DNA from: Verrucomicrobiota bacterium
Lineage (GTDB): Bacteria > Verrucomicrobiota > Verrucomicrobiia > Limisphaerales > UBA9464
Direction: 5' to 3'
NCBI GenBank assembly: GCA_947454705.1
Contig: CANGKZ010000024.1
Coordinates: 1-64,000, forward strand
DNA length: 64,000 bases
The translations under genes were made by a program, and so were the position numbers. Positions 1 to 64,000 of the stretch are shown here, in pieces. Numbering within the stretch: the first letter of the stretch is position 1; each line of letters starts with the position of its first letter. Under the pieces are notes generated by a model. It saw only the letters and a list, made by a program, of their open reading frames with translations. It did no database searches and was not told where the DNA came from.

Positions 1-210
1 CCCCTCGATGCACGATTTGAGCCGCGAACCCCGGGTTCAACGGACGTCTCAAATCGGCAGTTATCCCAGGCGCCGACCTCCACAATCCTAACCCAGCCTC
101 TCTCCTGACCTACTCGCAAGAGTGTCAAATCCTGACCCGGACTTGACCGCAGATGGGAGCTGGGAGATCGGGGTAGAGAAGCGAGATGAAGCGCAAGGCT
201 CCTTTCGCCG

Positions 211-323
211 CGTAGCCGCCACCGGAAGAAGGCGGATCATTCGATCCCCACCATGGCCTCCGCCCTTCCATTGGGGTTGCCGGTCGCGTGGGGGTGAGTC
301 CGCCTCGTCCCTTCGGCGGCCAC
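211..323. repeat. Palindromic repeat family B, copy 1
   Basis: This is the first of two nearly identical units lying one after the other. It opens with GTAGCCGCCACCGGAAGAAG and closes near base 323 with a tract whose reverse complement resembles the opening (GTGGCCGCCGAAGGGACGAG), so each unit is an imperfect inverted repeat of about 115 bp. No coding function is visible. The structure fits a non-autonomous, MITE- or REP-like element; that label is inference. Confidence 0.7.
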
Positions 324-367
324 AAAAACCAAGCACGCCGCACCGCATCCAACCCAGTCCGCCTCTT

Positions 368-484
368 CGTAGCCGCCGCCGGAAGAAGGCGGATCATCCG
401 GTCCTAACCATAGCTTCCGCCCCTCCATTGGGGTCGCCGGTCGCGTGGGGGGGTGAGTCCGCCTCGTCCCCTCGTCGGCTACAA
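368..484. repeat. Palindromic repeat family B, copy 2
   Basis: This is the second unit. It begins GTAGCCGCCGCCGGAAGAAG and ends with GTCCCCTCGTCGGCTAC, the imperfect reverse complement of the beginning. It matches the unit at 211-323 over nearly its whole length apart from scattered substitutions. About 45 bp separate the two copies. Confidence 0.7.
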
Positions 485-520
485 CAAGAAGCAGACACAA
501 CGAAGCGCCGAACCCAGCTC

Positions 521-547
521 CTCTCTGCGCCTCTGCGGTTCTCTTCG
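521..547. repeat. Dispersed repeat family E fragment
   Basis: The motif CTCTGCGCCTCTGCGGTTCT occurs here. Close relatives lie near 24811-24848, 49196-49231 (reverse orientation) and 49401-49434. All are intergenic. Confidence 0.5.
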
Positions 548-588
548 TCCCTTTTGCCTTTCACCTTTTTCCTTTTGCCTTCGCCGCC

Positions 589-638
<50 letters not shown>

Positions 639-678
639 ATTTGACCCCTGCCCCCCGGGCTTCTAGCCTGCGCATCCC

Positions 679-2028
679 TTGAACGCGAATTCCGCCACGA
701 CCGCTTCCGCCCGCGCGAAATTCATCCGCGACTCGCTCCCGCCCGGCGGCCTGTTCGCGGGGCAACAGTGGCGAACCTCCCCCGCCCCATTCCCGCTCGG
801 ACCGGATCTCGCGAAGGAAGTGGAAACGCTCGGACGCGTGCTCCTGCAGTTCTACCGCGCGGTCAACCTCCTCTATCGCCGCAGCGTCGATGGCAAATCG
901 CCGGCGTGGATCGCCCAGTTGCTCGACCAGGGAAAGCCCGCCGAGTTGATCGCGCTTCAGCGGCATCCGGCCTTCAAGTCCGAGACGCCTCGCGTGATTC
1001 GTCCCGATCTCCTCCTGACCGAGGACGGCTTTGCCATCAGCGAACTCGATTCCGTTCCCGGCGGCATCGGACTCACCCACTGGCTCAATCAGGCCCACAC
1101 GGCGGCCGCGAATCAGATCGATCCCGGACAGCCGCCCGCAATCCTCGGCGGCGCTAACGGCATGCGCGACGGATTCGCCGGGATCTTCGGCAACGCGCCG
1201 AAAGTGCACTTGGTGGTGTCGGAGGAATCAGCCTCCTACCGGCCGGAAATGGAATGGCTGGCCAAGAAACTCGGAGGCGACCGGTTCGCGGTGCGCGACT
1301 CGCACTTCACCGACTTTGCGGATGGCGATGCGGTGTACCGGTTCTTCGAACTCTTTGACCTCGCCAACGTGCCGAGCTCGGGGGCGATCTTCGAACGCGC
1401 CACCGCAAAGCAGATCCGCCTCACGCCGCCGCCCAAACCGATTTTCGAAGAGAAGCTGCTGTTCGCGCTGCTGTGGAATCGCAACCTGCGCGAGTTCTGG
1501 CGTCAGGAACTGGGTGAGGGATTTCTCAACCGGTTGCTGAAGGTGGTTCCGCGGACGTGGGTGCTCGATCCCACGCCGCTGCCCCCGCAGGCGGGATACC
1601 CAGGATTGGAACTCACCGACTGGACGCAGCTCAAGTCGCTCAGCCAGCGCGAACGGGAGATCATCCTGAAGGTGTCGGGATTCCACGAGACCGCCTGGGG
1701 CGCGCGCAGCGTGCATCTGGGCAGCGACCTCAGCATCGCGGAGTGGAGCGTGGCGGTGGATCAGGCGCTGGCGTCGTTCCCCACCTCGCCGCACATCCTG
1801 CAACGCTTCCATCGTCCGCGCGTCGTGGATTCCTCGTACGTGGAGCCCTCCGACGGCCGGATCATCGGCATGCCGGGCCGGGTGCGGTTGTGCCCGTATT
1901 ATTTCGTCCATGGCGAAGGCGACGCCGCGCGTCCCACCCTCGGCGGCGCGCTCGCGACAATCGTCCCCGCGGACAAGAAAATCGTCCACGGCATGACCGA
2001 TGCGATCCTCGCCCCCTGCTCCGTTTAA
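679..2028 (+). CDS. Uncharacterised ATP-grasp-like protein
   Basis: This 449-residue soluble protein has no signal peptide or membrane segment. The start is a TTG just downstream of a (GGC)15 tract, without a good Shine-Dalgarno. Two segments recall ATP-grasp enzymes of the circularly permuted/glutathionylspermidine-synthase type: an acidic 'ISELDSVPGGIGLTHWL' near residue 118, and a C-terminal half with 'IILKVSGFHETAWGARS' followed by 'HILQRFHRPRVVD', which resembles the lysine and effector-loop strands. I do not recognise a characterised family, and substrate and reaction are unknown. Codon usage matches the rest of the window. It stands alone: noncoding repeats lie upstream and the convergent giant gene downstream. 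Gene reality is well supported; the ATP-grasp assignment is tentative. Confidence 0.65.
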   Translation: MNANSATTASARAKFIRDSLPPGGLFAGQQWRTSPAPFPLGPDLAKEVETLGRVLLQFYRAVNLLYRRSVDGKSPAWIAQLLDQGKPAELIALQRHPAFKSETPRVIRPDLLLTEDGFAISELDSVPGGIGLTHWLNQAHTAAANQIDPGQPPAILGGANGMRDGFAGIFGNAPKVHLVVSEESASYRPEMEWLAKKLGGDRFAVRDSHFTDFADGDAVYRFFELFDLANVPSSGAIFERATAKQIRLTPPPKPIFEEKLLFALLWNRNLREFWRQELGEGFLNRLLKVVPRTWVLDPTPLPPQAGYPGLELTDWTQLKSLSQREREIILKVSGFHETAWGARSVHLGSDLSIAEWSVAVDQALASFPTSPHILQRFHRPRVVDSSYVEPSDGRIIGMPGRVRLCPYYFVHGEGDAARPTLGGALATIVPADKKIVHGMTDAILAPCSV

Positions 2029-2046
2029 ACCCACGGCCGCGGGGAG

Positions 2047-2184
2047 TAGACACGGATTTCACGGACGGACACGGATTGGGAGTGGGGCGTTGGACTCTTG
2101 AGTCACTCATGCACTAAATGACCCATTCCATTCCTGATCCCTCTGCGCATTTCGATCTGCGTTCATCCGCGTTCATCAGCGGTT
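2047..2184. repeat. Degenerate palindromic repeat (family A-like)
   Basis: This lies between the convergent stops at 2028 and 2215. The left half carries GACACGGATTTCACGGAC and the right half TCTGCGTTCATCCGCGTTC, which read as decayed arms of the 'ATCCGTGTCCATCTGTGG' type seen in the 190-bp elements at 8151 and 41781. The match is only partial. Confidence 0.35.
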
Positions 2185-2214
2185 CAATCCTGATTCGAAC
2201 GAGGCGTTGGAAGA

Positions 2215-5200
2215 TCAACGCGATTCCACCAACCGGAAGTACCGGACGGGATCGTTGGGCTGAGGATCCAGTTCCACAGCGGTTCGGATTCCGAGGGCGT
2301 CTTCCGATTGGGTGAATGGACGATCGGAGTCCATCCACGGTCCGGCGACCGGATCGGTGGTTTCCTGGAGTTTGACGGTGCCTTCCGACCAGCTCGCGAT
2401 GAATTTCCCGTTCGAGGCCGACGCCACCAGATTCGGCATCGGCATGGGCATCGACGAGTCCATGGACATCAATTCCCCGGATTCCGGATTCCCCAAGGCG
2501 GCGAGCATTTCCGGAGTCAACGCGGTTTCGTGGAACTGAACTCCAGCGACGTACAGCTCCGCACCATTTCCGTCCGGAGTGTTGAACAGCGTTCCCGTCT
2601 CAGCATTGGAATCCGCTGCGTCCATGGGCACATCAAACGTGCCGGCCATCTCGCCCACCGACTGACCGTTGAGATACAGCCGCAGGTGATCCTGCGATTC
2701 TGCATCGCTGGCACCAGACATCACCAGGGCGATGCGATTCCACGCTCCATCGATCAACGGCATGCTGGAGGAGAAATCGACCATCATCCCCTTTGCTGCA
2801 GTGCCGGCGACGCGGAGTCGTCCATCCATCGCGAGCCAGAGCTTCAGTCCCCCACCTTCCAATTTGGATCCGTGCGGAAGCTGGAACAACACCGTCGGAC
2901 CATTCGTGGACGGAGGGGCGAACAAATCCATGACCAGCGAGTAGTTCGAGTTAGTCGAAGTGGAGCGACGCGGCAGACGGATCATGGAATCCAGCGGAAG
3001 CATCGCAACATGGGTCACGGGCACCGAACGTCCGCCGAGCAACGGCAGGTCGAACTCCTCACAGGTTCCCCGCGAGATTCCCACCAACGGCGGACCCGAA
3101 ATGATCACTCCCGTGCCGTGCACCGGCGACAACGGATCCAACGGGCCCTCGGCATTCCACCAATTCCAGATCCAGGGGAATCCGTGGGTCACCTTCAGAT
3201 TAGCGGCCTTGCTGCGGGTGCGTCCGCAGGCGTTGGAGACCACCACCGAATAGTTGCCAGCATTGGAATATTGGAGCGGGGCGATCAGGAGGGTCGCGGT
3301 ATCCGCCCCGAATACGGATCCGCCGTTGGTCAGCGCATTGCCGTTGAAGTACCACTGATAGGTCATGGGCTGCGTGCCCGAAACGGAGACGGACATCGTG
3401 GCCAGGCCGAAGCGCGGACGCGTGGTTGAGACCGGTTGAACCGTGACGACCGGCGGCGCGCACCCGTTGCAGTTCGCAATCGCTTCGGTGAATTCCACGC
3501 GAAGCCCGGTGATCCCCACAATGGTCTCCTCACTGCTCACCACGAAATAAAGCGTGTTGGTGGCCGGGAACTGGAGGAACCCGCTGTGAATCGAAAACGG
3601 GGTCCAACTTGTATAACCCGCCGGTGCAGGCGCGTTGATGGCGGCGACCAGATCGGAATGATTCTGCCCGTTGAGGAACATCTTCGCCCGGTCGTCGGCG
3701 GCCCACCGCCCCGAAATCGCCACGGTGGCCAGGTCCACGCCGGGCGGGAGCACGAACCGATTCGAGTACACAAATTCCCCCAGCGGATAGCCCTGAACGG
3801 TGAGACCCGGGCGTATCCATCTCGATACCGTGAACGGCGGCAACCCCCACGGCGATGTAGCGACCCGCGCGTCGGGCGCGTGGTAGTAGCCGGCCGTGGT
3901 CGGCGTGGTCAAAGGCACTGGACCCAGCGTGTAATGAGCATCTACCGAGCCCGCGGGCACCACGGCATGCGACGCATCCACGCCGGTGTTGAACAAACGA
4001 TCCAGGAACGAGTGCGATCCGCCGGTGTGAATCGGGATGGTGCAGACGGTTTGATTTCCGGCGGCGTCGGTCGCGGTGACGGTCACGCTGGTGACGCCCG
4101 GGGCAATTGCACTTCCCGCGGCAGGAACCTGAGTCAGCACCAAGTCTCGTACCGGCGTGCAGTTGTCGGTCGCGCGCACCAACGCCAGCGCGTCGGGAAC
4201 CAGGCATTCATCAGCCTTCACTTCCCTGGGGCAAACCAACCGCGGCGGGGTCCGATCCTGGCCACACACGGTGACCTGGCATCGGCTCACGTTTCCGCAT
4301 CGATCACGAACACTGACCGTCACCACCCGGCACGGTCCATCCACCACCGCCCCCGCAGGCGGGTCCTGAGCATAGACGAGCGCATCGGCCGGCGTGCAGG
4401 AATCGGTCGCGGGTGGATGAATCTCGGGAATGCGCAGCGTGCAGTTGGTTCCAAGGGGGACCGTGAACTGAAGGTGGCTGCAATCGATCATCGGGGCGTC
4501 GTTGTCTACGATTTCGACCGTCTGGCTGAACGTCGCGACGTTGCCGCACAAATCCACTGCTTCCCAAGTCTGGGTGTAGCGCACCGGGCACGCGAGGTTG
4601 GTGACCACACCGGTGATCCGCAGCACCACATTGGTGCCGCTGCACACGTCGGTCACCTTTGGCGCGTCGAACTTCCAGGACGTTCCGCAGGACACCAGTT
4701 TGTTGGTACTCCCGCTCAAGGTCGGCGGTTGGGTGTCCTGCAGGGTCACCGACTGGCTGCAAACGTTCGTCTTGCCGCATCCGTCCGATACCGTCCAGGT
4801 GCGTGTGATCACGCGCGGACAAACCCCGTTGGTCACCGTGCCGGATACCGCAATGGAGATGTTGGTTCCGCAGGTCGAAGTCGCCGTTGGAGGTGTGAAG
4901 CTCCAGACTGTCCCGCATTCCACCGTCTGGTTCGTCGGGCACGTGACGGTCAACGCCGAAGGACAATCCGCTGTGTAAAGCTGTCCCTGATAATCGGCCG
5001 CAACCAGCACACTGCCATCGCCGGACATGGCGACCCCATGCCAGTTGTGCTGCATCGGCACGGAAGTCCAGGTGACCCCGGAATCATGCGAGATGTAGAG
5101 ATATTCGTTGTAGGCCGCCGCGAGGATTTGGGTGCCATCGGAAGACATGGCAAGCGCATGCCAGGTGTTGTTGGACTGAACCGCAGACCAGGTGGCCCCC

Positions 5201-7836
5201 GTGTCGTGGGACAAATAAATTTGACCGTTAAAGTCGATCGCAGCCATGTCCACGCCGCTGGCTGAACACGCGACGTTGAGCCAGCTGCGAGTCCCCGCCG
5301 ACGACTGTAGAGTCCACGTCGCGCCTCCATTGATCGAGGTGTAGAGGGCTCCGACCGAAGCGGCTGCGACCTGGGTCTGACCCGATGCAGACATTGCCGC
5401 AGCGTGCCAGTTCGCCACGGAGAGCTGAGGTGTCCAACTCACTCCCGAATTCGACGACACGTAGACCTGTCCGCCCGCTGCCACCGCGGTGATACTTTGA
5501 CCATTGTCCGACATCGCGACCGCGTTCCAGCTTCGGGGCGATTCGGTGGGAGTCCAAGTGGCCCCGGAATCATGCGAGATGTAAAGAACGCCGGAATTCG
5601 CGGCGGCGATGATATCCTGTCCCGTGGCCGAGCAGGCGACCGCCCACCAATTGTTAACGCCACTCGTGGGCTGCGGCACCCACGTGATTCCATGATCGAT
5701 GGAAGTATAGATGAGTCCTGAATACGCTGCAGCCACCTGCAGATTGCCCGATCGGGATGATGTGGTGGCAGTCCAAATGCGATTGGTGTCACGCGGACTC
5801 CAGTGGTCTCCGGGACGACAGACAACGACCGGGGTGGTGCATTCCGACGTGTAGAGCCGTCCTTCGTAATCCGCCGCCAGCAGCGTGCGGCCATTCCCAG
5901 ACATGGCGAGCCCGTCCCAATTTCGGTTCGAGTCCTCGGGAGTCCAATTCGCACCGGAATCGTGCGACATGTAGATCATGCCGTTGTACGCCGCGACAAC
6001 GATCTGAGTGCCGTCCGCCGACATCGCGAGGGCGTGCCAGGAGTTGTTGGGAAGCACGGCCACCCACGACACGCCCGAGTTCTGGGAAAGATAGACATGC
6101 CCGCCAAAATCAATCGCGGCCATCCGCGTGCCGTTGGCCGAACAGGCGACGGTGTACCAATTTCGATTTCCAGCATTGGGCTGGAGCGTCCAGTTCGCCC
6201 CGCTGTCGGTGGAGGTGTAGATGCCGCCGCCGTAGATTGCGGCGACCTGGGTGACTCCGGAGGACGACATGGCGATCCCGCGCCAGTCGGCCTGGAACAG
6301 ATGAGCCGTCCAAGTAGCCCCCGAGTTCGCCGAGGTGAAGACCTGTCCATTCGACGCCACCGCCGAGAGGTTCACCCCATTCGCCGAGGAGGCGACCGCG
6401 AACCAGGTTCGGGGCGATTCGACCGTGCTCCACGTCACGCCGAAATCATGCGAGACATGAAGTTGTCCGAAGTTCTCCGCGGCCAGGAGGTGCTGCCCGG
6501 TTGCCGAGGTAGCGACCGCCCACCAGGGATGAACCCCACTACCCGGCTGAGGGACCCAGGTGGCACCGTGATCGGTGGAGGTGTAGATCAAATCCGAATG
6601 CGCCACGGCGACAAGGAATCCGCCATCTTCCGAAGAAGCCGTGGCCGTCCATTTCCGATTCGATTCATGGGGTGTCCAGGTATCGCCCGGACGGCAGACA
6701 TCGGTGGGAGTGGCCGGGAGGCTGTCGGAAATTCGAATGGTGTGATTGCGCGCATCGGCGATCACGAGTTTACCCGCGGGCGTCAGCGCGATTCCCGAGG
6801 GACCAAAGAACGCGGCCGCATTGCCCACGCCATCGGCCGTTCCGGAAGTCTGCGCGAGCCCGGCCAGCGTGGTGACCGATCCGGTCGGGGAAATCTTTCG
6901 CAACGCGTGATTTCCCTGATCGCAGACAAACACGTTGCCCGCGAGATCCACCGCCAAACCGCAGGGGCCGCCGAAGGGACTGATGAACTGCAGCGCGCTG
7001 AAGCGTGAGGTGCCGAGGGGGCCGTCAGTGAATCCGAAGAGGTTCACCGCACCAGCAATGGTACTGACGCCGCCGCTGGCTTCGATCCGACGAACGGTGA
7101 GATTTCCCGCATCCGAGACAAACACGTTCCCCGCCGCATCCACCGCGATTCCGCGCGGAGTGTTGAATCGAGCCGTCGTGTTCGGTCCATCGAGACTGCC
7201 GAATTGCCCCGGGACTCCTGCGTAGGTGGACACCACGCCCGACGGAAGCGCGATTCGCCGGATGCTCTGGTTGTTCTGATCGGTCACGTACAGCACCGAG
7301 CCGTCGACAGTTAACGCCAGACCAAAGGGGTTCCGAAATTGGGCCGACAGGCCGGCTCCATCCGCGATTCCCGACACTCCAGCGGTTCCGGCGAGGGTGG
7401 TCACATTTCCGCCGGATATTTTCCGGATCACGTGGTTGTTGTAGTCGGCCACGTACACCGTTCCCGCCGCGTCGATTGCCACACCGGTCGGACGATTGAA
7501 CTGCGCCGTCGCCACCGGACCATCGAGGTATCCATTAACGCCCACAACGCCGGCCAGGGTGGACACAACCGCATTCGCATCGATCGTGCGGATCGTATGA
7601 TTCAGTGTGTCCGCCACCACCAACCGTCCGTCCGCGCCCGCAGCGATGCCCCAGGGTTGGTTCAGTCGTGCAGCTGCGCCCGTGCCGTCGAGAGAGCCGC
7701 TGTTGCCTCCGGATCCGGCCAACGTGCCCACCTGGACGGGCTCATAAATTGATTGAGCGACCACGCCGCCGAGGTGCATCAACGCGGTCAGCACGAGCAG
7801 CGACAGCGTCTTCTGGAGGATTCGAAAGGAATTCAT
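2215..7836 (-). CDS. Giant secreted protein: NHL and BNR-type propellers, HYR, Ig, LamG
   Basis: This 1873-residue protein carries an N-terminal signal peptide (about residues 1-28, ending 'GGVVAQS') and is predicted to be exported. Domain order: about residues 35-375 are NHL repeats ('GIAVDAAGNVFVSDAGN' type). Residues about 379-672 and 674-955 are two homologous cassettes that each begin 'CRPGD.W' and contain seven 'IYTS.DSGATW'-type blades, like BNR/sialidase repeats. Residues about 960-1290 hold HYR-type domains with paired cysteines ('VSDGCGKTNVC'). Then come a beta-sandwich resembling galactose-binding domains, an Ig-like domain ('YQWYFNGNALTNGG') and a LamG/concanavalin-like domain. 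The tail 'DPVRYFRLVES' resembles the closing strand of many verrucomicrobial exported proteins. The architecture suggests surface adhesion or polymer binding; no catalytic residues are recognised. It is monocistronic. Confidence 0.85.
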   Translation of the reverse strand: MNSFRILQKTLSLLVLTALMHLGGVVAQSIYEPVQVGTLAGSGGNSGSLDGTGAAARLNQPWGIAAGADGRLVVADTLNHTIRTIDANAVVSTLAGVVGVNGYLDGPVATAQFNRPTGVAIDAAGTVYVADYNNHVIRKISGGNVTTLAGTAGVSGIADGAGLSAQFRNPFGLALTVDGSVLYVTDQNNQSIRRIALPSGVVSTYAGVPGQFGSLDGPNTTARFNTPRGIAVDAAGNVFVSDAGNLTVRRIEASGGVSTIAGAVNLFGFTDGPLGTSRFSALQFISPFGGPCGLAVDLAGNVFVCDQGNHALRKISPTGSVTTLAGLAQTSGTADGVGNAAAFFGPSGIALTPAGKLVIADARNHTIRISDSLPATPTDVCRPGDTWTPHESNRKWTATASSEDGGFLVAVAHSDLIYTSTDHGATWVPQPGSGVHPWWAVATSATGQHLLAAENFGQLHVSHDFGVTWSTVESPRTWFAVASSANGVNLSAVASNGQVFTSANSGATWTAHLFQADWRGIAMSSSGVTQVAAIYGGGIYTSTDSGANWTLQPNAGNRNWYTVACSANGTRMAAIDFGGHVYLSQNSGVSWVAVLPNNSWHALAMSADGTQIVVAAYNGMIYMSHDSGANWTPEDSNRNWDGLAMSGNGRTLLAADYEGRLYTSECTTPVVVCRPGDHWSPRDTNRIWTATTSSRSGNLQVAAAYSGLIYTSIDHGITWVPQPTSGVNNWWAVACSATGQDIIAAANSGVLYISHDSGATWTPTESPRSWNAVAMSDNGQSITAVAAGGQVYVSSNSGVSWTPQLSVANWHAAAMSASGQTQVAAASVGALYTSINGGATWTLQSSAGTRSWLNVACSASGVDMAAIDFNGQIYLSHDTGATWSAVQSNNTWHALAMSSDGTQILAAAYNEYLYISHDSGVTWTSVPMQHNWHGVAMSGDGSVLVAADYQGQLYTADCPSALTVTCPTNQTVECGTVWSFTPPTATSTCGTNISIAVSGTVTNGVCPRVITRTWTVSDGCGKTNVCSQSVTLQDTQPPTLSGSTNKLVSCGTSWKFDAPKVTDVCSGTNVVLRITGVVTNLACPVRYTQTWEAVDLCGNVATFSQTVEIVDNDAPMIDCSHLQFTVPLGTNCTLRIPEIHPPATDSCTPADALVYAQDPPAGAVVDGPCRVVTVSVRDRCGNVSRCQVTVCGQDRTPPRLVCPREVKADECLVPDALALVRATDNCTPVRDLVLTQVPAAGSAIAPGVTSVTVTATDAAGNQTVCTIPIHTGGSHSFLDRLFNTGVDASHAVVPAGSVDAHYTLGPVPLTTPTTAGYYHAPDARVATSPWGLPPFTVSRWIRPGLTVQGYPLGEFVYSNRFVLPPGVDLATVAISGRWAADDRAKMFLNGQNHSDLVAAINAPAPAGYTSWTPFSIHSGFLQFPATNTLYFVVSSEETIVGITGLRVEFTEAIANCNGCAPPVVTVQPVSTTRPRFGLATMSVSVSGTQPMTYQWYFNGNALTNGGSVFGADTATLLIAPLQYSNAGNYSVVVSNACGRTRSKAANLKVTHGFPWIWNWWNAEGPLDPLSPVHGTGVIISGPPLVGISRGTCEEFDLPLLGGRSVPVTHVAMLPLDSMIRLPRRSTSTNSNYSLVMDLFAPPSTNGPTVLFQLPHGSKLEGGGLKLWLAMDGRLRVAGTAAKGMMVDFSSSMPLIDGAWNRIALVMSGASDAESQDHLRLYLNGQSVGEMAGTFDVPMDAADSNAETGTLFNTPDGNGAELYVAGVQFHETALTPEMLAALGNPESGELMSMDSSMPMPMPNLVASASNGKFIASWSEGTVKLQETTDPVAGPWMDSDRPFTQSEDALGIRTAVELDPQPNDPVRYFRLVESR

Positions 7837-7959
7837 GGCTTGGGTTCCACGCCCTCCAACAGGAATCCCGAGAAAAGGATGTGAGAATTCTTCGGATATT
7901 TTTCTCCCCCGACTCGCTCGTCGGTCTTAGCGACGGTTTACAGGATCGCGGGAGTTGCT

Positions 7960-8070
7960 CCGTCAGAAGCGGTAGAGGACTGGCGCAGTCCAAGACCTGG
8001 CGGATTTCGCCGCGCGGAGTACGGAGTCGCGTCAGCGTCGTGAAGTGCGCCAGTCCTCTGGCGCTTTCGA
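7960..8070. repeat. Palindromic repeat family F
   Basis: AGAGGACTGGCGCA at 7974-7987 is repeated as its exact reverse complement at 8046-8059, 58 bp apart. It lies upstream of the giant secreted gene and just before the 190-bp element. The remaining bases between 7837 and 8150 show no gene. Confidence 0.65.
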
Positions 8071-8150
8071 ATGCAGGACGGACTTCTCCTTTAGCCTCCG
8101 CGTCACCGCGCCACTGCGGAAGCGATTCGCTTTTCCCTTCAACCCTTCAT

Positions 8151-8340
8151 CCTAGAAACGGCAGTTGAAACCACAGATGGACACAGATTCACACAGATAG
8201 AGAGGGAGATGGGTGGTTCGACCGGGCTCGAACGGTTTCACCTTCTGGGTGATCTATGAATCCTTCCGCTCCGCTCAGTTCCATCTGTGTTCATCCGTGT
8301 CCATCTGTGGTTGAACTCTTCTTCAACTGCCGTTTCTAGG
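8151..8340. mobile_element. 190-bp MITE-like palindromic element (family A), copy 1
   Basis: The element is bounded by a perfect 19-bp terminal inverted repeat, CCTAGAAACGGCAGTTGAA at 8151-8169 and its reverse complement at 8322-8340. A second nested inverted pair (CCACAGATGGACACAGAT and ATCCGTGTCCATCTGTGG) has one mismatch. There is no internal reading frame. A second copy of exactly the same length lies at 41781-41970. The immediate flanks show no clear target-site duplication. The mobile-element label is inferred from structure and copy number. Confidence 0.75.
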
Positions 8341-8372
8341 TTCATCATTTCAACCCTTCAACTTCCGCCCCG

Positions 8373-11300
8373 TCACGGAAGCGGATGGGCCTCATCCAAC
8401 GTAGGAAGCGATTCCACAAACGCGCGTCCCCAACCACCAACCACCAGACGGGTGCCATCCGGAGAGAATCGCACAAACGAATACATGCCCTGGGAAACCA
8501 CGGTGGCGGCCTCGCGCCGTGCCGGCCAGCTCCAGAGCTTCACCTCGCCCACCACGGAACACGAAGCCAGCGTGCGGCCGTCCGGGGAGAACGCGACATC
8601 GACCAGGGCGTGTTGATGCCCGTGCAGAACGCCGGTTTCGTGAAGTGTGGCCGCATCAAGAAGCCGGATGGAATGATCCTCGCAGGCCACCGCAATCGTG
8701 CCGCCATCCGGGGAGAATGCGACGGCCCGTAAATCATTTCCGGGAAGGCTGCAGGAAACTCCCACGCCGGGATGATCCAGATCCCACAAACGAAGCCCAT
8801 CCGGTGGAAACATCGCCAACAAACGATGGGAATCCGGCGCATAGGCAATGGGTTCGCCGGGATTCGTTGCACCGGAAGTCGTCCAATCCCCCAGCCGGCG
8901 GCCGGTGAACGGATCAAACCGCGTGACTCCCGTCTGCCATCGAAGGTGCACCGCGAGCTCCGTCGCGGCCGGATTCATCGCCACGCCCAGCACTTCGTTG
9001 GTGTTGTTCAACTCCAGCTCAAGCCGACGGGGCGATGTTCCATGACGCGATAAATCCCAAATCAACAGCGGAAGCTTTCCGTTCTCGGACCGACTCCCGC
9101 GCGCGAGCAACGATCGACCGTCGGAGGAAAACCCCTGCGGCAACCACCCTCCCGACGGTTGTTCAAGGGGGACCGATTGGAGCGTCGCGAGATTCAAGAG
9201 CTGCACTTCGAACGCCTTGCCCGGGATGCTTTCACGACGCGCCGCAAGCCATGAGCCGTCGGACGAAATCACATACGGCGGCCACAGACTGGTGATCGCC
9301 GTTCCGGTCCCTTCGCCCTTCACGGGCCAGATTCGGACTGACCGATCGCGTCCGCCGCTCACCAGCCATCGTCCCTCCGGCGAATACGCCACTGTCCGCA
9401 CGGCATCGAGGTGCCCGATGCATCGCCGATCCATCCGACCGGTTCGCAGATTCCACACCGGCACTGATTGATCCGGACTCGCCTTCGCCAGAAACGCGCC
9501 ATCGGCCGAAAATGCCAGCGTTTCCCCAAAGGCGGCCTTTCCGGCAAGCCACGTCGGTGATTCACCAGCGGAGCGCGAGGCCAAAAGAACGCCTTGTTCG
9601 CCGGCCGCCGCGGCAAACCGCATTCCATCCGGGGAAACGGTCAACGACCCATTCAATTCCGGGACCGTCTTCACCACCTCGGCGCGACGGATGTCCCACC
9701 ACTCGGTGCCGATCTCGCGTCGCCGCGTGACCAGCGCCACGGACCCATCGGGCGTGAACGCTTCGAAATCCGCGATCGGCCCCACTTGCAGCACGTCCGT
9801 TCCACGCCGCCATTCCACCACGCGTGCGCGCGACGGCGACGTCCCGCCGCTCAGTTCTCCATCGGTCACACCGATCCATGCGCCGTCCGAAGAAAGAGCG
9901 ACACCCTTCGGATTCCGACCCGAATGGCTCCACACCACAGCTCCGGACTTTGCGTCCAAAATCTTCGTCCGCCCCAACGCATCGGACACCGACATCCACG
10001 CTCCATCGCGTGACAAACTCACCTTCTCGATGGCCACATCGGAGGGCTCCCAAGCCGCAACCTTTCTTCGCGATGCGAACTCCCAGAGCGAAACGCGCCC
10101 CGAGGATTCCCCCACGGCGAGCCAGCGTGAGTCGGCGGAAAAACTCACCACTTCAACGCTGTTCGAAAACATCGACAGGAGTTCATGCGGATCTCCGAGG
10201 CACCGTTTCCAAAGAAGTCTCCATTCCACTCCGCGCAAATCCCCTGCGCCGGATTCCCCAACTCCGCCGGAAACCTTCGGCTTGGGCCGGTAGGACTCCA
10301 CGATCCGCCGGGCGACGTTGAGATTTCCATCCTCGATCGCGTGCTGGGCCAGCAAGAGATCCGCGGCATAGAGCTGTTGCCGCGTCTCCGTTTTGATCCG
10401 GTCCGCCTGGGCCGCCGCGTGACGCGCTTTCATCCCTTCGGCCAGAGCGCCATTGCGTTCGCGTCGCACTTCACGATTTGCCACCAGGAGCACAACGAGA
10501 ATGGACACCAGGGCCAGCGCCCCGAGCCCCGACACCGCGGCCGCCACTGGATGACGACGTCCCCATTTCCCGATCCGTTCTCGTCGCGTGCTCGGGCGCG
10601 CGAGGATGGGCTCATGACGCAACCACCGCTCCAATTCCTCCGCGAGCGCTTCTGCGGAAGCGTACCGGTGCTCCGGTTCCTTGCGCAGGCACTTGTGGCA
10701 GATCGTCTCCAGATCGCGGTCACCCAACGAAATCACAGGCTCGTCGTTCGCCACCCGTTGAAGCACCTCGAGCAACCCTGATCCAACGAACACCGGATGG
10801 CCGGCCAATATCTCAAACAGGATCGCGCCCAGGCTGTAAACATCGACCGCGGTCGAGAGCGCCACACCGCCCTTCACCTGCTCCGGCGCGAGATACGCGG
10901 GCGTCCCCACCACGGCACCGCTGAGGGTCAACCGCTGATCCGTCTCCAACGCGAGGGCCAGACCGAAGTCCGATACGAGGGGCTCGCCCGATTCATCGAT
11001 GAGAATGTTCGAGGGCTTGATGTCCCGGTGCAGAATGCCGCGTTGATGCGCGTGATGCACCGCACGCGCCACCTTGGACACGAGGGCTGCGGCCCGGCGC
11101 GGATCCATCGGCGCTCCTTCCGCGATCGCCCGTTGAAGCGCATCCGCCAGGCTCCCGCCCGGCACATGCTTCATGGTGAAATACGGCCGGCCTTCCTCCT
11201 CACCGACTTCGTAGATGGGCACCACATTTCGATGCTCCAATCCGGCGACCGCCTCCGCCTCAAGCCGGAACCGCTGCATGGCCGCCTCGCCTGGCAGTCG

Positions 11301-11570
11301 GGTCTGCAAGACCATCTTGAGCGCCACCACGCGGTTCAAACTCCGCTGCCGTGCGCGATACACTACACCCATTCCGCCGCGGGCGATTTCCTCCAGGATC
11401 TCGTAGTCCGCGAGACCACTCCCGGGCGATTGAAGCGGGTCCGACTCCGGAAACTCGGCAGGCGTGGCGTGGATCAACGACTCCCACAGGCACCGGGCGC
11501 ACAATCCCTCCGTTGCTGCGGGCGACAGCGGGCTCTGGCACTGCGGACAACGTTGAAATTCGGACGGCAT
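8373..11570 (-). CDS. Ser/Thr protein kinase with WD40 propeller
   Basis: This 1065-residue kinase opens with a small zinc-ribbon ('CPQCQSPL...LCARCL', residues about 8-30). The Hanks-type kinase domain (about 50-320) has the glycine loop 'IARGGMGVVY', the VALK lysine, the catalytic 'HRDIKPSNIL' and 'DFG'. A single membrane helix follows near residue 345 ('LGALALVSILVVLLV'). The C-terminal 600 residues are WD40-like repeats ('VAFSPDGRTLASCS', 'VRIWPV'), predicted to lie on the far side of the membrane as a sensor or scaffold. It starts 113 bp after the sigma-factor gene ending at 11684, on the same strand. In Planctomycetes and Verrucomicrobia, ECF sigma factors are often encoded next to such kinases, so phosphorylation-linked transcription control is a reasonable inference. 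Confidence 0.92.
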   Translation of the reverse strand: MPSEFQRCPQCQSPLSPAATEGLCARCLWESLIHATPAEFPESDPLQSPGSGLADYEILEEIARGGMGVVYRARQRSLNRVVALKMVLQTRLPGEAAMQRFRLEAEAVAGLEHRNVVPIYEVGEEEGRPYFTMKHVPGGSLADALQRAIAEGAPMDPRRAAALVSKVARAVHHAHQRGILHRDIKPSNILIDESGEPLVSDFGLALALETDQRLTLSGAVVGTPAYLAPEQVKGGVALSTAVDVYSLGAILFEILAGHPVFVGSGLLEVLQRVANDEPVISLGDRDLETICHKCLRKEPEHRYASAEALAEELERWLRHEPILARPSTRRERIGKWGRRHPVAAAVSGLGALALVSILVVLLVANREVRRERNGALAEGMKARHAAAQADRIKTETRQQLYAADLLLAQHAIEDGNLNVARRIVESYRPKPKVSGGVGESGAGDLRGVEWRLLWKRCLGDPHELLSMFSNSVEVVSFSADSRWLAVGESSGRVSLWEFASRRKVAAWEPSDVAIEKVSLSRDGAWMSVSDALGRTKILDAKSGAVVWSHSGRNPKGVALSSDGAWIGVTDGELSGGTSPSRARVVEWRRGTDVLQVGPIADFEAFTPDGSVALVTRRREIGTEWWDIRRAEVVKTVPELNGSLTVSPDGMRFAAAAGEQGVLLASRSAGESPTWLAGKAAFGETLAFSADGAFLAKASPDQSVPVWNLRTGRMDRRCIGHLDAVRTVAYSPEGRWLVSGGRDRSVRIWPVKGEGTGTAITSLWPPYVISSDGSWLAARRESIPGKAFEVQLLNLATLQSVPLEQPSGGWLPQGFSSDGRSLLARGSRSENGKLPLLIWDLSRHGTSPRRLELELNNTNEVLGVAMNPAATELAVHLRWQTGVTRFDPFTGRRLGDWTTSGATNPGEPIAYAPDSHRLLAMFPPDGLRLWDLDHPGVGVSCSLPGNDLRAVAFSPDGGTIAVACEDHSIRLLDAATLHETGVLHGHQHALVDVAFSPDGRTLASCSVVGEVKLWSWPARREAATVVSQGMYSFVRFSPDGTRLVVGGWGRAFVESLPTLDEAHPLP

Positions 11571-11683
11571 TTACGGATCAAGCTCGAACCGTTCCTACAG
11601 GATCCGCACCGAATCGATGCAGGAAAACTTCCACCGCTGAATTGAATGCGAACTCGCCGCCAATAGGACCGGCCGATGCGAAT

Positions 11684-12442
11684 TCATGCGCGGTCGAACG
11701 CGGCAAAGAGTTCGCGGATCTCGCGATCAATGTCGGTCTGGGTGGGTTGAACCATCGTTTGCGCCACTTCCATCCGGATCAATTCCGCGAACCGCCGACG
11801 CAACCGGTGGATCAATCCCTTGGTGGCCGGCAGGCTCAGCTTCAACCGCGCGGCAGCGGCCGAAACGGAGTCCCCATCCCGCTCGGCGAGCAGGAACCCC
11901 TTCACCTGTTCGAAGCGCCGGCTCCCGTCGTCGCCATCGCACTCCCGCCGCAAACGGGCCAGGGATCGTACCAAAATAGATTCAGCCCATCGCCGGTCGA
12001 ACACCCGGTCCGGGCTCGATTCATCCGCGGGCTCGGCGAGGTAGCGCCCCTCGGCATCGGTTTCATCGAGCGAGAACACCGTCTGCCCGCCCCCGCGCTT
12101 CAAACACCGCGCACGCTCGCGCTCGTTGGCGAGGAGGTTCTTGATCGATGCGATGAGGAACGAACGGAACCGTCCTCTTTCCGGCGACACCGAGGCCAGT
12201 CCCTGATTGGCCAGCAGCCGCGAAAAGAATTCCTGGGTCAGGTCGGCCGCGGATTCCGGGTCGAGTCCGCTGCGTCGCACAAACGAATACAGCGGATACC
12301 AATAGTCCCGGCACAGCGCCTCCATGGCCGCGGCGGAACGCGGCGACCCCGGATCGCGCGCTTCGATCACAGCGCTCCAGTGCGTGCTCAGGAACTCACG
12401 CGGACCGCTCCGGGGCAGGAGAACGGATTCAGACAGGGCCAT
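11684..12442 (-). CDS. ECF-type RNA polymerase sigma factor (first of two)
   Basis: This 252-residue cytoplasmic sigma factor starts at the ATG of 'MALSES'. A longer open frame reaches back to 12700 but overlaps the neighbouring sigma gene and looks non-coding. The opening 'LSTHWSAVIEA' and 'DLTQEFFSRLL' correspond to region 2. The C-terminal 'SLPATKGLIHRLRRRFAELI' is the region-4 helix-turn-helix. This is the large ECF type (Sigma70_ECF) common in Planctomycetes and Verrucomicrobia beside Ser/Thr kinases. No anti-sigma gene is visible. It follows the second sigma gene by 77 bp and precedes the WD40 kinase by 113 bp, so kinase control is plausible but not shown. Confidence 0.9.
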   Translation of the reverse strand: MALSESVLLPRSGPREFLSTHWSAVIEARDPGSPRSAAAMEALCRDYWYPLYSFVRRSGLDPESAADLTQEFFSRLLANQGLASVSPERGRFRSFLIASIKNLLANERERARCLKRGGGQTVFSLDETDAEGRYLAEPADESSPDRVFDRRWAESILVRSLARLRRECDGDDGSRRFEQVKGFLLAERDGDSVSAAAARLKLSLPATKGLIHRLRRRFAELIRMEVAQTMVQPTQTDIDREIRELFAAFDRA

Positions 12443-12519
12443 GAGAGGGGTTGAAGGTGGAGAATCGGCTGAACCGGGAGCCACCCTGCCCCAAATTTGA
12501 TTCCCGGCGCAACGCCCCG

Positions 12520-13236
12520 CTACACCCTCGACCACACCTCGATCAGGTACCGCAACTCCTCCGATGCATCGGCCCCCTCCGGCAGCGTTTGCTGAATCTC
12601 GTTGCGCACCGCATCGCGGAACCGTCGGCGCAGGCGGTGAATGGCCACCTTCAACGCGCCTTCGGTCAGCCCCAGCTCCCGGGCCAGTTCCATCTGGCAC
12701 GGCAACTCCCCTCCGAGCAGCGCCGGTTTGAGCCGGTCAAACTGCGACGCTTTCCCCGCTTCGGAATAGTCAGCCCCCACCGCATCCACCGCGCGGCCGA
12801 GGAGCGTCAACGCCCATTCCCAATCGAACTGCGCATCGTCCAACGATTCGTCCGAGGCCGGATCCGCAGCCTCCGGTTCATTCAGCGATTCCAGCACCGC
12901 ACCGCCGCCGCGTTTGAGACGGCGCTCGCGCTCGCGCCGGTCCGATTCGAAATGGCGCAGCGCCCCCAGCAGATAACTCCGAAACTTCCCCCGTCGCGCA
13001 TCTGCCCCGGCGATTCTTCCCCCTTGGAGCAGGTGAGCGAAGAACTCCTGGGTCGCATCGCGGGCCGATTCCTCATCCCGTCCGCCCTGCCTCAACACGC
13101 GAAACACCGGCTGCCAGTAGGCCTCGCACAATTCCGAAAGCGCCACCCGCGCCTCCTCGGTCGTCCCCTGGGCGCGATGCACCAGCGACCAACGGGTCGG
13201 CGCAAACCAGGGTTGAGGCTCGGCGGAGGAACTCAT
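12520..13236 (-). CDS. ECF-type RNA polymerase sigma factor (second)
   Basis: This 238-residue sigma factor shares the plan of its neighbour: 'FAPTRWSLVHRA' at the N-terminus, 'DATQEFFAHLL' in region 2, and a region-4 helix-turn-helix 'LGLTEGALKVAIHRLRRRF'. Its ATG overlaps the TGA of the upstream kinase gene in an ATGA arrangement (13233-13236), so translational coupling to that kinase is very likely. The two sigma factors are clearly related but divergent, suggesting an old duplication of a kinase-sigma module or recruitment of two separate modules. Target promoters cannot be read from the sequence. Confidence 0.92.
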   Translation of the reverse strand: MSSSAEPQPWFAPTRWSLVHRAQGTTEEARVALSELCEAYWQPVFRVLRQGGRDEESARDATQEFFAHLLQGGRIAGADARRGKFRSYLLGALRHFESDRRERERRLKRGGGAVLESLNEPEAADPASDESLDDAQFDWEWALTLLGRAVDAVGADYSEAGKASQFDRLKPALLGGELPCQMELARELGLTEGALKVAIHRLRRRFRDAVRNEIQQTLPEGADASEELRYLIEVWSRV

Positions 13237-15416
13237 GGAAGTCGGGGCCAGGCCATGTCCACCTGGTTGGTGCGCGTGCCGCCCGGAAAGGTCTTGGACT
13301 TTCGGATCACGGTCATTTTCGGGTGATTCGCACCCGTGGGGCCGGAAATCAGTTGGAGCACCTCCGACTTCCGCATGCGGATTTCCTCCTCGTCCTGATC
13401 TGAGTTGCCATCCAGCAGCCGCGTGCAGAGCACGAGTTCATCCCGATCCTTCCAAAGCACGGACTCAAACGAGCGCAACCACTCGAGCGCTTCCGTGTGT
13501 CCGGATCTCGAAGCAAACACGATGAACGCGGCGAGCAATCCGCCATGGCCGTTCTGCAAATGCGTGTAGGTGTCGGCATCCGAAAAACCGCCGCTAAAGC
13601 CAGGAAGCGCAAAGATCAAATCGAGATCCGAGTTGCTCATGAGGAGGACACGCATTTGAAAGAGCAGTTCGCTCGCCTTGCGATAGTCCGAATTCGAGGC
13701 GGCACGAAACACAGCGCCCACATCAATCCCCGACTGCCGCACCTTTCCGGTCGGGAGAAGGATCAAGGTTCCACCGTTGCGGAGATGCGTTTCCGCCTCC
13801 TTCTTTTCTAGGAATGGGCCCATCAAGGCGCTTGTGAACCGATTAGCCAGGATCTGAGAATCCCGGGCCAATTGTTCACGGTAGCGGGTCTCGGTCATCG
13901 GCTGCACCGAACCGTCAGCGAGGTAAACGAATCTCCCCGACGGCCCAAGCGGAGAGGCAAGGAGGACGGTCCAAGGCCTCGGATTGGTCCACCCGGCGCC
14001 CACATACTCGATGCGTCCCCCGGTGACTGGATCCACCAGCCATTGATTCCAGATGGACCAATCTCCGAGCTCCGCCAGATTGGTGGAAGTGGGATAGATC
14101 GTTCCCTCAGGAGTGTTTTTTGCCGACGTTCGGAGCACCGCCCCGATCTTGCTCAGGTTGTTCACGAGTTCGATACGACGGCGCTTCTCCTGCAGTCGTT
14201 GAATCCCCCAACCGACCGCCGCCACCAGCAACACCAAATTAGCCACTCCGATCCCAGCGGCGAGGTACTGCCGCAGTTGCGGTCGCTGACGCCGGATCTC
14301 CCACACGCCGAACGCCATCGCCAGCATCCCGAGGATCAAAACGATCTCAGGCACTCCGGGAACTCCCGGGAAAAGAACCAGTGCCATGGCAATCAGCACC
14401 ACGGGAACCCAGTACCGCATCCGCTTGAACGGCCACATCCAATCCACTTTTGATCCGGCCAATCCCTCCACCTCCGTCTTCACCTGGTCGGCGGATTGCT
14501 GTCGCAGCTCCCGCTCGTTGGCCAGCGCGCGCAGGACGATTTCATCGACGCGGGCATCGAGCGTGGCTTTGGCCGAAGGCACTTGGAACCGCCCAAGCGG
14601 AAGCTCCCCGGTGAGCAATTCGTAAAACACCACGCCGAGCGAATAAATGTCGGCCCGGTGATCCACCTGCTCCGGTTTCTCGACCTGCTCCGGGGCCATG
14701 TAGTGCGGCGTTCCCAGGCGCGCGCCCGTGCGGGTGAGCGTGGCATCATCGAGCACGGATTCCGGACCTCCAACCATCTTGGCGATGCCGAAGTCCGCAA
14801 TCTTCACCCGTCCCTCGGCATCGAGGAGAATGTTCTCGGGCTTGATGTCGCGGTGCAGCACGCCCTGGGAGTGCGCGTATTGAAGCGCATCGCACAGCGG
14901 CGGAATCAACGCCAATGCCTGGGCCGGAGTGAAGCGACCGGAGCGCAGCGTCTGACGCAAATTCGCCCCATCCACGTGTTCCATCAGCAGGTGACAGAAC
15001 CCGCCCCGTTGCCCGAAGGCGTGGATGCCGACGATGTTGGGATGATGCAGTCGGGCCAAGGTTCGAGCCTCGCGTTCGAAGCGTTCCACGAAGGCGGGGT
15101 CCGATGCGAATTCGCGCGGAAGGATCTTCAACGCCGACACCCGGCCGGACTCCCGTTCCCGAACCCGGTACACGCAACCCATTCCCCCTGCCCCGAGAAA
15201 TCCGAGCACTTCAAGATCCGGAAACGCGGCCGCAATTTCGCTCAATGCCGGTGGCTTGGCGGGGCCGCGGCGGACATCAGACTCCGTGGCCGTGGACACC
15301 TCCTGCAGCAGGCAGCGTGGACACATCCCCGCCGGCGCGTGGGCCGGGACAGGAGCCCCGCAGCGCGGGCAGTTCGAAGCCGAAGGAGAGGTCGGTGCGG
15401 ATCCCTGAGAATTCAT
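13233..15416 (-). CDS. Membrane Ser/Thr protein kinase coupled to ECF sigma
   Basis: This 727-residue protein begins with a zinc-ribbon ('CPRCGAPVPAHAPAGMCPRC', residues about 18-38). A complete Hanks kinase follows (about 70-340) with 'LGAGGMGCVY', 'SALKIL', 'HRDIKPENILL', 'DFGIAKM' and the 'APE' element. Next come three predicted membrane helices (about 350-430), then a C-terminal region of about 290 residues, probably extracytoplasmic, with a 'YLADGSVQPMTE' strand resembling the tail of pseudopilin-like proteins. The 3' end overlaps the downstream sigma gene by 4 bp. The ATG start lies 74 bp after the hybrid histidine kinase stop, so all five signalling genes may share a transcript. Confidence 0.92.
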   Translation of the reverse strand: MNSQGSAPTSPSASNCPRCGAPVPAHAPAGMCPRCLLQEVSTATESDVRRGPAKPPALSEIAAAFPDLEVLGFLGAGGMGCVYRVRERESGRVSALKILPREFASDPAFVERFEREARTLARLHHPNIVGIHAFGQRGGFCHLLMEHVDGANLRQTLRSGRFTPAQALALIPPLCDALQYAHSQGVLHRDIKPENILLDAEGRVKIADFGIAKMVGGPESVLDDATLTRTGARLGTPHYMAPEQVEKPEQVDHRADIYSLGVVFYELLTGELPLGRFQVPSAKATLDARVDEIVLRALANERELRQQSADQVKTEVEGLAGSKVDWMWPFKRMRYWVPVVLIAMALVLFPGVPGVPEIVLILGMLAMAFGVWEIRRQRPQLRQYLAAGIGVANLVLLVAAVGWGIQRLQEKRRRIELVNNLSKIGAVLRTSAKNTPEGTIYPTSTNLAELGDWSIWNQWLVDPVTGGRIEYVGAGWTNPRPWTVLLASPLGPSGRFVYLADGSVQPMTETRYREQLARDSQILANRFTSALMGPFLEKKEAETHLRNGGTLILLPTGKVRQSGIDVGAVFRAASNSDYRKASELLFQMRVLLMSNSDLDLIFALPGFSGGFSDADTYTHLQNGHGGLLAAFIVFASRSGHTEALEWLRSFESVLWKDRDELVLCTRLLDGNSDQDEEEIRMRKSEVLQLISGPTGANHPKMTVIRKSKTFPGGTRTNQVDMAWPRLP

Positions 15417-15490
15417 ACATCCCAGACATGGGGTCTTTCCGATCCGAAGTTACCGACAAATCCCAACAGCCCTAGAATCAAATCCACGAC

Positions 15491-18400
15491 TCAGGTTTTC
15501 ATGCGAGCCCGGTCGAGACAATCGGCCACCGCCTTGAGCAAGTGGCCAGGATCGTAGGGTTTCGCGAGAAAGCCATCGACCGGGGCCGGAGAAACACCAG
15601 CCGCCATGCCAGACGGAAGATCCGAGCTGTATCCGCTCGTAAACAGAACCGGCAGATCGGCGCGCTCCCTCCGCAGTTGCAATGCCAGATCTCCTCCACT
15701 CAACCCTTCCGGCATGACCAGATCCGTGAACAACAGATCGATCATTCCCTGGGAGTTCGCCCACAGTTTCAACGCCGCCGGACCATTCGCAGCCGGCACG
15801 ACGTCATACCCGCCCCGTTCCAGGATCGACTGGGCCATCGCCCGCAACGCCGGTTCATCTTCCACCAACAGGATGATCCCCCGCCCCTCCAGGCATCGCA
15901 CCGGCCCCGCCGCGGTGCACGGGGGCGAATCCGTTTCCGCGCTGACCGGCAGGTACACCCGAAACTCACTACCTTTGCCGGGCACGCTGTCCACTTCGAT
16001 CCACCCCTCGTGCTGGCGGATGATTCCGTACACCGTCGCGAGACCGAGTCCGGTGCCCTTCCCCGGCTCCTTGGTGGTGAAGAAGGGATCAAAAATACGC
16101 GGCAGGTGCTCCACGGAAATGCCCCCGCCCTGATCCGTGACCGAGAGCCGGACGAAACGCCCCGGCCGTGCCAGCGGATGAACCTGCGCGTGCCCGTCGC
16201 TCACCTCGGTGGAATCGACCCGGATCTGCAAGCGGCCTCCCGACGGCATTGCGTCGCGTGCGTTCACGGTGAGATTCAACAACACCTGCTCGATCATGCT
16301 CGCGTCAGCGCGGGCACGGGGGAGATTCGGCTCCACCTGCACGTCGATGGGAATCTGCTTTCCCACCAGCGGCTGCAGGAGACCGGTCATCGCAAGGGAG
16401 ACTTCTCCCACGTCGAGGTTCACCGGTTCCATGGCCTTGCGACGCCCCACCAGAAGCAACTGCCGGATCATCTTGGCCGCGCGCTCCACGGCTTCCTGGA
16501 TCTGACGTGCAAATTTCCGGGTCTCGGCTTCCGCCGTGGTTTCCGAAAGCAGCGAGGCGGCGCAATGAATGATGGCGAGGATGTTGTTGAAATCATGGGC
16601 CACTCCGCCGGCGAGCTGCCCGATCGCCTCCATTTTCTGTGACTGCCGGAGCTCCGCTTCGAGTTTCTCCCGTTCCATCTCCGCGCGCCGTCGTTCGGTG
16701 ATGTCGAGGGAGAAGCCCACGATTCCTACGATGTTCCCGTTCTCATCGCGGTACGGAAGCTTGTCGGTCAGCATCCACCTCGGGCCGTTCGCAGTCTGGA
16801 GCTCCTCGACGATTCCCCGCTTGGGAATGCCCGTGGACATGACTTCGTCCTCGTCCCGGAAATACCCATCGGCCTGCTCACGCTTCAGCTCACGGTCGGT
16901 GAATCCCTCGATCTGTTCCCGAGGGAGCCCCGTGACCCGCACCGCCTCGGCGTTGACGCGAAGCAGCCGGTGCTCCCGATCCTTGAAAAAGATCAGCGCC
17001 GGGACGGAATCCAGAATGAGCTGCAACTCCTTGCGGTGGCGCTCGAGTTCGAGCTCGGCGATCCGCTGATGCGAGACATCCAAAAGAATGCCGTGCCAGA
17101 GCACGCCTCCCTCGGGATCCCGCTCCACCACCGCGCGTCCCTCCATCCAGGATTCAGCCCCCGACACCACCGAGGCCCGAAATCCGAGCCGCCAGGACTT
17201 CAGAGACGCGGCGGATTCCCGCAGGGATTCCACCACCCGCGTCCGGTCCTCCGGATGGATGCGTTCCAAGATCGGCCGGGCATCCGCCTCCAACGCCTCT
17301 CTCGAAATGCCAATCAGCGCATCCGCTTTTGGACTGATGTAGGAAAGGGAGAAGATTCCGTCTGGTCGCAATTGGAGCGTGAACACGATTCCGGGAAGAT
17401 TTCCCGCGAGCTTGCTCATCCGCGTTTCGGCCTCCAGCAGCATCTGCAGCGCCTCCTCGGCCATCTTTCGCTCCGTAATGTCGCGTACCACCACGTGGGT
17501 CAGCAACCCACTGCTGCGCTCCAATGGACTCAACCGCACCTCGGTGTGAAGCCATCCACCGTCCGGCCGCAGAAAGGTCCACTCAATGCACGGGGATTTG
17601 CCGATGACCGCATTGTCGAGCAGCCGGTTCAACTGCTCTTCCGAGGCAGTGCCACCGGCCTGAAAGCTGGGGGAAAACTCGAGTATCGAATGTCCGACCA
17701 ACTCCCGGCTCGACCGCTCCAGCAGCGCGAGGGTGCTGGGATTGCAGTCATCCACGGTGGAGCCGCGCAACACGAGGATTGCGTCATGCGCGGATTCAAA
17801 CAGGGCCTTGTAATCCAGTTGATGTTCCCGCGCCCGCCGCTCCGCAAACAGCAGCCGATCTCGCTCCTGCAACAAAAGGCTCTGCCGGGCAAGGGCGGTG
17901 CCCGCAACGATCATCGATCCCGCCACCGCCACATACTTCACCGAAGTGACTGTACCAGGAATGGTCAATGCAAGGATGAGTCCCACAGCGGTGATGATCA
18001 GCACCACCATCGGAAGCAGGCGGAGGATTCCCTCGCACCGGCGATCCCATTGAGGATTGGTCGACCGTGCGGCCCGCCAGCGCATCGCTCCGTAGCCGTT
18101 GAGCAGCGCGGTCAGGGAAAAGCACGCATTGTAGAACGATCCGTCCTTCAACACTGCATCCAGCGCCAGCACGTTCCATTGAATGTACAAGGTACCGCTC
18201 CAGAGCAGCGACACCAGGAGCGCGATCCATCCTGCATTCGCGCGGAACCGCAAGGTCGGGATCATCATGACCGCCACCGATGCGGCGGTCATGATGCACG
18301 CCGGATAGGCAACCATGACCAGAAACGGGAAAAGCGCCGTGCTTCCCCGACGAGGGAGGTAGAACGCCAGCGTCAGCATCAACACCACCACCGACAGCGA

Positions 18401-18844
18401 AACGGCATCTAGCGCAAACGTCTTAAGCTGGGATCGCGGGACGCTCACACGCAGGGCGGCAATCAACCCCACGAGAGTGCACAAACCCAGCAGCAGATAG
18501 AAAAAGTCGGTCGGCGAAGGAAACTGCCGTGCGTCCGCGAGGATCTGGGCATCCGAAATCAATTGCCCCACCGCTGAGGCCACCAAACCTGCGGTAAACC
18601 ATGCCCTGGGCGTCCGGCAGTCCGGTGTTGCCGATCGCACGCCCATCCACCCCATCAAGGCCGCAACGACGTACGAGGCAGTCCAATGAAGGTTGTCGAA
18701 AAAAACGAGCCATTCCTTGGTGGAGGCGAACAAGTCCCCCACGAACCCGGCCACCGTCAAAGCCCCCGAAATCCACAACCCCAGGACAATCCATCGACGC
18801 GCCGGCCCGGCGGCCATGGCATCGGTGGACACAGGGGAATTCAT
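15491..18844 (-). CDS. Hybrid sensor histidine kinase, PAS x3, receiver
   Basis: This is a 1117-residue hybrid sensor. About nine or ten membrane helices occupy residues 15-330. They are followed by three PAS domains ('YKALFESAHDAILVLRG', 'LPGIVFTLQLRPDGIF', 'LQLILDSVPALIFFKD'). The histidine kinase core has the phospho-acceptor box 'GQLAGGVAHDFNNILA' and ATPase motifs 'NLTVNARDAM', 'DQGGGI' and 'GKGTGLGLATVYGI'. The C-terminal receiver has 'ILLVEDE' and the phospho-acceptor Asp in 'LLFTDLVMPEG'. The ATG at 18844 was chosen; an in-frame TTG lies three codons upstream. It is first in a same-strand run with the kinase and sigma genes. The signal is unknown, and no separate output regulator is encoded nearby. 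Confidence 0.92.
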   Translation of the reverse strand: MNSPVSTDAMAAGPARRWIVLGLWISGALTVAGFVGDLFASTKEWLVFFDNLHWTASYVVAALMGWMGVRSATPDCRTPRAWFTAGLVASAVGQLISDAQILADARQFPSPTDFFYLLLGLCTLVGLIAALRVSVPRSQLKTFALDAVSLSVVVLMLTLAFYLPRRGSTALFPFLVMVAYPACIMTAASVAVMMIPTLRFRANAGWIALLVSLLWSGTLYIQWNVLALDAVLKDGSFYNACFSLTALLNGYGAMRWRAARSTNPQWDRRCEGILRLLPMVVLIITAVGLILALTIPGTVTSVKYVAVAGSMIVAGTALARQSLLLQERDRLLFAERRAREHQLDYKALFESAHDAILVLRGSTVDDCNPSTLALLERSSRELVGHSILEFSPSFQAGGTASEEQLNRLLDNAVIGKSPCIEWTFLRPDGGWLHTEVRLSPLERSSGLLTHVVVRDITERKMAEEALQMLLEAETRMSKLAGNLPGIVFTLQLRPDGIFSLSYISPKADALIGISREALEADARPILERIHPEDRTRVVESLRESAASLKSWRLGFRASVVSGAESWMEGRAVVERDPEGGVLWHGILLDVSHQRIAELELERHRKELQLILDSVPALIFFKDREHRLLRVNAEAVRVTGLPREQIEGFTDRELKREQADGYFRDEDEVMSTGIPKRGIVEELQTANGPRWMLTDKLPYRDENGNIVGIVGFSLDITERRRAEMEREKLEAELRQSQKMEAIGQLAGGVAHDFNNILAIIHCAASLLSETTAEAETRKFARQIQEAVERAAKMIRQLLLVGRRKAMEPVNLDVGEVSLAMTGLLQPLVGKQIPIDVQVEPNLPRARADASMIEQVLLNLTVNARDAMPSGGRLQIRVDSTEVSDGHAQVHPLARPGRFVRLSVTDQGGGISVEHLPRIFDPFFTTKEPGKGTGLGLATVYGIIRQHEGWIEVDSVPGKGSEFRVYLPVSAETDSPPCTAAGPVRCLEGRGIILLVEDEPALRAMAQSILERGGYDVVPAANGPAALKLWANSQGMIDLLFTDLVMPEGLSGGDLALQLRRERADLPVLFTSGYSSDLPSGMAAGVSPAPVDGFLAKPYDPGHLLKAVADCLDRARMKT

Positions 18845-19071
18845 GCGTACCAAAAAAAGTTACTGCCGCCTTTTGCGCGCATCAATGCGCATCCCCGACA
18901 ATCACCTCCGAATCGTGAGGACGCCCAGCACAAACCTCCGCATTGTTCCATTTTTGATCACCTCCTGCTCCGGCTATCCGGAAACCGGTGTTGATGCGGT
19001 CGTTCGCATGGCGTCGATTGGGGTGCCGCTGTTCTTGACTCCTGTGCGTGGCGGCTGGTTGATCTTGCATC

Positions 19072-20184
19072 GTGACCCGCATCGCCTTCTGCATCGCCAG
19101 CGCGCTGGTGTTGACTGCCCTGAGCCCCGCGGCCCTCGGGGAAATTCTCCTGCGCGATGGGGCGTACCACGCGTTCCCTGGTGACTCGTTGCAAGAGGCG
19201 GTGAACCGCGCGGCCGACGATCCCAAGCACAAACGGGTCATCGTCCATGAGGGAACCTACGCGCCAGCGCGTCCCGCCCAGGCGCTGGTGTACCTCCATC
19301 GACACCACGAGGGTGTCCAGTTGATCGGACTCGGCCGCCCCACCCTCACCGCGGCCAGCGCCACGATTGCCGACCCGGCAAAACGTTCGTCACCAGCGGT
19401 GGTGAACCACCTCCTCTACCTCGGCGACGGTCTTTCCACCAACACCCTCGTGCAGGGATTCCGCCTCACGGGGGCGAACCATTTTGTCACCACGGCCGAC
19501 ACTTTTCTCATCGAGCCGGATCAAACCGTGCGCAAGGGACGCTTCTACTATGGCGATGGCGGAGCGATCAAGGTGTACCACCGATCCTACCCGGTCCTGC
19601 GGGATCTGGAGATCTTCGACAACTTCGCCAGTCCCTGCGCCGGCGGGATTTCGATTCAACACGAAGGAGCCACAAACGGCGTGGTCCACATCGAGAACTG
19701 CATCTTCCGCAACAACCGGGCGGAAGTCACCGGGGCCGCCTTGGATCTCCTGTGGGGCAGCTCCGCGCGCGTGGTGAACTGCCTGTTCGAGGGAAACGTC
19801 TCCAACACCGGACCGGGCGAGGGGGAAAACCCGTTTAACAACAACGGTGCCATCACCGTGTTCCCACGATCACGCCTGATCCTCGAACGCTGCACGCTCA
19901 CCGGGAACCGAAATGGAGTGGATGATCAGAGCGGGCTCGGCCAATACCTCCGCTGCATGTTCCGCGGCAACACGCGCGATGGGGGATTCACGCCGCAAAC
20001 GCGCTACGAGCTGGATCTTCCCAAGGGAGGGCTCGTGCAAGACTGTGTCATTCAAGGCCCGATCCGCGATCCGCTCTCCGTCGTGGATCGCTCCCGGAAT
20101 CGCCTCACGGAATCCACCGAGCCGCACCTCGAAGACGCCGGAGTCGGGTTTCAACCAACACCAAAGGCGGTCACCCAACCCTGA
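19072..20184 (+). CDS. Secreted right-handed beta-helix protein
   Basis: This 370-residue exported protein has a GTG start and a signal peptide ending near residue 23 ('LSPAALGE'). The body reads as a parallel beta-helix: 'GDSLQEAVNRAADDPKHKRV', 'VIVHEGTY', then turns such as 'GVVHIENCIFRNNRAEVTG', 'VVNCLFEGNVSNTG' and 'LILERCTLTGNRNGVDDQSG'. This fold is typical of polysaccharide lyases, but no catalytic set can be assigned, so enzyme or structural role is open. It is transcribed divergently from the hybrid histidine kinase across 227 bp in which I see no further gene. It fits the polymer-degrading character of its neighbours (sulfatase, FG-GAP protein). Confidence 0.8.
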   Translation: MTRIAFCIASALVLTALSPAALGEILLRDGAYHAFPGDSLQEAVNRAADDPKHKRVIVHEGTYAPARPAQALVYLHRHHEGVQLIGLGRPTLTAASATIADPAKRSSPAVVNHLLYLGDGLSTNTLVQGFRLTGANHFVTTADTFLIEPDQTVRKGRFYYGDGGAIKVYHRSYPVLRDLEIFDNFASPCAGGISIQHEGATNGVVHIENCIFRNNRAEVTGAALDLLWGSSARVVNCLFEGNVSNTGPGEGENPFNNNGAITVFPRSRLILERCTLTGNRNGVDDQSGLGQYLRCMFRGNTRDGGFTPQTRYELDLPKGGLVQDCVIQGPIRDPLSVVDRSRNRLTESTEPHLEDAGVGFQPTPKAVTQP

Positions 20185-20265
20185 CCCAGGAAACGGCGAT
20201 TGAGTCTTTGAAGAGGGATTCAGTTACGGCGGCGTTGCCACGCCGCGGGGCCGATTTCCCCTTCA

Positions 20266-20348
20266 ACCCTTCAACTTTTTTAACCCTTCAACTGCCGTTT
20301 TTAGGTTCAACCCTTCAACTGCCGTTTTTAGGTTCAACCCTTCAACTT
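20266..20348. repeat. Tandem 27-bp repeats carrying family A ends
   Basis: The 27-bp unit, containing TTCAACTGCCGTTTTTAGG, occurs twice in tandem with a partial third (ends near 20305 and 20332). It is nearly identical to the right terminus of the 190-bp element at 8322-8340. These look like solo element ends rather than CRISPR repeats, because there are no spacers. The rest of 20185-20375 holds no gene. Confidence 0.6.
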
Positions 20349-20375
20349 CTCGTTCCACCCAACCCGCGCTGCCAT

Positions 20376-22376
20376 TCACTCCGGCTCGGTGAGCTTAATC
20401 AGACGATTGGAACCCAAGTCCTGCGTCACCACCTGGTGCCGGCCGGAGGGCCAGTCCACTTCCACCTTTTCCACCGTCGAGGACGCACCAAGTCCGAAAT
20501 AGAGCGGCAACACACTCTGTCCGAGGTGGCCGGATTTCCCGTCGTGATACTGCGTCCAGACCCGGCCGCCAGAAGTCACGCGAACCAACGCTCCGAGCCC
20601 GTCCCGATTCGATTTCCGTCCGATCAGCTGCACCTGGATAAAATGCACCGCGTGCGACGCCGACAGATCGCTGATCAACACCTGCGGCGCATCACCCATT
20701 TCATTGGTCACGATGTCGAGATCCCCATCGCCATCCACATCCAACACCACTGCGGATCGACTGCTGGCCACCGCCGTGAACGGCACCTTTCCCGTGCGCC
20801 CGCGCGCGAGCGGATGCGCGCGATCCGCTCCATCGCAATCGAGCACAAAGGCCACATGCGTCCGCTTGGCCGCGACCCGTGGCTCCACGCCAAGCACGAA
20901 CTCGGAGTCGGCGAATCGTTTTCCCCCGTCGTTCAACAACAGAGAATTGATGCCGTAGCGAAACCCGAAGCCCATGCCCGCCGGTATGAACACGTCCTCG
21001 AATCCATCGGCATTCAAATCTCCCACACTGACACCCCAGGGCCAAAAGGTCTCCGCCCCGATGGAATCGGACACCTCCGCAAACGTCCCATCGCCCTGAT
21101 TTTGATAAAACGAATTACCGAAGATGTTGTTCGCCGCTCCCTGCAAATAGGCATCGGAGTATTCCGTGGTGCACCACTTCTCGCTCTTCATCTTCTCGAA
21201 GCTCTCACGGAAATCCACCTTGCTGAGCTTGGTCTGCAATCCGGTCATGTCGGAGTGCATGTCGGTCACATACAGGTCCGGCCTGCCATCCTGATTGTAA
21301 TCAAAAAACTTCACCCCCATGCCACCCCAGGAAGTCTTCGGAAACACCGAGACTGTCTTCTCCACAAAGCGTTTCCCGCCCTGGTTCTCCAGGTAGTGAT
21401 TGTCCCCCTGCATGTTCAGCAGATACAGGTCGGGAAAGCCGTCGTGATTCAAATCCGCAAAGGTCGCATCGCCACTCCACGACACGAGCTTCAACCCCAT
21501 CTCCGCAGTCACATCCTTGAACCGCAGGTTTCCCTTGTTTTTGTAGAGGATCGAGTGCTCGGTTCGATCCGGAAACAGGTGTCCGGTGAAACCATTGGTC
21601 ATGCCCACAAAGTATCCGCCGGGACCTTTAACTTCCGTGGTGAACCGCCCGACATTGCAAATCAGGATGTCGAGCAACCCGTCGTTGTCGAAATCCACCA
21701 GCACGATCCCGCTGGAATGTCCGGAGAAGGCCACGCCGGCGGCCTCCGTAATGTCTTCAAACTTCCCGCCCCCTTTGTTGCGGAACAAATGGTTTCCATG
21801 ACGAACGGTGGTCACGAACAGCTCGGGCAGACCATCGTTGTCGAGATCGGCAAATGAGGCTCCCACCGAAACCTGGTCGGGCAGCCCCACCCCGGCGAGC
21901 GACGTGATGTCCTCAAACTTCCCTGCCCCGAGGTTTCGATACAGCCGGTTGGTCCCGAGTTGGGTGGCGAAATAGAGGTCGGGTCGTCCGTCCCTATCGA
22001 CATCCGCCGCGGCGACGGCGCTCCCATGGTCGTAATGATTCCCGCGAAAATGTTTCCCGGCGTCCTCCACGATCTCATGTCGGAACGAAATCCCGGTGTC
22101 GCCCAACCGGTCGGCGAATTTGAAATCGTGGATCGCCCCCAGCTTGGTCGCCGAGGCCCGCTGCAGTGCCGCGCGCTCCTGAAGCGCCACATCCATGGCC
22201 GCCGGGTCGATGAGCGATTTCGCTACCGCCGGCGAAGTTTGGGCCAGTGCTCCTGCCGCACCTGGCCCGGCCCACAAGGCAACCGCCCCAACGACACTCC
22301 ACGCCATCGCCCTCCCGAATCGCCGCGTGATGTTGAGATGCGGAACACCGGTCGATAAATCGAAACTCGAACTCAT
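20376..22376 (-). CDS. Secreted ASPIC/UnbV FG-GAP (VCBS) repeat protein
   Basis: This protein of about 666 residues carries an N-terminal export signal ('VVGAVALWAGPGAAGALAQ'). Repeated FG-GAP/VCBS units with calcium-binding loops follow: 'ADVDRDGRPDLYFATQLG', 'ADLDNDGLPELFVTTV', 'VDFDNDGLLDILICNVG', 'FDYNQDGRPDLYVTDM' and 'GDLNADGFEDVFIPAGMG'. The C-terminus has an ASPIC/UnbV domain ('VEKVEVDWPSGRHQVVT'). Such CRTAC1-like proteins are abundant in Planctomycetes and Verrucomicrobia; the predicted fold is a secreted beta-propeller and the molecular role is not established. I chose the ATG at 22376; a TTG nine codons upstream is possible. It is monocistronic. Confidence 0.9.
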   Translation of the reverse strand: MSSSFDLSTGVPHLNITRRFGRAMAWSVVGAVALWAGPGAAGALAQTSPAVAKSLIDPAAMDVALQERAALQRASATKLGAIHDFKFADRLGDTGISFRHEIVEDAGKHFRGNHYDHGSAVAAADVDRDGRPDLYFATQLGTNRLYRNLGAGKFEDITSLAGVGLPDQVSVGASFADLDNDGLPELFVTTVRHGNHLFRNKGGGKFEDITEAAGVAFSGHSSGIVLVDFDNDGLLDILICNVGRFTTEVKGPGGYFVGMTNGFTGHLFPDRTEHSILYKNKGNLRFKDVTAEMGLKLVSWSGDATFADLNHDGFPDLYLLNMQGDNHYLENQGGKRFVEKTVSVFPKTSWGGMGVKFFDYNQDGRPDLYVTDMHSDMTGLQTKLSKVDFRESFEKMKSEKWCTTEYSDAYLQGAANNIFGNSFYQNQGDGTFAEVSDSIGAETFWPWGVSVGDLNADGFEDVFIPAGMGFGFRYGINSLLLNDGGKRFADSEFVLGVEPRVAAKRTHVAFVLDCDGADRAHPLARGRTGKVPFTAVASSRSAVVLDVDGDGDLDIVTNEMGDAPQVLISDLSASHAVHFIQVQLIGRKSNRDGLGALVRVTSGGRVWTQYHDGKSGHLGQSVLPLYFGLGASSTVEKVEVDWPSGRHQVVTQDLGSNRLIKLTEPE

Positions 22377-22800
22377 GGGGAATCTTTGGCGCTTTGCAGA
22401 CAAGCCCGTGCATGGGGAAAGCGATGAAGCCTCATCGCTTTCACAACCCAGGGCTCGCGATGCAAGGCAGTCCGGAAACTCATGCGGTTACACACCTTTC
22501 CGCACGCATTTCCAACGAGATCACTTCATGCGATTTAATAACACGAAGCCGAACCCGCGAACGGATCAGATCCATATTACAACACTCATTCCGCATGTTT
22601 TGATGTTTTATAATATCATGGCCCAATCGAAGGTGACTCCGTTCCTTCTGCCTGCCGATGCGGTGGAAATCGATCGCGGCGGGGGCACCCGCAGGGAATA
22701 AGGGGTAGAACGGCTCAACCGAAATGCGGCAGTTGAAGGGTTAAAAAGTTGAAGCGTTGAAGGGGAATCCGACGCTGCCGCGAGGGTTTTCTCATCCATT
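22377..22800. other. Intergenic region, no gene seen; AT-rich island
   Basis: No convincing reading frame occurs between the ASPIC gene start and the family D repeats. Bases about 22540-22640 are markedly AT-rich for this window and include TATAAT near 22610, so promoters may lie here. Bases 22723-22766 contain CGGCAGTTGAAGGGTTAAAA, a reverse-orientation relative of the family A end. Confidence 0.5.
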
Positions 22801-22917
22801 TAGAGCCCCGTCTTCAAACGGTTCGGGGAGGCGCGTCTCGAGGGATGCAGCGGGTTGATTTCCAAACCTTCGATGGCCCCGGGTCCAACAGCAGAGCCGC
22901 GTAAACGCGGGACTCCA
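22801..22917. repeat. Palindromic repeat family D, copy 1
   Basis: This unit runs from a CCCGTCTTCAAACGGTTCGG arm to a CAGAGCCGCGTAAACGCGGG arm ending GACTCC. The right arm, reverse complemented, resembles the left arm of copy 2. A second unit follows 28 bp downstream. Confidence 0.6.
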
Positions 22918-22944
22918 TACCCAATTCACTTCGTCTGCATCCCG

Positions 22945-23052
22945 TTCGGAGTCCCGTCTTCAGACGGTTCCGGTGGGCGCGCAACCTTTTCCCCACACAC
23001 CCATTCACATGCTCGCACCCAACATCAGAGCCGTGTGAACGCGGGACTCCAT
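22945..23052. repeat. Palindromic repeat family D, copy 2
   Basis: The left arm GGAGTCCCGTCTTCAGACGG and the right arm CAGAGCCGTGTGAACGCGGG plus ACTCC form an imperfect inverted repeat of about 108 bp. With copy 1 it fills most of the space upstream of the sulfatase gene. Confidence 0.6.
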
Positions 23053-23144
23053 GCGGGTAAGCCCAGCGTTGGCCCCTTCCCTCCTTCGATCGCCTCCGAT
23101 TTTACCGCTTGTCAGATCGCGGGGATCGCATCGCAGGATACGCC

Positions 23145-24728
23145 ATGTCGTCCCATTGGTTTAGGTCGTGCTTCTGGTCTCGCTTGCTGTGCCGGGCGAT
23201 CGTCATGGCCGTTGGAATGGGCCTTTTCGGGAGTGCCGCGGCCGCATCCGCGCCGCCGCCGAACATTCTCTACATCCTGGCCGATGACATGGGCATCGGC
23301 GACGTCTCCGGTCTGAACGCCAAGTGCGCGTGGAAGACTCCGTCGATCGATCGTCTGGTCCGCGAGGGACGCGCCTTCACCGATGCCCACTCGGCCTCCG
23401 GGGTCTGCAGTCCGAGCCGCTACACCCTGCTCACCGGACGCTACTCCTGGCGCGGGAAGCTCAAGTCGAGCGTTCTCCACGGATACGATCGTGCCCTCAT
23501 CGAAACCAACCGCATGACTGTGGCCGACTACCTGCGTCAAAACGGGTACGCCACCGCCATGGTGGGCAAGTGGCATCTCGGGGTGGACTGGGTTCGCACC
23601 GGCACGAATGTGGATGCAGTGGATTTCTCCAAGCCGTTTCGGGGCGGCCCGGTGGATCACGGATTCGATTCCTACTTCGGCATCAGCGCATCGCTGGACA
23701 TGCCGCCGTACGTGTACCTCGTGGACGATCGATCCAGCACGGTGCCGACCTCACGAATCGGCGACAGCCCCAAGCCCGCGATGTGGCGGGCGGGCTACAT
23801 CGGGTCGGACTTCCGCCACGCTGAAGTGCAGCCACGCTTTCTCGAGCGTTCCCTCGACTGGCTCAAGCAGCGCAAGGCTGCAGGCGATTCCAAACCCTTC
23901 TTCCTCTACCTGGCCTTGGCATCACCCCACACACCGATCGTTCCCACGGCCAACTTCGCAGGCAAAACCCACACCAATCCGTACGGCGATTTTGTGACCG
24001 AGGTCGATTCCGTGGTGGGCCGCCTGCTGGAATCGCTCGATCAACTGGGCCTCGCCTCGAACACGCTGGTGGTCTTTACCGCCGACAACGGCTGCGCTCC
24101 GGTGGTGGACCTTCAGGCCCTTGCCCGCTTCGGACACGATCCCAGCGCGGGCTTCCGAGGACACAAGGCGGATCTCTTCGAAGGAGGACATCGGGTCCCC
24201 TTCGTGGTGCGCTGGCCGGGTCGGGTGCCTGCCGGAACCCGAAGCGCAATGACCATCGGACACTTGGACCTGCTCGCCACCTGCGCGGATCTGCTGGGCA
24301 AACAACTCCCAGACCACATTGGCGAAGACAGCGTGAGTTTCCTGCCGCAGCTCCTCCGCGGTGATGACGCGGGTCCATCCCGGGAATCGTTGGTGCACCA
24401 ATCCAACAATGGATCGTTCGCCATCCGACAGGGCGAGTGGAAGCTGCTGTTGACTCCGGATTCCGGCGGCTGGAGCGAGCCAAAGCCCGGAAGTCCGGAA
24501 TCCAAGACTCTGCCGCGGTTTCAGCTGTATCATCTCGCCACCGATCCCGCGGAAACCCGCAACGTGGCGGATCAACACCCCGACCGCGTTGCCCGCATGG
24601 GGGCGCGCATGAAGGCCCTGATCGAGAACGGCCGCACCACCCCGGGACGGCGTCAACCGTACGTGGAGGCCGATCCCTGGCCCCAAACCGCGTGGCGCAC
24701 CGAATTTGGAACACCGTCGCTGAAGTAA
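23145..24728 (+). CDS. Secreted arylsulfatase (S1 family)
   Basis: This 527-residue sulfatase is exported: the N-terminus has basic residues, a hydrophobic stretch and an 'SAAAASA' cleavage region. I chose the ATG at 23145, which has AGGA six bases upstream; an in-frame TTG lies 12 codons earlier. Family motifs are the metal-binding 'NILYILADDMGIGD', the active-site signature 'CSPSRYTLLTGR' with Cys88 expected to become formylglycine, 'MVGKWHLG', and 'VVFTADNGCAP'. Sulfate esters of polysaccharides are the likely substrates, with hydrolysis outside the cytoplasm, but specificity cannot be assigned. No formylglycine-generating enzyme is encoded in the window, so maturation must depend on a gene elsewhere. 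Confidence 0.93.
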   Translation: MSSHWFRSCFWSRLLCRAIVMAVGMGLFGSAAAASAPPPNILYILADDMGIGDVSGLNAKCAWKTPSIDRLVREGRAFTDAHSASGVCSPSRYTLLTGRYSWRGKLKSSVLHGYDRALIETNRMTVADYLRQNGYATAMVGKWHLGVDWVRTGTNVDAVDFSKPFRGGPVDHGFDSYFGISASLDMPPYVYLVDDRSSTVPTSRIGDSPKPAMWRAGYIGSDFRHAEVQPRFLERSLDWLKQRKAAGDSKPFFLYLALASPHTPIVPTANFAGKTHTNPYGDFVTEVDSVVGRLLESLDQLGLASNTLVVFTADNGCAPVVDLQALARFGHDPSAGFRGHKADLFEGGHRVPFVVRWPGRVPAGTRSAMTIGHLDLLATCADLLGKQLPDHIGEDSVSFLPQLLRGDDAGPSRESLVHQSNNGSFAIRQGEWKLLLTPDSGGWSEPKPGSPESKTLPRFQLYHLATDPAETRNVADQHPDRVARMGARMKALIENGRTTPGRRQPYVEADPWPQTAWRTEFGTPSLK

Positions 24729-24810
24729 ACCTCGGTCAACGAAAGCCGATTCTTCTACCGCGCGCGGTGCAGCCGAAGTGCAGCGCAAACCGGCTTTGCT
24801 TTTCCGGACT

Positions 24811-24848
24811 CTTCGCGCCGCTGCGTCTCTGCGGTTCACCTGCGTGGG
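24811..24848. repeat. Dispersed repeat family E fragment
   Basis: CGCTGCGTCTCTGCGGTTCA sits here, downstream of the sulfatase gene and upstream of tRNA-Glu. It is related to the copies near 521, 49196 and 49401. Confidence 0.5.
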
Positions 24849-24904
24849 AAAACCGAACGAGGGAAAAGCGCCAGAAATGCGCGAAAGAAACGGAAGGAGC
24901 TGAT

Positions 24905-24979
24905 TGGCGACCCTACCGGGATTCGAACCCGGGTCCCCGCCGTGAAAGGGCGGTGTCCTAACCGCTGGACGATAGGGTC
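24905..24979 (-). tRNA. tRNA-Glu(UUC)
   Basis: On the minus strand this folds as a full cloverleaf. The acceptor stem pairs GACCCTA with TAGGGTC, the anticodon loop is CTTTCAC with anticodon UUC, the T-loop is GTTCGAATC, the discriminator is G, and the 3' CCA is encoded (24905-24907). It is 100 bp downstream of tRNA-Lys on the same strand and probably co-transcribed with it. Confidence 0.97.
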
Positions 24980-25078
24980 ACTGCAAATCAACTAACCAGC
25001 TAACCAACAAAACCGAACTGCACTGCTCTGCTTTACTTTGCTCACGTGTCGCTCGTTTCGGAGCAACTCGGCGCGGCC

Positions 25079-25153
25079 TGGTGGGTTGGCAGGGATTTGA
25101 ACCCTGGACCAACGGCTTAAAAGGCCGCTGCTCTACCGCTGAGCTACCAACCC
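25079..25153 (-). tRNA. tRNA-Lys(UUU)
   Basis: This is a complete minus-strand cloverleaf. The acceptor GGGTTGG pairs with CCAACCC, the D-arm is TAGCTCAGCGGTAGAGC, the anticodon loop CTTTTAA gives anticodon UUU, the T-loop is GTTCAAATC, the discriminator is A and the CCA is encoded. A promoter-like pair lies just upstream. Confidence 0.97.
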
Positions 25154-25170
25154 GTTCAGGGCGGGCGCGC

Positions 25171-25198
25171 AAAATACTGTCCAAACCTTTTGCCGCAA
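25171..25198 (-). promoter_or_regulatory. Predicted sigma70-type promoter of tRNA-Lys
   Basis: On the minus strand, TTGCGG (25193-25198) and TATTTT (25171-25176) are separated by 16 bp. The -10 box ends 17 bp before the mature tRNA-Lys 5' end. Confidence 0.5.
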
Positions 25199-25268
25199 GA
25201 GCTATTTGCGTAAAAGAGAAGATAATCGAAAAGCCACCGCCGAGGCAACCTCCCGATCGAGGCCGATT

Positions 25269-25715
25269 TCAGCCGCGCTTGGGGCGGATCAGAATCACCT
25301 TCTTGTCGCTTCCCTCGACTTCCACGCTGTGGGTCTCGACATCCGGATCTTCCTTCAGGGTCTGGTGCACGACGCGGCGATCAAAGGCATTCATCGGCTC
25401 CAGCTCAGTCACATCGCCCCAACGACGCACCTTCTCCGCGGCCTCGCGGGCGCGCTTGATCAACTGCTCCTTCGCCTGCTGGCGGTAGCCGCCAACGTCG
25501 AGAACGATGTGGGGCACCTTGGTGTCTCCCTTGAACACGAGACGGTTCACCATGAACTGAAGATCGCCCAGAGTCTGACCGGCACGGCCGATCAGGCGAC
25601 CGGGGTCTTCGGTTTCGATGTCCAGCAGGATCTGTTCGTCGGCCTCGCGGGAGGTGACGGTGGCGGTGAAGCCCATGTGAAGCAGGAGGCTTTCGAGAGT
25701 GGCCTTGGGGTCCAT
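25269..25715 (-). CDS. khpB: KhpB/Jag-type RNA-binding protein (KH-R3H)
   Basis: This 148-residue protein is the RNA-binding protein KhpB (also called Jag or EloR). A KH domain carries the 'IGRAGQTLGDLQFMVNRLV' helix (about residues 41-59). An R3H domain follows with 'REAAEKVRRWGDVTELEPMN' and 'AFDRRVVHQTLKED'. The N-terminal Jag_N domain of Firmicutes proteins is absent, as is common outside that phylum. It is last in the rpmH-rnpA-yidD-yidC-khpB cluster, 78 bp after yidC. In other bacteria it binds RNA and influences cell elongation or division; here the role is inferred from family and position. Confidence 0.92.
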   Translation of the reverse strand: MDPKATLESLLLHMGFTATVTSREADEQILLDIETEDPGRLIGRAGQTLGDLQFMVNRLVFKGDTKVPHIVLDVGGYRQQAKEQLIKRAREAAEKVRRWGDVTELEPMNAFDRRVVHQTLKEDPDVETHSVEVEGSDKKVILIRPKRG

Positions 25716-25793
25716 GGCGATATCGGAAAAGTCAGGAAATTGCGTCTGAGATACGAAGCTCGGTTCGATCGGAAAAGGCAGTCGGAAAGCCGG

Positions 25794-27641
25794 TCAGCCG
25801 CGGGCCTTGACGACGGTTACGCCACCCGAGCCTTTGGAATCGGTCGAATCGTTCATCTTCGTGTACTTGGTTTGCAGGACCGTTATCAGGTTCTGCACCG
25901 TCCAGTAAAGCGTAAGACCCGAGCTGTAGTTGTAGAGGAAGGCCACGAAGAACACCGGCATGTACTTCATCATCTTCTGCTGCGCCGGATCCATCTGTGG
26001 AGAAGGCGGCGTCAGACTCGCGAGATACAGCGAGGTCATGCCCATGAGGATCGGGAACAGATTGAAGGGCAATCCCACGCCCTGAACCCCGAGGAACGGA
26101 ATGAACCCGAGTCCGGGAATGACGAACAGTGTGTCGGGCTGCGACAAATCCGCGGCCCACAGGAAGCTTTCACCGCGCAGCTCGATGGCCGTGCGGAGCA
26201 TGAAAAAGAATCCGATGAACACCGGGAACTGAATCAGCATCGGGAGGCAGCCTGCCGCCGGATTCACCTTGTTCTCCTTCATCACCGCGAGGGTCTTCTC
26301 GTTCAACTTCTGCGGGTTGTCCTTGTACTTCTCGCGCAGTGCCTGGAGCTGCGGCTGGATGGCCTGCATGCGCTTCATGGAGCGCGTGCTTGCTGCCGTC
26401 AGCGGCCAGAAGAGGCCCTTGATGATGATCGTGATGGCCACGATCGACCATCCGTACGAGGGAATGAAATTGTGGATTCCGTTGAGGCTCAGCAGGAGTC
26501 CCTTGGCGAAGAAGCCGGTGATGCCGGAGAAATCCATCACCAGGTCCAGCTGCGGATCAATACGAGACAAGGTGAAGTACTCCTTCGGTCCCGCGTAAAC
26601 CCGGAACCGGTGCTCAAACGTTTTTCCCGGGGCCAGATTGGTTCCCCCGATGAGGAAGGCGGTCTGATAGGCGTGGGGATTGGCATTCAGCTTGCCGTCG
26701 GCTTCCAGCTGTTCGCGCGTGGGCCGCGGCAGCGGGTAATTGCGGACGATCACCTGTTCCGCCGGATGATCAGGAACCGCGATGAGGGCAAAGAAGCGGT
26801 TGTGCACCGCAGCCCAAACGACGTTCGACGAACCAGCCGTGATCTCGGTCAACGGCGTTCCGGGAATGCACCCGAACTTGGAATTCGCAAAGCGGGTGGC
26901 CTCGAAATGTTCGCTGCGTTCTCCGTTGAACCAGAAGGCGCCGGTGTTCTCGCTCGTTTCGTGCGGATCCATCGGGGAACCCGTTCCAATCACCAACTCA
27001 CGCGTCGGGATCGTCACCGACTGGCTTCCAGAGTTCTCCACGCGCACCGAGGCGTTGAACTCGTAATTGGTCGAGAAGCTGAATTCCTTCACCACCTTCA
27101 GCCCGTTGGGCAGGACCTTCTCGGCCTTGACTCCGGTCGCAGTCTTGGAAAGCGCGTACGTCTCGTCCGTGCCTTCGCCCGGAGCATTGAAGAAGGAAAA
27201 GGCCGGTAGGAAAGCCGGTTTGTTCAACGCGGCGAGCTCCACCGGGCCGTCGGTCTTCTTCGTGCGACCCGCCTTGGCCGGATAGTCCTTCAGCTCGACG
27301 TACTTGAGCCCACCGCCCTCGGAGGTGAACACGGCCCGCACCTTCGGAGTGTCAATGGACAGGGTCTGCTCGGTGGCCGACGACCGCATCGGAGGCAGCG
27401 GACGCGGACCAGCGACCGAGGAAGCCGTACCCACGTTGGGGGCTGCCGGAACGGCAGCGGCGGAATCCGAAGCGGATTTCGTCGCAGCCTTGGCCGCAGA
27501 ATCAGCGGCCGCGACCGGCGCGTTGGTGGACGGGCGTGGGCGGTTTGGGTCGGGCTTGGCCAGGTAATTGTTGACCAGGTAGAACCACCCGAGGAGGAAA
27601 ACGAGTGATGCAGCAACGATGCTGATGCCTTTGCGGTCCAT
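25794..27641 (-). CDS. yidC: Membrane protein insertase YidC
   Basis: This 615-residue insertase folds and inserts inner-membrane proteins, alone or with SecYEG. It has the Gram-negative architecture: an N-terminal membrane helix ('GISIVAASLVFLLGWFYLVN'), an Ala/Pro/Ser-rich linker, a large periplasmic beta domain (about residues 90-360), then the conserved 60KD_IMP core with 'SYGWSIVAITIIIKGLFWPL', 'AIQPQLQALREKYKDNPQKL' and later helices ending 'LTLYWTVQNLITVLQTKY'. The start ATG lies 3 bp after the yidD stop, supporting co-translation. It stands in the usual rpmH-rnpA-yidD-yidC-khpB order. Confidence 0.97.
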   Translation of the reverse strand: MDRKGISIVAASLVFLLGWFYLVNNYLAKPDPNRPRPSTNAPVAAADSAAKAATKSASDSAAAVPAAPNVGTASSVAGPRPLPPMRSSATEQTLSIDTPKVRAVFTSEGGGLKYVELKDYPAKAGRTKKTDGPVELAALNKPAFLPAFSFFNAPGEGTDETYALSKTATGVKAEKVLPNGLKVVKEFSFSTNYEFNASVRVENSGSQSVTIPTRELVIGTGSPMDPHETSENTGAFWFNGERSEHFEATRFANSKFGCIPGTPLTEITAGSSNVVWAAVHNRFFALIAVPDHPAEQVIVRNYPLPRPTREQLEADGKLNANPHAYQTAFLIGGTNLAPGKTFEHRFRVYAGPKEYFTLSRIDPQLDLVMDFSGITGFFAKGLLLSLNGIHNFIPSYGWSIVAITIIIKGLFWPLTAASTRSMKRMQAIQPQLQALREKYKDNPQKLNEKTLAVMKENKVNPAAGCLPMLIQFPVFIGFFFMLRTAIELRGESFLWAADLSQPDTLFVIPGLGFIPFLGVQGVGLPFNLFPILMGMTSLYLASLTPPSPQMDPAQQKMMKYMPVFFVAFLYNYSSGLTLYWTVQNLITVLQTKYTKMNDSTDSKGSGGVTVVKARG

Positions 27642-27644
27642 TAG

Positions 27645-27929
27645 TCAGAGGGAAGAGGAAAACGAGTGCGGATGAGAATATCCGGGCTTGGCGGCCGGGA
27701 TGGGATCGAGGCCGAAGCCACCCCACGGGTGACAGCGGCAAAGCCGACGAAGCGCGAAAGAGCCACCCCGAATCGCTCCATGGGCCTCAATGGCCTCGGA
27801 CGCGTAATTCGAGCAGCTGGGAATGAAACGGCAGGAAGGCGCGGGGCCGATCAGCGAAAAACGCAGCGGAATCCAGACCCGGCGATACGCGCGGATCAGA
27901 CCCAACAGGACGTATTGCGCGGCACTCAC
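27645..27929 (-). CDS. yidD: YidD membrane-insertion efficiency factor
   Basis: This 94-residue protein belongs to the YidD/haemolytic family (DUF37), which supports membrane-protein insertion near YidC. The diagnostic segments are 'CRFIPSCSNYASEAIEAHG' and 'RLCRCHPWGGFGLDPIP'. I set the start at a GTG overlapping the rnpA stop as GTGA (27926-27929). The much longer open frame reaching back to 28253 runs antiparallel to nothing useful and overlaps rnpA entirely, so it is not used. It is expected at the inner face of the membrane. Confidence 0.93.
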   Translation of the reverse strand: MSAAQYVLLGLIRAYRRVWIPLRFSLIGPAPSCRFIPSCSNYASEAIEAHGAIRGGSFALRRLCRCHPWGGFGLDPIPAAKPGYSHPHSFSSSL

Positions 27930-28348
27930 GCAGACGCGGTCACGGACGTGGACTCCGGGGTAGAACCCGGCTTGGCCTCCGACTGGAGCAACCCAACCCG
28001 CTTGAGCGCAGCAAGAAAGTCCCTCTCCACCGCCTCCGCAGAACGCGGGGCGATGGAGGGACGTGCGACTAAAACGAGGTCCACGGCGGTTGTTAGACGG
28101 TGCTGATTGCGCCGAAACGCCTCCCGCAACAGGCGGCGGGCGCGGGTTCGCACCACAGCGGACCCGATCCGACTTCCCGTCACGACCCCGAGGCGTGATC
28201 CCGCCCGGGATACGGACGGCGCCCAATTGAGGATAAGGCATCCCTGCACCCACCGCTGGCCGTCCGACTTGAGGCGGGAAAACTCCCGCGAAGCCCGGAG
28301 CCGGCGGTCGCGACCAAACCCGAATAGGTGTCGCGGCGCGGAGCCCAT
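27926..28348 (-). CDS. rnpA: Ribonuclease P protein component
   Basis: This 140-residue basic protein is the protein subunit of RNase P, which matures tRNA 5' ends. It shows 'RRLRASREFSRLKSDGQRW' near the N-terminus and the signature 'GSAVVRTRARRLLREAFRRN' (a variant of the RNR box) around residue 61. It begins 7 bp after the rpmH stop and ends overlapping yidD. A C-terminal extension of about 20 residues ('KPGSTPESTSVTASA') goes beyond the usual 115-125 residues. No RNase P RNA gene was seen. Confidence 0.94.
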   Translation of the reverse strand: MGSAPRHLFGFGRDRRLRASREFSRLKSDGQRWVQGCLILNWAPSVSRAGSRLGVVTGSRIGSAVVRTRARRLLREAFRRNQHRLTTAVDLVLVARPSIAPRSAEAVERDFLAALKRVGLLQSEAKPGSTPESTSVTASA

Positions 28349-28355
28349 GGGTAAA

Positions 28356-28493
28356 TCAGACCTGCGTCAGGCGTTTGCGGCCGACGCGACGACGGTTGGA
28401 AAGGATTCCCCGGCCGCTCTTGGTCTTCATGCGGGCGCGGAACCCGTGCTGACGCACCCGGCGGATCTTCGAAGGTTGGTACTGGCGTTTCAT
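28356..28493 (-). CDS. rpmH: Ribosomal protein bL34
   Basis: This 45-residue, highly basic protein is bL34 of the large ribosomal subunit. It starts '[20 protein letters not shown]' and continues '[20 protein letters not shown]', an almost consensus L34. It is the first gene of the rpmH-rnpA-yidD-yidC-khpB cluster and is preceded by a promoter-like pair. In many bacteria this cluster lies near dnaA and the origin, but neither is evident in the window. Confidence 0.97.
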
Positions 28494-28530
28494 GTGTTCA
28501 TCACCGTTCCCGACAGGAGCGGAGCGGGAA

Positions 28531-28558
28531 ACGGTACCAATCGAACAAGTCGCGTCAA
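28531..28558 (-). promoter_or_regulatory. Predicted promoter of rpmH-rnpA-yidD-yidC-khpB
   Basis: On the minus strand TTGACG (28553-28558) is followed after 16 bp by TACCGT (28531-28536), about 38 bp before the rpmH ATG. The -35 is strong and the -10 weak. The rest of the 323-bp gap up to 28816 shows no gene. Confidence 0.4.
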
Positions 28559-28816
28559 TCCCTGCGTGAAAGTAGTTTTAGTCGACCCCGCTTCAAGCCT
28601 CGAAAATCAACCCTCGGGGACATCAAAACCCATGCATTTGCTCAGAAAACCAACCTTTTTCAATCGCGGGAGTTTCCGGGAAAAAATTTAGGATTTCTTC
28701 CGCTTACCCGGCACGAAACGCCCCATCGGCATCGTTTCGAGCGGTCAGTTTTTCGTAGGCCGGGCAAAAGTCCAAAGTCGCGCGAGGCATCCAGCATCCA
28801 GCATCGCCCCTGCGAA

Positions 28817-29959
28817 TCAGCCGCCTTTCCGCGGCCCCAGCCCGACGATGTCGATCAGGGCCTTTTGCAATACCATGGCCTCGTCCAGGCTGCTGCTGAC
28901 CAACTGGACGTTCGCCTGAAGCAGAACCGACATCGCACGGATCAACTCCGGCAGCTCGTAGTTGTCGGTCTGCCGCATGGCCTGGAACAGCACGAAGGGA
29001 TGCGAGGCCAGCGGATTGAACCGACGATCTTCCGGAAGCGCCGCCGGAGGAATGCGGTCGAGCTGGGATTTGAAGGAATTGTAATCGCGCGCCGGCTTCA
29101 AAATGCCCCGGATCCGAAGGTCCTTGAGCATGAGAAGTGCGCGGATCTTGGTCAGCAATCCGTAGAGCAACCCGATTTCAGACTTCTTTCGGTCGATGCC
29201 CGCGCGGATCTCCCACAATTCCTGATCCAGCACGCGCATCAGCTTGCCGAGATTCCGCTCGCCGAGCGCCTCGCCCAGCGCAAAGGCCTGCGCCAGCTTC
29301 TGCTTGGTGGTCAGGATTTGGACATCATCGAGGGTGATTTCCGAACGATCCCCCACGTACAGCAGGAGTTTTTCCACCTCGCTCGCCAGCGCGCGCAGAT
29401 TCGGCCCCACGCGGGTGACCAGTTCGGCAACCGCCTCGGCCCCGATGCTCTTGCCACCGGTTTGCACCAACCGCATGGCCTCGGACTCCGCATGTGCGGA
29501 CCAATCCCGGTCATCCGCCGAGAGCGCCGCAAACAACTCCACACTGCCGGTCTTCTCGATGGTCTTGAAAAACGAGCGTCGCTTGTCGGGTTTGCCGCCC
29601 GAGATCAGCAGCCGGACTCCATCCCACCGAAACGTTTTGAGCGTTTCCGCCAGGCTTCCGAGCGCGGCAGTCACGGCGGCGCTCGATGCGGTGCGGTCCT
29701 CACCGAGAAAGGTGCAATCCTTGAACCACACCACCTTCGCCCCACCGAAAAACGGCAGTGTTTGCAGGGCTTCGTGAAGTTTGGAGAGGCGCCTCAGCGC
29801 CTCCTCGGAATTCCCCGCGCCGGCCTCGACCACCTCGTGGTCCATGCCTCCAGCCTCGGCGCACCATTGCTCATAAAGCTGACGCGCGCGTTGCTTGACC
29901 GAAAATTCATCGTCGCCGCAGACCAACTTCAGCGGCGCGCTGGAGGCCGGGGCAGCCAT
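28817..29959 (-). CDS. holA: DNA polymerase III delta subunit
   Basis: This 380-residue protein is the clamp-loader delta subunit, which opens the beta clamp. Family features are the N-terminal 'KLVCGDDEFSVKQRARQLYE', 'LQTLPFFGGAKVVWFKDC', 'GVRLLISGGKPDKRRSFFKT', the mid-domain 'VTRVGPNLRALASEVEKLLL' and the C-terminal collar 'GLLYGLLTKIRALLMLKDLR'. I set the start at the ATG at 29959, which overlaps the stop of the upstream gene by one base (TAATG), implying coupled translation. The longer open frame reaching 30271 lies over that neighbour and is not supported. Confidence 0.93.
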   Translation of the reverse strand: MAAPASSAPLKLVCGDDEFSVKQRARQLYEQWCAEAGGMDHEVVEAGAGNSEEALRRLSKLHEALQTLPFFGGAKVVWFKDCTFLGEDRTASSAAVTAALGSLAETLKTFRWDGVRLLISGGKPDKRRSFFKTIEKTGSVELFAALSADDRDWSAHAESEAMRLVQTGGKSIGAEAVAELVTRVGPNLRALASEVEKLLLYVGDRSEITLDDVQILTTKQKLAQAFALGEALGERNLGKLMRVLDQELWEIRAGIDRKKSEIGLLYGLLTKIRALLMLKDLRIRGILKPARDYNSFKSQLDRIPPAALPEDRRFNPLASHPFVLFQAMRQTDNYELPELIRAMSVLLQANVQLVSSSLDEAMVLQKALIDIVGLGPRKGG

Positions 29960-30462
29960 TACTTGTCCTCGGGTTCCTCTCCAGCTCCGCTCTCCCCTTC
30001 CCCTTCGTTCTCCGCAGCGTCGGGATCCTCCTGTCCGATCCGCGCCAGCACTTCGCTCATGTCCTCCACCTGATTGAACAGATGCGAGGTCACGTAAATG
30101 GGCTTCTTCTGCATCGCCGCGAGGGCCAGGCAATCGCTCGGACGCGCATCGATCTCGACCAGCTTCTCGCCGAGCTCGTTCTGCTGTTTGAGAATGAGAC
30201 GCGCAAAATAGGTCGAGCTGCGGAGCTCGGTGATGACCACGCGTTCCACCGAAATTCCAAATCCGGCACACATGCGGCCAATCAGGTCATGGGTGAGCGG
30301 ACGCTCGTGATGAGCGCCGCGCAGGGCCATGCCGATGACATTGCCCATGTTGAGCTCCACCTGGATGACGAACACCTTCTCGTCATTGCCAACGAACAGC
30401 GCACAACCGCTGTTGGCGGGGAGGAGCCCCCGGATCTGGACCTGGACCACGTCCTTCTTCAT
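29959..30462 (-). CDS. Bifunctional nuclease family protein (DUF151)
   Basis: This 167-residue protein begins at the ATG of 'MKKDVVQVQIRGLLPANSGC'. It matches the bifunctional-nuclease (BFN/DUF151) family: 'ALFVGNDEKVFVIQVELNMG', 'RPLTHDLIGRMCAGFG', 'SSTYFARLIL' and 'IDARPSDCLALAAMQKKPIY'. The C-terminus is strongly acidic ('DPDAAENEGEGESGAGEEPE'). Nuclease activity is known for some relatives but not established for bacterial ones in general. It overlaps the holA start, so a link with replication or repair is a contextual inference. The start at 30615 in the open frame would add an unrelated N-terminus and was rejected. Confidence 0.9.
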   Translation of the reverse strand: MKKDVVQVQIRGLLPANSGCALFVGNDEKVFVIQVELNMGNVIGMALRGAHHERPLTHDLIGRMCAGFGISVERVVITELRSSTYFARLILKQQNELGEKLVEIDARPSDCLALAAMQKKPIYVTSHLFNQVEDMSEVLARIGQEDPDAAENEGEGESGAGEEPEDK

Positions 30463-30620
30463 TGGCGCAATGTGGGCGGCGGAGAAGGCTAAATCAAGCT
30501 GCGGAAACCCTCGCGACCGGAAGATTGCGTGACGCATCCGGTTGATCCAGCGCTTGCCTTCGCCGCCGGATCCCTCGCAGGGTTTCGCTTTCGGCAGCCC
30601 GCCGGGCCGATTCAATCCGC

Positions 30621-30845
30621 ATGCATCCTGACGAATCCATCCACGTGGACGGCACCGTAACCGAAGCCCTTCCCCAAGGGCTTTTCCGCGTTGTGTTGAG
30701 CAACGGACACGTGCTGGTGGGTCATCTCGCCAAGGCGCTCAAAGCCGCGGCATTGCAGGTGCCCACCGGATCCGTCGTGGAACTGGAACTCTCGCCGTGC
30801 GACCTCTCGCGCGGACGCATCCTCGGAGTAAAACCCAAGGCTTAG
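30621..30845 (+). CDS. infA: Translation initiation factor IF-1-like protein
   Basis: This 74-residue S1/OB-fold protein resembles IF-1, which binds the 30S A site during initiation. The matching parts are 'VDGTVTEALPQGLFRVVLSN', 'GHVLVGHLA' and 'VELELSPCDLSRGRI'. The middle segment 'KALKAAALQVPTGSV' replaces the usual 'RMNFIRILPGDKV' and lacks several basic residues. That suggests a paralogue rather than the housekeeping copy, though a divergent single copy is possible. It stands alone, divergent from the DUF151-holA pair across 158 bp and convergent with apaG. Confidence 0.85.
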   Translation: MHPDESIHVDGTVTEALPQGLFRVVLSNGHVLVGHLAKALKAAALQVPTGSVVELELSPCDLSRGRILGVKPKA

Positions 30846-30886
30846 AACGAAGACCGGGGCACGTTTCGATGCCCGCAGCTCATTCC

Positions 30887-31300
30887 CTACTCTTCGTCGA
30901 ACTCGCCCTGGGGAACGATCATCTTGAACAGCGGGATGCGAACCACGATGCGTCGCCCCGTTTCATCCAGCCCCAGATAGGCCCCTTCCGCGGTCGCCGT
31001 CCGCGTGGCAAACACGTGTCGGCTGTTGTAGCTGAATTTCTCGCCCGGAGGGATCACCGGGAACTCCCCCACCACTCCGTCTCCTTCCACCACCAGACTG
31101 GTGCCGTCGTCGTGACGCACCACCCACTTGCGCCCCTTGAGGGTCACCGTGAGATCGCTGTCGTTGTGGATGCTGATGAAATAGACAAAGGAATGCGGAA
31201 GATCCGGCGAGGCCGACTCCGGCAACCGCTGATAGACGATGCGGTCAATGGTAACACGCAGTCCTTCCAAGGATTCGGGCTGCGGGGATTTATCGGCCAT
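30887..31300 (-). CDS. apaG: ApaG domain protein
   Basis: This 137-residue protein is a complete ApaG (DUF525) beta-sandwich: 'LRVTIDRIVYQRL', 'HSFVYFISIHNDSDLTVTLK', 'GRKWVVRHDDGTSLVVEGDG', 'VVGEFPVIPPGEKFSYNS' and 'AYLGLDETGRRIVVRIPLF'. ApaG proteins share a fibronectin-III-like fold; cellular role is not settled, although some bind pyrophosphate or nucleotides. I chose the ATG of 'MADKSPQPESLEG'; thirteen further residues are open upstream. It lies 56 bp after the agmatine deiminase gene on the same strand. Confidence 0.9.
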   Translation of the reverse strand: MADKSPQPESLEGLRVTIDRIVYQRLPESASPDLPHSFVYFISIHNDSDLTVTLKGRKWVVRHDDGTSLVVEGDGVVGEFPVIPPGEKFSYNSRHVFATRTATAEGAYLGLDETGRRIVVRIPLFKMIVPQGEFDEE

Positions 31301-31356
31301 GGCTTCGCAAACGGTAGGGGACTTGGGGGCTAAGTCCAAAGTCCAAAGTCCAACGA

Positions 31357-32409
31357 TCAGGCGGGCTCTTGCTGGGAGATGCAGTGGAAGGAACCCAAGC
31401 CCCAGATCAGTTCCGTCGAGTCGACGCCAATGACCCGGTGCTTCGGGAACACTCCCTGCAGGATCTTTAGGGCTTCGGAGTCCCGCGGATCCCGGTAGGT
31501 CGGAACGAGCACCATGCCATTCGCGATGTAGAAATTGGCGTAGCTCGCCGGAAGACGCTGTCCGTCGTGCTCCAATCGTCCCGGCATCGGCAGATCCACC
31601 ACGCGCAGCAGTCGTCCCGTTTCATCGCGCAGCGTTTTCAACCGCTCGGAGTTTTCCTTCAACGGCTCGTGATTCTCATCCGTGGGGTCCGGCTCCACCA
31701 CCGTCACCACGGTGTTCGAATCCACAAACCGTGTCAGATCATCCACGTGCCCGTCGGTGTCGTCTCCGACAATGCCATCGCCCAGCCAGAGAATGTTCCG
31801 CACCCCCAGGTAATCGCACAAATACCGCTCGATCTCGGGCCGGGTGAGATGCGGATTTCGATTGGGGTTCAGCAGACATGCCTCGGTGGTGATGAGCGTT
31901 CCGGTGCCGTTGACATCCAGCGATCCGCCTTCCATCACGATCCCCGGCGAGAACAGCGGCAGTCCACGGAACGCCGCGACGTGCTGCGGCACCGCGTCAT
32001 CCAGATCGAACGGCGGATACTTGCCACCCCACGCATTGTATCCCCAGTCCACCACCGCGCGCTCGTGGCGCCCGCCCTGGTCCCGAACCAGGAAGATCGG
32101 GCCGTGGTCCCGGCACCAGGGCTCGTAGCTGGGGAAATGATGAAATTGAACCCGACCCAGCGGCGTACCGTTTTTGGTAAGCAGACCACGGACCCATTCC
32201 TCCATCTCGCGGTGCCACACGTTGATGTGAACCTCCTCCACCGTCACCAGGTGCTTGATCAGCTCCGCATACACCGGTGGAACGGTGTCGTATTTGCCCG
32301 GAAAACTGATGCCTTCGGGCCGCGGCCAGCTGAACCAGGTACCCGCATGGGGTTCCCATTCGGCCGGCATTCGATATCCCAGGGAGGCTGGAGTCGGAGT
32401 GGTGTTCAT
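31357..32409 (-). CDS. aguA: Agmatine deiminase
   Basis: This 350-residue enzyme converts agmatine to N-carbamoylputrescine plus ammonia, a step in arginine-to-putrescine metabolism. Guanidine-modifying (PPAD) family hallmarks are 'MPAEWEPHAGTWFSWP', 'PSYEPWCRDHGPIFLV', 'GIVMEGGSLDVNGTGTLITT', 'GDDTDGHVDDLTRFV' and the C-terminal nucleophile in 'GLGSFHCISQQEPA'. The start is the ATG of 'MNTTPTPASLGYR'; the open frame upstream to 32685 lacks family similarity. No N-carbamoylputrescine amidase is encoded next to it. It is transcribed divergently from the glycosyltransferase gene at 32516. Confidence 0.93.
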   Translation of the reverse strand: MNTTPTPASLGYRMPAEWEPHAGTWFSWPRPEGISFPGKYDTVPPVYAELIKHLVTVEEVHINVWHREMEEWVRGLLTKNGTPLGRVQFHHFPSYEPWCRDHGPIFLVRDQGGRHERAVVDWGYNAWGGKYPPFDLDDAVPQHVAAFRGLPLFSPGIVMEGGSLDVNGTGTLITTEACLLNPNRNPHLTRPEIERYLCDYLGVRNILWLGDGIVGDDTDGHVDDLTRFVDSNTVVTVVEPDPTDENHEPLKENSERLKTLRDETGRLLRVVDLPMPGRLEHDGQRLPASYANFYIANGMVLVPTYRDPRDSEALKILQGVFPKHRVIGVDSTELIWGLGSFHCISQQEPA

Positions 32410-32515
32410 CGTGACGCCCCGGAGTGAAGCGAATGGCGGCGCGGTGGCAAGCCGTCGTGTGGTCGAAGATTTGCCCTCTCGACATCTCGCGCCAATTCGG
32501 TAGGACCGCGACGGC

Positions 32516-33151
32516 ATGCCGACGTCGCGACTCATCGTCTTCGTACGCGCCCCACAATTGGGCGCGGTGAAGACCCGCCTTGCCGTCGCCCTCGGCCCGG
32601 ATGGCGCGCTGGCGGCGTATCGACGGTTGCTCGACACACTATCCCATTCGCTGAAACACCTTCCCGGAGTCGAACTCCGCCACACTCCGGATTCCGCCGG
32701 AGACCTCCTTCAGCCGTGGCTTCAACCCGGTTGGACGCTTGCCGGACAGGGTTCCGGCCCGCTGGGCGAACGATTGAGCCGGGCCGCGGAACAGGCGTTT
32801 CAGGACGGAGTGGAACAGCTGTTCATCATTGGCTCCGACTCACCGGAAATCACAAAAAAGGACATCGAGTCCGCATGGAACGCGCTTAGAACCACCGACG
32901 TCGTGCTGGGACCGGCCGAGGACGGGGGCTATTGGGGAATCGGTCTGCGGGGTCCGTTTTGCGAGGTGTTTCAGAGCATCGACTGGAGCACCCCCGCCGT
33001 ACTCCAACAAACCCTTGCCCGGGCGCGTCAGGCCAATCGATCCATCACGCTGCTGCGAACCTTGTCCGACGTGGACACCGAAGCCGACTGGCAGGCTTGG
33101 CTGCGCCGGGTCGATTCCCGCTGGACTCCTTCCCGGAAATCCACGTCCTGA
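32516..33151 (+). CDS. TIGR04282-family (DUF2064) glycosyltransferase
   Basis: This 211-residue cytoplasmic protein has the compact GT-A fold of the TIGR04282/DUF2064 family. Motifs are 'RLIVFVRAPQLGAVKTRLA' at the N-terminus, 'FIIGSDSPEI' in place of the usual metal-binding DSP, and 'VVLGPAEDGGYWGIGL'. Family members are often found with other glycosyltransferases; the sugar donor and acceptor are unknown. Here it stands next to a SOUL lipoprotein gene 56 bp downstream, so the context offers no pathway. Confidence 0.9.
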   Translation: MPTSRLIVFVRAPQLGAVKTRLAVALGPDGALAAYRRLLDTLSHSLKHLPGVELRHTPDSAGDLLQPWLQPGWTLAGQGSGPLGERLSRAAEQAFQDGVEQLFIIGSDSPEITKKDIESAWNALRTTDVVLGPAEDGGYWGIGLRGPFCEVFQSIDWSTPAVLQQTLARARQANRSITLLRTLSDVDTEADWQAWLRRVDSRWTPSRKSTS

Positions 33152-33207
33152 CCCTGGCCAACGGGTTCCTTCGGTTGCGCCTGTGGGCTTCGGTCGTACC
33201 CTCCGGC

Positions 33208-33780
33208 ATGTCTCGAATTCTTATCGTCGCCGGATTGGTCGGCGTGGCGATTGTCAGCTTCGCCGGATGCCAGGCCACCCGGGCCGGGTACGAAACGGCG
33301 CCGTATCGCGTGCTGCAAAAGGACGGCCGCGTGGAGCTTCGCGACTACCCCCCGCTCCACATCGCGGAAACCCGCCAGGGAGGCGACGACTTCATGCGCC
33401 TTTTTCGGTACATCTCCCGCGACAACGCGGCCGACCAGAAAATCGCCATGACCACGCCGGTGTTCATGTCCGAGGGAGGCTCAGGCCAGCGCACCATGGC
33501 CTTCGTGTTGCCCGGGAAATTGTCTTCTCCCCCGTCGCCGAAAAACGAACAGGTCGCGGTGCGTGAACTCCCCGGCGGAACGTTTGCGGCTCTTCGTTTC
33601 CGGGGCGGTCGTCAGGGTCCGGATGGCGAAGCCCTCGCCCGCCTTCGCACCTGGCTTAAGGAACACCAGCGAACCGCCGTGGGAGAACCCATGTTTGCCT
33701 ACTTTGATCCTCCCTGGACTCCCGCCTTTCTGCGCCGAAACGAAGTCATGCTTCGACTCCAGCCCAAGCCCCAGCCCTGA
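33208..33780 (+). CDS. SOUL heme-binding family lipoprotein
   Basis: This 190-residue lipoprotein has a short signal with lipobox 'VSFAGC', then a SOUL domain: 'YETAPYRVLQKDGRVELRDY', 'RLFRYISRDNAADQKIAMTT', 'PVFMSEGGSGQRTMAFVLPG' and 'EPMFAYFDPPWTPAFLRRNE'. SOUL proteins bind heme or other hydrophobic ligands; the ligand here is not known. I used the ATG at 33208; the open frame extends back to 32932 but over the preceding gene. Location is predicted as membrane-anchored outside the cytoplasm. Confidence 0.9.
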   Translation: MSRILIVAGLVGVAIVSFAGCQATRAGYETAPYRVLQKDGRVELRDYPPLHIAETRQGGDDFMRLFRYISRDNAADQKIAMTTPVFMSEGGSGQRTMAFVLPGKLSSPPSPKNEQVAVRELPGGTFAALRFRGGRQGPDGEALARLRTWLKEHQRTAVGEPMFAYFDPPWTPAFLRRNEVMLRLQPKPQP

Positions 33781-33814
33781 TACAGCCCCGGTCGGTTCAT
33801 TCCCCACTCCCCGA

Positions 33815-33848
33815 ATCCGTGCTGAATCTGTGTTAATCCGTGTCTAAA
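33815..33848. repeat. Family A-like repeat fragment
   Basis: CTGAATCTGTGTTAATCCGT followed by GTCTAA resembles one arm of the 190-bp elements and the degenerate unit at 2047-2184. It lies between the SOUL gene and the next plus-strand gene. Confidence 0.4.
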
Positions 33849-33937
33849 CGTTCCGCTTCAGCCACCGGATTCGTCACCAAAAATCCGCGTGCGGAATCGG
33901 GTTCGCCCGCTAGCCTTTCCCGCGTCACCCGATCTTC

Positions 33938-34369
33938 ATGAACACATTCCAACGCACCTGCCTCGCCGCCGCCGTTTTCGCCTCCACCGCCCTCGTCGGG
34001 TTTGCCGATGATCTCGCCAAGCTCGAGGGCAAGTGGACCACCAAGAAGACCGGTCCCGACGGCAACTCCTACACCCAGACCATCGAGGTCAAGAAGGGCA
34101 AGTTCCAGTTCCGCGTGCTGCGCGGATCCGACGACCTCGTCATCTACGCGGAAGGCGCGCTCAAGACCGAGACTTCCGGTCCGTTCAGCGTCGCGCATTT
34201 CACCGACATCAAGGCCGGTGCCTCGGAATCTGATACCAATCCGATCAACGACGATCGCGCCTCGGTGTATATCCTGAGCGACGACACCTGGACGGTTGCG
34301 CAGAACTTCGACAAGGAACGCGACGGCCAGAAGCCCAGCGCCGACGTCTACACCCGCTCCAAGAAGTAA
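33938..34369 (+). CDS. Small secreted protein, unknown function
   Basis: This 143-residue protein has a clear signal peptide ('TCLAAAVFASTALVGFA'). The mature part begins 'DDLAKLEGKWTTKKTGPDGN' and continues as beta-rich sequence ('QTIEVKKGKFQFRVLRGSDD', 'FSVAHFTDIKAG', 'DDTWTVAQNFDKERDG'). 'LEGKW' followed by alternating strands recalls the TIGR03067-type planctomycete domain or a lipocalin-like barrel, but I cannot assign a family. A strong ATG start has no obvious Shine-Dalgarno. A terminator-like hairpin lies about 110 bp downstream inside a repeat element. Confidence 0.75.
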   Translation: MNTFQRTCLAAAVFASTALVGFADDLAKLEGKWTTKKTGPDGNSYTQTIEVKKGKFQFRVLRGSDDLVIYAEGALKTETSGPFSVAHFTDIKAGASESDTNPINDDRASVYILSDDTWTVAQNFDKERDGQKPSADVYTRSKK

Positions 34370-34403
34370 CCGCGGGCGAGCGCGAGGAATGATCCTCAAC
34401 CCG

Positions 34404-34596
34404 GACGCCGCGCGACTTTGGAGTGCGGTGGCAGAGCGCAGCGTCGACACCGCTTTTGAGTCCGGGCGAAATGCAACAGCGACCGGTCACCCGTTCCATT
34501 CAGCGGGGTGACCGGTCTTCCTTTCAGGCGATTCACTCACCCTTAGCTTGCCGACCAAAGCGGCGTGGCGCTCCGCTTCCCGCCGCACTCTAAAAG
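34404..34596. mobile_element. MITE-like palindromic element family C, copy 1
   Basis: The left arm at 34404-34460 (GGAGTGCGGTGGCAGAGCGC) and the right arm at 34556-34596 (GGCGTGGCGCTCCGCTTCCC) are imperfect reverse complements. The element fills the 305-bp gap between convergent genes and contains a terminator-like hairpin. A related element with the same arms is at 49278-49493. Confidence 0.65.
34481..34524 (+). terminator. Rho-independent terminator-like hairpin
   Basis: GACCGGTCACCC at 34481-34492 pairs with GGGTGACCGGTC ending at 34517, followed by a TTCCTTTC tract. It would end transcription from the small secreted-protein gene. Confidence 0.6.
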
Positions 34597-34674
34597 AACG
34601 TGTTCTCGTATCTGTCGCGCGTTCCGACTTCTCGCCGAGCACTTCGACTGCAGCGCGATTCATCGCCGGCAGTT

Positions 34675-35400
34675 TCAAAACAACATTCCCTGCGGATCCT
34701 CCGGCGGCTTCGGCGGAGCGATTACGGCCACGGAACCCGGAAGTGGTTCAATGCATTGCGGCCCATCGTTTCGCGGATTCCCCACGCCCGCGCCGACGCG
34801 GTAGCATTCCAATTCCGACTCGGGACAAGGCCGGAGCAGTTCGAGGAGTTTCTCCGGCGATGCCGTGTCGGCGAGCCAGCGTTCCGCCGATTCTCCCGAC
34901 AGGATCACCGGCATGCGGTCGTGCACCCGCGCAGTCACGGCGTTGGGTTCTGTGGTGATCAGTGAAAACGTTTCGCGGATTTCGCCAGTTTTTCCCGCGT
35001 CTTCCCACGTCTCCCACAGCCCCGCGAGGAGGAAGGGTTCGCGGTCGGGACGCACAAAGCGCCACGGCTGCTTCAACGCCCCGAGCGTCTGCCACTCGTA
35101 GTAGCCATCGGCCGGCACCAGGCACCGACGACGCCGAAATGCCGTCCGAAATGACGGCTTGGTGGCCACGGTGTCGGCACGCGCGTTGGCCAGGGAGTTT
35201 CCGATTTTGGCGTCCTTCGCCCAGCTCGGAACCAGCCCCCAACGCAACTCGCGGATCACCGGTTTCCCGTCTTCGAATCGAATGATCGGAGCCAGCTGCG
35301 ACGGGGCGATGTTGAATCGTCCGGGACCCTTCCATTCGACCCGAATGTGGGCGAATTCCCAACGTCCCTCGCCCTTTGCCAGCGTGTAGCGGCCGCACAT
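34675..35400 (-). CDS. SRAP-family protein (HMCES/YedK)
   Basis: This 241-residue SRAP protein would shield abasic sites in single-stranded DNA by a covalent link through its second residue. The start is the ATG of 'MCGRYTLAKG', so Cys2 becomes N-terminal after Met removal, as the family requires; the frame upstream was discarded for that reason. Other signatures are 'RFNIAPSQLAPI', 'LRWGLVPSWAKDAKIGNSLA', 'NARADTVATKPSFRTAFRRR', 'CLVPADGYYEWQ' and 'ARVHDRMPVIL' with the catalytic His. It is transcribed divergently from rph. Confidence 0.95.
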   Translation of the reverse strand: MCGRYTLAKGEGRWEFAHIRVEWKGPGRFNIAPSQLAPIIRFEDGKPVIRELRWGLVPSWAKDAKIGNSLANARADTVATKPSFRTAFRRRRCLVPADGYYEWQTLGALKQPWRFVRPDREPFLLAGLWETWEDAGKTGEIRETFSLITTEPNAVTARVHDRMPVILSGESAERWLADTASPEKLLELLRPCPESELECYRVGAGVGNPRNDGPQCIEPLPGSVAVIAPPKPPEDPQGMLF

Positions 35401-35518
35401 GGAGCCGAGCCTCGGCAACTCCCGATGCCAACACAAGCCCCGGAACCGGAAGCCCGCTGCAACCGGTGCCGCACCAGGGTTGCACCGCACGGCCACGGCA
35501 TCCTAACCTCGACGCTTC

Positions 35519-36259
35519 ATGAGTTCTGAACTTTCCGCGCCCCGCGCCGATGGCCGTCAACCGGGGCAGTTGCGTCCGATCCGTTTCCAAAACCACATCG
35601 CCCCGCACGCCGCCGGCTCGACCCTGATCGAATGGGGCAACACCCGAGTGATCTGCGGCGTGACCATCGAGGAATCCGTTCCCCGCTGGATGAAGGATCA
35701 GAAGGTCACCGGTGGATGGATCACCGCCGAGTATTCGATGCTCCCCTACTCCACTCTGGACCGGAAGGCGCGCGACATCTCGAAGCTCAAGCTCGACGGA
35801 CGCTCCCAGGAAATCCAGCGCCTGATCGGCCGCTCCCTCCGCGCCGTGCTCGATCTCGAAAAATTTGGTTCCCGCACTGCTTGGGTGGACTGCGATGTCC
35901 TCCAGGCCGACGGCGGCACCCGCACGGCGAGCATCACCGGTGCCTGTGTCGCGCTCGGTCTCGCCATCCGCAAGCTCATGGCCGAGGGCAAGATCACCGA
36001 GAACCCGCTCACGCCCGTTGCCGCCGTCAGCTGCGGCGTGGTGGCCGGACGCCCCCTGCTCGATCTCAACTACATCGAGGACCGCGACGCCGCCGTGGAC
36101 ATGAACGTGGTGATGAACGGCGCCGGACAATTCATTGAAATCCAGGCCGCCGGCGAGGAATCCACCTTCAGCGACGACGAACTCGCCGAGCTCCTCCGCC
36201 TCGCCCGCTCCGGGGTGAAGGAACTTCTCCAACTGCAGGCCGCCGCCATCGCATCATGA
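35519..36259 (+). CDS. rph: Ribonuclease PH
   Basis: This 246-residue phosphorolytic exoribonuclease trims tRNA 3' ends with phosphate, as a hexameric ring. Motifs are 'RPIRFQNHIAPHAAGSTLIE' with 'GNTRVICGVTIEE', 'EYSMLPYSTLDRKARDISKL', 'RSQEIQRLIGRSLRAVLDLE' and the active-site 'DCDVLQADGGTRTASITGA'. The start ATG follows a short gap after the SRAP promoter region. Its 3' end overlaps the next gene by 4 bp (ATGA, 36256-36259), placing a phosphatase and prmA in the same operon. Confidence 0.96.
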   Translation: MSSELSAPRADGRQPGQLRPIRFQNHIAPHAAGSTLIEWGNTRVICGVTIEESVPRWMKDQKVTGGWITAEYSMLPYSTLDRKARDISKLKLDGRSQEIQRLIGRSLRAVLDLEKFGSRTAWVDCDVLQADGGTRTASITGACVALGLAIRKLMAEGKITENPLTPVAAVSCGVVAGRPLLDLNYIEDRDAAVDMNVVMNGAGQFIEIQAAGEESTFSDDELAELLRLARSGVKELLQLQAAAIAS

Positions 36260-36897
36260 ACAAGGCCCCCACCCGGCTGTTCCTCATCCGGCACGGCGAA
36301 GTCGAATCGCGCTACCACCGCATCTTCGGTGGCAGCCGTATCGACATGGAGCTCTCCCCCGCCGGACACGCCCAGGCGGAGCGCACCGCATCGTGGCTCG
36401 CTCGTACCCAATTTGATGCCGTGTACCTGAGCCCCATGCGACGCGTGGCGCTCACCTACGAGCCCTTCCGACGCCATTTCCCCGGCGAGCCCGTGATCAT
36501 TCCCGAGCTCCGGGAAATCGATTTCGGCGACTGGACCGGCTTCGGATGGAACGATGTGGAACAGCGCTTCGGCATGTCCGCCTACAACTGGCTGCACCAC
36601 CTGGAGCAGAATCACGTTCAGGGCGCAGAATCGATCGATCACTTCCTGGGCCGCCTCGGAACGTCGCTGGATCAAATCCTCTCCGGTCCCGGGGGCCGCA
36701 CCGTCGCCGTGTTCTGCCACGGCGGGGTGATTCGCGGTCTTCTCTCGCGCCTGCTGAGCCAGCCGTTGCGCTGGTTCGAACACGTCGAAATCGACTACGC
36801 CGGGGTCACCTGGGTCGATGTCGGCATCTCCAAGGGCGGCAAACTCCGCAACGAAGTCCAACTGCTCAATTTCACTCCATGGCGCGATCTCCCCTGA
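36256..36897 (+). CDS. Histidine phosphatase family protein
   Basis: This 213-residue protein is of the phosphoglycerate-mutase-like branch of histidine phosphatases. It has the catalytic 'RLFLIRHGEVESRY' with the RHG triad, 'DAVYLSPMRRVALTY', 'LREIDFGDWTGFGWNDVEQR' and a second catalytic His in 'VAVFCHGGVIRGLLSRLL'. Substrate cannot be assigned; alpha-ribazole phosphatase or a general sugar-phosphatase are alternatives. It overlaps rph by 4 bp and its last 19 bases overlap the start of prmA, so the three are translationally coupled. Confidence 0.92.
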   Translation: MNKAPTRLFLIRHGEVESRYHRIFGGSRIDMELSPAGHAQAERTASWLARTQFDAVYLSPMRRVALTYEPFRRHFPGEPVIIPELREIDFGDWTGFGWNDVEQRFGMSAYNWLHHLEQNHVQGAESIDHFLGRLGTSLDQILSGPGGRTVAVFCHGGVIRGLLSRLLSQPLRWFEHVEIDYAGVTWVDVGISKGGKLRNEVQLLNFTPWRDLP

Positions 36898-37868
36898 ACT
36901 CCAAAAGCAAAACGCAACCCAAGGCGAAGACTGAGGCTAAGTCCAAGGCCAAAGCCAAAGCTCCCGCCGAGGCGCCGTTGCGCCAGGTCACCGTCACCGG
37001 ATGGCCGGAGCACGAGGATGTGCTGTCGGTGATTCTCGAACGCGAATTTGCCCAGCAGCCCGGCGTGTACACGGACGTGGCCACCGGCCTGTCGTCGGTG
37101 AGCGTGTTCCTTCCACTCGCCGATGCCGACAAGGCACCCACGCGGGCGCGTCTGCGCGCGGCCCTGCGTGAGCTCGCTGCGGCGGGTCATGTGGTCGAAC
37201 CCGGCACCATCACCGTGCGGACCGTTCCGCCCCAGGATTGGTCCGAGTCGTGGAAGCGACATTTCAAGCCGCTCGAAATCGGCCCCTCGCTTTTGGTGAA
37301 GCCCACCTGGAGCCGACGGGCTCCGAAGCGCGGACAGCAGGTGGTGCTGCTCGACCCAGGTCTCAGTTTTGGTACAGGCCAGCACGCCACCACGCATTTC
37401 TGCCTCACCCAGGTGGCGGCGCTGCGATCGGGGGTTGAGGCTCCCACGTTGATGGACATGGGCACCGGCTCCGGAATCCTGGCCATCGCCGCGGCGAAGC
37501 TGGGATACGCCCGGGTCGAGGCGTTTGATTTCGATCCCGACTGCGTTCGCATCACGGCGGAAAACGCCGCGTTGAACGGGGTCTCCGATGCTGTGAAACC
37601 GGCGCTTGCCGATGTCACCAAACTCCCGCTGCGCAGCCGTGAGCACTACGACGTGGTGTGCGCAAACCTGATTTCGGACCTTCTGATCGCGCATCGGCAG
37701 CGCATCCTCGCCCGGGTGCGTCCCGGTGGGTCCGTGGTGTTGGCGGGCATTCTGGCCACGCAGTTCAAGGACGTGGCCACGGCCTACGCCGGCGAAGGCT
37801 GGAAGGTGATCAAGGCGAAAACGGAGCGCGAGTGGCGCTCGGCGATGTTGCGCCGGGAATCGAACTGA
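36879..37868 (+). CDS. prmA: Ribosomal protein L11 methyltransferase
   Basis: This 329-residue SAM-dependent methyltransferase is predicted to methylate ribosomal protein L11. It has an unusual N-terminal run of Lys/Ala ('KTQPKAKTEAKSKAKAKAPA', about residues 12-31) before the PrmA domain. Then come 'PPQDWSESWKRHFKPLEIGP', the SAM region 'DPGLSFGTGQHATTHFCL', 'MDMGTGSGILAIAAAKLG' and 'DVVCANLISDLLI'. The ATG lies inside the end of the phosphatase gene. The low-complexity Lys/Ala leader is not typical of the family. Confidence 0.92.
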   Translation: MARSPLNSKSKTQPKAKTEAKSKAKAKAPAEAPLRQVTVTGWPEHEDVLSVILEREFAQQPGVYTDVATGLSSVSVFLPLADADKAPTRARLRAALRELAAAGHVVEPGTITVRTVPPQDWSESWKRHFKPLEIGPSLLVKPTWSRRAPKRGQQVVLLDPGLSFGTGQHATTHFCLTQVAALRSGVEAPTLMDMGTGSGILAIAAAKLGYARVEAFDFDPDCVRITAENAALNGVSDAVKPALADVTKLPLRSREHYDVVCANLISDLLIAHRQRILARVRPGGSVVLAGILATQFKDVATAYAGEGWKVIKAKTEREWRSAMLRRESN

Positions 37869-37904
37869 TCTGATCCAGAGGCGCCTCCTCCCCGCTGCGG
37901 CGAG

Positions 37905-39656
37905 CTACTTCGCCGGCGGGGTGGAGCCCGGACTGTTGGTCGATCGGGGGGTCAGCGTCTCGATCATCGATTTGATTCGCGCCGCTTCGGTGGTGCGTTT
38001 CAAGGACTGGGCGAGTTCGAATTCTTCCTGCAGCACCACGAGGATTTCCGGGTGTCCCGGGAACTCGCGGGCAAACTGTTCCAGCGTGGCCATGGCGCCC
38101 TTGGGATCGACCTTCTTCTGCCACCCGGCCACGCGGCGCATCAGGGCCCCGCGCTGCTGCGGGGAACCGCCACGCTTCAACGAACGCTGCCCCCATTCGA
38201 TCGCCTGCTGGGGCTGGGACAACCCGGCGTACACCGTGGCAATGCGCTCGGAAAGCAGCGCGCTCTTGCCCGAGAGCGGCTGGGCCACGAGCTCCTGAAG
38301 CACCTCGGACGGATCCCGACGTTCGAGCAATTGTCGATTCGCCTTGCGCCACAAATCCCATTCCAGCGCCGGGTTCTTCTCGGCCCGATGATCCGACTCC
38401 AGCTCGGCAAAGGTGCGACCAAAGGGCCGGTACAACGGGTCGCCGATCACCACCGTCTGCCAGGACAGCACCGGCTGACACGCCATCGCCGCCTCGCCGA
38501 CATTCGCCCGCTGGTCCGCCAGGCGTTCCACGAACAGGCCGATGTTTGGGGTCAATTCGAGGTACGGTTCCTCGATGCAGCCGAGCGTGACCGTCGCGCC
38601 CTTGGTGATCAGCGGTCCGACCCAGTTCGCCTCCTGCGATCGAAGCGCGAACGCGCTGAAGGAATGGAGATGGTAGGCAATGGCCCCTGGCATGAACTCC
38701 ACGACCGGGAGCTTGAACGGACCGTCGATGCCTGCGGCGTACCACCCGGCATACACCGCCACCTGCGCGAACGGCTGGGCCACGCTCATCGTGTCGGGGG
38801 AAATATCCACCACGGTTTCGTAGCCGTGCCGACGCGCCACGGTGGCCACGTTGGTGAGCCAGAGATCTCCGGTGACATACGATCCCGCGGTCAACCCTCG
38901 CATGTCCACGTAGGCTCGGCCGTTCAATCCGTCGCGCTCCGCCGCGAGCGACTTGTCGATGAGCGCCTTGGCCATCTTCGACGTTGGCGCATCGATTCGC
39001 GTCACCGCAAACACACCGTTGGTCGGGTGGATCACGCTGAGATTCGTGGTGGTGTACATCGGATTCCGCACCGGCCCCCAGGCCGTGGTCCGTCCCGCCA
39101 GCGGCAGCAGCGCGAGCTCCCCATCCACCGACCCCTCGTTGCGCTGCAAATGCGCGGGAAGCATCTTGAAGACTTCCTCGAGGTGGTTGGGGTCGTAGTT
39201 GGGATCGTGATAGATCCGGTACGGCAACCCCCAGCAAATCGCGATGTAGCGCACCTTGGAGTACAGCGCGCGATACAGCACCCGCCCGGGTCGGCCCGGC
39301 TTGGAGGGCGAAATATCGGTCGCGAACACCATCAATCCGCGATCGCGCAACTGCCGGATCAACTCCTCCTGGAACAAGCGTTCGTAATCAGGGCGGCTGA
39401 TGTTGTCGCCGAGCGGAACATCCAGCCCTATGACCTGATTCGTGGGGATGTTGCGCTTGGAAACGTAGTAATCGGCAACCTCCTTCGATTCCACGGATTG
39501 CCGGGAATAAAGCACCAGCACCGAGCCCGCTTCATCCGCGTGGGATTCGACCGAAACCCACCACCACCCCAATCCCAGCGCCAGCAGCAACCACGCAGCG
39601 CGCAACGAACGTTGGCAGTCGGTCCCGCGAGCGGAGGAAGGCAGACCGGAATTCAT
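37905..39656 (-). CDS. TIGR03790-family secreted protein
   Basis: This 583-residue exported protein belongs to the TIGR03790 family, known mainly from Planctomycetes, Verrucomicrobia and relatives and without a proven function. After a signal anchor ('RAAWLLLALGLGWWWVSVES') come 'SVLVLYSRQSVESKEVADYY', 'SKRNIPTNQVIGLDVPLGDN', 'KVRYIAICWGLPYRIYHD' and 'LLPLAGRTTAWGP'. A central 'GWYAAGIDGPFKLP' precedes 'ITKGATVTLGCIEEPYLELT' and 'VVIGDPLYRPFG', which recall caspase-like or gingipain-like regions. A tetratricopeptide-like C-terminus ends the protein. Its ATG overlaps the cmk stop (ATGA). Confidence 0.88.
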   Translation of the reverse strand: MNSGLPSSARGTDCQRSLRAAWLLLALGLGWWWVSVESHADEAGSVLVLYSRQSVESKEVADYYVSKRNIPTNQVIGLDVPLGDNISRPDYERLFQEELIRQLRDRGLMVFATDISPSKPGRPGRVLYRALYSKVRYIAICWGLPYRIYHDPNYDPNHLEEVFKMLPAHLQRNEGSVDGELALLPLAGRTTAWGPVRNPMYTTTNLSVIHPTNGVFAVTRIDAPTSKMAKALIDKSLAAERDGLNGRAYVDMRGLTAGSYVTGDLWLTNVATVARRHGYETVVDISPDTMSVAQPFAQVAVYAGWYAAGIDGPFKLPVVEFMPGAIAYHLHSFSAFALRSQEANWVGPLITKGATVTLGCIEEPYLELTPNIGLFVERLADQRANVGEAAMACQPVLSWQTVVIGDPLYRPFGRTFAELESDHRAEKNPALEWDLWRKANRQLLERRDPSEVLQELVAQPLSGKSALLSERIATVYAGLSQPQQAIEWGQRSLKRGGSPQQRGALMRRVAGWQKKVDPKGAMATLEQFAREFPGHPEILVVLQEEFELAQSLKRTTEAARIKSMIETLTPRSTNSPGSTPPAK

Positions 39657-40429
39657 GAGATCGATGCAGCAGCCCCGGCGGCCCCGTCCTTCGGCCCCGG
39701 CGACACCTTCAGTCGCGCTGTCACATGCGCCATCAGCACGGCAAAGGTCTCCTCCACCGTCTGGCCCGTGTTGTCCACGCGCATGGCGTCGAGCGCCGGA
39801 ATGAGCGCCCCCTTCTTGCGGGTCATGTCGAGACGGTCGCGATCCGTGCCCGCCGTGTTGCCGCGCCCCTGCATACGCTCGGCGCGGGCCTCGGCATTGG
39901 CATCGAGAAAAAACTTCACCGGTGCGAGCGGAAACACCTCGGTCCCAATGTCGCGCCCCTCCATCACCAGCGGACCGAACTGCACGCAGTCGCGCTGACG
40001 CGCCACCATCCAGTCGCGCACCTTGCCGATCTGCGCGATCACCGGCACCACGCGCTCCACGCGGTCGGTCCGGATTTCCTTCTCCGGAAAATACCCGTCC
40101 ACATGCAGCCACGCGGCCCCGTTCACCGCCTTCAATTCCGATTTCCAGCGCCGCAGCGCGGCCACCACGGGCCGCTCGGTGGTGGCATTCAACTGCGCCG
40201 CGGTTGCCGGCAGTTCCACGCCCTTTTCCAGGCAGTGCCACGCCAGCGTCCGGTACATGGCCCCGGAATCGACGTAGGTGTAGCCCAGTTCCTTGGCGAG
40301 CTTGCGGGACAGCGTCCCCTTGCCCGACGCACTCGGCCCGTCCACCGCAATCACGTGCGGCAGGGACAGACCATTTTGGGTACGGGTGGAAGAGGAGGAG
40401 GTTCCACGAATCATGGGAGAGTCACTCAC
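39653..40429 (-). CDS. cmk: Cytidylate kinase
   Basis: This 258-residue enzyme phosphorylates CMP and dCMP. The P-loop is 'VIAVDGPSASGKGTLSRKLA'; 'LGYTYVDSGAMYRTLAWHCL', 'FGPLVMEGRDIGTEVFPLAP' and 'KFFLDANAEARAERM' are standard for Cmk. It starts at a GTG overlapping the aroA stop (GTGA) and ends overlapping the TIGR03790 gene. An aroA-cmk order is common in bacteria. An N-terminal extension of about 20 residues precedes the P-loop region; an internal start at 'MIRGTS' is possible. Confidence 0.95.
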   Translation of the reverse strand: MSDSPMIRGTSSSSTRTQNGLSLPHVIAVDGPSASGKGTLSRKLAKELGYTYVDSGAMYRTLAWHCLEKGVELPATAAQLNATTERPVVAALRRWKSELKAVNGAAWLHVDGYFPEKEIRTDRVERVVPVIAQIGKVRDWMVARQRDCVQFGPLVMEGRDIGTEVFPLAPVKFFLDANAEARAERMQGRGNTAGTDRDRLDMTRKKGALIPALDAMRVDNTGQTVEETFAVLMAHVTARLKVSPGPKDGAAGAAASIS

Positions 40430-41742
40430 GCGGCAAAAAGGTCGTCGGGTTGATCGAGGCGTTTGGTACGTTTTCCGGAGGCCGGATCACATTCCCAGAT
40501 CTCCACGCCCAATCCGTGGGGCGGTGGCTGCTGCAGCTTTTGGAAGAAGTTCGGGAAGGTCTTTTTGACGCACGAAGGATCATGGATTTGCATCCCCGGC
40601 ACGATCAAGCCAAGCGTCGCAAAACACATCGCCATCCGGTGGTCGTGGTAGGTCTTGATGATGGCGCCGTGAAGGGGCGCACCGGGAGTGACCGTCAGGG
40701 TGTCGCCCGTTTCCACGATGTTTCCCCCGCATTTCCGGAGTTCATCGTGCAGCGCCTTCACCCGTTCGCACTCCTGCAGACGCAACCGGCCGAGGTCGGT
40801 GAATGCCACCGGGGCATCGGCGAGTTTCGCGGCGGCGACGATCGCCGTCATGATGCTGTCGCCCAGGTCGCGGTGACGCGAGATCTCGGAGCTCTTCCCG
40901 CCGGCGAGCCGTGCTAGGTGGGATTCCGAATGCTGATCGATCTGCCATCCCGAAGTCGGCCAATGACGGACCGAGACCGAGGAAGGGCCCAACCGTCGCA
41001 ACAACTCATGCGCCGCCCAGAAATAGCTTCCGCTCGAAGCATCGGGCTCGATCTGAAATTCGCCGCCCGACTTGGGAAATGTGGCCACCAGTTGGCGGGT
41101 CATCTCGACGTACGGCAGCTCTTCCTCATCGCCGCCGTCCACCCCCACTTCCCATCCGCCGACCGAGGCCGACAGCAGCAGCGCGCTGGCGAACTGCGAA
41201 CTCTCGCCCACCGACACCGTGACCGAACCCGGACGTCGCCCGCAGCCCTCAATCAGCACCGGCAGCTTCTGGGTGGGCGATTCCACGCGATATCCCAGGG
41301 TCCGCAGCGCATCGAACAACGCCGCCTGCGGACGCTCGTGCATGCGTGGAACTCCGCTCAACCGGTAGAATCCCTGTCCCAGGCACACGAACGCCGACAA
41401 GAACCGGGCTGCCGTTCCCGCATTGCCCACAAACAACTCGCGCGGAGTCTCGCGTGTGCCGCCCGGCGGGACCGTGCCGCCCTGCCCCGTCACGCGCATG
41501 GTGCGGTTGGCGGATTCATCGGGATCGGCCTCCACCTCAACCGCAAAGCCGAGACGCCGCAACGCATCCACCATGGCCTCGGTGTCCTCGCTCCACAGCG
41601 CGCCGCGAAGTGTGGTCACGCCGCTGCCGAGCGCGGCGAGGATGAGGGCGCGATTGGTGATGCTCTTGGATCCGGGAACGGTGATGACCGATCGGACGGG
41701 CGACGCCGGCGGAATCAGTTCGATGAGTTGAGGCAGTGGCAC
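40426..41742 (-). CDS. aroA: EPSP synthase (3-phosphoshikimate 1-carboxyvinyltransferase)
   Basis: This 438-residue shikimate-pathway enzyme makes 5-enolpyruvylshikimate-3-phosphate. Motifs are 'ITVPGSKSITNRALILAALG' near the N-terminus, 'ELFVGNAGTAARFLSAFVCL' for substrate binding, 'DLGDSIMTAIVAAAKLADAP' and the C-terminal 'KTYHDHRMAMCFATLGLIVP'. The N-terminal glycine position reads 'GNAGTA', as in class I or intermediate forms. It sits between tyrA and cmk, all minus strand, but a 190-bp palindromic element separates it from tyrA. Confidence 0.95.
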   Translation of the reverse strand: MPLPQLIELIPPASPVRSVITVPGSKSITNRALILAALGSGVTTLRGALWSEDTEAMVDALRRLGFAVEVEADPDESANRTMRVTGQGGTVPPGGTRETPRELFVGNAGTAARFLSAFVCLGQGFYRLSGVPRMHERPQAALFDALRTLGYRVESPTQKLPVLIEGCGRRPGSVTVSVGESSQFASALLLSASVGGWEVGVDGGDEEELPYVEMTRQLVATFPKSGGEFQIEPDASSGSYFWAAHELLRRLGPSSVSVRHWPTSGWQIDQHSESHLARLAGGKSSEISRHRDLGDSIMTAIVAAAKLADAPVAFTDLGRLRLQECERVKALHDELRKCGGNIVETGDTLTVTPGAPLHGAIIKTYHDHRMAMCFATLGLIVPGMQIHDPSCVKKTFPNFFQKLQQPPPHGLGVEIWECDPASGKRTKRLDQPDDLFAA

Positions 41743-41780
41743 GGGATCAAAAAAGGAACACGGTCACGGAAAGGATTGAA

Positions 41781-41970
41781 CCTAGAAGCGGGTGTTGAAA
41801 CCACAGATGGACACAGATTAACACAGATAGAGAGGGAGATACGTGGCTCAAGAGGTCTCAAACGGTCTCACCGTCTGGGTGATCCATGAATCCTTCCGTT
41901 TCGCGCGTTTCCATCTGTGTCTATCCGTGTCCATCTGTGGTTGAACTCTTCTTGAACTGCCGGTTTTAGG
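41781..41970. mobile_element. 190-bp MITE-like palindromic element (family A), copy 2
   Basis: This copy has exactly the same length as the one at 8151-8340 and the same order of internal blocks (CCACAGATGGACACAGAT, AGAGAGGGAGAT, GTGATCCATGAATCCTTCCG). Its termini CCTAGAAGCGGGTGTTGAA and TTGAACTGCCGGTTTTAGG are more diverged from each other than in copy 1. It occupies the space between tyrA and aroA, with no gene in 41743-42018. Confidence 0.75.
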
Positions 41971-42018
41971 TTGAATCGTTCGCCTTCGGGCCGATGCCCG
42001 CGCGGCGACGGAGGGCAA

Positions 42019-42912
42019 TTAATCCGTTCCCCCCTTGGTTTCCTGGCTTTGCTGATCGAGCCAGGCGTCGCGTCGCGACTTGGCGTTGGCGAAGAATTCC
42101 TCCACCCAGGCCGCATTTTCCTCGTCGAGGGCGCGGCGGAACTCGGTGAGATCTTCCAGGAATACCCCGAGAACGCGCGACAGGTGACGCCGGTTGGCCA
42201 GGGCGATGTCGCGCCACATCTCGGGCGAACCCGATGCGATGCGCGTGGTGTCGCGGAATCCGCCGGCGCAGAGGCGTCCCTGATCGGACGGATGCACCGG
42301 GCTCAGGACGTAATTCGCGAGTCCGGCCGCAGCCACGTGCGGCAGGTGGCTGGAACGGCCGACCAAATCGTCATGCCGGTCGGGCGACATGGAAATCACG
42401 CGGCTTCCCAGCGCGCTCCAGAATTCGGTCACCCGCTGCACCACCGCCCGCGGCGTCCGGCTGGTGGGCGTGACCACACAAACCGCGCCTTCAAACAAAT
42501 CGGCCCGCGAGGCCGCAGCCCCGGTGCGTTCGGATCCGGCCATGGGATGGCTCCCGATGAAGTGCGCGCCGACCGATTCGGCCAGCGGTTCAATCGCTTC
42601 CACGACGGTGCTCTTCACGCTTCCAACGTCGGTGATGATTGCGCCCGGTTTCACGAAGGGCAGCAGATCGGTCATCAGCGACTTCATCTGCCCGATGGGG
42701 CTGCACAGCACAATCCAGTCGGCCCCCTCGACGGCGGTGGCGACATTGCGCGTGACGGTGGTCGCGACGCCGAACTTGAGACATTCGTCCACAGCCGACG
42801 CGCGACGGACCAAGCCCGCCACGTGGGTGGTCAGACCCCGCCGTTGCACGGCAAGCCCCAGCGAACCGCCCAGCAGACCGACACCCACGAGGGTGAATTT
42901 TCCAAGGTGCAC
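42019..42912 (-). CDS. tyrA: Prephenate dehydrogenase
   Basis: This 297-residue NAD-dependent dehydrogenase makes 4-hydroxyphenylpyruvate for tyrosine. The Rossmann motif is 'FTLVGVGLLGGSLGLAVQRR'. Other family parts are 'ADWIVLCSPIGQMKSLM', 'ITDVGSVKSTVVEAIEPLA', 'HFIGSHPMAGSERTGAAASR', 'PDRHDDLVGRSSHLPHVAAA' and 'GGFRDTTRIASGSPEMWRDI'. No chorismate mutase or ACT domain is fused. It begins 87 bp after cbiX and is separated from aroA downstream by the family A element. Confidence 0.94.
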   Translation of the reverse strand: MHLGKFTLVGVGLLGGSLGLAVQRRGLTTHVAGLVRRASAVDECLKFGVATTVTRNVATAVEGADWIVLCSPIGQMKSLMTDLLPFVKPGAIITDVGSVKSTVVEAIEPLAESVGAHFIGSHPMAGSERTGAAASRADLFEGAVCVVTPTSRTPRAVVQRVTEFWSALGSRVISMSPDRHDDLVGRSSHLPHVAAAGLANYVLSPVHPSDQGRLCAGGFRDTTRIASGSPEMWRDIALANRRHLSRVLGVFLEDLTEFRRALDEENAAWVEEFFANAKSRRDAWLDQQSQETKGGTD

Positions 42913-42999
42913 CGGTGAAACCTACGGGACGACCTCCGCGCAGGGAAGGCAGGAAGTCAGTGGGAAAGGAGAATGAATGCAGACGCCGAAACGCCTGCC

Positions 43000-43869
43000 T
43001 CAAACCGCGGCCGAAACAGCTGCAGCGGCGGATTCGCGAACGCGCTCAAGAATCACGTCGGCCAGCAACGGCTCGGTGCCGATTCCCTGCGAATACCACA
43101 CCCGCCTGTTTTGACGATCCACCGGGCTCGGAAACGTAGGCAACCCCGCCTTCAAGCGCGCCTGCACCTCCGGCTCGGGCTCGCCCAGCATCACCGGGAT
43201 GTCCTCGTAGCTGTGCAGACCATCGCTGATGAAAAACGGCACCATGACCAGATTGGGTACCTTCGCCATGGAGTAGCAGTCGCCGATCTTCGGAGACTCC
43301 TCCATGAACACGGAATGCGTCTCGGCGTACAGGCCGCGGGCGGCGATGCGTTCGACCTGTTGTTCGATGGCCTTGCGGGAGTTTTCGTTGTTGCTGGTGC
43401 CGTGACCGGCAACGAAGAGCGCGGTTTCGTGCGTGGAGGGAGGAGTCGCGCCGGGTGCACCGGGGAACCGTTCCATCACCTGACGGGCGCGGGCGAGGAT
43501 CACCTCTGTCATGCTGGAATGAGTGCCCACCGGACCGCAGTAGTGCAGCAGTTGGCCGTTGCGTTCCTGAATGCGGGCAAAATCGGTCTGTCCGTTGCGG
43601 CAAAATCCGAGTTCGCGGGGAATCACCTGCTCGGTGAAATAACCATCGCTGATGAACAACGGCACGATGAACACGCGTCGCGTAAAGGCCCCGCGCAGCA
43701 CGCCGGCCACGGTGGGATGCTCCTTCCAGAACCCGGTGAGCACCTCGGCGAAGAGGCCGCGTTGACGCAGGGTGTCGGCGTGGAGGTAGGTGGGATCGGC
43801 CGATTCGGCGTTCAGCGTCGAACCGTGGCCAATCAGGACCAGCGTGGCATCGGAAAACTCGGAGCTCAT
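43000..43869 (-). CDS. cbiX: Sirohydrochlorin chelatase-type protein (CbiX), double domain
   Basis: This 289-residue protein holds two CbiX-type halves. The first has 'ATLVLIGHGSTLNAESADP' and 'VFIVPLFISDGYFTEQVIP'. The second has 'ALFVAGHGTSNNENSRKAIE' and 'LVMVPFFISDGLHSYEDIP'. Each half has the GHG histidine expected to hold a metal or tetrapyrrole. Family members insert cobalt, nickel or iron into sirohydrochlorin; which metal cannot be told. I chose the ATG of 'MSSEFSDATLVL'. A CobA-HemD fusion gene lies 1.2 kb away, consistent with siroheme or cobalamin precursor synthesis. It starts 46 bp after a Ser/Thr kinase gene on the same strand. Confidence 0.88.
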   Translation of the reverse strand: MSSEFSDATLVLIGHGSTLNAESADPTYLHADTLRQRGLFAEVLTGFWKEHPTVAGVLRGAFTRRVFIVPLFISDGYFTEQVIPRELGFCRNGQTDFARIQERNGQLLHYCGPVGTHSSMTEVILARARQVMERFPGAPGATPPSTHETALFVAGHGTSNNENSRKAIEQQVERIAARGLYAETHSVFMEESPKIGDCYSMAKVPNLVMVPFFISDGLHSYEDIPVMLGEPEPEVQARLKAGLPTFPSPVDRQNRRVWYSQGIGTEPLLADVILERVRESAAAAVSAAV

Positions 43870-43915
43870 GAAGGAGTGCAGCTGCGGCGATAGAGTGGCA
43901 TCAAAGCCGGATCTA

Positions 43916-44938
43916 TCAACCACGCCGCCACCAACTGCGTCCCTCGCGCGGCGCGGGGGAGGCGGGCGCGGCTTCCTGTCCGGTGAAGTGCCGGATGAGG
44001 AACTGGCTGCGCGCCGCTTCGAGCGCCATGCGGAATTCGTCGTAGCTCTGGAACCGCTCCTCGGGTCGCTTGGCCATCGCGCGGCTGAGCGCTTCGCTCG
44101 TGGCGTGGCTCACTTCCGGATTCACCGTGCTCGCAGGCACCAGCGCGGTGTGGATTTGCGCGGCGACCACTTCGTCCACTGTCGGCGCCTCGAAGGGCAC
44201 GTGCCCGACCAGCGAGTGGTAGAGCGTCCCGGCGAGCGAATACATGTCGCTCAGAAAACTTTCACCCGTTTGCTGCACGCGCTCCGGCGCGATGTAGTAC
44301 GGGGTGCCAAACACCGGGGCGTAGTTGTCCTTCTCCGCGTCGGTCTTCCGGGCCAGGCCGAAATCGACCAGCTTGGGTTCGCCGTCGCTGTTGAAGAGGA
44401 TGTTCGAAGGCTTGATGTCCAGGTGCAGCAGCCCGTGCTTCAACGCGGTGGCAAGGGCGCTGGTGACCTTGATGCCCACGTCCAGCACGTCGAGCTCGGG
44501 CACGCGTTTGTGGGTTTCGATCCGGTCATCGAGGCTTCCGGCATCGGCCAGCTCCATCACCAGGTACTTGTGCGCGCCTTCCTGGTCGAAGGTGTAGATG
44601 TGGATGATGTTGGTGTGATTCAGCGCCGCGCAGGCCCGCGCCTCGGCGGCGAAGGCGTTCACGGCGTCTTCGTCCGACGCCAGTTCATCCTTCATCAACT
44701 TCACCGCCACCACCCGGCCCAGCGTGGTGTCAAAGGAGCGGTACACGGTTCCCATGCCGCCGGACGCGATCTCCGACTGCAATTCGAACTGCCGAAGCTG
44801 CATCGGCATCATGATCGACTTCCCACACTTCGAGCAGGGAGTCTTGTCCAGAGGATTGAGCGACCCCGAAATGAACACCTTGGCGGTGCAATGGGGACAG
44901 GCAACGAGCTTCAGCGAGTTGCGGGCGGGCTGCATCAT
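43916..44938 (-). CDS. Ser/Thr protein kinase with zinc-ribbon
   Basis: This 340-residue soluble kinase opens with a zinc-ribbon ('VACPHCTAKVFISGSL', 'TPCSKCGKSIMM'). The Hanks domain then has 'IASGGMGTVYRSF', 'VAVKLM', the catalytic loop 'HLDIKPSNILF' (Leu replaces the usual Arg), 'VDFGLA' and 'YIAPERV'. There is no membrane segment. The missing HRD arginine is seen in some active kinases, so activity is uncertain rather than excluded. I set the start at the first of two Met codons before 'QPARNSLK'. It lies 46 bp upstream of cbiX and is divergent from cobA-hemD. Confidence 0.92.
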   Translation of the reverse strand: MMQPARNSLKLVACPHCTAKVFISGSLNPLDKTPCSKCGKSIMMPMQLRQFELQSEIASGGMGTVYRSFDTTLGRVVAVKLMKDELASDEDAVNAFAAEARACAALNHTNIIHIYTFDQEGAHKYLVMELADAGSLDDRIETHKRVPELDVLDVGIKVTSALATALKHGLLHLDIKPSNILFNSDGEPKLVDFGLARKTDAEKDNYAPVFGTPYYIAPERVQQTGESFLSDMYSLAGTLYHSLVGHVPFEAPTVDEVVAAQIHTALVPASTVNPEVSHATSEALSRAMAKRPEERFQSYDEFRMALEAARSQFLIRHFTGQEAAPASPAPREGRSWWRRG

Positions 44939-45116
44939 CTTGACGTGGCGCGGGAATGTACTGGGCTGGCGCGCAGGAACAAGTGCGCTCTCAAAGTCTG
45001 TGAGAGAAATCCTCGGAACCCCATCCCCCAATTCGGGCGAACCGACTCCCCGCATCGCATTGCATCGATGACAAGAAGGTTTGTCCCCGTCGCATCCGAC
45101 TCATAGGGTCCCGCCG

Positions 45117-46664
45117 ATGAAGTCATCGGGAATCGTGTATCTGGTAGGCGCTGGTCCGGGCGACGCAGGATTGCTAACTCTCCGCGGCGCGGAACTCCTG
45201 GGCCGTGCCGAAGTGGTCGTGTACGACGCGCTGGTCAACCCCGCCCTGCTCCGCCTCGCCCCGCGCACCGCGGAGGTCATCTACGGCGGCAAACGTTCCC
45301 GCCAGCACGCCATCCCGCAGGAGGACCTCAACCAACTGCTCGTCAACAAAGCCCGCGAAGGCAAGGTTGTGGTCCGCTTGAAGGGTGGCGATCCGTACGT
45401 GTTCGGCCGCGGAGGCGAGGAAGCCGAGGAACTCGCCGACGCTGGCGTGCCCTTTGAAGTCGTGCCCGGCATCTCCTCCACCGTCGCCGCACCGAACTAC
45501 GCCGGCATTCCCATCACTCACCGTGACTTCTGCGCCAGCTATCAGGTCATCACCGGACACGAGGATCCGACCAAGCCAGAGTCCACCCTCGATTGGGCCC
45601 AGATTGCCAAAACTCCCGGCACCAAGGTGGTGCTGATGGGCGTGGAGCGGATCCGCGAGATTGCATCGGAATTGGTCCAACACGGCATGCCCGCGACCAC
45701 CCCGGTGGCCATGGTTCGCTGGGGCACCACGGGTCGGCAGAGCTCGATCGAAGGCACCCTGGCCAACATTGCCGACGTGGTGGCGGAGAAGCAGTTCACC
45801 GCTCCGGCGGTCACCATCATTGGAGGCGTGGTGTCGCTTCGCAATCGACTGAATTGGTTCGAAAACCGTTCCTTTTTTGGTCAACGGGTCGTGGTCACCC
45901 GCACCCGCGAGCAGGCCAGCCAGCTCACCCGACAGCTGCAGGAGCGCGGGGCCGACGTGCTGGAGATCCCCACGATCAAGATCGCGCCGCCGACCGATTT
46001 CAACCCGCTCATCGAGGCCATTTCCGGCATCGGGGAATACAGTTGGATCGTCTTCACCAGCCCGAACGGCGTGAACGCGTTCTTCGAGTATTTCTTCAAG
46101 GCCTACGACGACCTCCGCTGCATGGGTATGTTGCGCATCGCGGCGGTCGGCCCGGCCACTGCGGCGCGATTGAAGGAATTGCACCTCCGGGTCGATGCCA
46201 TGCCCGAGGAATACGTGGCCTCCAAGGTGGCCGGCGCGATTGCCAAGGTCGATGAGCTGGAAAACCTGCGCATCCTCTGCATGCGCGCGCAGGTGGCGAA
46301 TCCCGACCTCATCGTCCAACTCGAACTCAAGGGCGCGATCGTGGACGACGTGGCCTGCTACCAGACGGTCACCGAAACCGAGGATCGCAACGGAGCCGCC
46401 GCGCGTCTGGCCGAGGAAGGGGCCGATTGGGTCACCTTCACCAGTGCCTCCACGGTGGAACAATTCCATGCGCGGTTTGATCTTCCGAAGCTGCGCACGC
46501 AGTTCCCCGGGATGAAAACCCTCACCATCGGACCCGAGACCAGCAAGGCCCTGACCGCGCTTGGAATCACGCCTGATCTTGAGGCCAAGCCCCACACGAT
46601 TGAAGGCATCGTCACCACGCTGGAGAAACATCTCGCGCCCAAGGGCCGGGGTTCGAAGCGTTGA
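45117..46664 (+). CDS. cobA-hemD: Uroporphyrinogen-III methyltransferase/synthase fusion
   Basis: This 515-residue bifunctional protein would both close uroporphyrinogen III and methylate it to precorrin-2. Residues about 1-245 are SUMT: 'YLVGAGPGDAGLLTLRG', 'VVVYDALVNPALL', 'VRLKGGDPYVFGRGGEEAEE', 'VVPGISSTVAAPNYAGIPIT' and 'GTKVVLMGVERI'. Residues about 255-510 are HemD: 'RVVVTRTREQASQLTRQLQ', 'SWIVFTSPNGVNAFFEYFF' and 'WVTFTSASTVEQFHARF'. The start ATG of 'MKSSGIVYL' is preceded by a 178-bp gap shared with the divergent kinase. No precorrin-2 dehydrogenase is seen nearby, while CbiX is. Confidence 0.95.
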   Translation: MKSSGIVYLVGAGPGDAGLLTLRGAELLGRAEVVVYDALVNPALLRLAPRTAEVIYGGKRSRQHAIPQEDLNQLLVNKAREGKVVVRLKGGDPYVFGRGGEEAEELADAGVPFEVVPGISSTVAAPNYAGIPITHRDFCASYQVITGHEDPTKPESTLDWAQIAKTPGTKVVLMGVERIREIASELVQHGMPATTPVAMVRWGTTGRQSSIEGTLANIADVVAEKQFTAPAVTIIGGVVSLRNRLNWFENRSFFGQRVVVTRTREQASQLTRQLQERGADVLEIPTIKIAPPTDFNPLIEAISGIGEYSWIVFTSPNGVNAFFEYFFKAYDDLRCMGMLRIAAVGPATAARLKELHLRVDAMPEEYVASKVAGAIAKVDELENLRILCMRAQVANPDLIVQLELKGAIVDDVACYQTVTETEDRNGAAARLAEEGADWVTFTSASTVEQFHARFDLPKLRTQFPGMKTLTIGPETSKALTALGITPDLEAKPHTIEGIVTTLEKHLAPKGRGSKR

Positions 46665-46694
46665 CAATTCACGGATTGAGACCACGGCTTTGTC

Positions 46695-47582
46695 ATGCTT
46701 CGACTTGAAGATCTCGCCGCCCTCGCCGCGAACCACGCTGCGGATCTGAATTCCCCCGTCGCCGGGTTTGAACTCGGCCGCCACCGGTTCTCCGACGAAG
46801 CCGGGCCGCAGCTGATGGGCGTGATCAATCTCTCGGCCGATTCGTGGTACCGCGAATCGGTCTGCCTCGGCGCCGATGCAGCGATCCGACGCGGACACAT
46901 CCTGGCCGCGCAGGGAGCGGCGATTCTCGACATCGGAGCCGAATCCTCCCTCGCCCATGCCGAGCGCGTGGAGGAAGCCGCGCAAACCTCCCGACTGCTC
47001 CCGGTGGTGCGCGAACTGGCGCAGGCCGGTCATTTGGTCTCGGTCGAGACCTACCACCCCTCGGTCACCCGCGCCTGTCTCGAAGCCGGCGCCCGCGTGC
47101 TGAATCTCACTGGCACCTCACGCAGTCCGGAGCTGTTCCGCATGGTGGCCGATCACGACGCCGCCGTGATCATCTGCTTCGTCCAAGGCAGCAACGTGCG
47201 CGAAGTGGGCGATCTGGAACTGGGAACCGATCCGGTCGGCGCGTTGATGGATTCCTTCGCGCGTCAGATCGACCTCGCCGTGTCGCAGGGCGTTCGGCGT
47301 CTCTGGATCGACCCCGGCCTCGGCTTCTATTACCGCAATCTCCAGGACTCCTCGGTCCGCATCCGGCATCAGATGAACGTGTTCCTGAACTCGTTCCGGT
47401 TGCGTCGGCTCGGCTGGCCCGTGTGCCACGCCCTGCCCCACGCGTTTGAATGCTTCGAGGACGAGGTGCGCGCGGCCGAACCGTTTTTCGCGGTGCTGGC
47501 CTCGCTGGGCAAGACCAGCCTGTTCCGCACCCACGAAGTTCCCCGCACCCGCGCAGTGCTGGAAACGCTTCGCCGTTTTTGA
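46695..47582 (+). CDS. Divergent dihydropteroate-synthase-like protein
   Basis: This 295-residue protein has a TIM-barrel with pterin-binding (DHPS) signatures in altered form: 'LMGVINLSADSWYRESVCLG' where FolP usually has VN[IV]TPDSF, 'GAAILDIGAESSLAH' for the DIGGEST motif, and 'RLWIDPGLGFYYRN' for the IDPG.GF segment. The C-terminal 'KTSLFRTHEVPRTRAV' replaces the usual SRK/(R)xH region. Family membership is likely; a true FolP activity is not, because key loop residues differ. It lies 30 bp after the CobA-HemD fusion on the same strand, so a link to tetrapyrrole or C1 metabolism is possible. Confidence 0.8.
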   Translation: MLRLEDLAALAANHAADLNSPVAGFELGRHRFSDEAGPQLMGVINLSADSWYRESVCLGADAAIRRGHILAAQGAAILDIGAESSLAHAERVEEAAQTSRLLPVVRELAQAGHLVSVETYHPSVTRACLEAGARVLNLTGTSRSPELFRMVADHDAAVIICFVQGSNVREVGDLELGTDPVGALMDSFARQIDLAVSQGVRRLWIDPGLGFYYRNLQDSSVRIRHQMNVFLNSFRLRRLGWPVCHALPHAFECFEDEVRAAEPFFAVLASLGKTSLFRTHEVPRTRAVLETLRRF

Positions 47583-47690
47583 CCACGCGTCCGTGCGCTT
47601 TCGCAGGGATTTTTGCCGGATATTTTTAATCGTTCCTTCGTACCTTTTTCATTCCCCCCGAACGGCCGGCTCCGCCACCTTTCCCGAACC

Positions 47691-49073
47691 ATGCCGTTGA
47701 ACGATTCCATTCTCGCCGAGCTGCGGTCCAGCCTTGGCGACGCCCAGGTTCTGACCTCCCCCGAGGATCTCGCCACGTACTCCTTTGACGGCACGGCGGC
47801 GCTCAATCAAAAGCCCGGCTGCGTGGTGTTCGTGAATTCCGCCGCGCAGGTGGCGGCGGTGCTCGCGATTGCCACCCGCACCGGCACTCCCGTGGTCACG
47901 CGCGGATCCGGCACCGGCCTCTCCGGCGGCAGCCTGCCCAGCCCGGGATGCATCGTGATGTGCACGGTGCGCATGAACCGCATCCTCGAAATCGACGAAG
48001 CGAATCTCACCCTGCTCACCGAGCCCGGCGTGACGACCCTGCAAATCGCCGAGGCCGCGGCAGCAGTGGGGCTGTTCTATCCGCCCGATCCGGGATCGAT
48101 GAAGATCTCCACCATCGGCGGCAACGTGGCCGAGAACTCCGGCGGACTCCGCGGGCTCAAGTACGGCATCACCCGCAATTACGTGATGGGCCTCCAGGTG
48201 GTGCTGCCCAACGGCGAAATTCTCTTCACCGGCAACAAGTGCGTGAAGGACGTGGCGGGATATTCGTTGAAGGATTTGTTCGTCGGAAGCGAAGGCACGC
48301 TCGGCGTGATCACGCAGGTGCTGCTGAAGCTCATCCCCAAGCCCGCGGCGAAGAAGACCCTCGTGGCCACCTTCTCGCGCATGGACTCCGCGGCGCAGAC
48401 GGTCAGCGACATCATCGCGGCGAAGATCATTCCCTGCACTCTGGAGTTCCTCGATCGCACGACCATTCATTGCGTGGAGGACTACGCCAAGATCGGCCTT
48501 CCGCTCGATTGCGAGGCGCTGCTCCTGATGGAAACCGATGGGCATCCCGCCCAGGTGGCCGAGGAAGCGGCGAAGATGGAATCCATCGCGCGGGCCAACG
48601 GATCGATGGAAGTGCGCGTGGCGAAGGATGAAGCCGAGGCCAATCGGCTGGCCAGTGCGCGTCGATCCGCCTTCAGCGCGCTCGCGCGGGTCGCGCCCAC
48701 CACTATTCTCGAAGACGCCACAGTGCCCCGCAGCGAGCTCGCGCGGATGGTCCGGTTCGTGGAAGAGATCGCCAAGAAGTACAACCTGCGGATCGGCACC
48801 TTCGGCCACATGGGCGACGGCAACCTGCATCCGACCTTCCTCACCGACGAACGGAACACCGAGGAGATGCACCGCATCGAACTGGCCTTCCATGAGATCT
48901 TCGACGAAGCCATCCGGCTCGGCGGGACCATCACCGGCGAGCACGGTGTGGGCGTGGCGAAGAAGGGATTCCTGCCGAAGTTCATGGGCGACGCCCAAAT
49001 GCGCGTGATGCGCGAACTCCGAAAGAGCCTCGACCCCCAGGGAATTCTGAACCCGGGCAAGATGTTCGATTGA
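47691..49073 (+). CDS. glcD: FAD-linked oxidase, GlcD family
   Basis: This 460-residue flavoprotein belongs to the GlcD/D-lactate dehydrogenase (FAD_binding_4 plus FAD-oxidase C) family, which oxidises 2-hydroxy acids. It shows 'PVVTRGSGTGLSGGSLPS' (FAD loop), 'GSMKISTIGGNVAENSGGLR', 'YGITRNYVMGLQVVLPNGEI', 'DLFVGSEGTLGVITQVLLKL' and the C-terminal 'GTFGHMGDGNLHPTFL' with 'GEHGVGVAKKGFL'. The start is the ATG of 'MPLNDSIL'; the frame upstream to 47613 lacks similarity. GlcE and GlcF partners are not encoded next to it, so electron acceptor and substrate remain open. Confidence 0.92.
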   Translation: MPLNDSILAELRSSLGDAQVLTSPEDLATYSFDGTAALNQKPGCVVFVNSAAQVAAVLAIATRTGTPVVTRGSGTGLSGGSLPSPGCIVMCTVRMNRILEIDEANLTLLTEPGVTTLQIAEAAAAVGLFYPPDPGSMKISTIGGNVAENSGGLRGLKYGITRNYVMGLQVVLPNGEILFTGNKCVKDVAGYSLKDLFVGSEGTLGVITQVLLKLIPKPAAKKTLVATFSRMDSAAQTVSDIIAAKIIPCTLEFLDRTTIHCVEDYAKIGLPLDCEALLLMETDGHPAQVAEEAAKMESIARANGSMEVRVAKDEAEANRLASARRSAFSALARVAPTTILEDATVPRSELARMVRFVEEIAKKYNLRIGTFGHMGDGNLHPTFLTDERNTEEMHRIELAFHEIFDEAIRLGGTITGEHGVGVAKKGFLPKFMGDAQMRVMRELRKSLDPQGILNPGKMFD

Positions 49074-49195
49074 GCAGCCGCGTGCCGGAACACGCGGAGG
49101 GAATCGAAGATCGAACATCGAGATCGGTGGAGGGCTTGGTTCCACCCGAGCCCCATCTTCGTCTGCGGACAGCGCGTGAAGTCGCAGTCCAAAAA

Positions 49196-49434
49196 TTCGG
49201 AGGAAACCGCGGAGACGCAGAGGCGCAGAGAGGGGAAGATGTGGAGGAGATGGCCGTTGCAAACTGGGCCATAGGGCGTCGCTGCGCGATTTTGGAGTGC
49301 GGTGGCAGAGCGGAGCGTCGACACCGCTTTCGAAACCGTTCGTGGTGCCGCACCGACCGGTGACATCGCATCGGCATAACAGAGCATCCCAGAATACCAC
49401 TCTGCGTCTCCGCGCCTCTGCGGTTCATTCGCGC
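49196..49434. repeat. Family E repeats in inverted orientation
   Basis: The left arm, ACCGCGGAGACGCAGAGGCG (49203-49222), and the right arm, near 49401-49434 (CTCTGCGTCTCCGCGCCTCT), are near reverse complements, about 190 bp apart. The right arm overlaps the inner part of the family C element. Confidence 0.55.
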
Positions 49435-49493
49435 GGTTGCACGGTGGACGTTGACCACAGCGGCGTGGCGCTGCGCTTCCGCCGCACTCAAAG
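49278..49493. mobile_element. MITE-like palindromic element family C, copy 2
   Basis: The left arm GGAGTGCGGTGGCAGAGCGG (about 49293) and the right arm GGCGTGGCGCTGCGCTTCCG (about 49461) are near reverse complements. The same arms bound the element at 34404-34596, but the core sequence differs, so arms rather than core define the family. Confidence 0.6.
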
Positions 49494-49562
49494 CACTCGG
49501 CGTTCCGTTTCCTGCGTTCCAGATCCCCTCCTCCGCGGTCCAGCTCGATTCGACTCCTGCAC

Positions 49563-49602
49563 CAAAAACGAAACGGCCCGCTCTCGTATGCGAGGCGGGC
49601 CG
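49563..49602 (-). terminator. Rho-independent terminator of DUF3568 gene
   Basis: On the minus strand CGGCCCGCCTCG pairs with CGAGAGCGGGCCG across a short loop, followed by TTTCGTTTTTG. It lies 52 bp beyond the stop at 49655. Confidence 0.8.
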
Positions 49603-49654
49603 ATGGGTGTCGTGTCGACGGAGGCTGATCCAACTCAACTCAGCTGAGCTCAGC

Positions 49655-50035
49655 TCAATTCTTCAGGCGGATCGCGATCTGCTTGTCGAGTTCGCTGGCG
49701 AGGTAGATGTCGGGCAGGCCACCGTTCTTGCGGGCCTGCACGGTGACGCGGCTGACGCGGGGTTCGATTTCGTCCACCTTCACCCACACGGTGCGGCCGT
49801 CGATACTGGCGGTGACGATCTTGCCGATGGTGTTCTCACCGGTGAGCGTGCCATTGAAGGCGAGCGTTTCCTTGGCGGCGGCGAACACGGCTTCGACAGG
49901 ACGCTCGTAGCGACCCTCGATGGTGTCACGGCCCCAGGGGGTGCCAAACTTGTGATGCCCCTCGGGCGTGCTGTAGCAGCCGGTGGTGGTGAGAACGCCA
50001 GCGAGAGCGAGAAGACCGAGCAGAACCTTCATCAT
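49655..50035 (-). CDS. DUF3568-family lipoprotein
   Basis: This 126-residue lipoprotein has a lipobox 'LTTTGCYS' after the hydrophobic 'VLLGLLALAGVL'. The mature part ('RYERPVEAVFAAAKETLAFN', 'VTASIDGRTVWVKVDEIEPR', 'VSRVTVQARKNG', 'LASELDKQIAIRL') fits the DUF3568 family of small periplasm-facing lipoproteins of unknown function. I chose the first of two adjacent ATG codons. A strong terminator follows, and the gene is monocistronic. Upstream the divergent Rrf2 region begins. Confidence 0.85.
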   Translation of the reverse strand: MMKVLLGLLALAGVLTTTGCYSTPEGHHKFGTPWGRDTIEGRYERPVEAVFAAAKETLAFNGTLTGENTIGKIVTASIDGRTVWVKVDEIEPRVSRVTVQARKNGGLPDIYLASELDKQIAIRLKN

Positions 50036-50180
50036 GGGGACCAATGGGAACACAGTCGGCAAGCCGGTCAAGCCCGGGTTCGCGGTGCACCAAAAAGAAC
50101 CCTCCGCAAGGAATTCGGCGCGGGGTCTTTCCCCTATGCGTCCACAGTGTGCACGCAAACGAACTCTTCGTTGCGGGGAA

Positions 50181-50209
50181 TTGACAATACAGCATCCCGC
50201 TCCTAAATT
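50181..50209 (+). promoter_or_regulatory. Sigma70-type promoter
   Basis: A perfect TTGACA (50181-50186) and TAAATT (50204-50209) are 17 bp apart. Transcription would begin near 50216, at the first base of the predicted small RNA described next. Confidence 0.65.
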
Positions 50210-50215
50210 TTTTTT

Positions 50216-50299
50216 CGATTCGGGCTGTAGCACGTTTCTTCAGCGGGGTTCCCCACCCCCACCTCCTTGGCGTCTGCGGCCCGAATCACTCTTTTTTTA
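50216..50299 (+). ncRNA. Candidate small RNA (about 84 nt)
   Basis: The predicted start at about 50216 falls right at GATTCGGGC, whose 9-bp partner GCCCGAATC ends at 50287, followed by ACTCTTTTTTT. A closed structure with a U-tract therefore lies exactly between a good promoter and a terminator. Inner segments (GCTG...CAGC and GGGGTTCCCC) can pair as well. No reading frame of note is present. It does not match tmRNA, SRP RNA, 6S or RNase P signatures I can recall. It could instead be a terminated leader of the Rrf2 gene. Confidence 0.5.
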
Positions 50300-50424
50300 A
50301 AAGCGCGAGGTTTCCCCCGGTTCAGATGCGTCCCGCGGCTTGTAGTTTTCCGGTGGATCACCCCGCTGTTCTTCCACGTTTTTCCCTGCCGCCCCGAGCC
50401 ACTTCCCCTTATCCTGATTCCAGA

Positions 50425-50883
50425 ATGCTTTCGCAGAAGGCCAAGTACGGAATTCGGGCGTTGTTGTACCTATCGCGGCAGCCTGCAGGGGCGCCGGCGT
50501 TGATCCGCGACATCGCGGAGAAGGAGCGTCTGCCCAAGAAGTTCCTCGAAGCCATCCTGTTGGAGCTGAAAAGCGCCGGGATTCTTCACAGCCGTCCTGG
50601 CAAGGGCGGCGGCTACATGCTGAACCGCCCTGCCAAGTCGATCACGCTGGGGCGGGTCATCCGCCTGATTGATGGTCCGCTGGCTCCAATTTCTTGTGTC
50701 AGCCAGACGGCTTACGCACCGTGCCGCGACTGCCTGGATGAAAAGACCTGCTCCATTCGGGCCACCATGAAGCTCGTTCGCGACGCAACCGCTTCCATTC
50801 TGGATGAGACAACTTTTGCAGATCTCATGGAACAGGAGGATCGGCTTTCGCTGCCGAATTCCGGGCTCGATTTCACCATTTGA
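50425..50883 (+). CDS. Rrf2-family transcriptional regulator
   Basis: This 152-residue winged-helix regulator is of the Rrf2 family (IscR/CymR-like). The N-terminal helix-turn-helix is 'MLSQKAKYGIRALLYLSRQP' with 'IRDIAEKERLPKKFLEAILL' and a wing 'GKGGGYMLNRPA'. The central 'ISCVSQTAYAPCRDCLDEKTC' carries four cysteines, three of them in the usual cluster-ligand region, so iron-sulfur or redox sensing is possible but not proven. It may control the nearby lipoprotein or more distant genes; no cysteine or Fe-S genes adjoin it. A small-RNA-like unit with its own promoter precedes it. Confidence 0.9.
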   Translation: MLSQKAKYGIRALLYLSRQPAGAPALIRDIAEKERLPKKFLEAILLELKSAGILHSRPGKGGGYMLNRPAKSITLGRVIRLIDGPLAPISCVSQTAYAPCRDCLDEKTCSIRATMKLVRDATASILDETTFADLMEQEDRLSLPNSGLDFTI

Positions 50884-50958
50884 TCCGGGGATTCCATCAC
50901 CGGGATTGCCGAAATTCTGGTGCCTCAGCAATTTATTGAAAATTTCAGGACAAAAGCG

Positions 50959-50986
50959 TTGACGATTTTGTGCAAGTCTCTAGAAC
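50959..50986 (+). promoter_or_regulatory. Promoter of tRNA-Asp
   Basis: TTGACG (50959-50964), a 16-bp spacer and TAGAAC (50981-50986) lie 15 bp before the mature tRNA-Asp 5' end. Confidence 0.55.
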
Positions 50987-51001
50987 AACCGCCCACCCCG
51001 C

Positions 51002-51078
51002 GGGGGTGTAGCTCAATTGGTTAGAGCGCTGCCCTGTCACGGCAGAGGTTACGGGTTCGAGCCCCGCCACTCCCGCCA
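51002..51078 (+). tRNA. tRNA-Asp(GUC)
   Basis: The acceptor GGGGGTG pairs with CACTCCC (one G-U), the D-arm is TAGCTCAATTGGTTAGAGC, the anticodon loop CTGTCAC gives GUC, the T-loop is GTTCGAGCC, the discriminator is G and the CCA is encoded (51076-51078). It is followed by a short hairpin with a T-tract. Confidence 0.97.
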
Positions 51079-51098
51079 TTCCTTCCCAAGGAATGTTT
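51077..51098 (+). terminator. Terminator after tRNA-Asp
   Basis: CATTCCTT pairs with AAGGAATG over a CCC loop, followed by TTTCC. The stem begins within the CCA end of the tRNA. Confidence 0.6.
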
Positions 51099-51169
51099 CC
51101 CCACGAGGTTTCTTCGAGTGGTCCATTCCCCTCTCTCGGTTTGATTCCCCAATTGGGTGCCCGCGTGCA

Positions 51170-51490
51170 TTAATTCACGACCGATTCACAGACCAAGCTG
51201 CAAAGCCCCGGAATCGTCCGATCCGCAATGGAATACAGGACGCCCCTCCCCTCCCTGCGCCGCCCCAGGATCCCGGCATTGGTCAGGGTCTGGAGATGAC
51301 GCGAGGTATTCGCCTGGCTCAGCCGGGTGATCTCGACCAGTTCGCCCACCGATCGTTCACGCACGAGGAGCGCCCGGACCAATTTCAACCGGCTCGGCTC
51401 CCCAAGAGCGCGGAAACGCTCCCCGATCCGATTCAGCACCTCATCGCTCAGTTCCCCCGATTCGTCCCAGTGTTGGTTTGTCAGGTTCAT
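51170..51490 (-). CDS. ArsR-family repressor with C-terminal Cys pair
   Basis: This 106-residue winged-helix repressor has the ArsR/SmtB core: 'RFRALGEPSRLKLVRALLVR', 'VGELVEITRLSQANTSRHLQ' and the wing 'RRREGRGVLYSIAD'. The alpha3 ELCVCD metal box is absent. Two cysteines lie at the C-terminus ('LCSLVCESVVN', positions about 97 and 101) and could sense thiols, sulfide or metals. It is transcribed divergently from the DUF2892-thioredoxin-MFP-RND operon across a 119-bp AT-rich gap, so it most likely represses that operon and itself. Confidence 0.9.
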   Translation of the reverse strand: MNLTNQHWDESGELSDEVLNRIGERFRALGEPSRLKLVRALLVRERSVGELVEITRLSQANTSRHLQTLTNAGILGRRREGRGVLYSIADRTIPGLCSLVCESVVN

Positions 51491-51494
51491 ATTT

Positions 51495-51525
51495 TATTTG
51501 CATATAACCATATAACGATATATTC
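51495..51525. promoter_or_regulatory. AT-rich operator candidate for ArsR
   Basis: Inside the divergent gap, the direct repeat CATATAACCATATAAC is followed by GATATAT (51501-51523). This is far more AT-rich than its surroundings and close to the arsR start. ArsR family sites are usually AT-rich repeats of this size. Confidence 0.5.
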
Positions 51526-51609
51526 ATTTCGTCAACGAGCCGCTCATCGCAATCGCGATGGAAGCCCAGCGAAACCAGAACCAACACCACTTCCCCCCCC
51601 AAAGTCCAC

Positions 51610-51831
51610 ATGACCACCGAAAACGCCATTCGAACCCTCGCGGGCACCCTCATTGTTGCCAGCGTGGCCCTTGCGCACTATGTGGACCGCTCCTGGCTCC
51701 TGCTCACCTGCTTCGTCGGCCTGAACCTCGTTCAGTCGGCGTTCACCGGATTCTGCCCTGCGGAGATCATTTTCAGAAAACTCGGCATCACCCAGGATGG
51801 CTGCTGCTCCAAGTCATCAACACCTCAGTGA
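51610..51831 (+). CDS. DUF2892 (YgaP-like) membrane protein
   Basis: This 73-residue protein matches the DUF2892 domain found at the C-terminus of the rhodanese YgaP. Two hydrophobic segments ('AGTLIVASVALAHYV', 'SWLLLTCFVGLNLVQSAF') surround a basic turn, then 'GFCPAEIIFRKLGI' and a C-terminal 'DGCCSKSS' with a Cys pair. It is predicted to sit in the inner membrane. Family members often accompany sulfur-transfer or thiol systems. The thioredoxin gene starts 3 bp after its stop. Confidence 0.88.
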   Translation: MTTENAIRTLAGTLIVASVALAHYVDRSWLLLTCFVGLNLVQSAFTGFCPAEIIFRKLGITQDGCCSKSSTPQ

Positions 51832-51834
51832 GCC

Positions 51835-52296
51835 ATGACTGCTTCTCGTGCGGATGAACGGGGCGTGGTGATTGTGTGTCCCGCCTGTGGACAGGGCAGC
51901 CGTATTGCCTATGGCGCGCTCACGGCTCGTACCCGGTGCGGACGGTGCCGGGCTGATCTTCCGAGACTGAACGGAGTGGTCGAGGTTGCCGATGAGGGAG
52001 CGTTTGACGCTCTGAGTGCGAATCCTGTGCTCCCGGTGCTGGTCGATTTCTGGGCGCCTTGGTGCGGCCCCTGCCGCAGCGCCGCGCCGGAGATCGAACG
52101 TCTCGCCCAGCTCTCGGCAGGAGAGGCGGTAATCGCAAAGGTCAATACCGAAGAGTTGCCATCCATTGCCACGAGGCACCAGATTCAGTCCATTCCCACC
52201 TTCGTCCTGTTTCGCGCCGGCGCCGAGCTGACGCGCACCTCGGGCGTGCAGCCAGCCAGCCGACTCCGCACGTGGATTCAGCAGGCGTGCCGCTGA
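51835..52296 (+). CDS. trxC: Thioredoxin 2-type protein (TrxC-like)
   Basis: This 153-residue protein has an N-terminal zinc-binding segment ('CPACGQGSRIAYG', 'RTRCGRCRADLPRL') followed by a thioredoxin fold with the active site 'FWAPWCGPCRSAAPEIERLA' and cis-proline region 'IQSIPTFVLFRAGAEL'. This is the arrangement of thioredoxin 2. It has no signal peptide and would act in the cytoplasm, reducing disulfides. It follows DUF2892 by 3 bp and its end overlaps or adjoins the adaptor gene, so an operon role in thiol stress is suggested. Confidence 0.93.
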   Translation: MTASRADERGVVIVCPACGQGSRIAYGALTARTRCGRCRADLPRLNGVVEVADEGAFDALSANPVLPVLVDFWAPWCGPCRSAAPEIERLAQLSAGEAVIAKVNTEELPSIATRHQIQSIPTFVLFRAGAELTRTSGVQPASRLRTWIQQACR

Positions 52297-52343
52297 CCCC
52301 TGGCACCACGACCCAGACCGCCTCCACCGAATCCCCCCTTCTT

Positions 52344-53399
52344 GTGAAAGCTCCCTTCCTTCCCGCATTCAGGCTCCGGCGTGCAGTTCTCATCGCGACC
52401 GGCCTCGCCACGCTCATCGTTTCAACGGCCTGCAAACGTGAATACACCCCGGCACCGATCTCCGCCCAAGCCGCGGTTAAGATCCGAACGGTGACGGTCT
52501 CTGGCGAAGCACGAACGGGCACCGAGGAAGCGGTGGGAACGGTCCGCGCACGACTCCGCGCTTCAGTGGAAGCCAAGGTGGCGGGGCGGATTCAGGAACT
52601 TCTGGTGTCTCCCGGACAGTTGGTCCACAAGGGCGATCCAGTGGCGGTGCTCGACGGACGCGAGATCCGCGCTCGATTGGACTCCGCCCAGGCAGTGCTG
52701 GAGCAGGCGACCAAGGACTACAACCGCACCGCCAAGTTGAATCTGGACGGTGCCGCCACGGCCGCCGAAGTGGATGCGGTGCGCGCCCGCCAGCGCGTCG
52801 CCGCCGCCGGCGTCGCGGAGGCCGAAGCCATGCTCGAACACACCCGCGTGATTGCGCCGTTCGAGGGAGTCATCACCCGCAAGCTGGCCGACGTTGGCGA
52901 CCTCGCCACCCCGGGCCGTCCGTTGGTGGAGATCGAGGATCCCACCCAGCTTCGGTTCGAGGCGGATCTGCCGGAGGCCCTTGTGGATGGAATCAAACTG
53001 GGTTCAACGCTCTCCATTCGCCTGTCATCGTCCCCGGAATTGCTCAAGGGCGTCGTCAGCGAGATTGCGCCCATGGCGGAATCCGCAAGCCGGACCTATC
53101 TGGTAAAGCTCAGCCTACCGCAGTCCACCTCGATCCGGGCCGGACAGTTCGGCCGCGTGGGAGTGCCGATTGGCGAGATCCGCGTCCCCCACCTTCCCGC
53201 CGCCACCTTGGTGCAGAGAGGACAGCTTGAGTTCGTATTCGTGATCGATTCCGGAAAAGCCCAGTTACGGCTGGTCCGGTCGGGAAAGCGCTTTGACGAT
53301 CAAATCGAGATCATCTCCGGATTGATTCCCGGTGAAAAGGTGGCGGCCGACAAGCTAGCCGAACTCCGCGACGGCCAGCCCGTGGAACTCGTTCCTTGA
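52344..53399 (+). CDS. RND efflux periplasmic adaptor lipoprotein (MFP)
   Basis: This 351-residue membrane-fusion protein links an RND pump to an outer-membrane channel. It has a lipoprotein signal ('[16 protein letters not shown]'), then lipoyl half-motifs '[20 protein letters not shown]' and '[20 protein letters not shown]', with a short alpha-hairpin between, and beta-barrel and membrane-proximal domains. I used the GTG at 52344; an in-frame GTG at 52287 overlapping the thioredoxin end is possible. Its stop overlaps the pump gene start (TTGA). No outer-membrane factor gene follows. Confidence 0.88.
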
Positions 53400-56300
53400 A
53401 CCCTCCTCCTGTGAACGCCTCTTCCCCCATTCCTCCTCCCACCGCGGCCGCGAATGCGAGCCTTGGACCCGCAGGCCGGATCGCCGCCGCATTCATCGAC
53501 TCCAAGCTTACCCCGCTGGTGGTCATCGCCTCAGTGCTGCTGGGGTTGTTCGCCATCTTGATGCTCCCCCGCGAAGAGGAACCGCAGATCAAGGTTCCGA
53601 TGATCGACGTGCTTCTGAGCATGCCCGGCTCCTCAGCCCGGGAAGTCGAGGAACGCGCGACGCGGCCGATGGAAAAGCTCCTGTGGGAAGTGCCCGGTGT
53701 GGAATACCTCTACTCCCAGTCGCGGGAGGGAGAGGCGATGACCATCGTTCGCTTCAAAGTCGGATCGGATCCGGATGCCAGCCTGGTCAAGATTTCCGAA
53801 AAACTCCGGTCCAACATCGACCGCATGCCCCACGGGGTGGCCTTCCCGTTGATCAAACCGAAGTCGATCGACGACGTCCCGATTCTCGCCCTGACCTTCC
53901 ACAGTGCCCGCTACGACCCGCTTATTCTTCGCCGACTTGTGTCGCAGGTGGACGACGCCGTGAAACAGGTGCCCCTGGTCGCGGAGACTACGGTCATCGG
54001 CGGAGCGCGCCGTGAACTCCGGATTCAACTCGACCCGGCACGACTGGCGTCCCGGGGACTCAGCGCCGCCGGATTGATCCCAATGTTGAGGCAGGCCAAT
54101 CGCCAGTTTCGAAGCGGCGAACTGACCTCCATGAATCAGTCGGTGATCGTCGAATCCGGCGGGTTTCTGGAGAACGCCGAAGACGTGAAAAACGTGGTGA
54201 TCGGGATCTCAGCCGGGAAGCCGATCTACCTGCGGGAAGTGGCTGACGTGATCGATGGGGCCGAGGAGCCATCGAACTATGTCTTCTTTGGAGCGGGGCG
54301 TGCCGGCGGCGGATCTGCCGGATCCCCCGCAGATGAGCCCGGAGTGACCCTCGCCATTGGTAAACAGGCCGGCGCAAACGCCATCGCCGTGGCGGAGGAT
54401 GTCCTTCGAAAAGTGAATAGCCTCAAGGGATCTCTCATCCCGTCCGACGTCACGGTTTCCATCACCCGACACTACGGTGAAACAGCGGCGCAGAAATCCA
54501 ACGAACTGCTGCTCCACATGGGGATTGCGGTGATCAGTGTATCCATTTTGATCTGGCTCACCCTCGGCTGGCGGGAATCGGGCATCGTCGCCGTGGCCAT
54601 CCCCGCCACCCTCGCCCTCACCCTGCTGGTCTTCTACCTGTACGGATTCACGCTCAACCGCATCACGCTGTTTGCGCTGATCTTCAGCATCGGAATCCTG
54701 GTCGATGACGCGATCGTGGTGGTGGAGAACATTGTCCGGCACTTCCACCTGCCCCAAAATCGAAACACGCCCTGGACTCTCATCGCCGTCGAGGCCGTGG
54801 GCGAGGTGGGCAACCCGACCATCCTGGCGACCTTTGCCGTGATCGCCGCGGTGCTCCCGATGGCATTCGTCGGTGGACTAATGGGGCCCTACATGCGCCC
54901 CATTCCCGTCGGTGCCAGCGCGGCGATGTTCTGGTCGCTGCTCATTGCCTTCATCGTCACCCCCTGGGCCAGCATCCGGATCCTGCGCTGGAAGGGCGGC
55001 GAAGCCCGCCTCGCCGCGCTTCATCATTCCCACCAATCCCAGGCCGGAGGGAGCACCTCGCAGGATGACTTTCTCACCCGACTCTACCGCCGGGTCATGG
55101 ATCCCCTGCTCCATCATTCCCGATGGCAGTGGGCGTTTCTCGCCTCCATTTCCGTCCTCCTGTTGGCGGCGATGGCCACCGTCGCGGTCGGCTGGGTGAA
55201 GGTCAAAATGCTTCCGTTCGACAACAAGTCGGAATTCCAAATCATCCTCAACATGCCGGAGGGCAGCTCGCTGGAACGCACGGCGCAGGCCGCCCGGGAA
55301 ATCGCCGCTGCGGTGCGTGATGAGCCGGAAGTGACCCATTACCAGATCTACACCGGAGTCGCCTCTCCCTTCAATTTCAACGGCCTCGTCCGCCACTACT
55401 TCCTGCGTCGGGGAGCCAATGTCGCCGACATCCAGGTCAACCTCGTGGGAAAGGAGGATCGCAAGGCCCAGAGCCACGAAATCGCAAAGAGGGTCCGCCC
55501 CGCGGTCGCAAAGATCGCCGAGCGATTTTCCGCCCGGGTCGCCGTCGCCGAGGTTCCCCCGGGCCCGCCCGTGCTCCAGACGCTCGTCGCCGAGATCTAC
55601 GGTCCCACCGATGCCGCACGCGAGGCTCTCGCTTTGCAGATTCGCGAGATCTTTCGCACCACGCCCGGGGTTGTGGACCTGGATTGGTACGCCGAGGCGG
55701 ATCAGCCCAAGGCCCGATTCGTCATCGACAAGGAAAAGTCCGCCCTCCACGGCATCAGCGCGGAAACCATCTCGCAAACCCTTCGAATCGCCGTCGGTGG
55801 TGAATCCGTCGATCTCCTGCACGTTCCGCGCGAAAAAGAAGACGTGAACCTGGTGCTCCAGCTGCCCCGTTCAGCTCGGACCCGTCCCGAGGAACTCCTC
55901 GCCCTCCGGGTTCGCAGTGGCGATGCCAACGCCCTCCCCGAACCTGCGGGTGTCCGATCGGGCCCGCCCCTCGTTCCACTCCGTGAACTGGTCCGGATCG
56001 AGACTGGAATCGCAGACAAGAGCCGTCATCGGAAGAACCTGATGCCGGTGACCTACGTCATTGGCGACGTCGCCGGAGTGGTGGAGAGCCCGGTTTACGC
56101 CATCGCGGAGATGAACCGCCGCATCCGGTCCCTGCCCGGAAACCTCAAAATCTACAACGCCTCGATGCCGTTCTCCGATGCGGAGCCGTCCGTAAAATGG
56201 GATGGCGAGTGGCAAATCACGCTGGAGGTGTTCCGGGATCTCGGCATCGCCTTCGCAGCTGTGCTCGTCCTGATCTACATCCTGATGGTGGGATGGTTCC

Positions 56301-56737
56301 GATCTTTCCTCACCCCGTTGATCGTCATGGTGGCGATCCCCTTCTCCCTGGTGGGAATCCTCCCCGCCCACGGCATGATGGGGGCCTTTTTCACCGCCAC
56401 TTCCATGATTGGTTTCATGGCGGGTGCGGGCATCGTGGTGCGCAATTCCATCATCCTCGTGGACTTCATTGAACAGGGCCTTCGCGAAGGGATGCCCCTG
56501 GCCCAGGCCGTGGTGGATGCTGGAGCGGTCCGATTCCGCCCGATGGTGCTGACGGCAGCTGCGGTGATCGTCGGAGCGGCGGTCATTCTGGCCGATCCGA
56601 TTTTCCAAGGACTGGCCATCGCCCTGATGGCGGGGGAAGTCGCCTCCCTCTTGATCAGTCGAATGGCCGTTCCGGTGCTGTACTTCATGGTCCATCGGAG
56701 AAGCGCGACAGCACAGGTCAAACCGGAGGCCGCATAA
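53396..56737 (+). CDS. RND-family efflux transporter
   Basis: This is a pump of about 1113 residues of the AcrB/RND (HAE1-like) superfamily, exporting substrates by proton antiport. It has an N-terminal membrane helix ('[20 protein letters not shown]'), the periplasmic porter domain beginning '[20 protein letters not shown]', and helix 4 '[20 protein letters not shown]' with the two Asp residues typical of proton relay. A second half begins '[20 protein letters not shown]' and ends with '[20 protein letters not shown]'. It starts at a TTG overlapping the adaptor stop, or at a GTG five codons in. Substrate is unknown; the operon's redox partners hint at toxic thiol- or metal-linked compounds. 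Confidence 0.93.
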
Positions 56738-56787
56738 ATCGCCCCGCTTCCGAACCGGCCGTCAGTCGACAACACTGAGCCCGCTCT

Positions 56788-56846
56788 CTATTCGGGCCGA
56801 AGGACATCGATGGGATTCATGCGCGCGGGCGCCAAACCGGGGAGCG
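56788..56846 (-). pseudogene. Remnant of FtsX/MacB-type ABC permease C-terminus
   Basis: On the minus strand the frame ending at the TAG of 56788-56790 reads 'LPGLAPARMNPIDVLRPE', which matches the closing segment of MacB/FtsX permeases (…P.R.A..DP...LR.E). The frame upstream is lost in the palindrome at 56835-56866. It is a short relic of a gene otherwise absent from the window, lying just downstream of the DUF1573 gene. Confidence 0.5.
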
Positions 56847-56866
56847 GATCGATCCGCTCCCCGGTT
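56835..56866. terminator. Perfect 32-bp palindrome, probable bidirectional terminator
   Basis: The half-sequence AACCGGGGAGCGGATC is followed at once by its exact reverse complement. It lies 22 bp after the DUF1573 stop (56889) on the minus strand and 98 bp after the RND gene stop on the plus strand. No long T-tract follows on either side, so a role in mRNA end protection is also possible. Confidence 0.55.
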
Positions 56867-56888
56867 GTTCACCCACTCCTGCGTTCAC

Positions 56889-57911
56889 TCAGGGATGGAA
56901 CACGTTCACCACGACCGGGAGGACGATCTGGGACTGGGATTCCACCGAGGTCTGCACCGACACCGTTCCGCTCACCGTCTGGGTCGGCACCTCGTTCAAC
57001 CGGGCGACCAATTCAAAGGCCTTGCCGGGTTCGGTCTCCACCAGCTCCACACTCACTCCAGGAATCGAGCTCATGGCCTTGGTGATCGTCACCGGCCGGC
57101 CGGCCGAGGAGCGAATGGCAACCCGCCGGACCACCATTGCCTCCGGTCGCGTTCCGCCCACCTTCTGATCGTCGGTGATGCTCCAATAGAGCGCCTCGGG
57201 AATCAGGGAGATCTCTCCCATCATCTGTCCCGACAGATACAGACTGGAGACCGGCGCGTTGGTCTGATCCGCAGCGTAGATGTGGACGTACTCATTGAAT
57301 CGGCGCGGAGCCCCGTCGCGCTGAACGGTGATCCGGACCTTCGTCGTGCTGTCCCCCGGCTTGTCGCCGGGCTCGACCACCGCACGAATCCAGGGCTTGG
57401 AGGCAACCAACCGATCAATGCGCAGCGCCCCGCCGTCATTGCGGGTGAGCGTTGAGACCGCGGTCGCCTCATTCACACCGAAGGCGAGATTCGGCGAGAG
57501 CGAGACCGGTGCGAGTTCGTACAGAGGGGTGTAGTCGGCCCGGATGGTGAGCGACTGCTCGGGGTTGGCGGCATCGTTCGAGGTCACCGCGATGTGCTTC
57601 TCCAAGATGGCCCGGTACAGCCCGAGGCTGAGGACAAACCGTAGCTCGCCCGTCTCTCCAGGATTGAGGGTGTCAGGTTTCAATTCCGGTACGGTGCATC
57701 CACACGACGGCTTGGGCGGTTGCAGCTTCAGGATACCAGTGCCGGTGTTCTTGAACTTGAAGACCCCGGACACGGTGCTGACCTGGGCAACTTTTCCAAA
57801 ATCCACGGTGGTGGATTCGAAAACCAATTTTGGGGCTCCCTGGGCAAATGCGCTGGTCGCCTGAAGACAAAGCATCAGGAGTCCCACGGGAAATAATACG
57901 GTGTTTTTCAT
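56889..57911 (-). CDS. Secreted DUF1573-family protein
   Basis: This 340-residue exported protein has a signal peptide ('LMLCLQATSAFAQ'). Then a DUF1573 domain opens the mature part: 'LVFESTTVDFGKVAQVSTVS', 'GVFKFKNTGTGILKLQPPKP', 'SCGCTVPELKP' with the characteristic Cys-Gly-Cys, and 'LNPGETGELRFVL'. The rest is a further run of immunoglobulin-like beta strands ('VRITVQRDGAPRRFNEYVHI', 'VRRVAIRSSAGRPVTITKAM'). DUF1573 proteins are common in Planctomycetes, Verrucomicrobia and Bacteroidetes; their function is not settled. It converges on the RND pump and lies above a permease remnant. Confidence 0.88.
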   Translation of the reverse strand: MKNTVLFPVGLLMLCLQATSAFAQGAPKLVFESTTVDFGKVAQVSTVSGVFKFKNTGTGILKLQPPKPSCGCTVPELKPDTLNPGETGELRFVLSLGLYRAILEKHIAVTSNDAANPEQSLTIRADYTPLYELAPVSLSPNLAFGVNEATAVSTLTRNDGGALRIDRLVASKPWIRAVVEPGDKPGDSTTKVRITVQRDGAPRRFNEYVHIYAADQTNAPVSSLYLSGQMMGEISLIPEALYWSITDDQKVGGTRPEAMVVRRVAIRSSAGRPVTITKAMSSIPGVSVELVETEPGKAFELVARLNEVPTQTVSGTVSVQTSVESQSQIVLPVVVNVFHP

Positions 57912-58301
57912 AAAGAATTCGCGACTGCGACTGAAGCCCCCTTCGTTCCGCGCCCGGATTCAATCAGGACTGCGTGGAACCGCTTCGCCGTGGTTGCGGC
58001 GAGCGTCCGCACGCCGATGGGGGCGCCGATCGCTCACCGGGAATCATTCCAGCGGAAGCGATCGATGCAGGACGCTTGATCAGCATCCCGGGTTTCCCCC
58101 GCAGTTCCCATGGGGTGTTTTACCCAAGAATCAACCCACTGAACCCCGAACCCTGCGGCGGTAGGAATTCACCCCATGGTGGGATTTCTGGAAGGAATCA
58201 ACCTCCATCCCTGTCAGGAGTTTTCTTTCCAAGCTGATCCCGCCAAGCCCCTCCTCTTCCACCTCCGCTTCGCCTCCCATTTCCCCTCCTCCTCCTTCGA
58301 T
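57912..58301. other. Intergenic region, 390 bp, no gene seen
   Basis: This is the divergent gap between the DUF1573 gene and the first CBM48 gene. An open frame begins at 58176 and joins the CBM48 gene, but its first 42 residues have no CBM48 similarity, so an extended start there is unlikely but not excluded. The final 70 bases are strongly pyrimidine-rich. Confidence 0.4.
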
Positions 58302-58649
58302 ATGAATCATCAGCACGACCACGGCAGCAGCCACACGGAGCCCACCCATTCGAGCTCGGTTCAATTCAAGTTCTCTTCCCCCTCCGCAATCTCGGTGTCG
58401 GTGGCGGGTTCCTTCAATGGATGGAGGCCCGACACCAAACACCTCCACCGGGTCCCGGGCGGCAACTGGTTGATCGAGGTTCCGCTTCAGGCCGGCGTGT
58501 ACGAGTACCGGTTCGTGGTCGATGGCGCCTGGACCGATGATCCGCACTCCACCGAGACCGTCGCCAATCCGTTCGGAAGTCGAAACGCGGTGGTGAAAGT
58601 CGCCTCGACGCCACCCGCGGCGGCGGCCTCCAAACGTCGCAAAGCCTGA
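58302..58649 (+). CDS. Stand-alone CBM48 (AMPK-type glycogen-binding) protein
   Basis: This 115-residue protein is almost entirely one CBM48/E-set domain: 'VQFKFSSPSAISVSVAGSFN', 'GWRPDTKHLHRVPGGNWLIE', 'GVYEYRFVVDGAWTDDPHST' and 'ETVANPFGSRNAVVKV'. The glycan-binding Trp of FNGW and YEYRFVVDG are both kept. The N-terminus is His-rich ('MNHQHDHGSSHTEPTHSSS'). No catalytic domain is attached. A second CBM48 protein is encoded 2.1 kb away in the opposite orientation. A glycogen-related regulatory or scaffolding role is inferred from the fold only. Confidence 0.88.
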   Translation: MNHQHDHGSSHTEPTHSSSVQFKFSSPSAISVSVAGSFNGWRPDTKHLHRVPGGNWLIEVPLQAGVYEYRFVVDGAWTDDPHSTETVANPFGSRNAVVKVASTPPAAAASKRRKA

Positions 58650-58712
58650 CCGGTTGCTTCGTGCCTGTTTTCTCCAATTCCAAATCCCAAATCCAAAAAT
58701 GGTTCACCACTC

Positions 58713-59111
58713 ATGAGCTCTCAAAAAGACGGAATTCTCACGGTAAACTCGGTCGGCATCGGCACGGTGACTCGCAAGATGATCCGTGAGCGGGCGGTCG
58801 AGATTGCCCAGATCAATGGCCGTTCCGCGCACTCCGTTTCAAAAAACGACTGGGAGGATGCCAAGGCCGAACTGAGCTACGACACCGGCCCGGAGCCTCG
58901 CGAGAGTGCGCTGGAATTAGTCGAAAGCTCGACGCCTTGGGATCCGAACTATGGCAGCAGCGGATTCAAGACACTGGTTTCCGGCGGGGAGGATTCCGAT
59001 TCGGATTCCGAGGGACGCAGCACCCAGGAACAACTGATGGACGAAGGAATCGCGGACGCCGAGCACGATCAGATGCTGCAGGCCTCGCGCCTTCCCGAAG
59101 ACGAGGAGTAG
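58713..59111 (+). CDS. DUF2934-like acidic protein
   Basis: This 132-residue protein has an N-terminal segment 'VTRKMIRERAVEIAQINGRS' and 'AHSVSKNDWEDAKAELSYD', which resembles the short helical DUF2934 domain. The C-terminal half is acidic and Ser/Asp-rich ('SGGEDSDSDSEGRSTQEQLM', 'DEGIADAEHDQMLQASRL'), probably disordered. No function is known for DUF2934. It follows the CBM48 gene by 63 bp and precedes the RNB exoribonuclease by 40 bp, all plus strand, so it is likely part of the same transcript. Confidence 0.7.
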   Translation: MSSQKDGILTVNSVGIGTVTRKMIRERAVEIAQINGRSAHSVSKNDWEDAKAELSYDTGPEPRESALELVESSTPWDPNYGSSGFKTLVSGGEDSDSDSEGRSTQEQLMDEGIADAEHDQMLQASRLPEDEE

Positions 59112-59151
59112 TCGCGCCGCCCCCTTCCTCTTCCTCCTCCACCTCTCCCGC

Positions 59152-60726
59152 ATGATCCTGTCCGGTTCCGCCGCAACTCCGGCACCAACGCCGGCACCAG
59201 TGCTTCGTTCGAAACCTTCCGAACCGGATTTCTCTGCTCCGCACGAAAACCCGGTGCGTCGCAACGACCGGCAGCTTCTTATCCGCATTGCACGCGTCGC
59301 CATGCTCAACTTCGGACTGGAACCCGATATTCCGCCCGAGGCACTTGAGGAGGTAACGGTAATCCAACACGCATCGGTCCATCCGCGCGTCGACGCGGAG
59401 TGCCGCGATCTGAGGGATTCGTGCTGGGTCTCCATCGACAACGACGACTCACGCGACCTGAATCAACTCACGCTTGGCGAGGCCCTGCCGAATTGCGGCA
59501 TCCGAATCCTCGTTGCCATTGCCGATGTGGATCAGCGGGTGCCGAAGGGTTCCTCCATCGATCTCCACGCCCGGCACAACACCACCTCCGTGTACACCCC
59601 GGCCATCCTGTTTCCGATGGTCCCCGAGGCGCTTTCGACCGACCTGACCTCGCTCGACCAGGACGAGGATCGGATCGCGATCGTCGTGGAGATGGGCTTC
59701 GAGGCTGACGGAAGAATGGTTTCGTCCGCGTTGTACTCCGCACTGGTGAGAAACCACGCCAAGCTCGCGTATCGGAGCGTCGCCGTGTGGCTAGAGGGAG
59801 AAGCTCCACCACCGCCCGGAGTGGCCGGCTCCCCGCGGATCGAGGAAAGCCTCCACCTGCAGGACGCGCTGGCCCGGCGCTTGTGCGCGCTGCGACATCG
59901 GGAAGGCGCCCTCACGTTGGAAACCCCGGAGCCACACGCCGTGTTCCAAAACGACGCGCTTGCGCACCTGGATCTGGATCCCACGAACCGGGCGCGTCAG
60001 ATCATCGAGGAATTCATGGTGGCGGCGAACGGGGTCACCGCCACCTTCCTGGCGGAGAAGCGATTCCCAAGTTTGAGGCGCGTGCTTCGATCGCCCGAGC
60101 GGTGGAACCGGATCGTCGATCTGGCCGCCCGCTACGGACTCACCCTTCCCGACACCGCCGATTCCAAAGCGCTCGAGTCCTTTCTTTCGCTCCGGCACAC
60201 CGTAGATCCGGATCATTTCCCCGACCTTTCCCTCGCCGTGGTAAAACTCATCGGCCGGGGCGAATACGTGGTGGAACTTCCCGGCGGAACCAGTCCCGGT
60301 CATTTCGGCCTGGCCGTGGAGAACTACTCCCATTCCACGGCACCGAACCGGCGCTATCCCGACCTGATCACCCAGCGGCTGCTGAAGGCGGCGCTCTCAA
60401 ACAGCGCCATCCCCTACACCAGCACGGAACTGGACGAACTGGCGCGGCACTGCACGGAGCGGGAACAGGATGCGACCAAGGTGGAACGGCGAACCCGAAA
60501 GTCGGCAGCGGCGGCGCTGCTGTCGGACCGGATCGGTACCCTTTTTGATGCCCTCGTGACGGGGGCCTCGGTCAAGGGAGTGTGGGTCAGGACTTTTCTC
60601 CCGTCGGTGGAGGGGCAGCTGGTAAAAGGCGGCGAAACCCTCGACGTGGGCGACCGGGTGCGGGTGAAGCTGGTCCTTGCCGATCCCGAGCGCGGATTCA
60701 TCGACTTCGTTCGCGAACCGGCCTGA
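59152..60726 (+). CDS. RNB-domain exoribonuclease (RNase II/R family)
   Basis: This 524-residue protein carries the RNB catalytic domain of RNase II/R, which degrades RNA 3' to 5'. The metal-binding region is 'CWVSIDNDDSRDLNQLTLGE', a variant of the usual D..D.DD motif in which the last aspartates are changed, followed by 'RILVAIADVDQRVPKGSSID' and 'NYSHSTAPNRRYPDLITQRL'. A C-terminal S1-like strand set ends 'DRVRVKLVLADPERGFIDFV'. N-terminal cold-shock domains of RNase R are missing, so it is shorter than RNase R (about 800). The altered acid cluster makes activity uncertain. The start follows a strongly pyrimidine-rich leader. Confidence 0.85.
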   Translation: MILSGSAATPAPTPAPVLRSKPSEPDFSAPHENPVRRNDRQLLIRIARVAMLNFGLEPDIPPEALEEVTVIQHASVHPRVDAECRDLRDSCWVSIDNDDSRDLNQLTLGEALPNCGIRILVAIADVDQRVPKGSSIDLHARHNTTSVYTPAILFPMVPEALSTDLTSLDQDEDRIAIVVEMGFEADGRMVSSALYSALVRNHAKLAYRSVAVWLEGEAPPPPGVAGSPRIEESLHLQDALARRLCALRHREGALTLETPEPHAVFQNDALAHLDLDPTNRARQIIEEFMVAANGVTATFLAEKRFPSLRRVLRSPERWNRIVDLAARYGLTLPDTADSKALESFLSLRHTVDPDHFPDLSLAVVKLIGRGEYVVELPGGTSPGHFGLAVENYSHSTAPNRRYPDLITQRLLKAALSNSAIPYTSTELDELARHCTEREQDATKVERRTRKSAAAALLSDRIGTLFDALVTGASVKGVWVRTFLPSVEGQLVKGGETLDVGDRVRVKLVLADPERGFIDFVREPA

Positions 60727-60752
60727 GTCGAGCTCGGCTTCCTCCGACAGAA

Positions 60753-61241
60753 TCAAACGGGCGCGAGTTTAAAACTTCGCGCCGGTCTCCATTCCTCCGC
60801 CGACTCAAGCCAACACAGGCACTCGGGATTCTCTCCGCAGCCCCGGCAGACGGGCCGGCGGACCGTTTCCAACTCCCCACCTTCAGGGACGCTTGCGTGC
60901 ACCGCGGGCCGCGGCGGCGCGGAGAGCGGAATGGGACCGACCACGCGCAGCACCGAGTTTCTTCCTCCGAAAGGATTGGGAATGGTCTCCTCCGATTCCG
61001 GATCCTGCATCCACACGCCGTCCACCACCCAGCGGTACTCGTATCGGCCGGGAAGCAGCCCCAATTCCGAAACCCAATGCGTGGCGTCGGTCCTCCGCAG
61101 TTTGCCCGCGCCGGGCTGCCACTGGTTGAACGTGCCGGCGACTTCCACCGAATTCACCGCAGGGCGGGTAAATTCAAATCGAACTGCGATCAGGTGAGAA
61201 CGACCGGGGCGGATGAACTCAAAATCGCTTTGAAAGGTCAT
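60753..61241 (-). CDS. Second CBM48 protein, with Cys-rich tail
   Basis: This 162-residue protein has a CBM48 domain: 'VRFEFTRPAVNSVEVAGTFN', 'QWQPGAGKLRRTDATHWVSE', 'GRYEYRWVVDGVWMQDPESE' and 'ETIPNPFGGRNSVLRVVG'. A Pro-rich linker follows, then a C-terminal 'CRGCGENPECLCWLESAEEW' with four cysteines that might bind zinc. It is homologous to the CBM48 protein at 58302-58649 and converges on the RNB exoribonuclease gene with a 26-bp gap. No glycogen-metabolism gene is in the window. Confidence 0.85.
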   Translation of the reverse strand: MTFQSDFEFIRPGRSHLIAVRFEFTRPAVNSVEVAGTFNQWQPGAGKLRRTDATHWVSELGLLPGRYEYRWVVDGVWMQDPESEETIPNPFGGRNSVLRVVGPIPLSAPPRPAVHASVPEGGELETVRRPVCRGCGENPECLCWLESAEEWRPARSFKLAPV

Positions 61242-61372
61242 GGTTCGTGGTCGGAGGGAGCCCTCTGGAGGGACCGATCAGCCAGAGGTTCCAACCTGAT
61301 CCCAACCCTACGATTCCGCGGGGCGCATCACCATGGGGTCTAGTACGCAGCCTCCCTGCTTGCAGACGACGC

Positions 61373-61411
61373 AAAGAAAAATCCGGCCGACGCCAGAGGC
61401 GCCGACCGGAT
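61373..61411 (-). terminator. Rho-independent terminator of the repeat-protein gene
   Basis: On the minus strand ATCCGGTCGGCGCC pairs imperfectly with GGCGTCGGCCGGAT over a TCT loop and is followed by TTTTTCTTT. It lies 26 bp beyond the stop at 61438. Confidence 0.8.
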
Positions 61412-61437
61412 CTGTGGGATTCAAGGAGCAGTGCGGA

Positions 61438-64000
61438 CTACTGGATCTCGATGATCCGGTAGAACTGCATCGGCCTGCCCGAGGTCACCGGGTCCATGAA
61501 CTCCAGGGGAGATCCTGTACCAGGAATGGTCTTCAGGTCGGTCCAGGCCGCCCCGCTCAGCGAGGTGGTGGTCTGGATGAGGTAGGACTTCCCGGTCACA
61601 GACGGGAAGGTGAACTTCAGGTTGCCGGCCGAGACGGACGGCGAACCGGTGATCTCGACCAGCGTCGAGGGCGTGATCTTCGAACTGCAATCGGCAGTGG
61701 ATCGGACCGTGGCCCCGAGGCAGAAGTCCACGCCGGTGGCGGTGACCGTGTTGGTCACCTGGCTTGAGCCGGCGACCGCCGTGTAGCTGCCCGTGAACAG
61801 GACCGAAGCCCCGGGTTCAAGGGTGATCGGGCCGAGGACCGGCACCGCGTTGGTGGCCCGGCTGGAGAAGACCAGCACATTGGTGAGAGACACGTTGCCG
61901 GTGTTCTTCACCGAACCGCCAAACACGACCAGGCTTCCGACGGGAACCGGTCCGGGAGGACAGGTCTCAGTCACGCTGATCGCCGGAAGCGTCGCCACCG
62001 GGCAGGAGGCCGAGCTCGTGATCTGCCGGTCGCCGCAGGTATCACGCCCCGAGGCGGTCACCTGCACCGAGCAGCTGTTGAAGGGCACCGTGTAGGTCCC
62101 CGAGTAGGCCGCGGATTCACCCGGGGCAAGTTCCAACGGTCCAAGTACCGGACTGTTGGTCCCCTGGGGACCGAAGACGAAGACGTTGGTCATGACCACG
62201 TCCCCGGTGTTGCTCACCCGACCGCTGAAGGCGAACACGCTTCCCATGGGGATCGGGCTCGTCGGGCAGTTCGGCAGCAGGGTCAGCGCCGGATTCGACA
62301 GCAACGGACACACCGCGGTGGCGGTGAACACCACGTTGGTGCCGGTGCAGCGGTCCTGACCGCGGGCGGTCAGTGTATCAATAATGAGGCAGCAGCAATG
62401 CGGTGCGATGTAGCTGCCGGTGAAGTCCACCGAGGCTCCCGGCGCCAGGGTGATCGGGCCAATGACCGGCGTGTTGTTGGTCGGCTGGTTGTCGGTCACG
62501 TAGACATTCACCAAGGTGACATCCCCCGGATTGCTGACCGTGCCGGTGAAGGTGAAGAGACCTCCGCGTGCCGTGGGCAGGAGCGGACAGTTCTTGGTGA
62601 CCAGGATCCGGGGCCGGTTGATGACCAGGCAGGAACTCGTGGCGACGCTGGAGACGGATTGGAACGTGCAGACGTCCATGCCGCTCACGGTGACCGATCC
62701 GCTGTCGCAGTAATCCTTCGGCACGATCAGGGAGACCGTGTATTCCGCGGATTCCCCGGGAGCGAGGGTGATGGGGCCGAGAACGGGTGCGCCGTTGGAG
62801 GCCATCGGATCGATCACCGTCACCTGGACGAGCGTGATGTTGCCGACGTTGGTGATCGAACCGGTGTAGGTCAGAAGTTCTCCGGGGTGGACGGCCAGGG
62901 GAGGACAGGTCTTGGTGATGACCAGCTTGGGCGTGGTCAGGACGGTGCAGGTGCGGGTGTCGGTATCGCTCACGGTTTCACCCGCGCAGCCCTGGCCGGT
63001 GGCCTGGACCGTGCTGGACACGACGCAGCAATTGGTCGGCACCGAATAGCTGCCGTTGAAGCTTGCCGAGGCTCCCACCGCAAGGGTCGCCTGGGTGAAG
63101 ATCACCGTGCCCTTGCCGGGTCGGTCGCTGGTCACGATGACGTTGGTCAGCGTGATGTTCCCGAGGTTGCGGACGATGCCGGTGTAGGTGAGGACGCCGC
63201 CCTGCAGCACGCTTCCGGTCGGACACACCTGGGTCACCCCGATGGCGGGTGTGGTGAGAATCGGACACGTGGAGGAGGCGGTGTTGGTCACCGAGACGCC
63301 GCAAATGCTCGCGGCGGTCGCGGTGGAAATGCTCACGGTGGAGCAATTGGTGGCCACCAGATAACTTCCGGTGAAGGAAACCACGGCTCCCGGAGTGAGG
63401 CTCAACGCCTTGAAGATCGGGGTCGATCCACTCTGGTTGTTGAGGACCACGATGTTGGTCAGCGTGACATCACCGGAATTCCGGACGGTGCCCGTGAAGC
63501 TGAGCAACCCACCCGGTCCGGGCGGTGTGGTGGGACAGGCCTGCGTGAGAACCAAACCAGGCGTGGTGATCAAGGCGCAAGAAGCGGTGGCGCGATCCGA
63601 CACTTCGACCGTGGAGCAGGCGTTGGCTGCGGTGACATTCACGGTCGTGGAGACCGAGCACGCATCCGCAGGGGCGCTGAACAACACCGTGAACGGAGCC
63701 GAGGCTCCCGGAGCGAGGGTGATGGGGCCGAGCACTGGCGTTCCCGCACCGGGCTGATTTCCAGTCACACGAATGTTGGTCAGGGTGACATTGCCCGAAT
63801 TCCGCACCGTGCCCGTGAGGGACACCGGAATTCCCGCGCCGACGGCCACGGGAGGACAGGCAAGCGTGATGGTCACGGCCGGAGCGGTGGTCACTGCGCA
63901 AACCGTGGTGGCAAAGCTCGTGGCGGGATTCTGTGTGCACACATCCTTGCCGCTGCCGGTGAAGGTGGTGGTGATGGAACACACATCGGCCGGGATGGTG
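61438..64000 (-). CDS. Giant secreted repeat protein (DUF11-like), partial
   Basis: The C-terminal 850 or so residues of a longer exported protein are seen; the frame is open at the window edge, so the N-terminus and signal are outside. It is built of about nine repeats of roughly 90 residues. Each repeat holds a 'CP..P...G....F.G.V.N.G' opening, 'NTGNVSLTNVLV', 'GPITLEPGASVLFTGSY' and a Cys-rich 'VTATG.D.C' close, like the conserved-repeat (DUF11/TIGR01451) domain. The tail 'LKTIPGTGSPLEFMDPVTSG' followed by 'RPMQFYRIIEIQ' is the typical C-terminal beta-domain of verrucomicrobial exported proteins. It is probably an adhesin or surface-layer component. A strong terminator follows. Confidence 0.88.
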   Translation of the reverse strand, partial: TIPADVCSITTTFTGSGKDVCTQNPATSFATTVCAVTTAPAVTITLACPPVAVGAGIPVSLTGTVRNSGNVTLTNIRVTGNQPGAGTPVLGPITLAPGASAPFTVLFSAPADACSVSTTVNVTAANACSTVEVSDRATASCALITTPGLVLTQACPTTPPGPGGLLSFTGTVRNSGDVTLTNIVVLNNQSGSTPIFKALSLTPGAVVSFTGSYLVATNCSTVSISTATAASICGVSVTNTASSTCPILTTPAIGVTQVCPTGSVLQGGVLTYTGIVRNLGNITLTNVIVTSDRPGKGTVIFTQATLAVGASASFNGSYSVPTNCCVVSSTVQATGQGCAGETVSDTDTRTCTVLTTPKLVITKTCPPLAVHPGELLTYTGSITNVGNITLVQVTVIDPMASNGAPVLGPITLAPGESAEYTVSLIVPKDYCDSGSVTVSGMDVCTFQSVSSVATSSCLVINRPRILVTKNCPLLPTARGGLFTFTGTVSNPGDVTLVNVYVTDNQPTNNTPVIGPITLAPGASVDFTGSYIAPHCCCLIIDTLTARGQDRCTGTNVVFTATAVCPLLSNPALTLLPNCPTSPIPMGSVFAFSGRVSNTGDVVMTNVFVFGPQGTNSPVLGPLELAPGESAAYSGTYTVPFNSCSVQVTASGRDTCGDRQITSSASCPVATLPAISVTETCPPGPVPVGSLVVFGGSVKNTGNVSLTNVLVFSSRATNAVPVLGPITLEPGASVLFTGSYTAVAGSSQVTNTVTATGVDFCLGATVRSTADCSSKITPSTLVEITGSPSVSAGNLKFTFPSVTGKSYLIQTTTSLSGAAWTDLKTIPGTGSPLEFMDPVTSGRPMQFYRIIEIQ

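Follow-up and report, generated by a model that had tools for sequence, protein, structure and literature searches.

The 64,000-nucleotide stretch of DNA analysed here (the window) comes from a Verrucomicrobiota genome (G000; 5.45 Mb, 80 contigs, 95.7% complete) and carries five minus-strand genes between positions 18844 and 8373. The first, HK (15491..18844), encodes a hybrid histidine kinase with a hydrophobic N-terminus, three PAS domains, HisKA and HATPase domains and a C-terminal receiver; its ATG start codon lies at 18844, with an alternative TTG at 18853. It is followed by STK1 (13233..15416), whose product combines a CxxC-x12-CxxC motif, a Hanks kinase domain, two hydrophobic segments and a C-terminal part without a Pfam family, and by the sigma factor gene ECF1 (12520..13236), which overlaps STK1 by ATGA. 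A 77 bp junction (12443..12519) separates ECF1 from a second sigma factor gene, ECF2 (11684..12442). The last of the five is STK2 (8373..11570), which encodes a CxxC-x12-CxxC motif, a Hanks kinase domain, one strong hydrophobic segment (residues 345-363) and C-terminal WD40 repeats. The open reading frames and the spacers read from the sequence (74, -4, 77 and 113 bp) agree with the preliminary description of this DNA. Its boundary was nevertheless drawn too short, because in relatives ECF2-STK2 is linked to the next gene after STK2 (2215..7836, same strand). This gene, 536 bp from STK2, encodes a giant protein of 1873 aa with a hydrophobic N-terminus, NHL and BNR repeats, HYR_4C/HYR and Ig domains; the N-terminus is signal-peptide-like, and the protein is therefore probably secreted. 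The gap between STK2 and the giant gene holds a palindromic repeat (8150..8330, no strand assigned) that occurs at 40 or more sites in the genome. On the far side lies geneA (679..2028, plus strand), which is conserved in the family. HK is flanked by genes for a beta-helix protein (19072..20184, plus strand) and an FG-GAP/ASPIC protein (20376..22403, minus strand), both conserved in two relatives (G004 and G010). We propose to group HK-STK1-ECF1 as module A and ECF2-STK2-giant gene, between ECF1 and geneA, as module B.

Pfam agreed with the domains described earlier. PF00069 matched both kinases (171.5 and 166.5 bits), and the ALK, HRD, DFG and APE motifs present in STK1 and STK2 identify them as Hanks-type Ser/Thr kinases. 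WD40 was found in STK2 besides the kinase domain; PAS matches in three places, HisKA, HATPase_c and the C-terminal receiver identify HK as a hybrid histidine kinase. The N-terminal zinc-ribbon attributed to both kinases stood only as a motif: CxxC-x12-CxxC is present in each and has no Pfam match. As CxxC-x8-16-CxxC it recurs in 70 of 76 paired kinase ORFs of at least 350 aa (67 with x12), so it is a feature of the kinase family. Even with E values up to 1 allowed, Pfam gave no credible match to the STK1 C-terminal part or the HK N-terminus. The sigma factors gave weak matches: against Sigma70_r2 (PF04542, cut-off 24 bits) ECF2 scored above the threshold (29.8) and ECF1 below it (19.5), and against TIGR02937 (cut-off 42.9 bits) both fell below (ECF1 37.4, ECF2 30.0). 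The two proteins match each other at E 1.7e-36 with 37% identity, and ECF1 thus appears to be a divergent sigma factor, below the cut-off in Pfam yet related to ECF2. Their lengths (238 aa for ECF1, 252 aa for ECF2) fit regions 2 and 4 only; Pfam returned no region 4 match in either. There is no room for an extra ORF between the five genes, and anti-sigma domains are absent from all five. Both sigma genes lie beside a Ser/Thr kinase gene, and the earlier account of two ECF-STK pairs without anti-sigma factors was borne out.

Such pairs are routine in this organism: the genome holds 13 sigma-family matches, of which 12 are intact ORFs, each beside a same-strand kinase ORF; the thirteenth is interrupted by an internal stop, and it too has a kinase next to it. 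If 13 genes were placed at random, 0.14 sigma pairs within 5 kb would be expected in G000, and two were observed. Adjacent ECF-STK modules were also seen at contig C68 of G000 and at two loci elsewhere (L211, L213); the C68 pair (L002), with close sigmas, looks like a tandem duplication.

A census of related loci comprised 100 distinct sigma ORFs, of which 82 were paired with a neighbouring kinase and 18 were unpaired, some of the latter at contig ends. We labelled each sigma by whichever window protein scored higher; the loci had been fetched with ECF1 and ECF2 as queries, and the sample is therefore biased to these two classes. Kinase-then-sigma order was found in 32 pairs, 29 of them a class I sigma with an STK1-type kinase, and sigma-then-kinase order in 50 pairs, 44 of them a class II sigma with an STK2-type kinase. 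The order is opposite in the two classes: of 31 paired class I sigmas 29 follow their kinase, and of 51 class II sigmas 48 precede it (Fisher P about 2e-16, with the relatedness of loci ignored). The exceptions are two sigmas labelled class I (L003, L004) that precede their kinase and lie far out in the tree, and three class II sigmas that follow theirs: L005 and L052, whose kinase is STK1-type, and L008, which is on a long branch. Four further class II sigmas have an STK1-type kinase downstream. A sigma tree built by a quick method (98 rows, as two of the 100 sigmas were too short and were left out) placed ECF1 inside a class I clade of 36 rows (support 99), whose 29 paired members are all kinase-then-sigma. 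The class II side comprises 58 rows (support 84), including a small kinase-first group (L005 of G000, and L052), and eight class II sigmas, ECF2 among them, form a subclade (support 99). ECF1 (STK>ECF order) and ECF2 (ECF>STK order) thus belong to different sigma classes, and the symmetry claimed for the double module does not come from duplication. On this tree, the mirror-image locus appears to be one member of each class placed adjacent.

Gene order in relatives had been named beforehand as one of the checks on which the five-gene unit would stand or fall, and the five-gene order was not conserved. In the same-genus genome G004, contig C275 carries the ASPIC and beta-helix genes, HK, a pseudopilin-like gene, a small ORF and the start of STK1, and contig C553 carries the remainder of STK1, ECF1 and geneA. 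The STK1 fragments are complementary, with about 35 residues missing between them, and G004 has a single strong match to the STK1 C-terminal part; the two are therefore presumably one gene split by an assembly gap. There ECF1 directly abuts geneA: 45 bp follow the ECF1 stop, in place of the ECF2, STK2 and giant genes of the window. The best match to ECF2 anywhere in G004, which is 86% complete, has 47% identity. Either an insertion of module B in G000 or its loss in G004 would produce this difference, and an alignment of the junction in the window and G004 gave no trustworthy target-site duplication. G010 has the HK flanks of the window, with its contig ending inside HK and its geneA cut by a contig end. 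At five further geneA loci (G005-G009), none of the other window query proteins turned up within the sequence in view around the gene. G025 (about 70 contigs) has the counterparts spread over three contigs: that of ECF1 (58%) is on C47 and that of ECF2 (72%) on C57, while C53 carries an HK homolog with 39% identity across the N-terminal part. HK homologs in G025, G032 and G030 adjoin other histidine kinases. No ECF1-STK1 lies upstream of ECF2 relatives in any of the six with an upstream gene in view; the contig of the seventh (G096) ends 200 bp upstream. The earlier joining of HK to the kinase-sigma genes therefore stood in part: HK-STK1-ECF1 was seen in two species only, and in G004 the set includes two additional genes and is interrupted by a contig break. 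Modules A and B are inherited separately.

Module B has a recurrent structure of its own. In G025, ECF2 (72%), STK2 (77% in the kinase domain) and a giant gene are set apart from ECF1; the giant gene begins 13 bp after STK2 and encodes 1320 aa, with 51% identity to the window giant over 873 residues of the C-terminal region. An order-level search covered 320 genomes, with at most eight candidates scored in most of them, and recovered ECF2 relatives (61-64%) from five genomes belonging to two other families. In one of these a DUF5122-HYR protein follows STK2 (G178), in another an RCC1-HYR-lectin protein lies about 1.7 kb after STK2 with other ORFs between (G096), and in a third a 2046-aa protein without a Pfam family follows (G173); the remaining two loci (G177, G179) end too early to show a downstream giant gene. 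A giant protein is thus encoded downstream in 3/3 evaluable ECF2 relatives of these families, with HYR domains in two. A genome-wide scan (one genome per species in GTDB 220, two peptide patterns) returned, in the best 80 of 489 loci, the same seven full ECF2 relatives and an additional 90-aa ECF2-like fragment (61%, L223). The named relatives are mostly Verrucomicrobiota MAGs, and the best 80 loci include Planctomycetota, Acidobacteriota and one Archangium; some relatives are labelled Akkermansia muciniphila, which may be mislabels.

For HYR domains we examined the 4 kb that follow the kinase, using the ECF>STK cases in which 2.5 kb or more of sequence was in view there (51 cases in 49 loci). 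They were found at 3/5 ECF2-subfamily loci (G025, G178 and G096) versus 0/46 others (Fisher P=0.0005, a value that is too small because the loci are related); one of the misses, L155, ends inside a split STK2. The small profile used was built from four positive genes, that of the window and those of the three positive loci, which match it by construction. As a check, Pfam HYR_4C was run over the 45 genomes holding the 49 loci. It matched G025 (2), G178 (2) and G096 (7), with every match on the ECF2-STK2 contig, and gave no match in G173 or G179. Nine other genomes of the 45 also had matches (37 in one), none placeable in the counted loci; in six genomes the assignment of matches to loci was by open-frame lengths. 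L190 has two short frames (166 and 173 aa) of the length of HYR_4C matches, and the matches lie outside the L190 stretch examined. In the family of the window, 11 of 50 genomes have HYR_4C, and both G000 matches fall within 2215-7836. Size alone is not specific to the ECF2 subfamily, since at four other ECF-STK pairs (L165, L175, L176, L178) the next same-strand ORF is at least 1000 aa and lacks HYR. The ECF2 subfamily is linked to a giant protein. The propeller head differs by lineage (NHL/BNR, BNR, DUF5122, RCC1). We tentatively suggest, as a possibility that we rate below even, that module B is a recurring three-gene cassette in which a class II sigma and a WD40 kinase are dedicated to one giant secreted protein, with the propeller head swapped and HYR persisting. 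Such a kinase might respond to the same ligand as the giant protein, or to that protein directly. A search for a shared promoter motif upstream of the ECF2 relatives and the giant genes gave no 4+4 dyad in five or more of nine sequences. The upstream sequences in G177, G178 and G179 resemble each other by eye.

Regulation by a Hanks kinase is established for ECF43 in Vibrio parahaemolyticus (EcfP/PknT) and Xanthomonas citri (EcfK/PknS) (PMC8999054, PMC13147305), where a region 2.2 Thr supplies a missing charge and linker residues of EcfK are phosphorylated too. We compared region 2.2 in the 98 aligned sigmas. The last acidic residue is kept in 38/38 class I and 60/60 class II sigmas, and an Arg precedes it in 36/38 class I sigmas. 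The window motifs, SARD and SAAD, have Ser for the first Asp, keep the last Asp and contain no Thr; neither ECF1 nor ECF2 has the uncharged DxxD with a phosphorylatable Thr that marks ECF43. At the first acidic position, Ser occurs in 2/38 class I and 2/60 class II sigmas and Thr in 5 and 2, respectively. Retention of the last acidic residue in all 98 means that the EcfP/PknT mechanism does not directly carry over. This region 2.2 test is strong and not absolute, since a negative charge is retained at one position in 15.8% of ECF43 (excerpt of PMC13147305). Elsewhere, the Thr of TxW[ST] ahead of region 2 and the Thr of the C-terminal QT are conserved in 98/98 sigmas, and a linker column in class II is Ser/Thr in 55/60, followed by Pro in 49. 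From the counts at the DAED position, together with these conserved Thr and linker residues, we favour sigma phosphorylation outside that position, with the linker as the first candidate.

We consider it likely that the locus consists of two independently inherited kinase-gated sigma switches that lie side by side in this lineage. Each membrane kinase would sense an envelope signal through its C-terminal part, the WD40 propeller of STK2 acting as a sensor that is probably outside the membrane. Each would then phosphorylate the sigma encoded beside it and so change the activity of that sigma at RNA polymerase. In ECF2, the conserved linker Ser/Thr between regions 2 and 4 (SPD in the window) would be the first candidate site, and ECF2 would drive its own operon and the giant gene, among others. 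HK would add no more than a lineage-specific second input to module A, and none of the five genes encodes an obvious output partner for its receiver.

The opposing view, that HK and two Ser/Thr kinases act jointly on two sigmas from one integrated five-gene operon, draws on the co-direction of all the genes, their short spacers and the lack of minus-strand terminator-like sites in the three positive spacers (a low-power scan, as was the search of these spacers for sigma-70 promoter-like sites, which found 0 versus 1.6 in shuffles). We regard it as unlikely, since the order is absent in G004, the G025 counterparts are scattered, other genes precede the ECF2 relatives in 6/6 in view, and the HK homologs of three genomes keep other company. 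Descent of both pairs from one duplicated module has in its favour the 37% identity of the sigmas and the tandem pair of close sigmas at C68; ECF1 and ECF2 nonetheless belong to separate clades, whose gene orders are opposite and whose kinases differ in type, and this origin, disfavoured by the sigma tree, seems very improbable.

Two other explanations concern how the kinase would act. Both sigmas could be inactive until Ser/Thr phosphorylation at the DAED position restores a negative charge, as is known for EcfP of ECF43 with Thr (PMC8999054). The Ser at the first acidic position in both window sigmas, also found in the ECF1 of G004, keeps this reading alive for ECF1, and excerpts of a review name Ser for ECF59 (PMC8103513). 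The census of region 2.2 motifs disfavours it, as the last acidic position is always kept, Ser/Thr at the first position is rare, and in the seven ECF2 relatives that first position is occupied by Asp, Glu or Ala; we think it quite unlikely. Alternatively, the kinases could serve as anti-sigma factors that hold the sigma by binding and not by phosphorylation. The absence of an anti-sigma gene and the adjacency of sigma and kinase genes in 82/100 would fit, yet ALK, HRD, DFG and APE are kept in both kinases and would be needless for binding alone, which leaves this explanation improbable. Phosphorylation of each sigma by the neighbouring kinase, outside the DAED position, is the form of the two-switch reading that we prefer.

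The locus is an example of an ECF-STK kind that was already known, as the preliminary description had recognized. Excerpts of PMC8999054 present ECF43 and other kinase-linked ECF groups, treat kinases in place of anti-sigma factors as an accepted idea, and state that kinase-linked groups other than ECF43 keep a DAED-like motif. The window pairs share with EcfP/PknT and EcfK/PknS a sigma gene beside a Ser/Thr kinase gene and no anti-sigma gene (PMC8999054, PMC13147305), and differ from them in the retained acidic region 2.2 residue, the presence of two pairs, HK and the giant gene. ECF59, ECF61, ECF62 and ECF217 (Planctomycetes examples) likewise show ECF-STK synteny (PMC8999054). In ECF57 the WD40-like C-terminal repeats are on the sigma (PMC8999054), whereas in the window WD40 is on the kinase. 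Membrane Pkinase-WD40 proteins of Planctomycetota likewise have a predicted cytoplasmic kinase and a WD40 part predicted outside; the excerpts of PMC11032199 describe no pairing with a sigma gene, unlike STK2 of the window. Judged by titles and the starts of abstracts, none of the open-access matches listed concerns a double ECF-STK module or a sigma-kinase-HYR cassette.

Module B is the sharper and more testable unit. What had appeared to be a complex operon becomes two simple, separately testable units with a corrected boundary, and the region 2.2 census indicates that the published phospho-switch is not simply extendable to these sigmas. Kinase-linked ECF sigmas are abundant in these bacteria, with 12 intact pairs in the genome of the window. 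To our knowledge, few kinase-linked ECF sigmas have a known target, and the giant propeller/HYR protein, as a conserved neighbour, provides a concrete candidate target for one sigma subfamily.

The space between the WD40 kinase gene STK2 and the giant protein gene carries a palindromic repeat of about 180 bp (window 8150-8330); the DNA fold of 8130-8345 has a z-score of -9.5. At least 39 additional copies, at 82-97% identity, were found in the same genome (G000). The top copies elsewhere in the genus reached 80% identity in G010 and 73% in G004, and five other members gave 0-1 short match each. The repeat looks like a non-autonomous element of recent expansion. Repeat-like short text was also seen by eye near 'GCGTTCATCCGCGTTCATC' in the gap to the left of module B (2029-2214), and is possibly a rearrangement remnant.

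In G004, two genes (L111 7995-9148) separate the hybrid histidine kinase gene (HK) from the Ser/Thr kinase gene STK1: one is pseudopilin-like (N_methyl), the other a small ORF resembling a lipoprotein gene. The window lacks both. Homologs of the HK N-terminal region lie next to other histidine kinases at loci L113, L114, L115 and L116 of other genomes. The STK2 relative in G179 (L144 1844-5179) is split into two ORFs, with the break inside the kinase domain; either the gene itself is disrupted or the assembly is wrong here.

A tandem ECF-STK-ECF-STK arrangement with closely related sigma factors occurs on contig C68 of the window's own genome (L002 185-7707). This is probably a duplicated module of class II, the mainly sigma-then-kinase class that includes ECF2.
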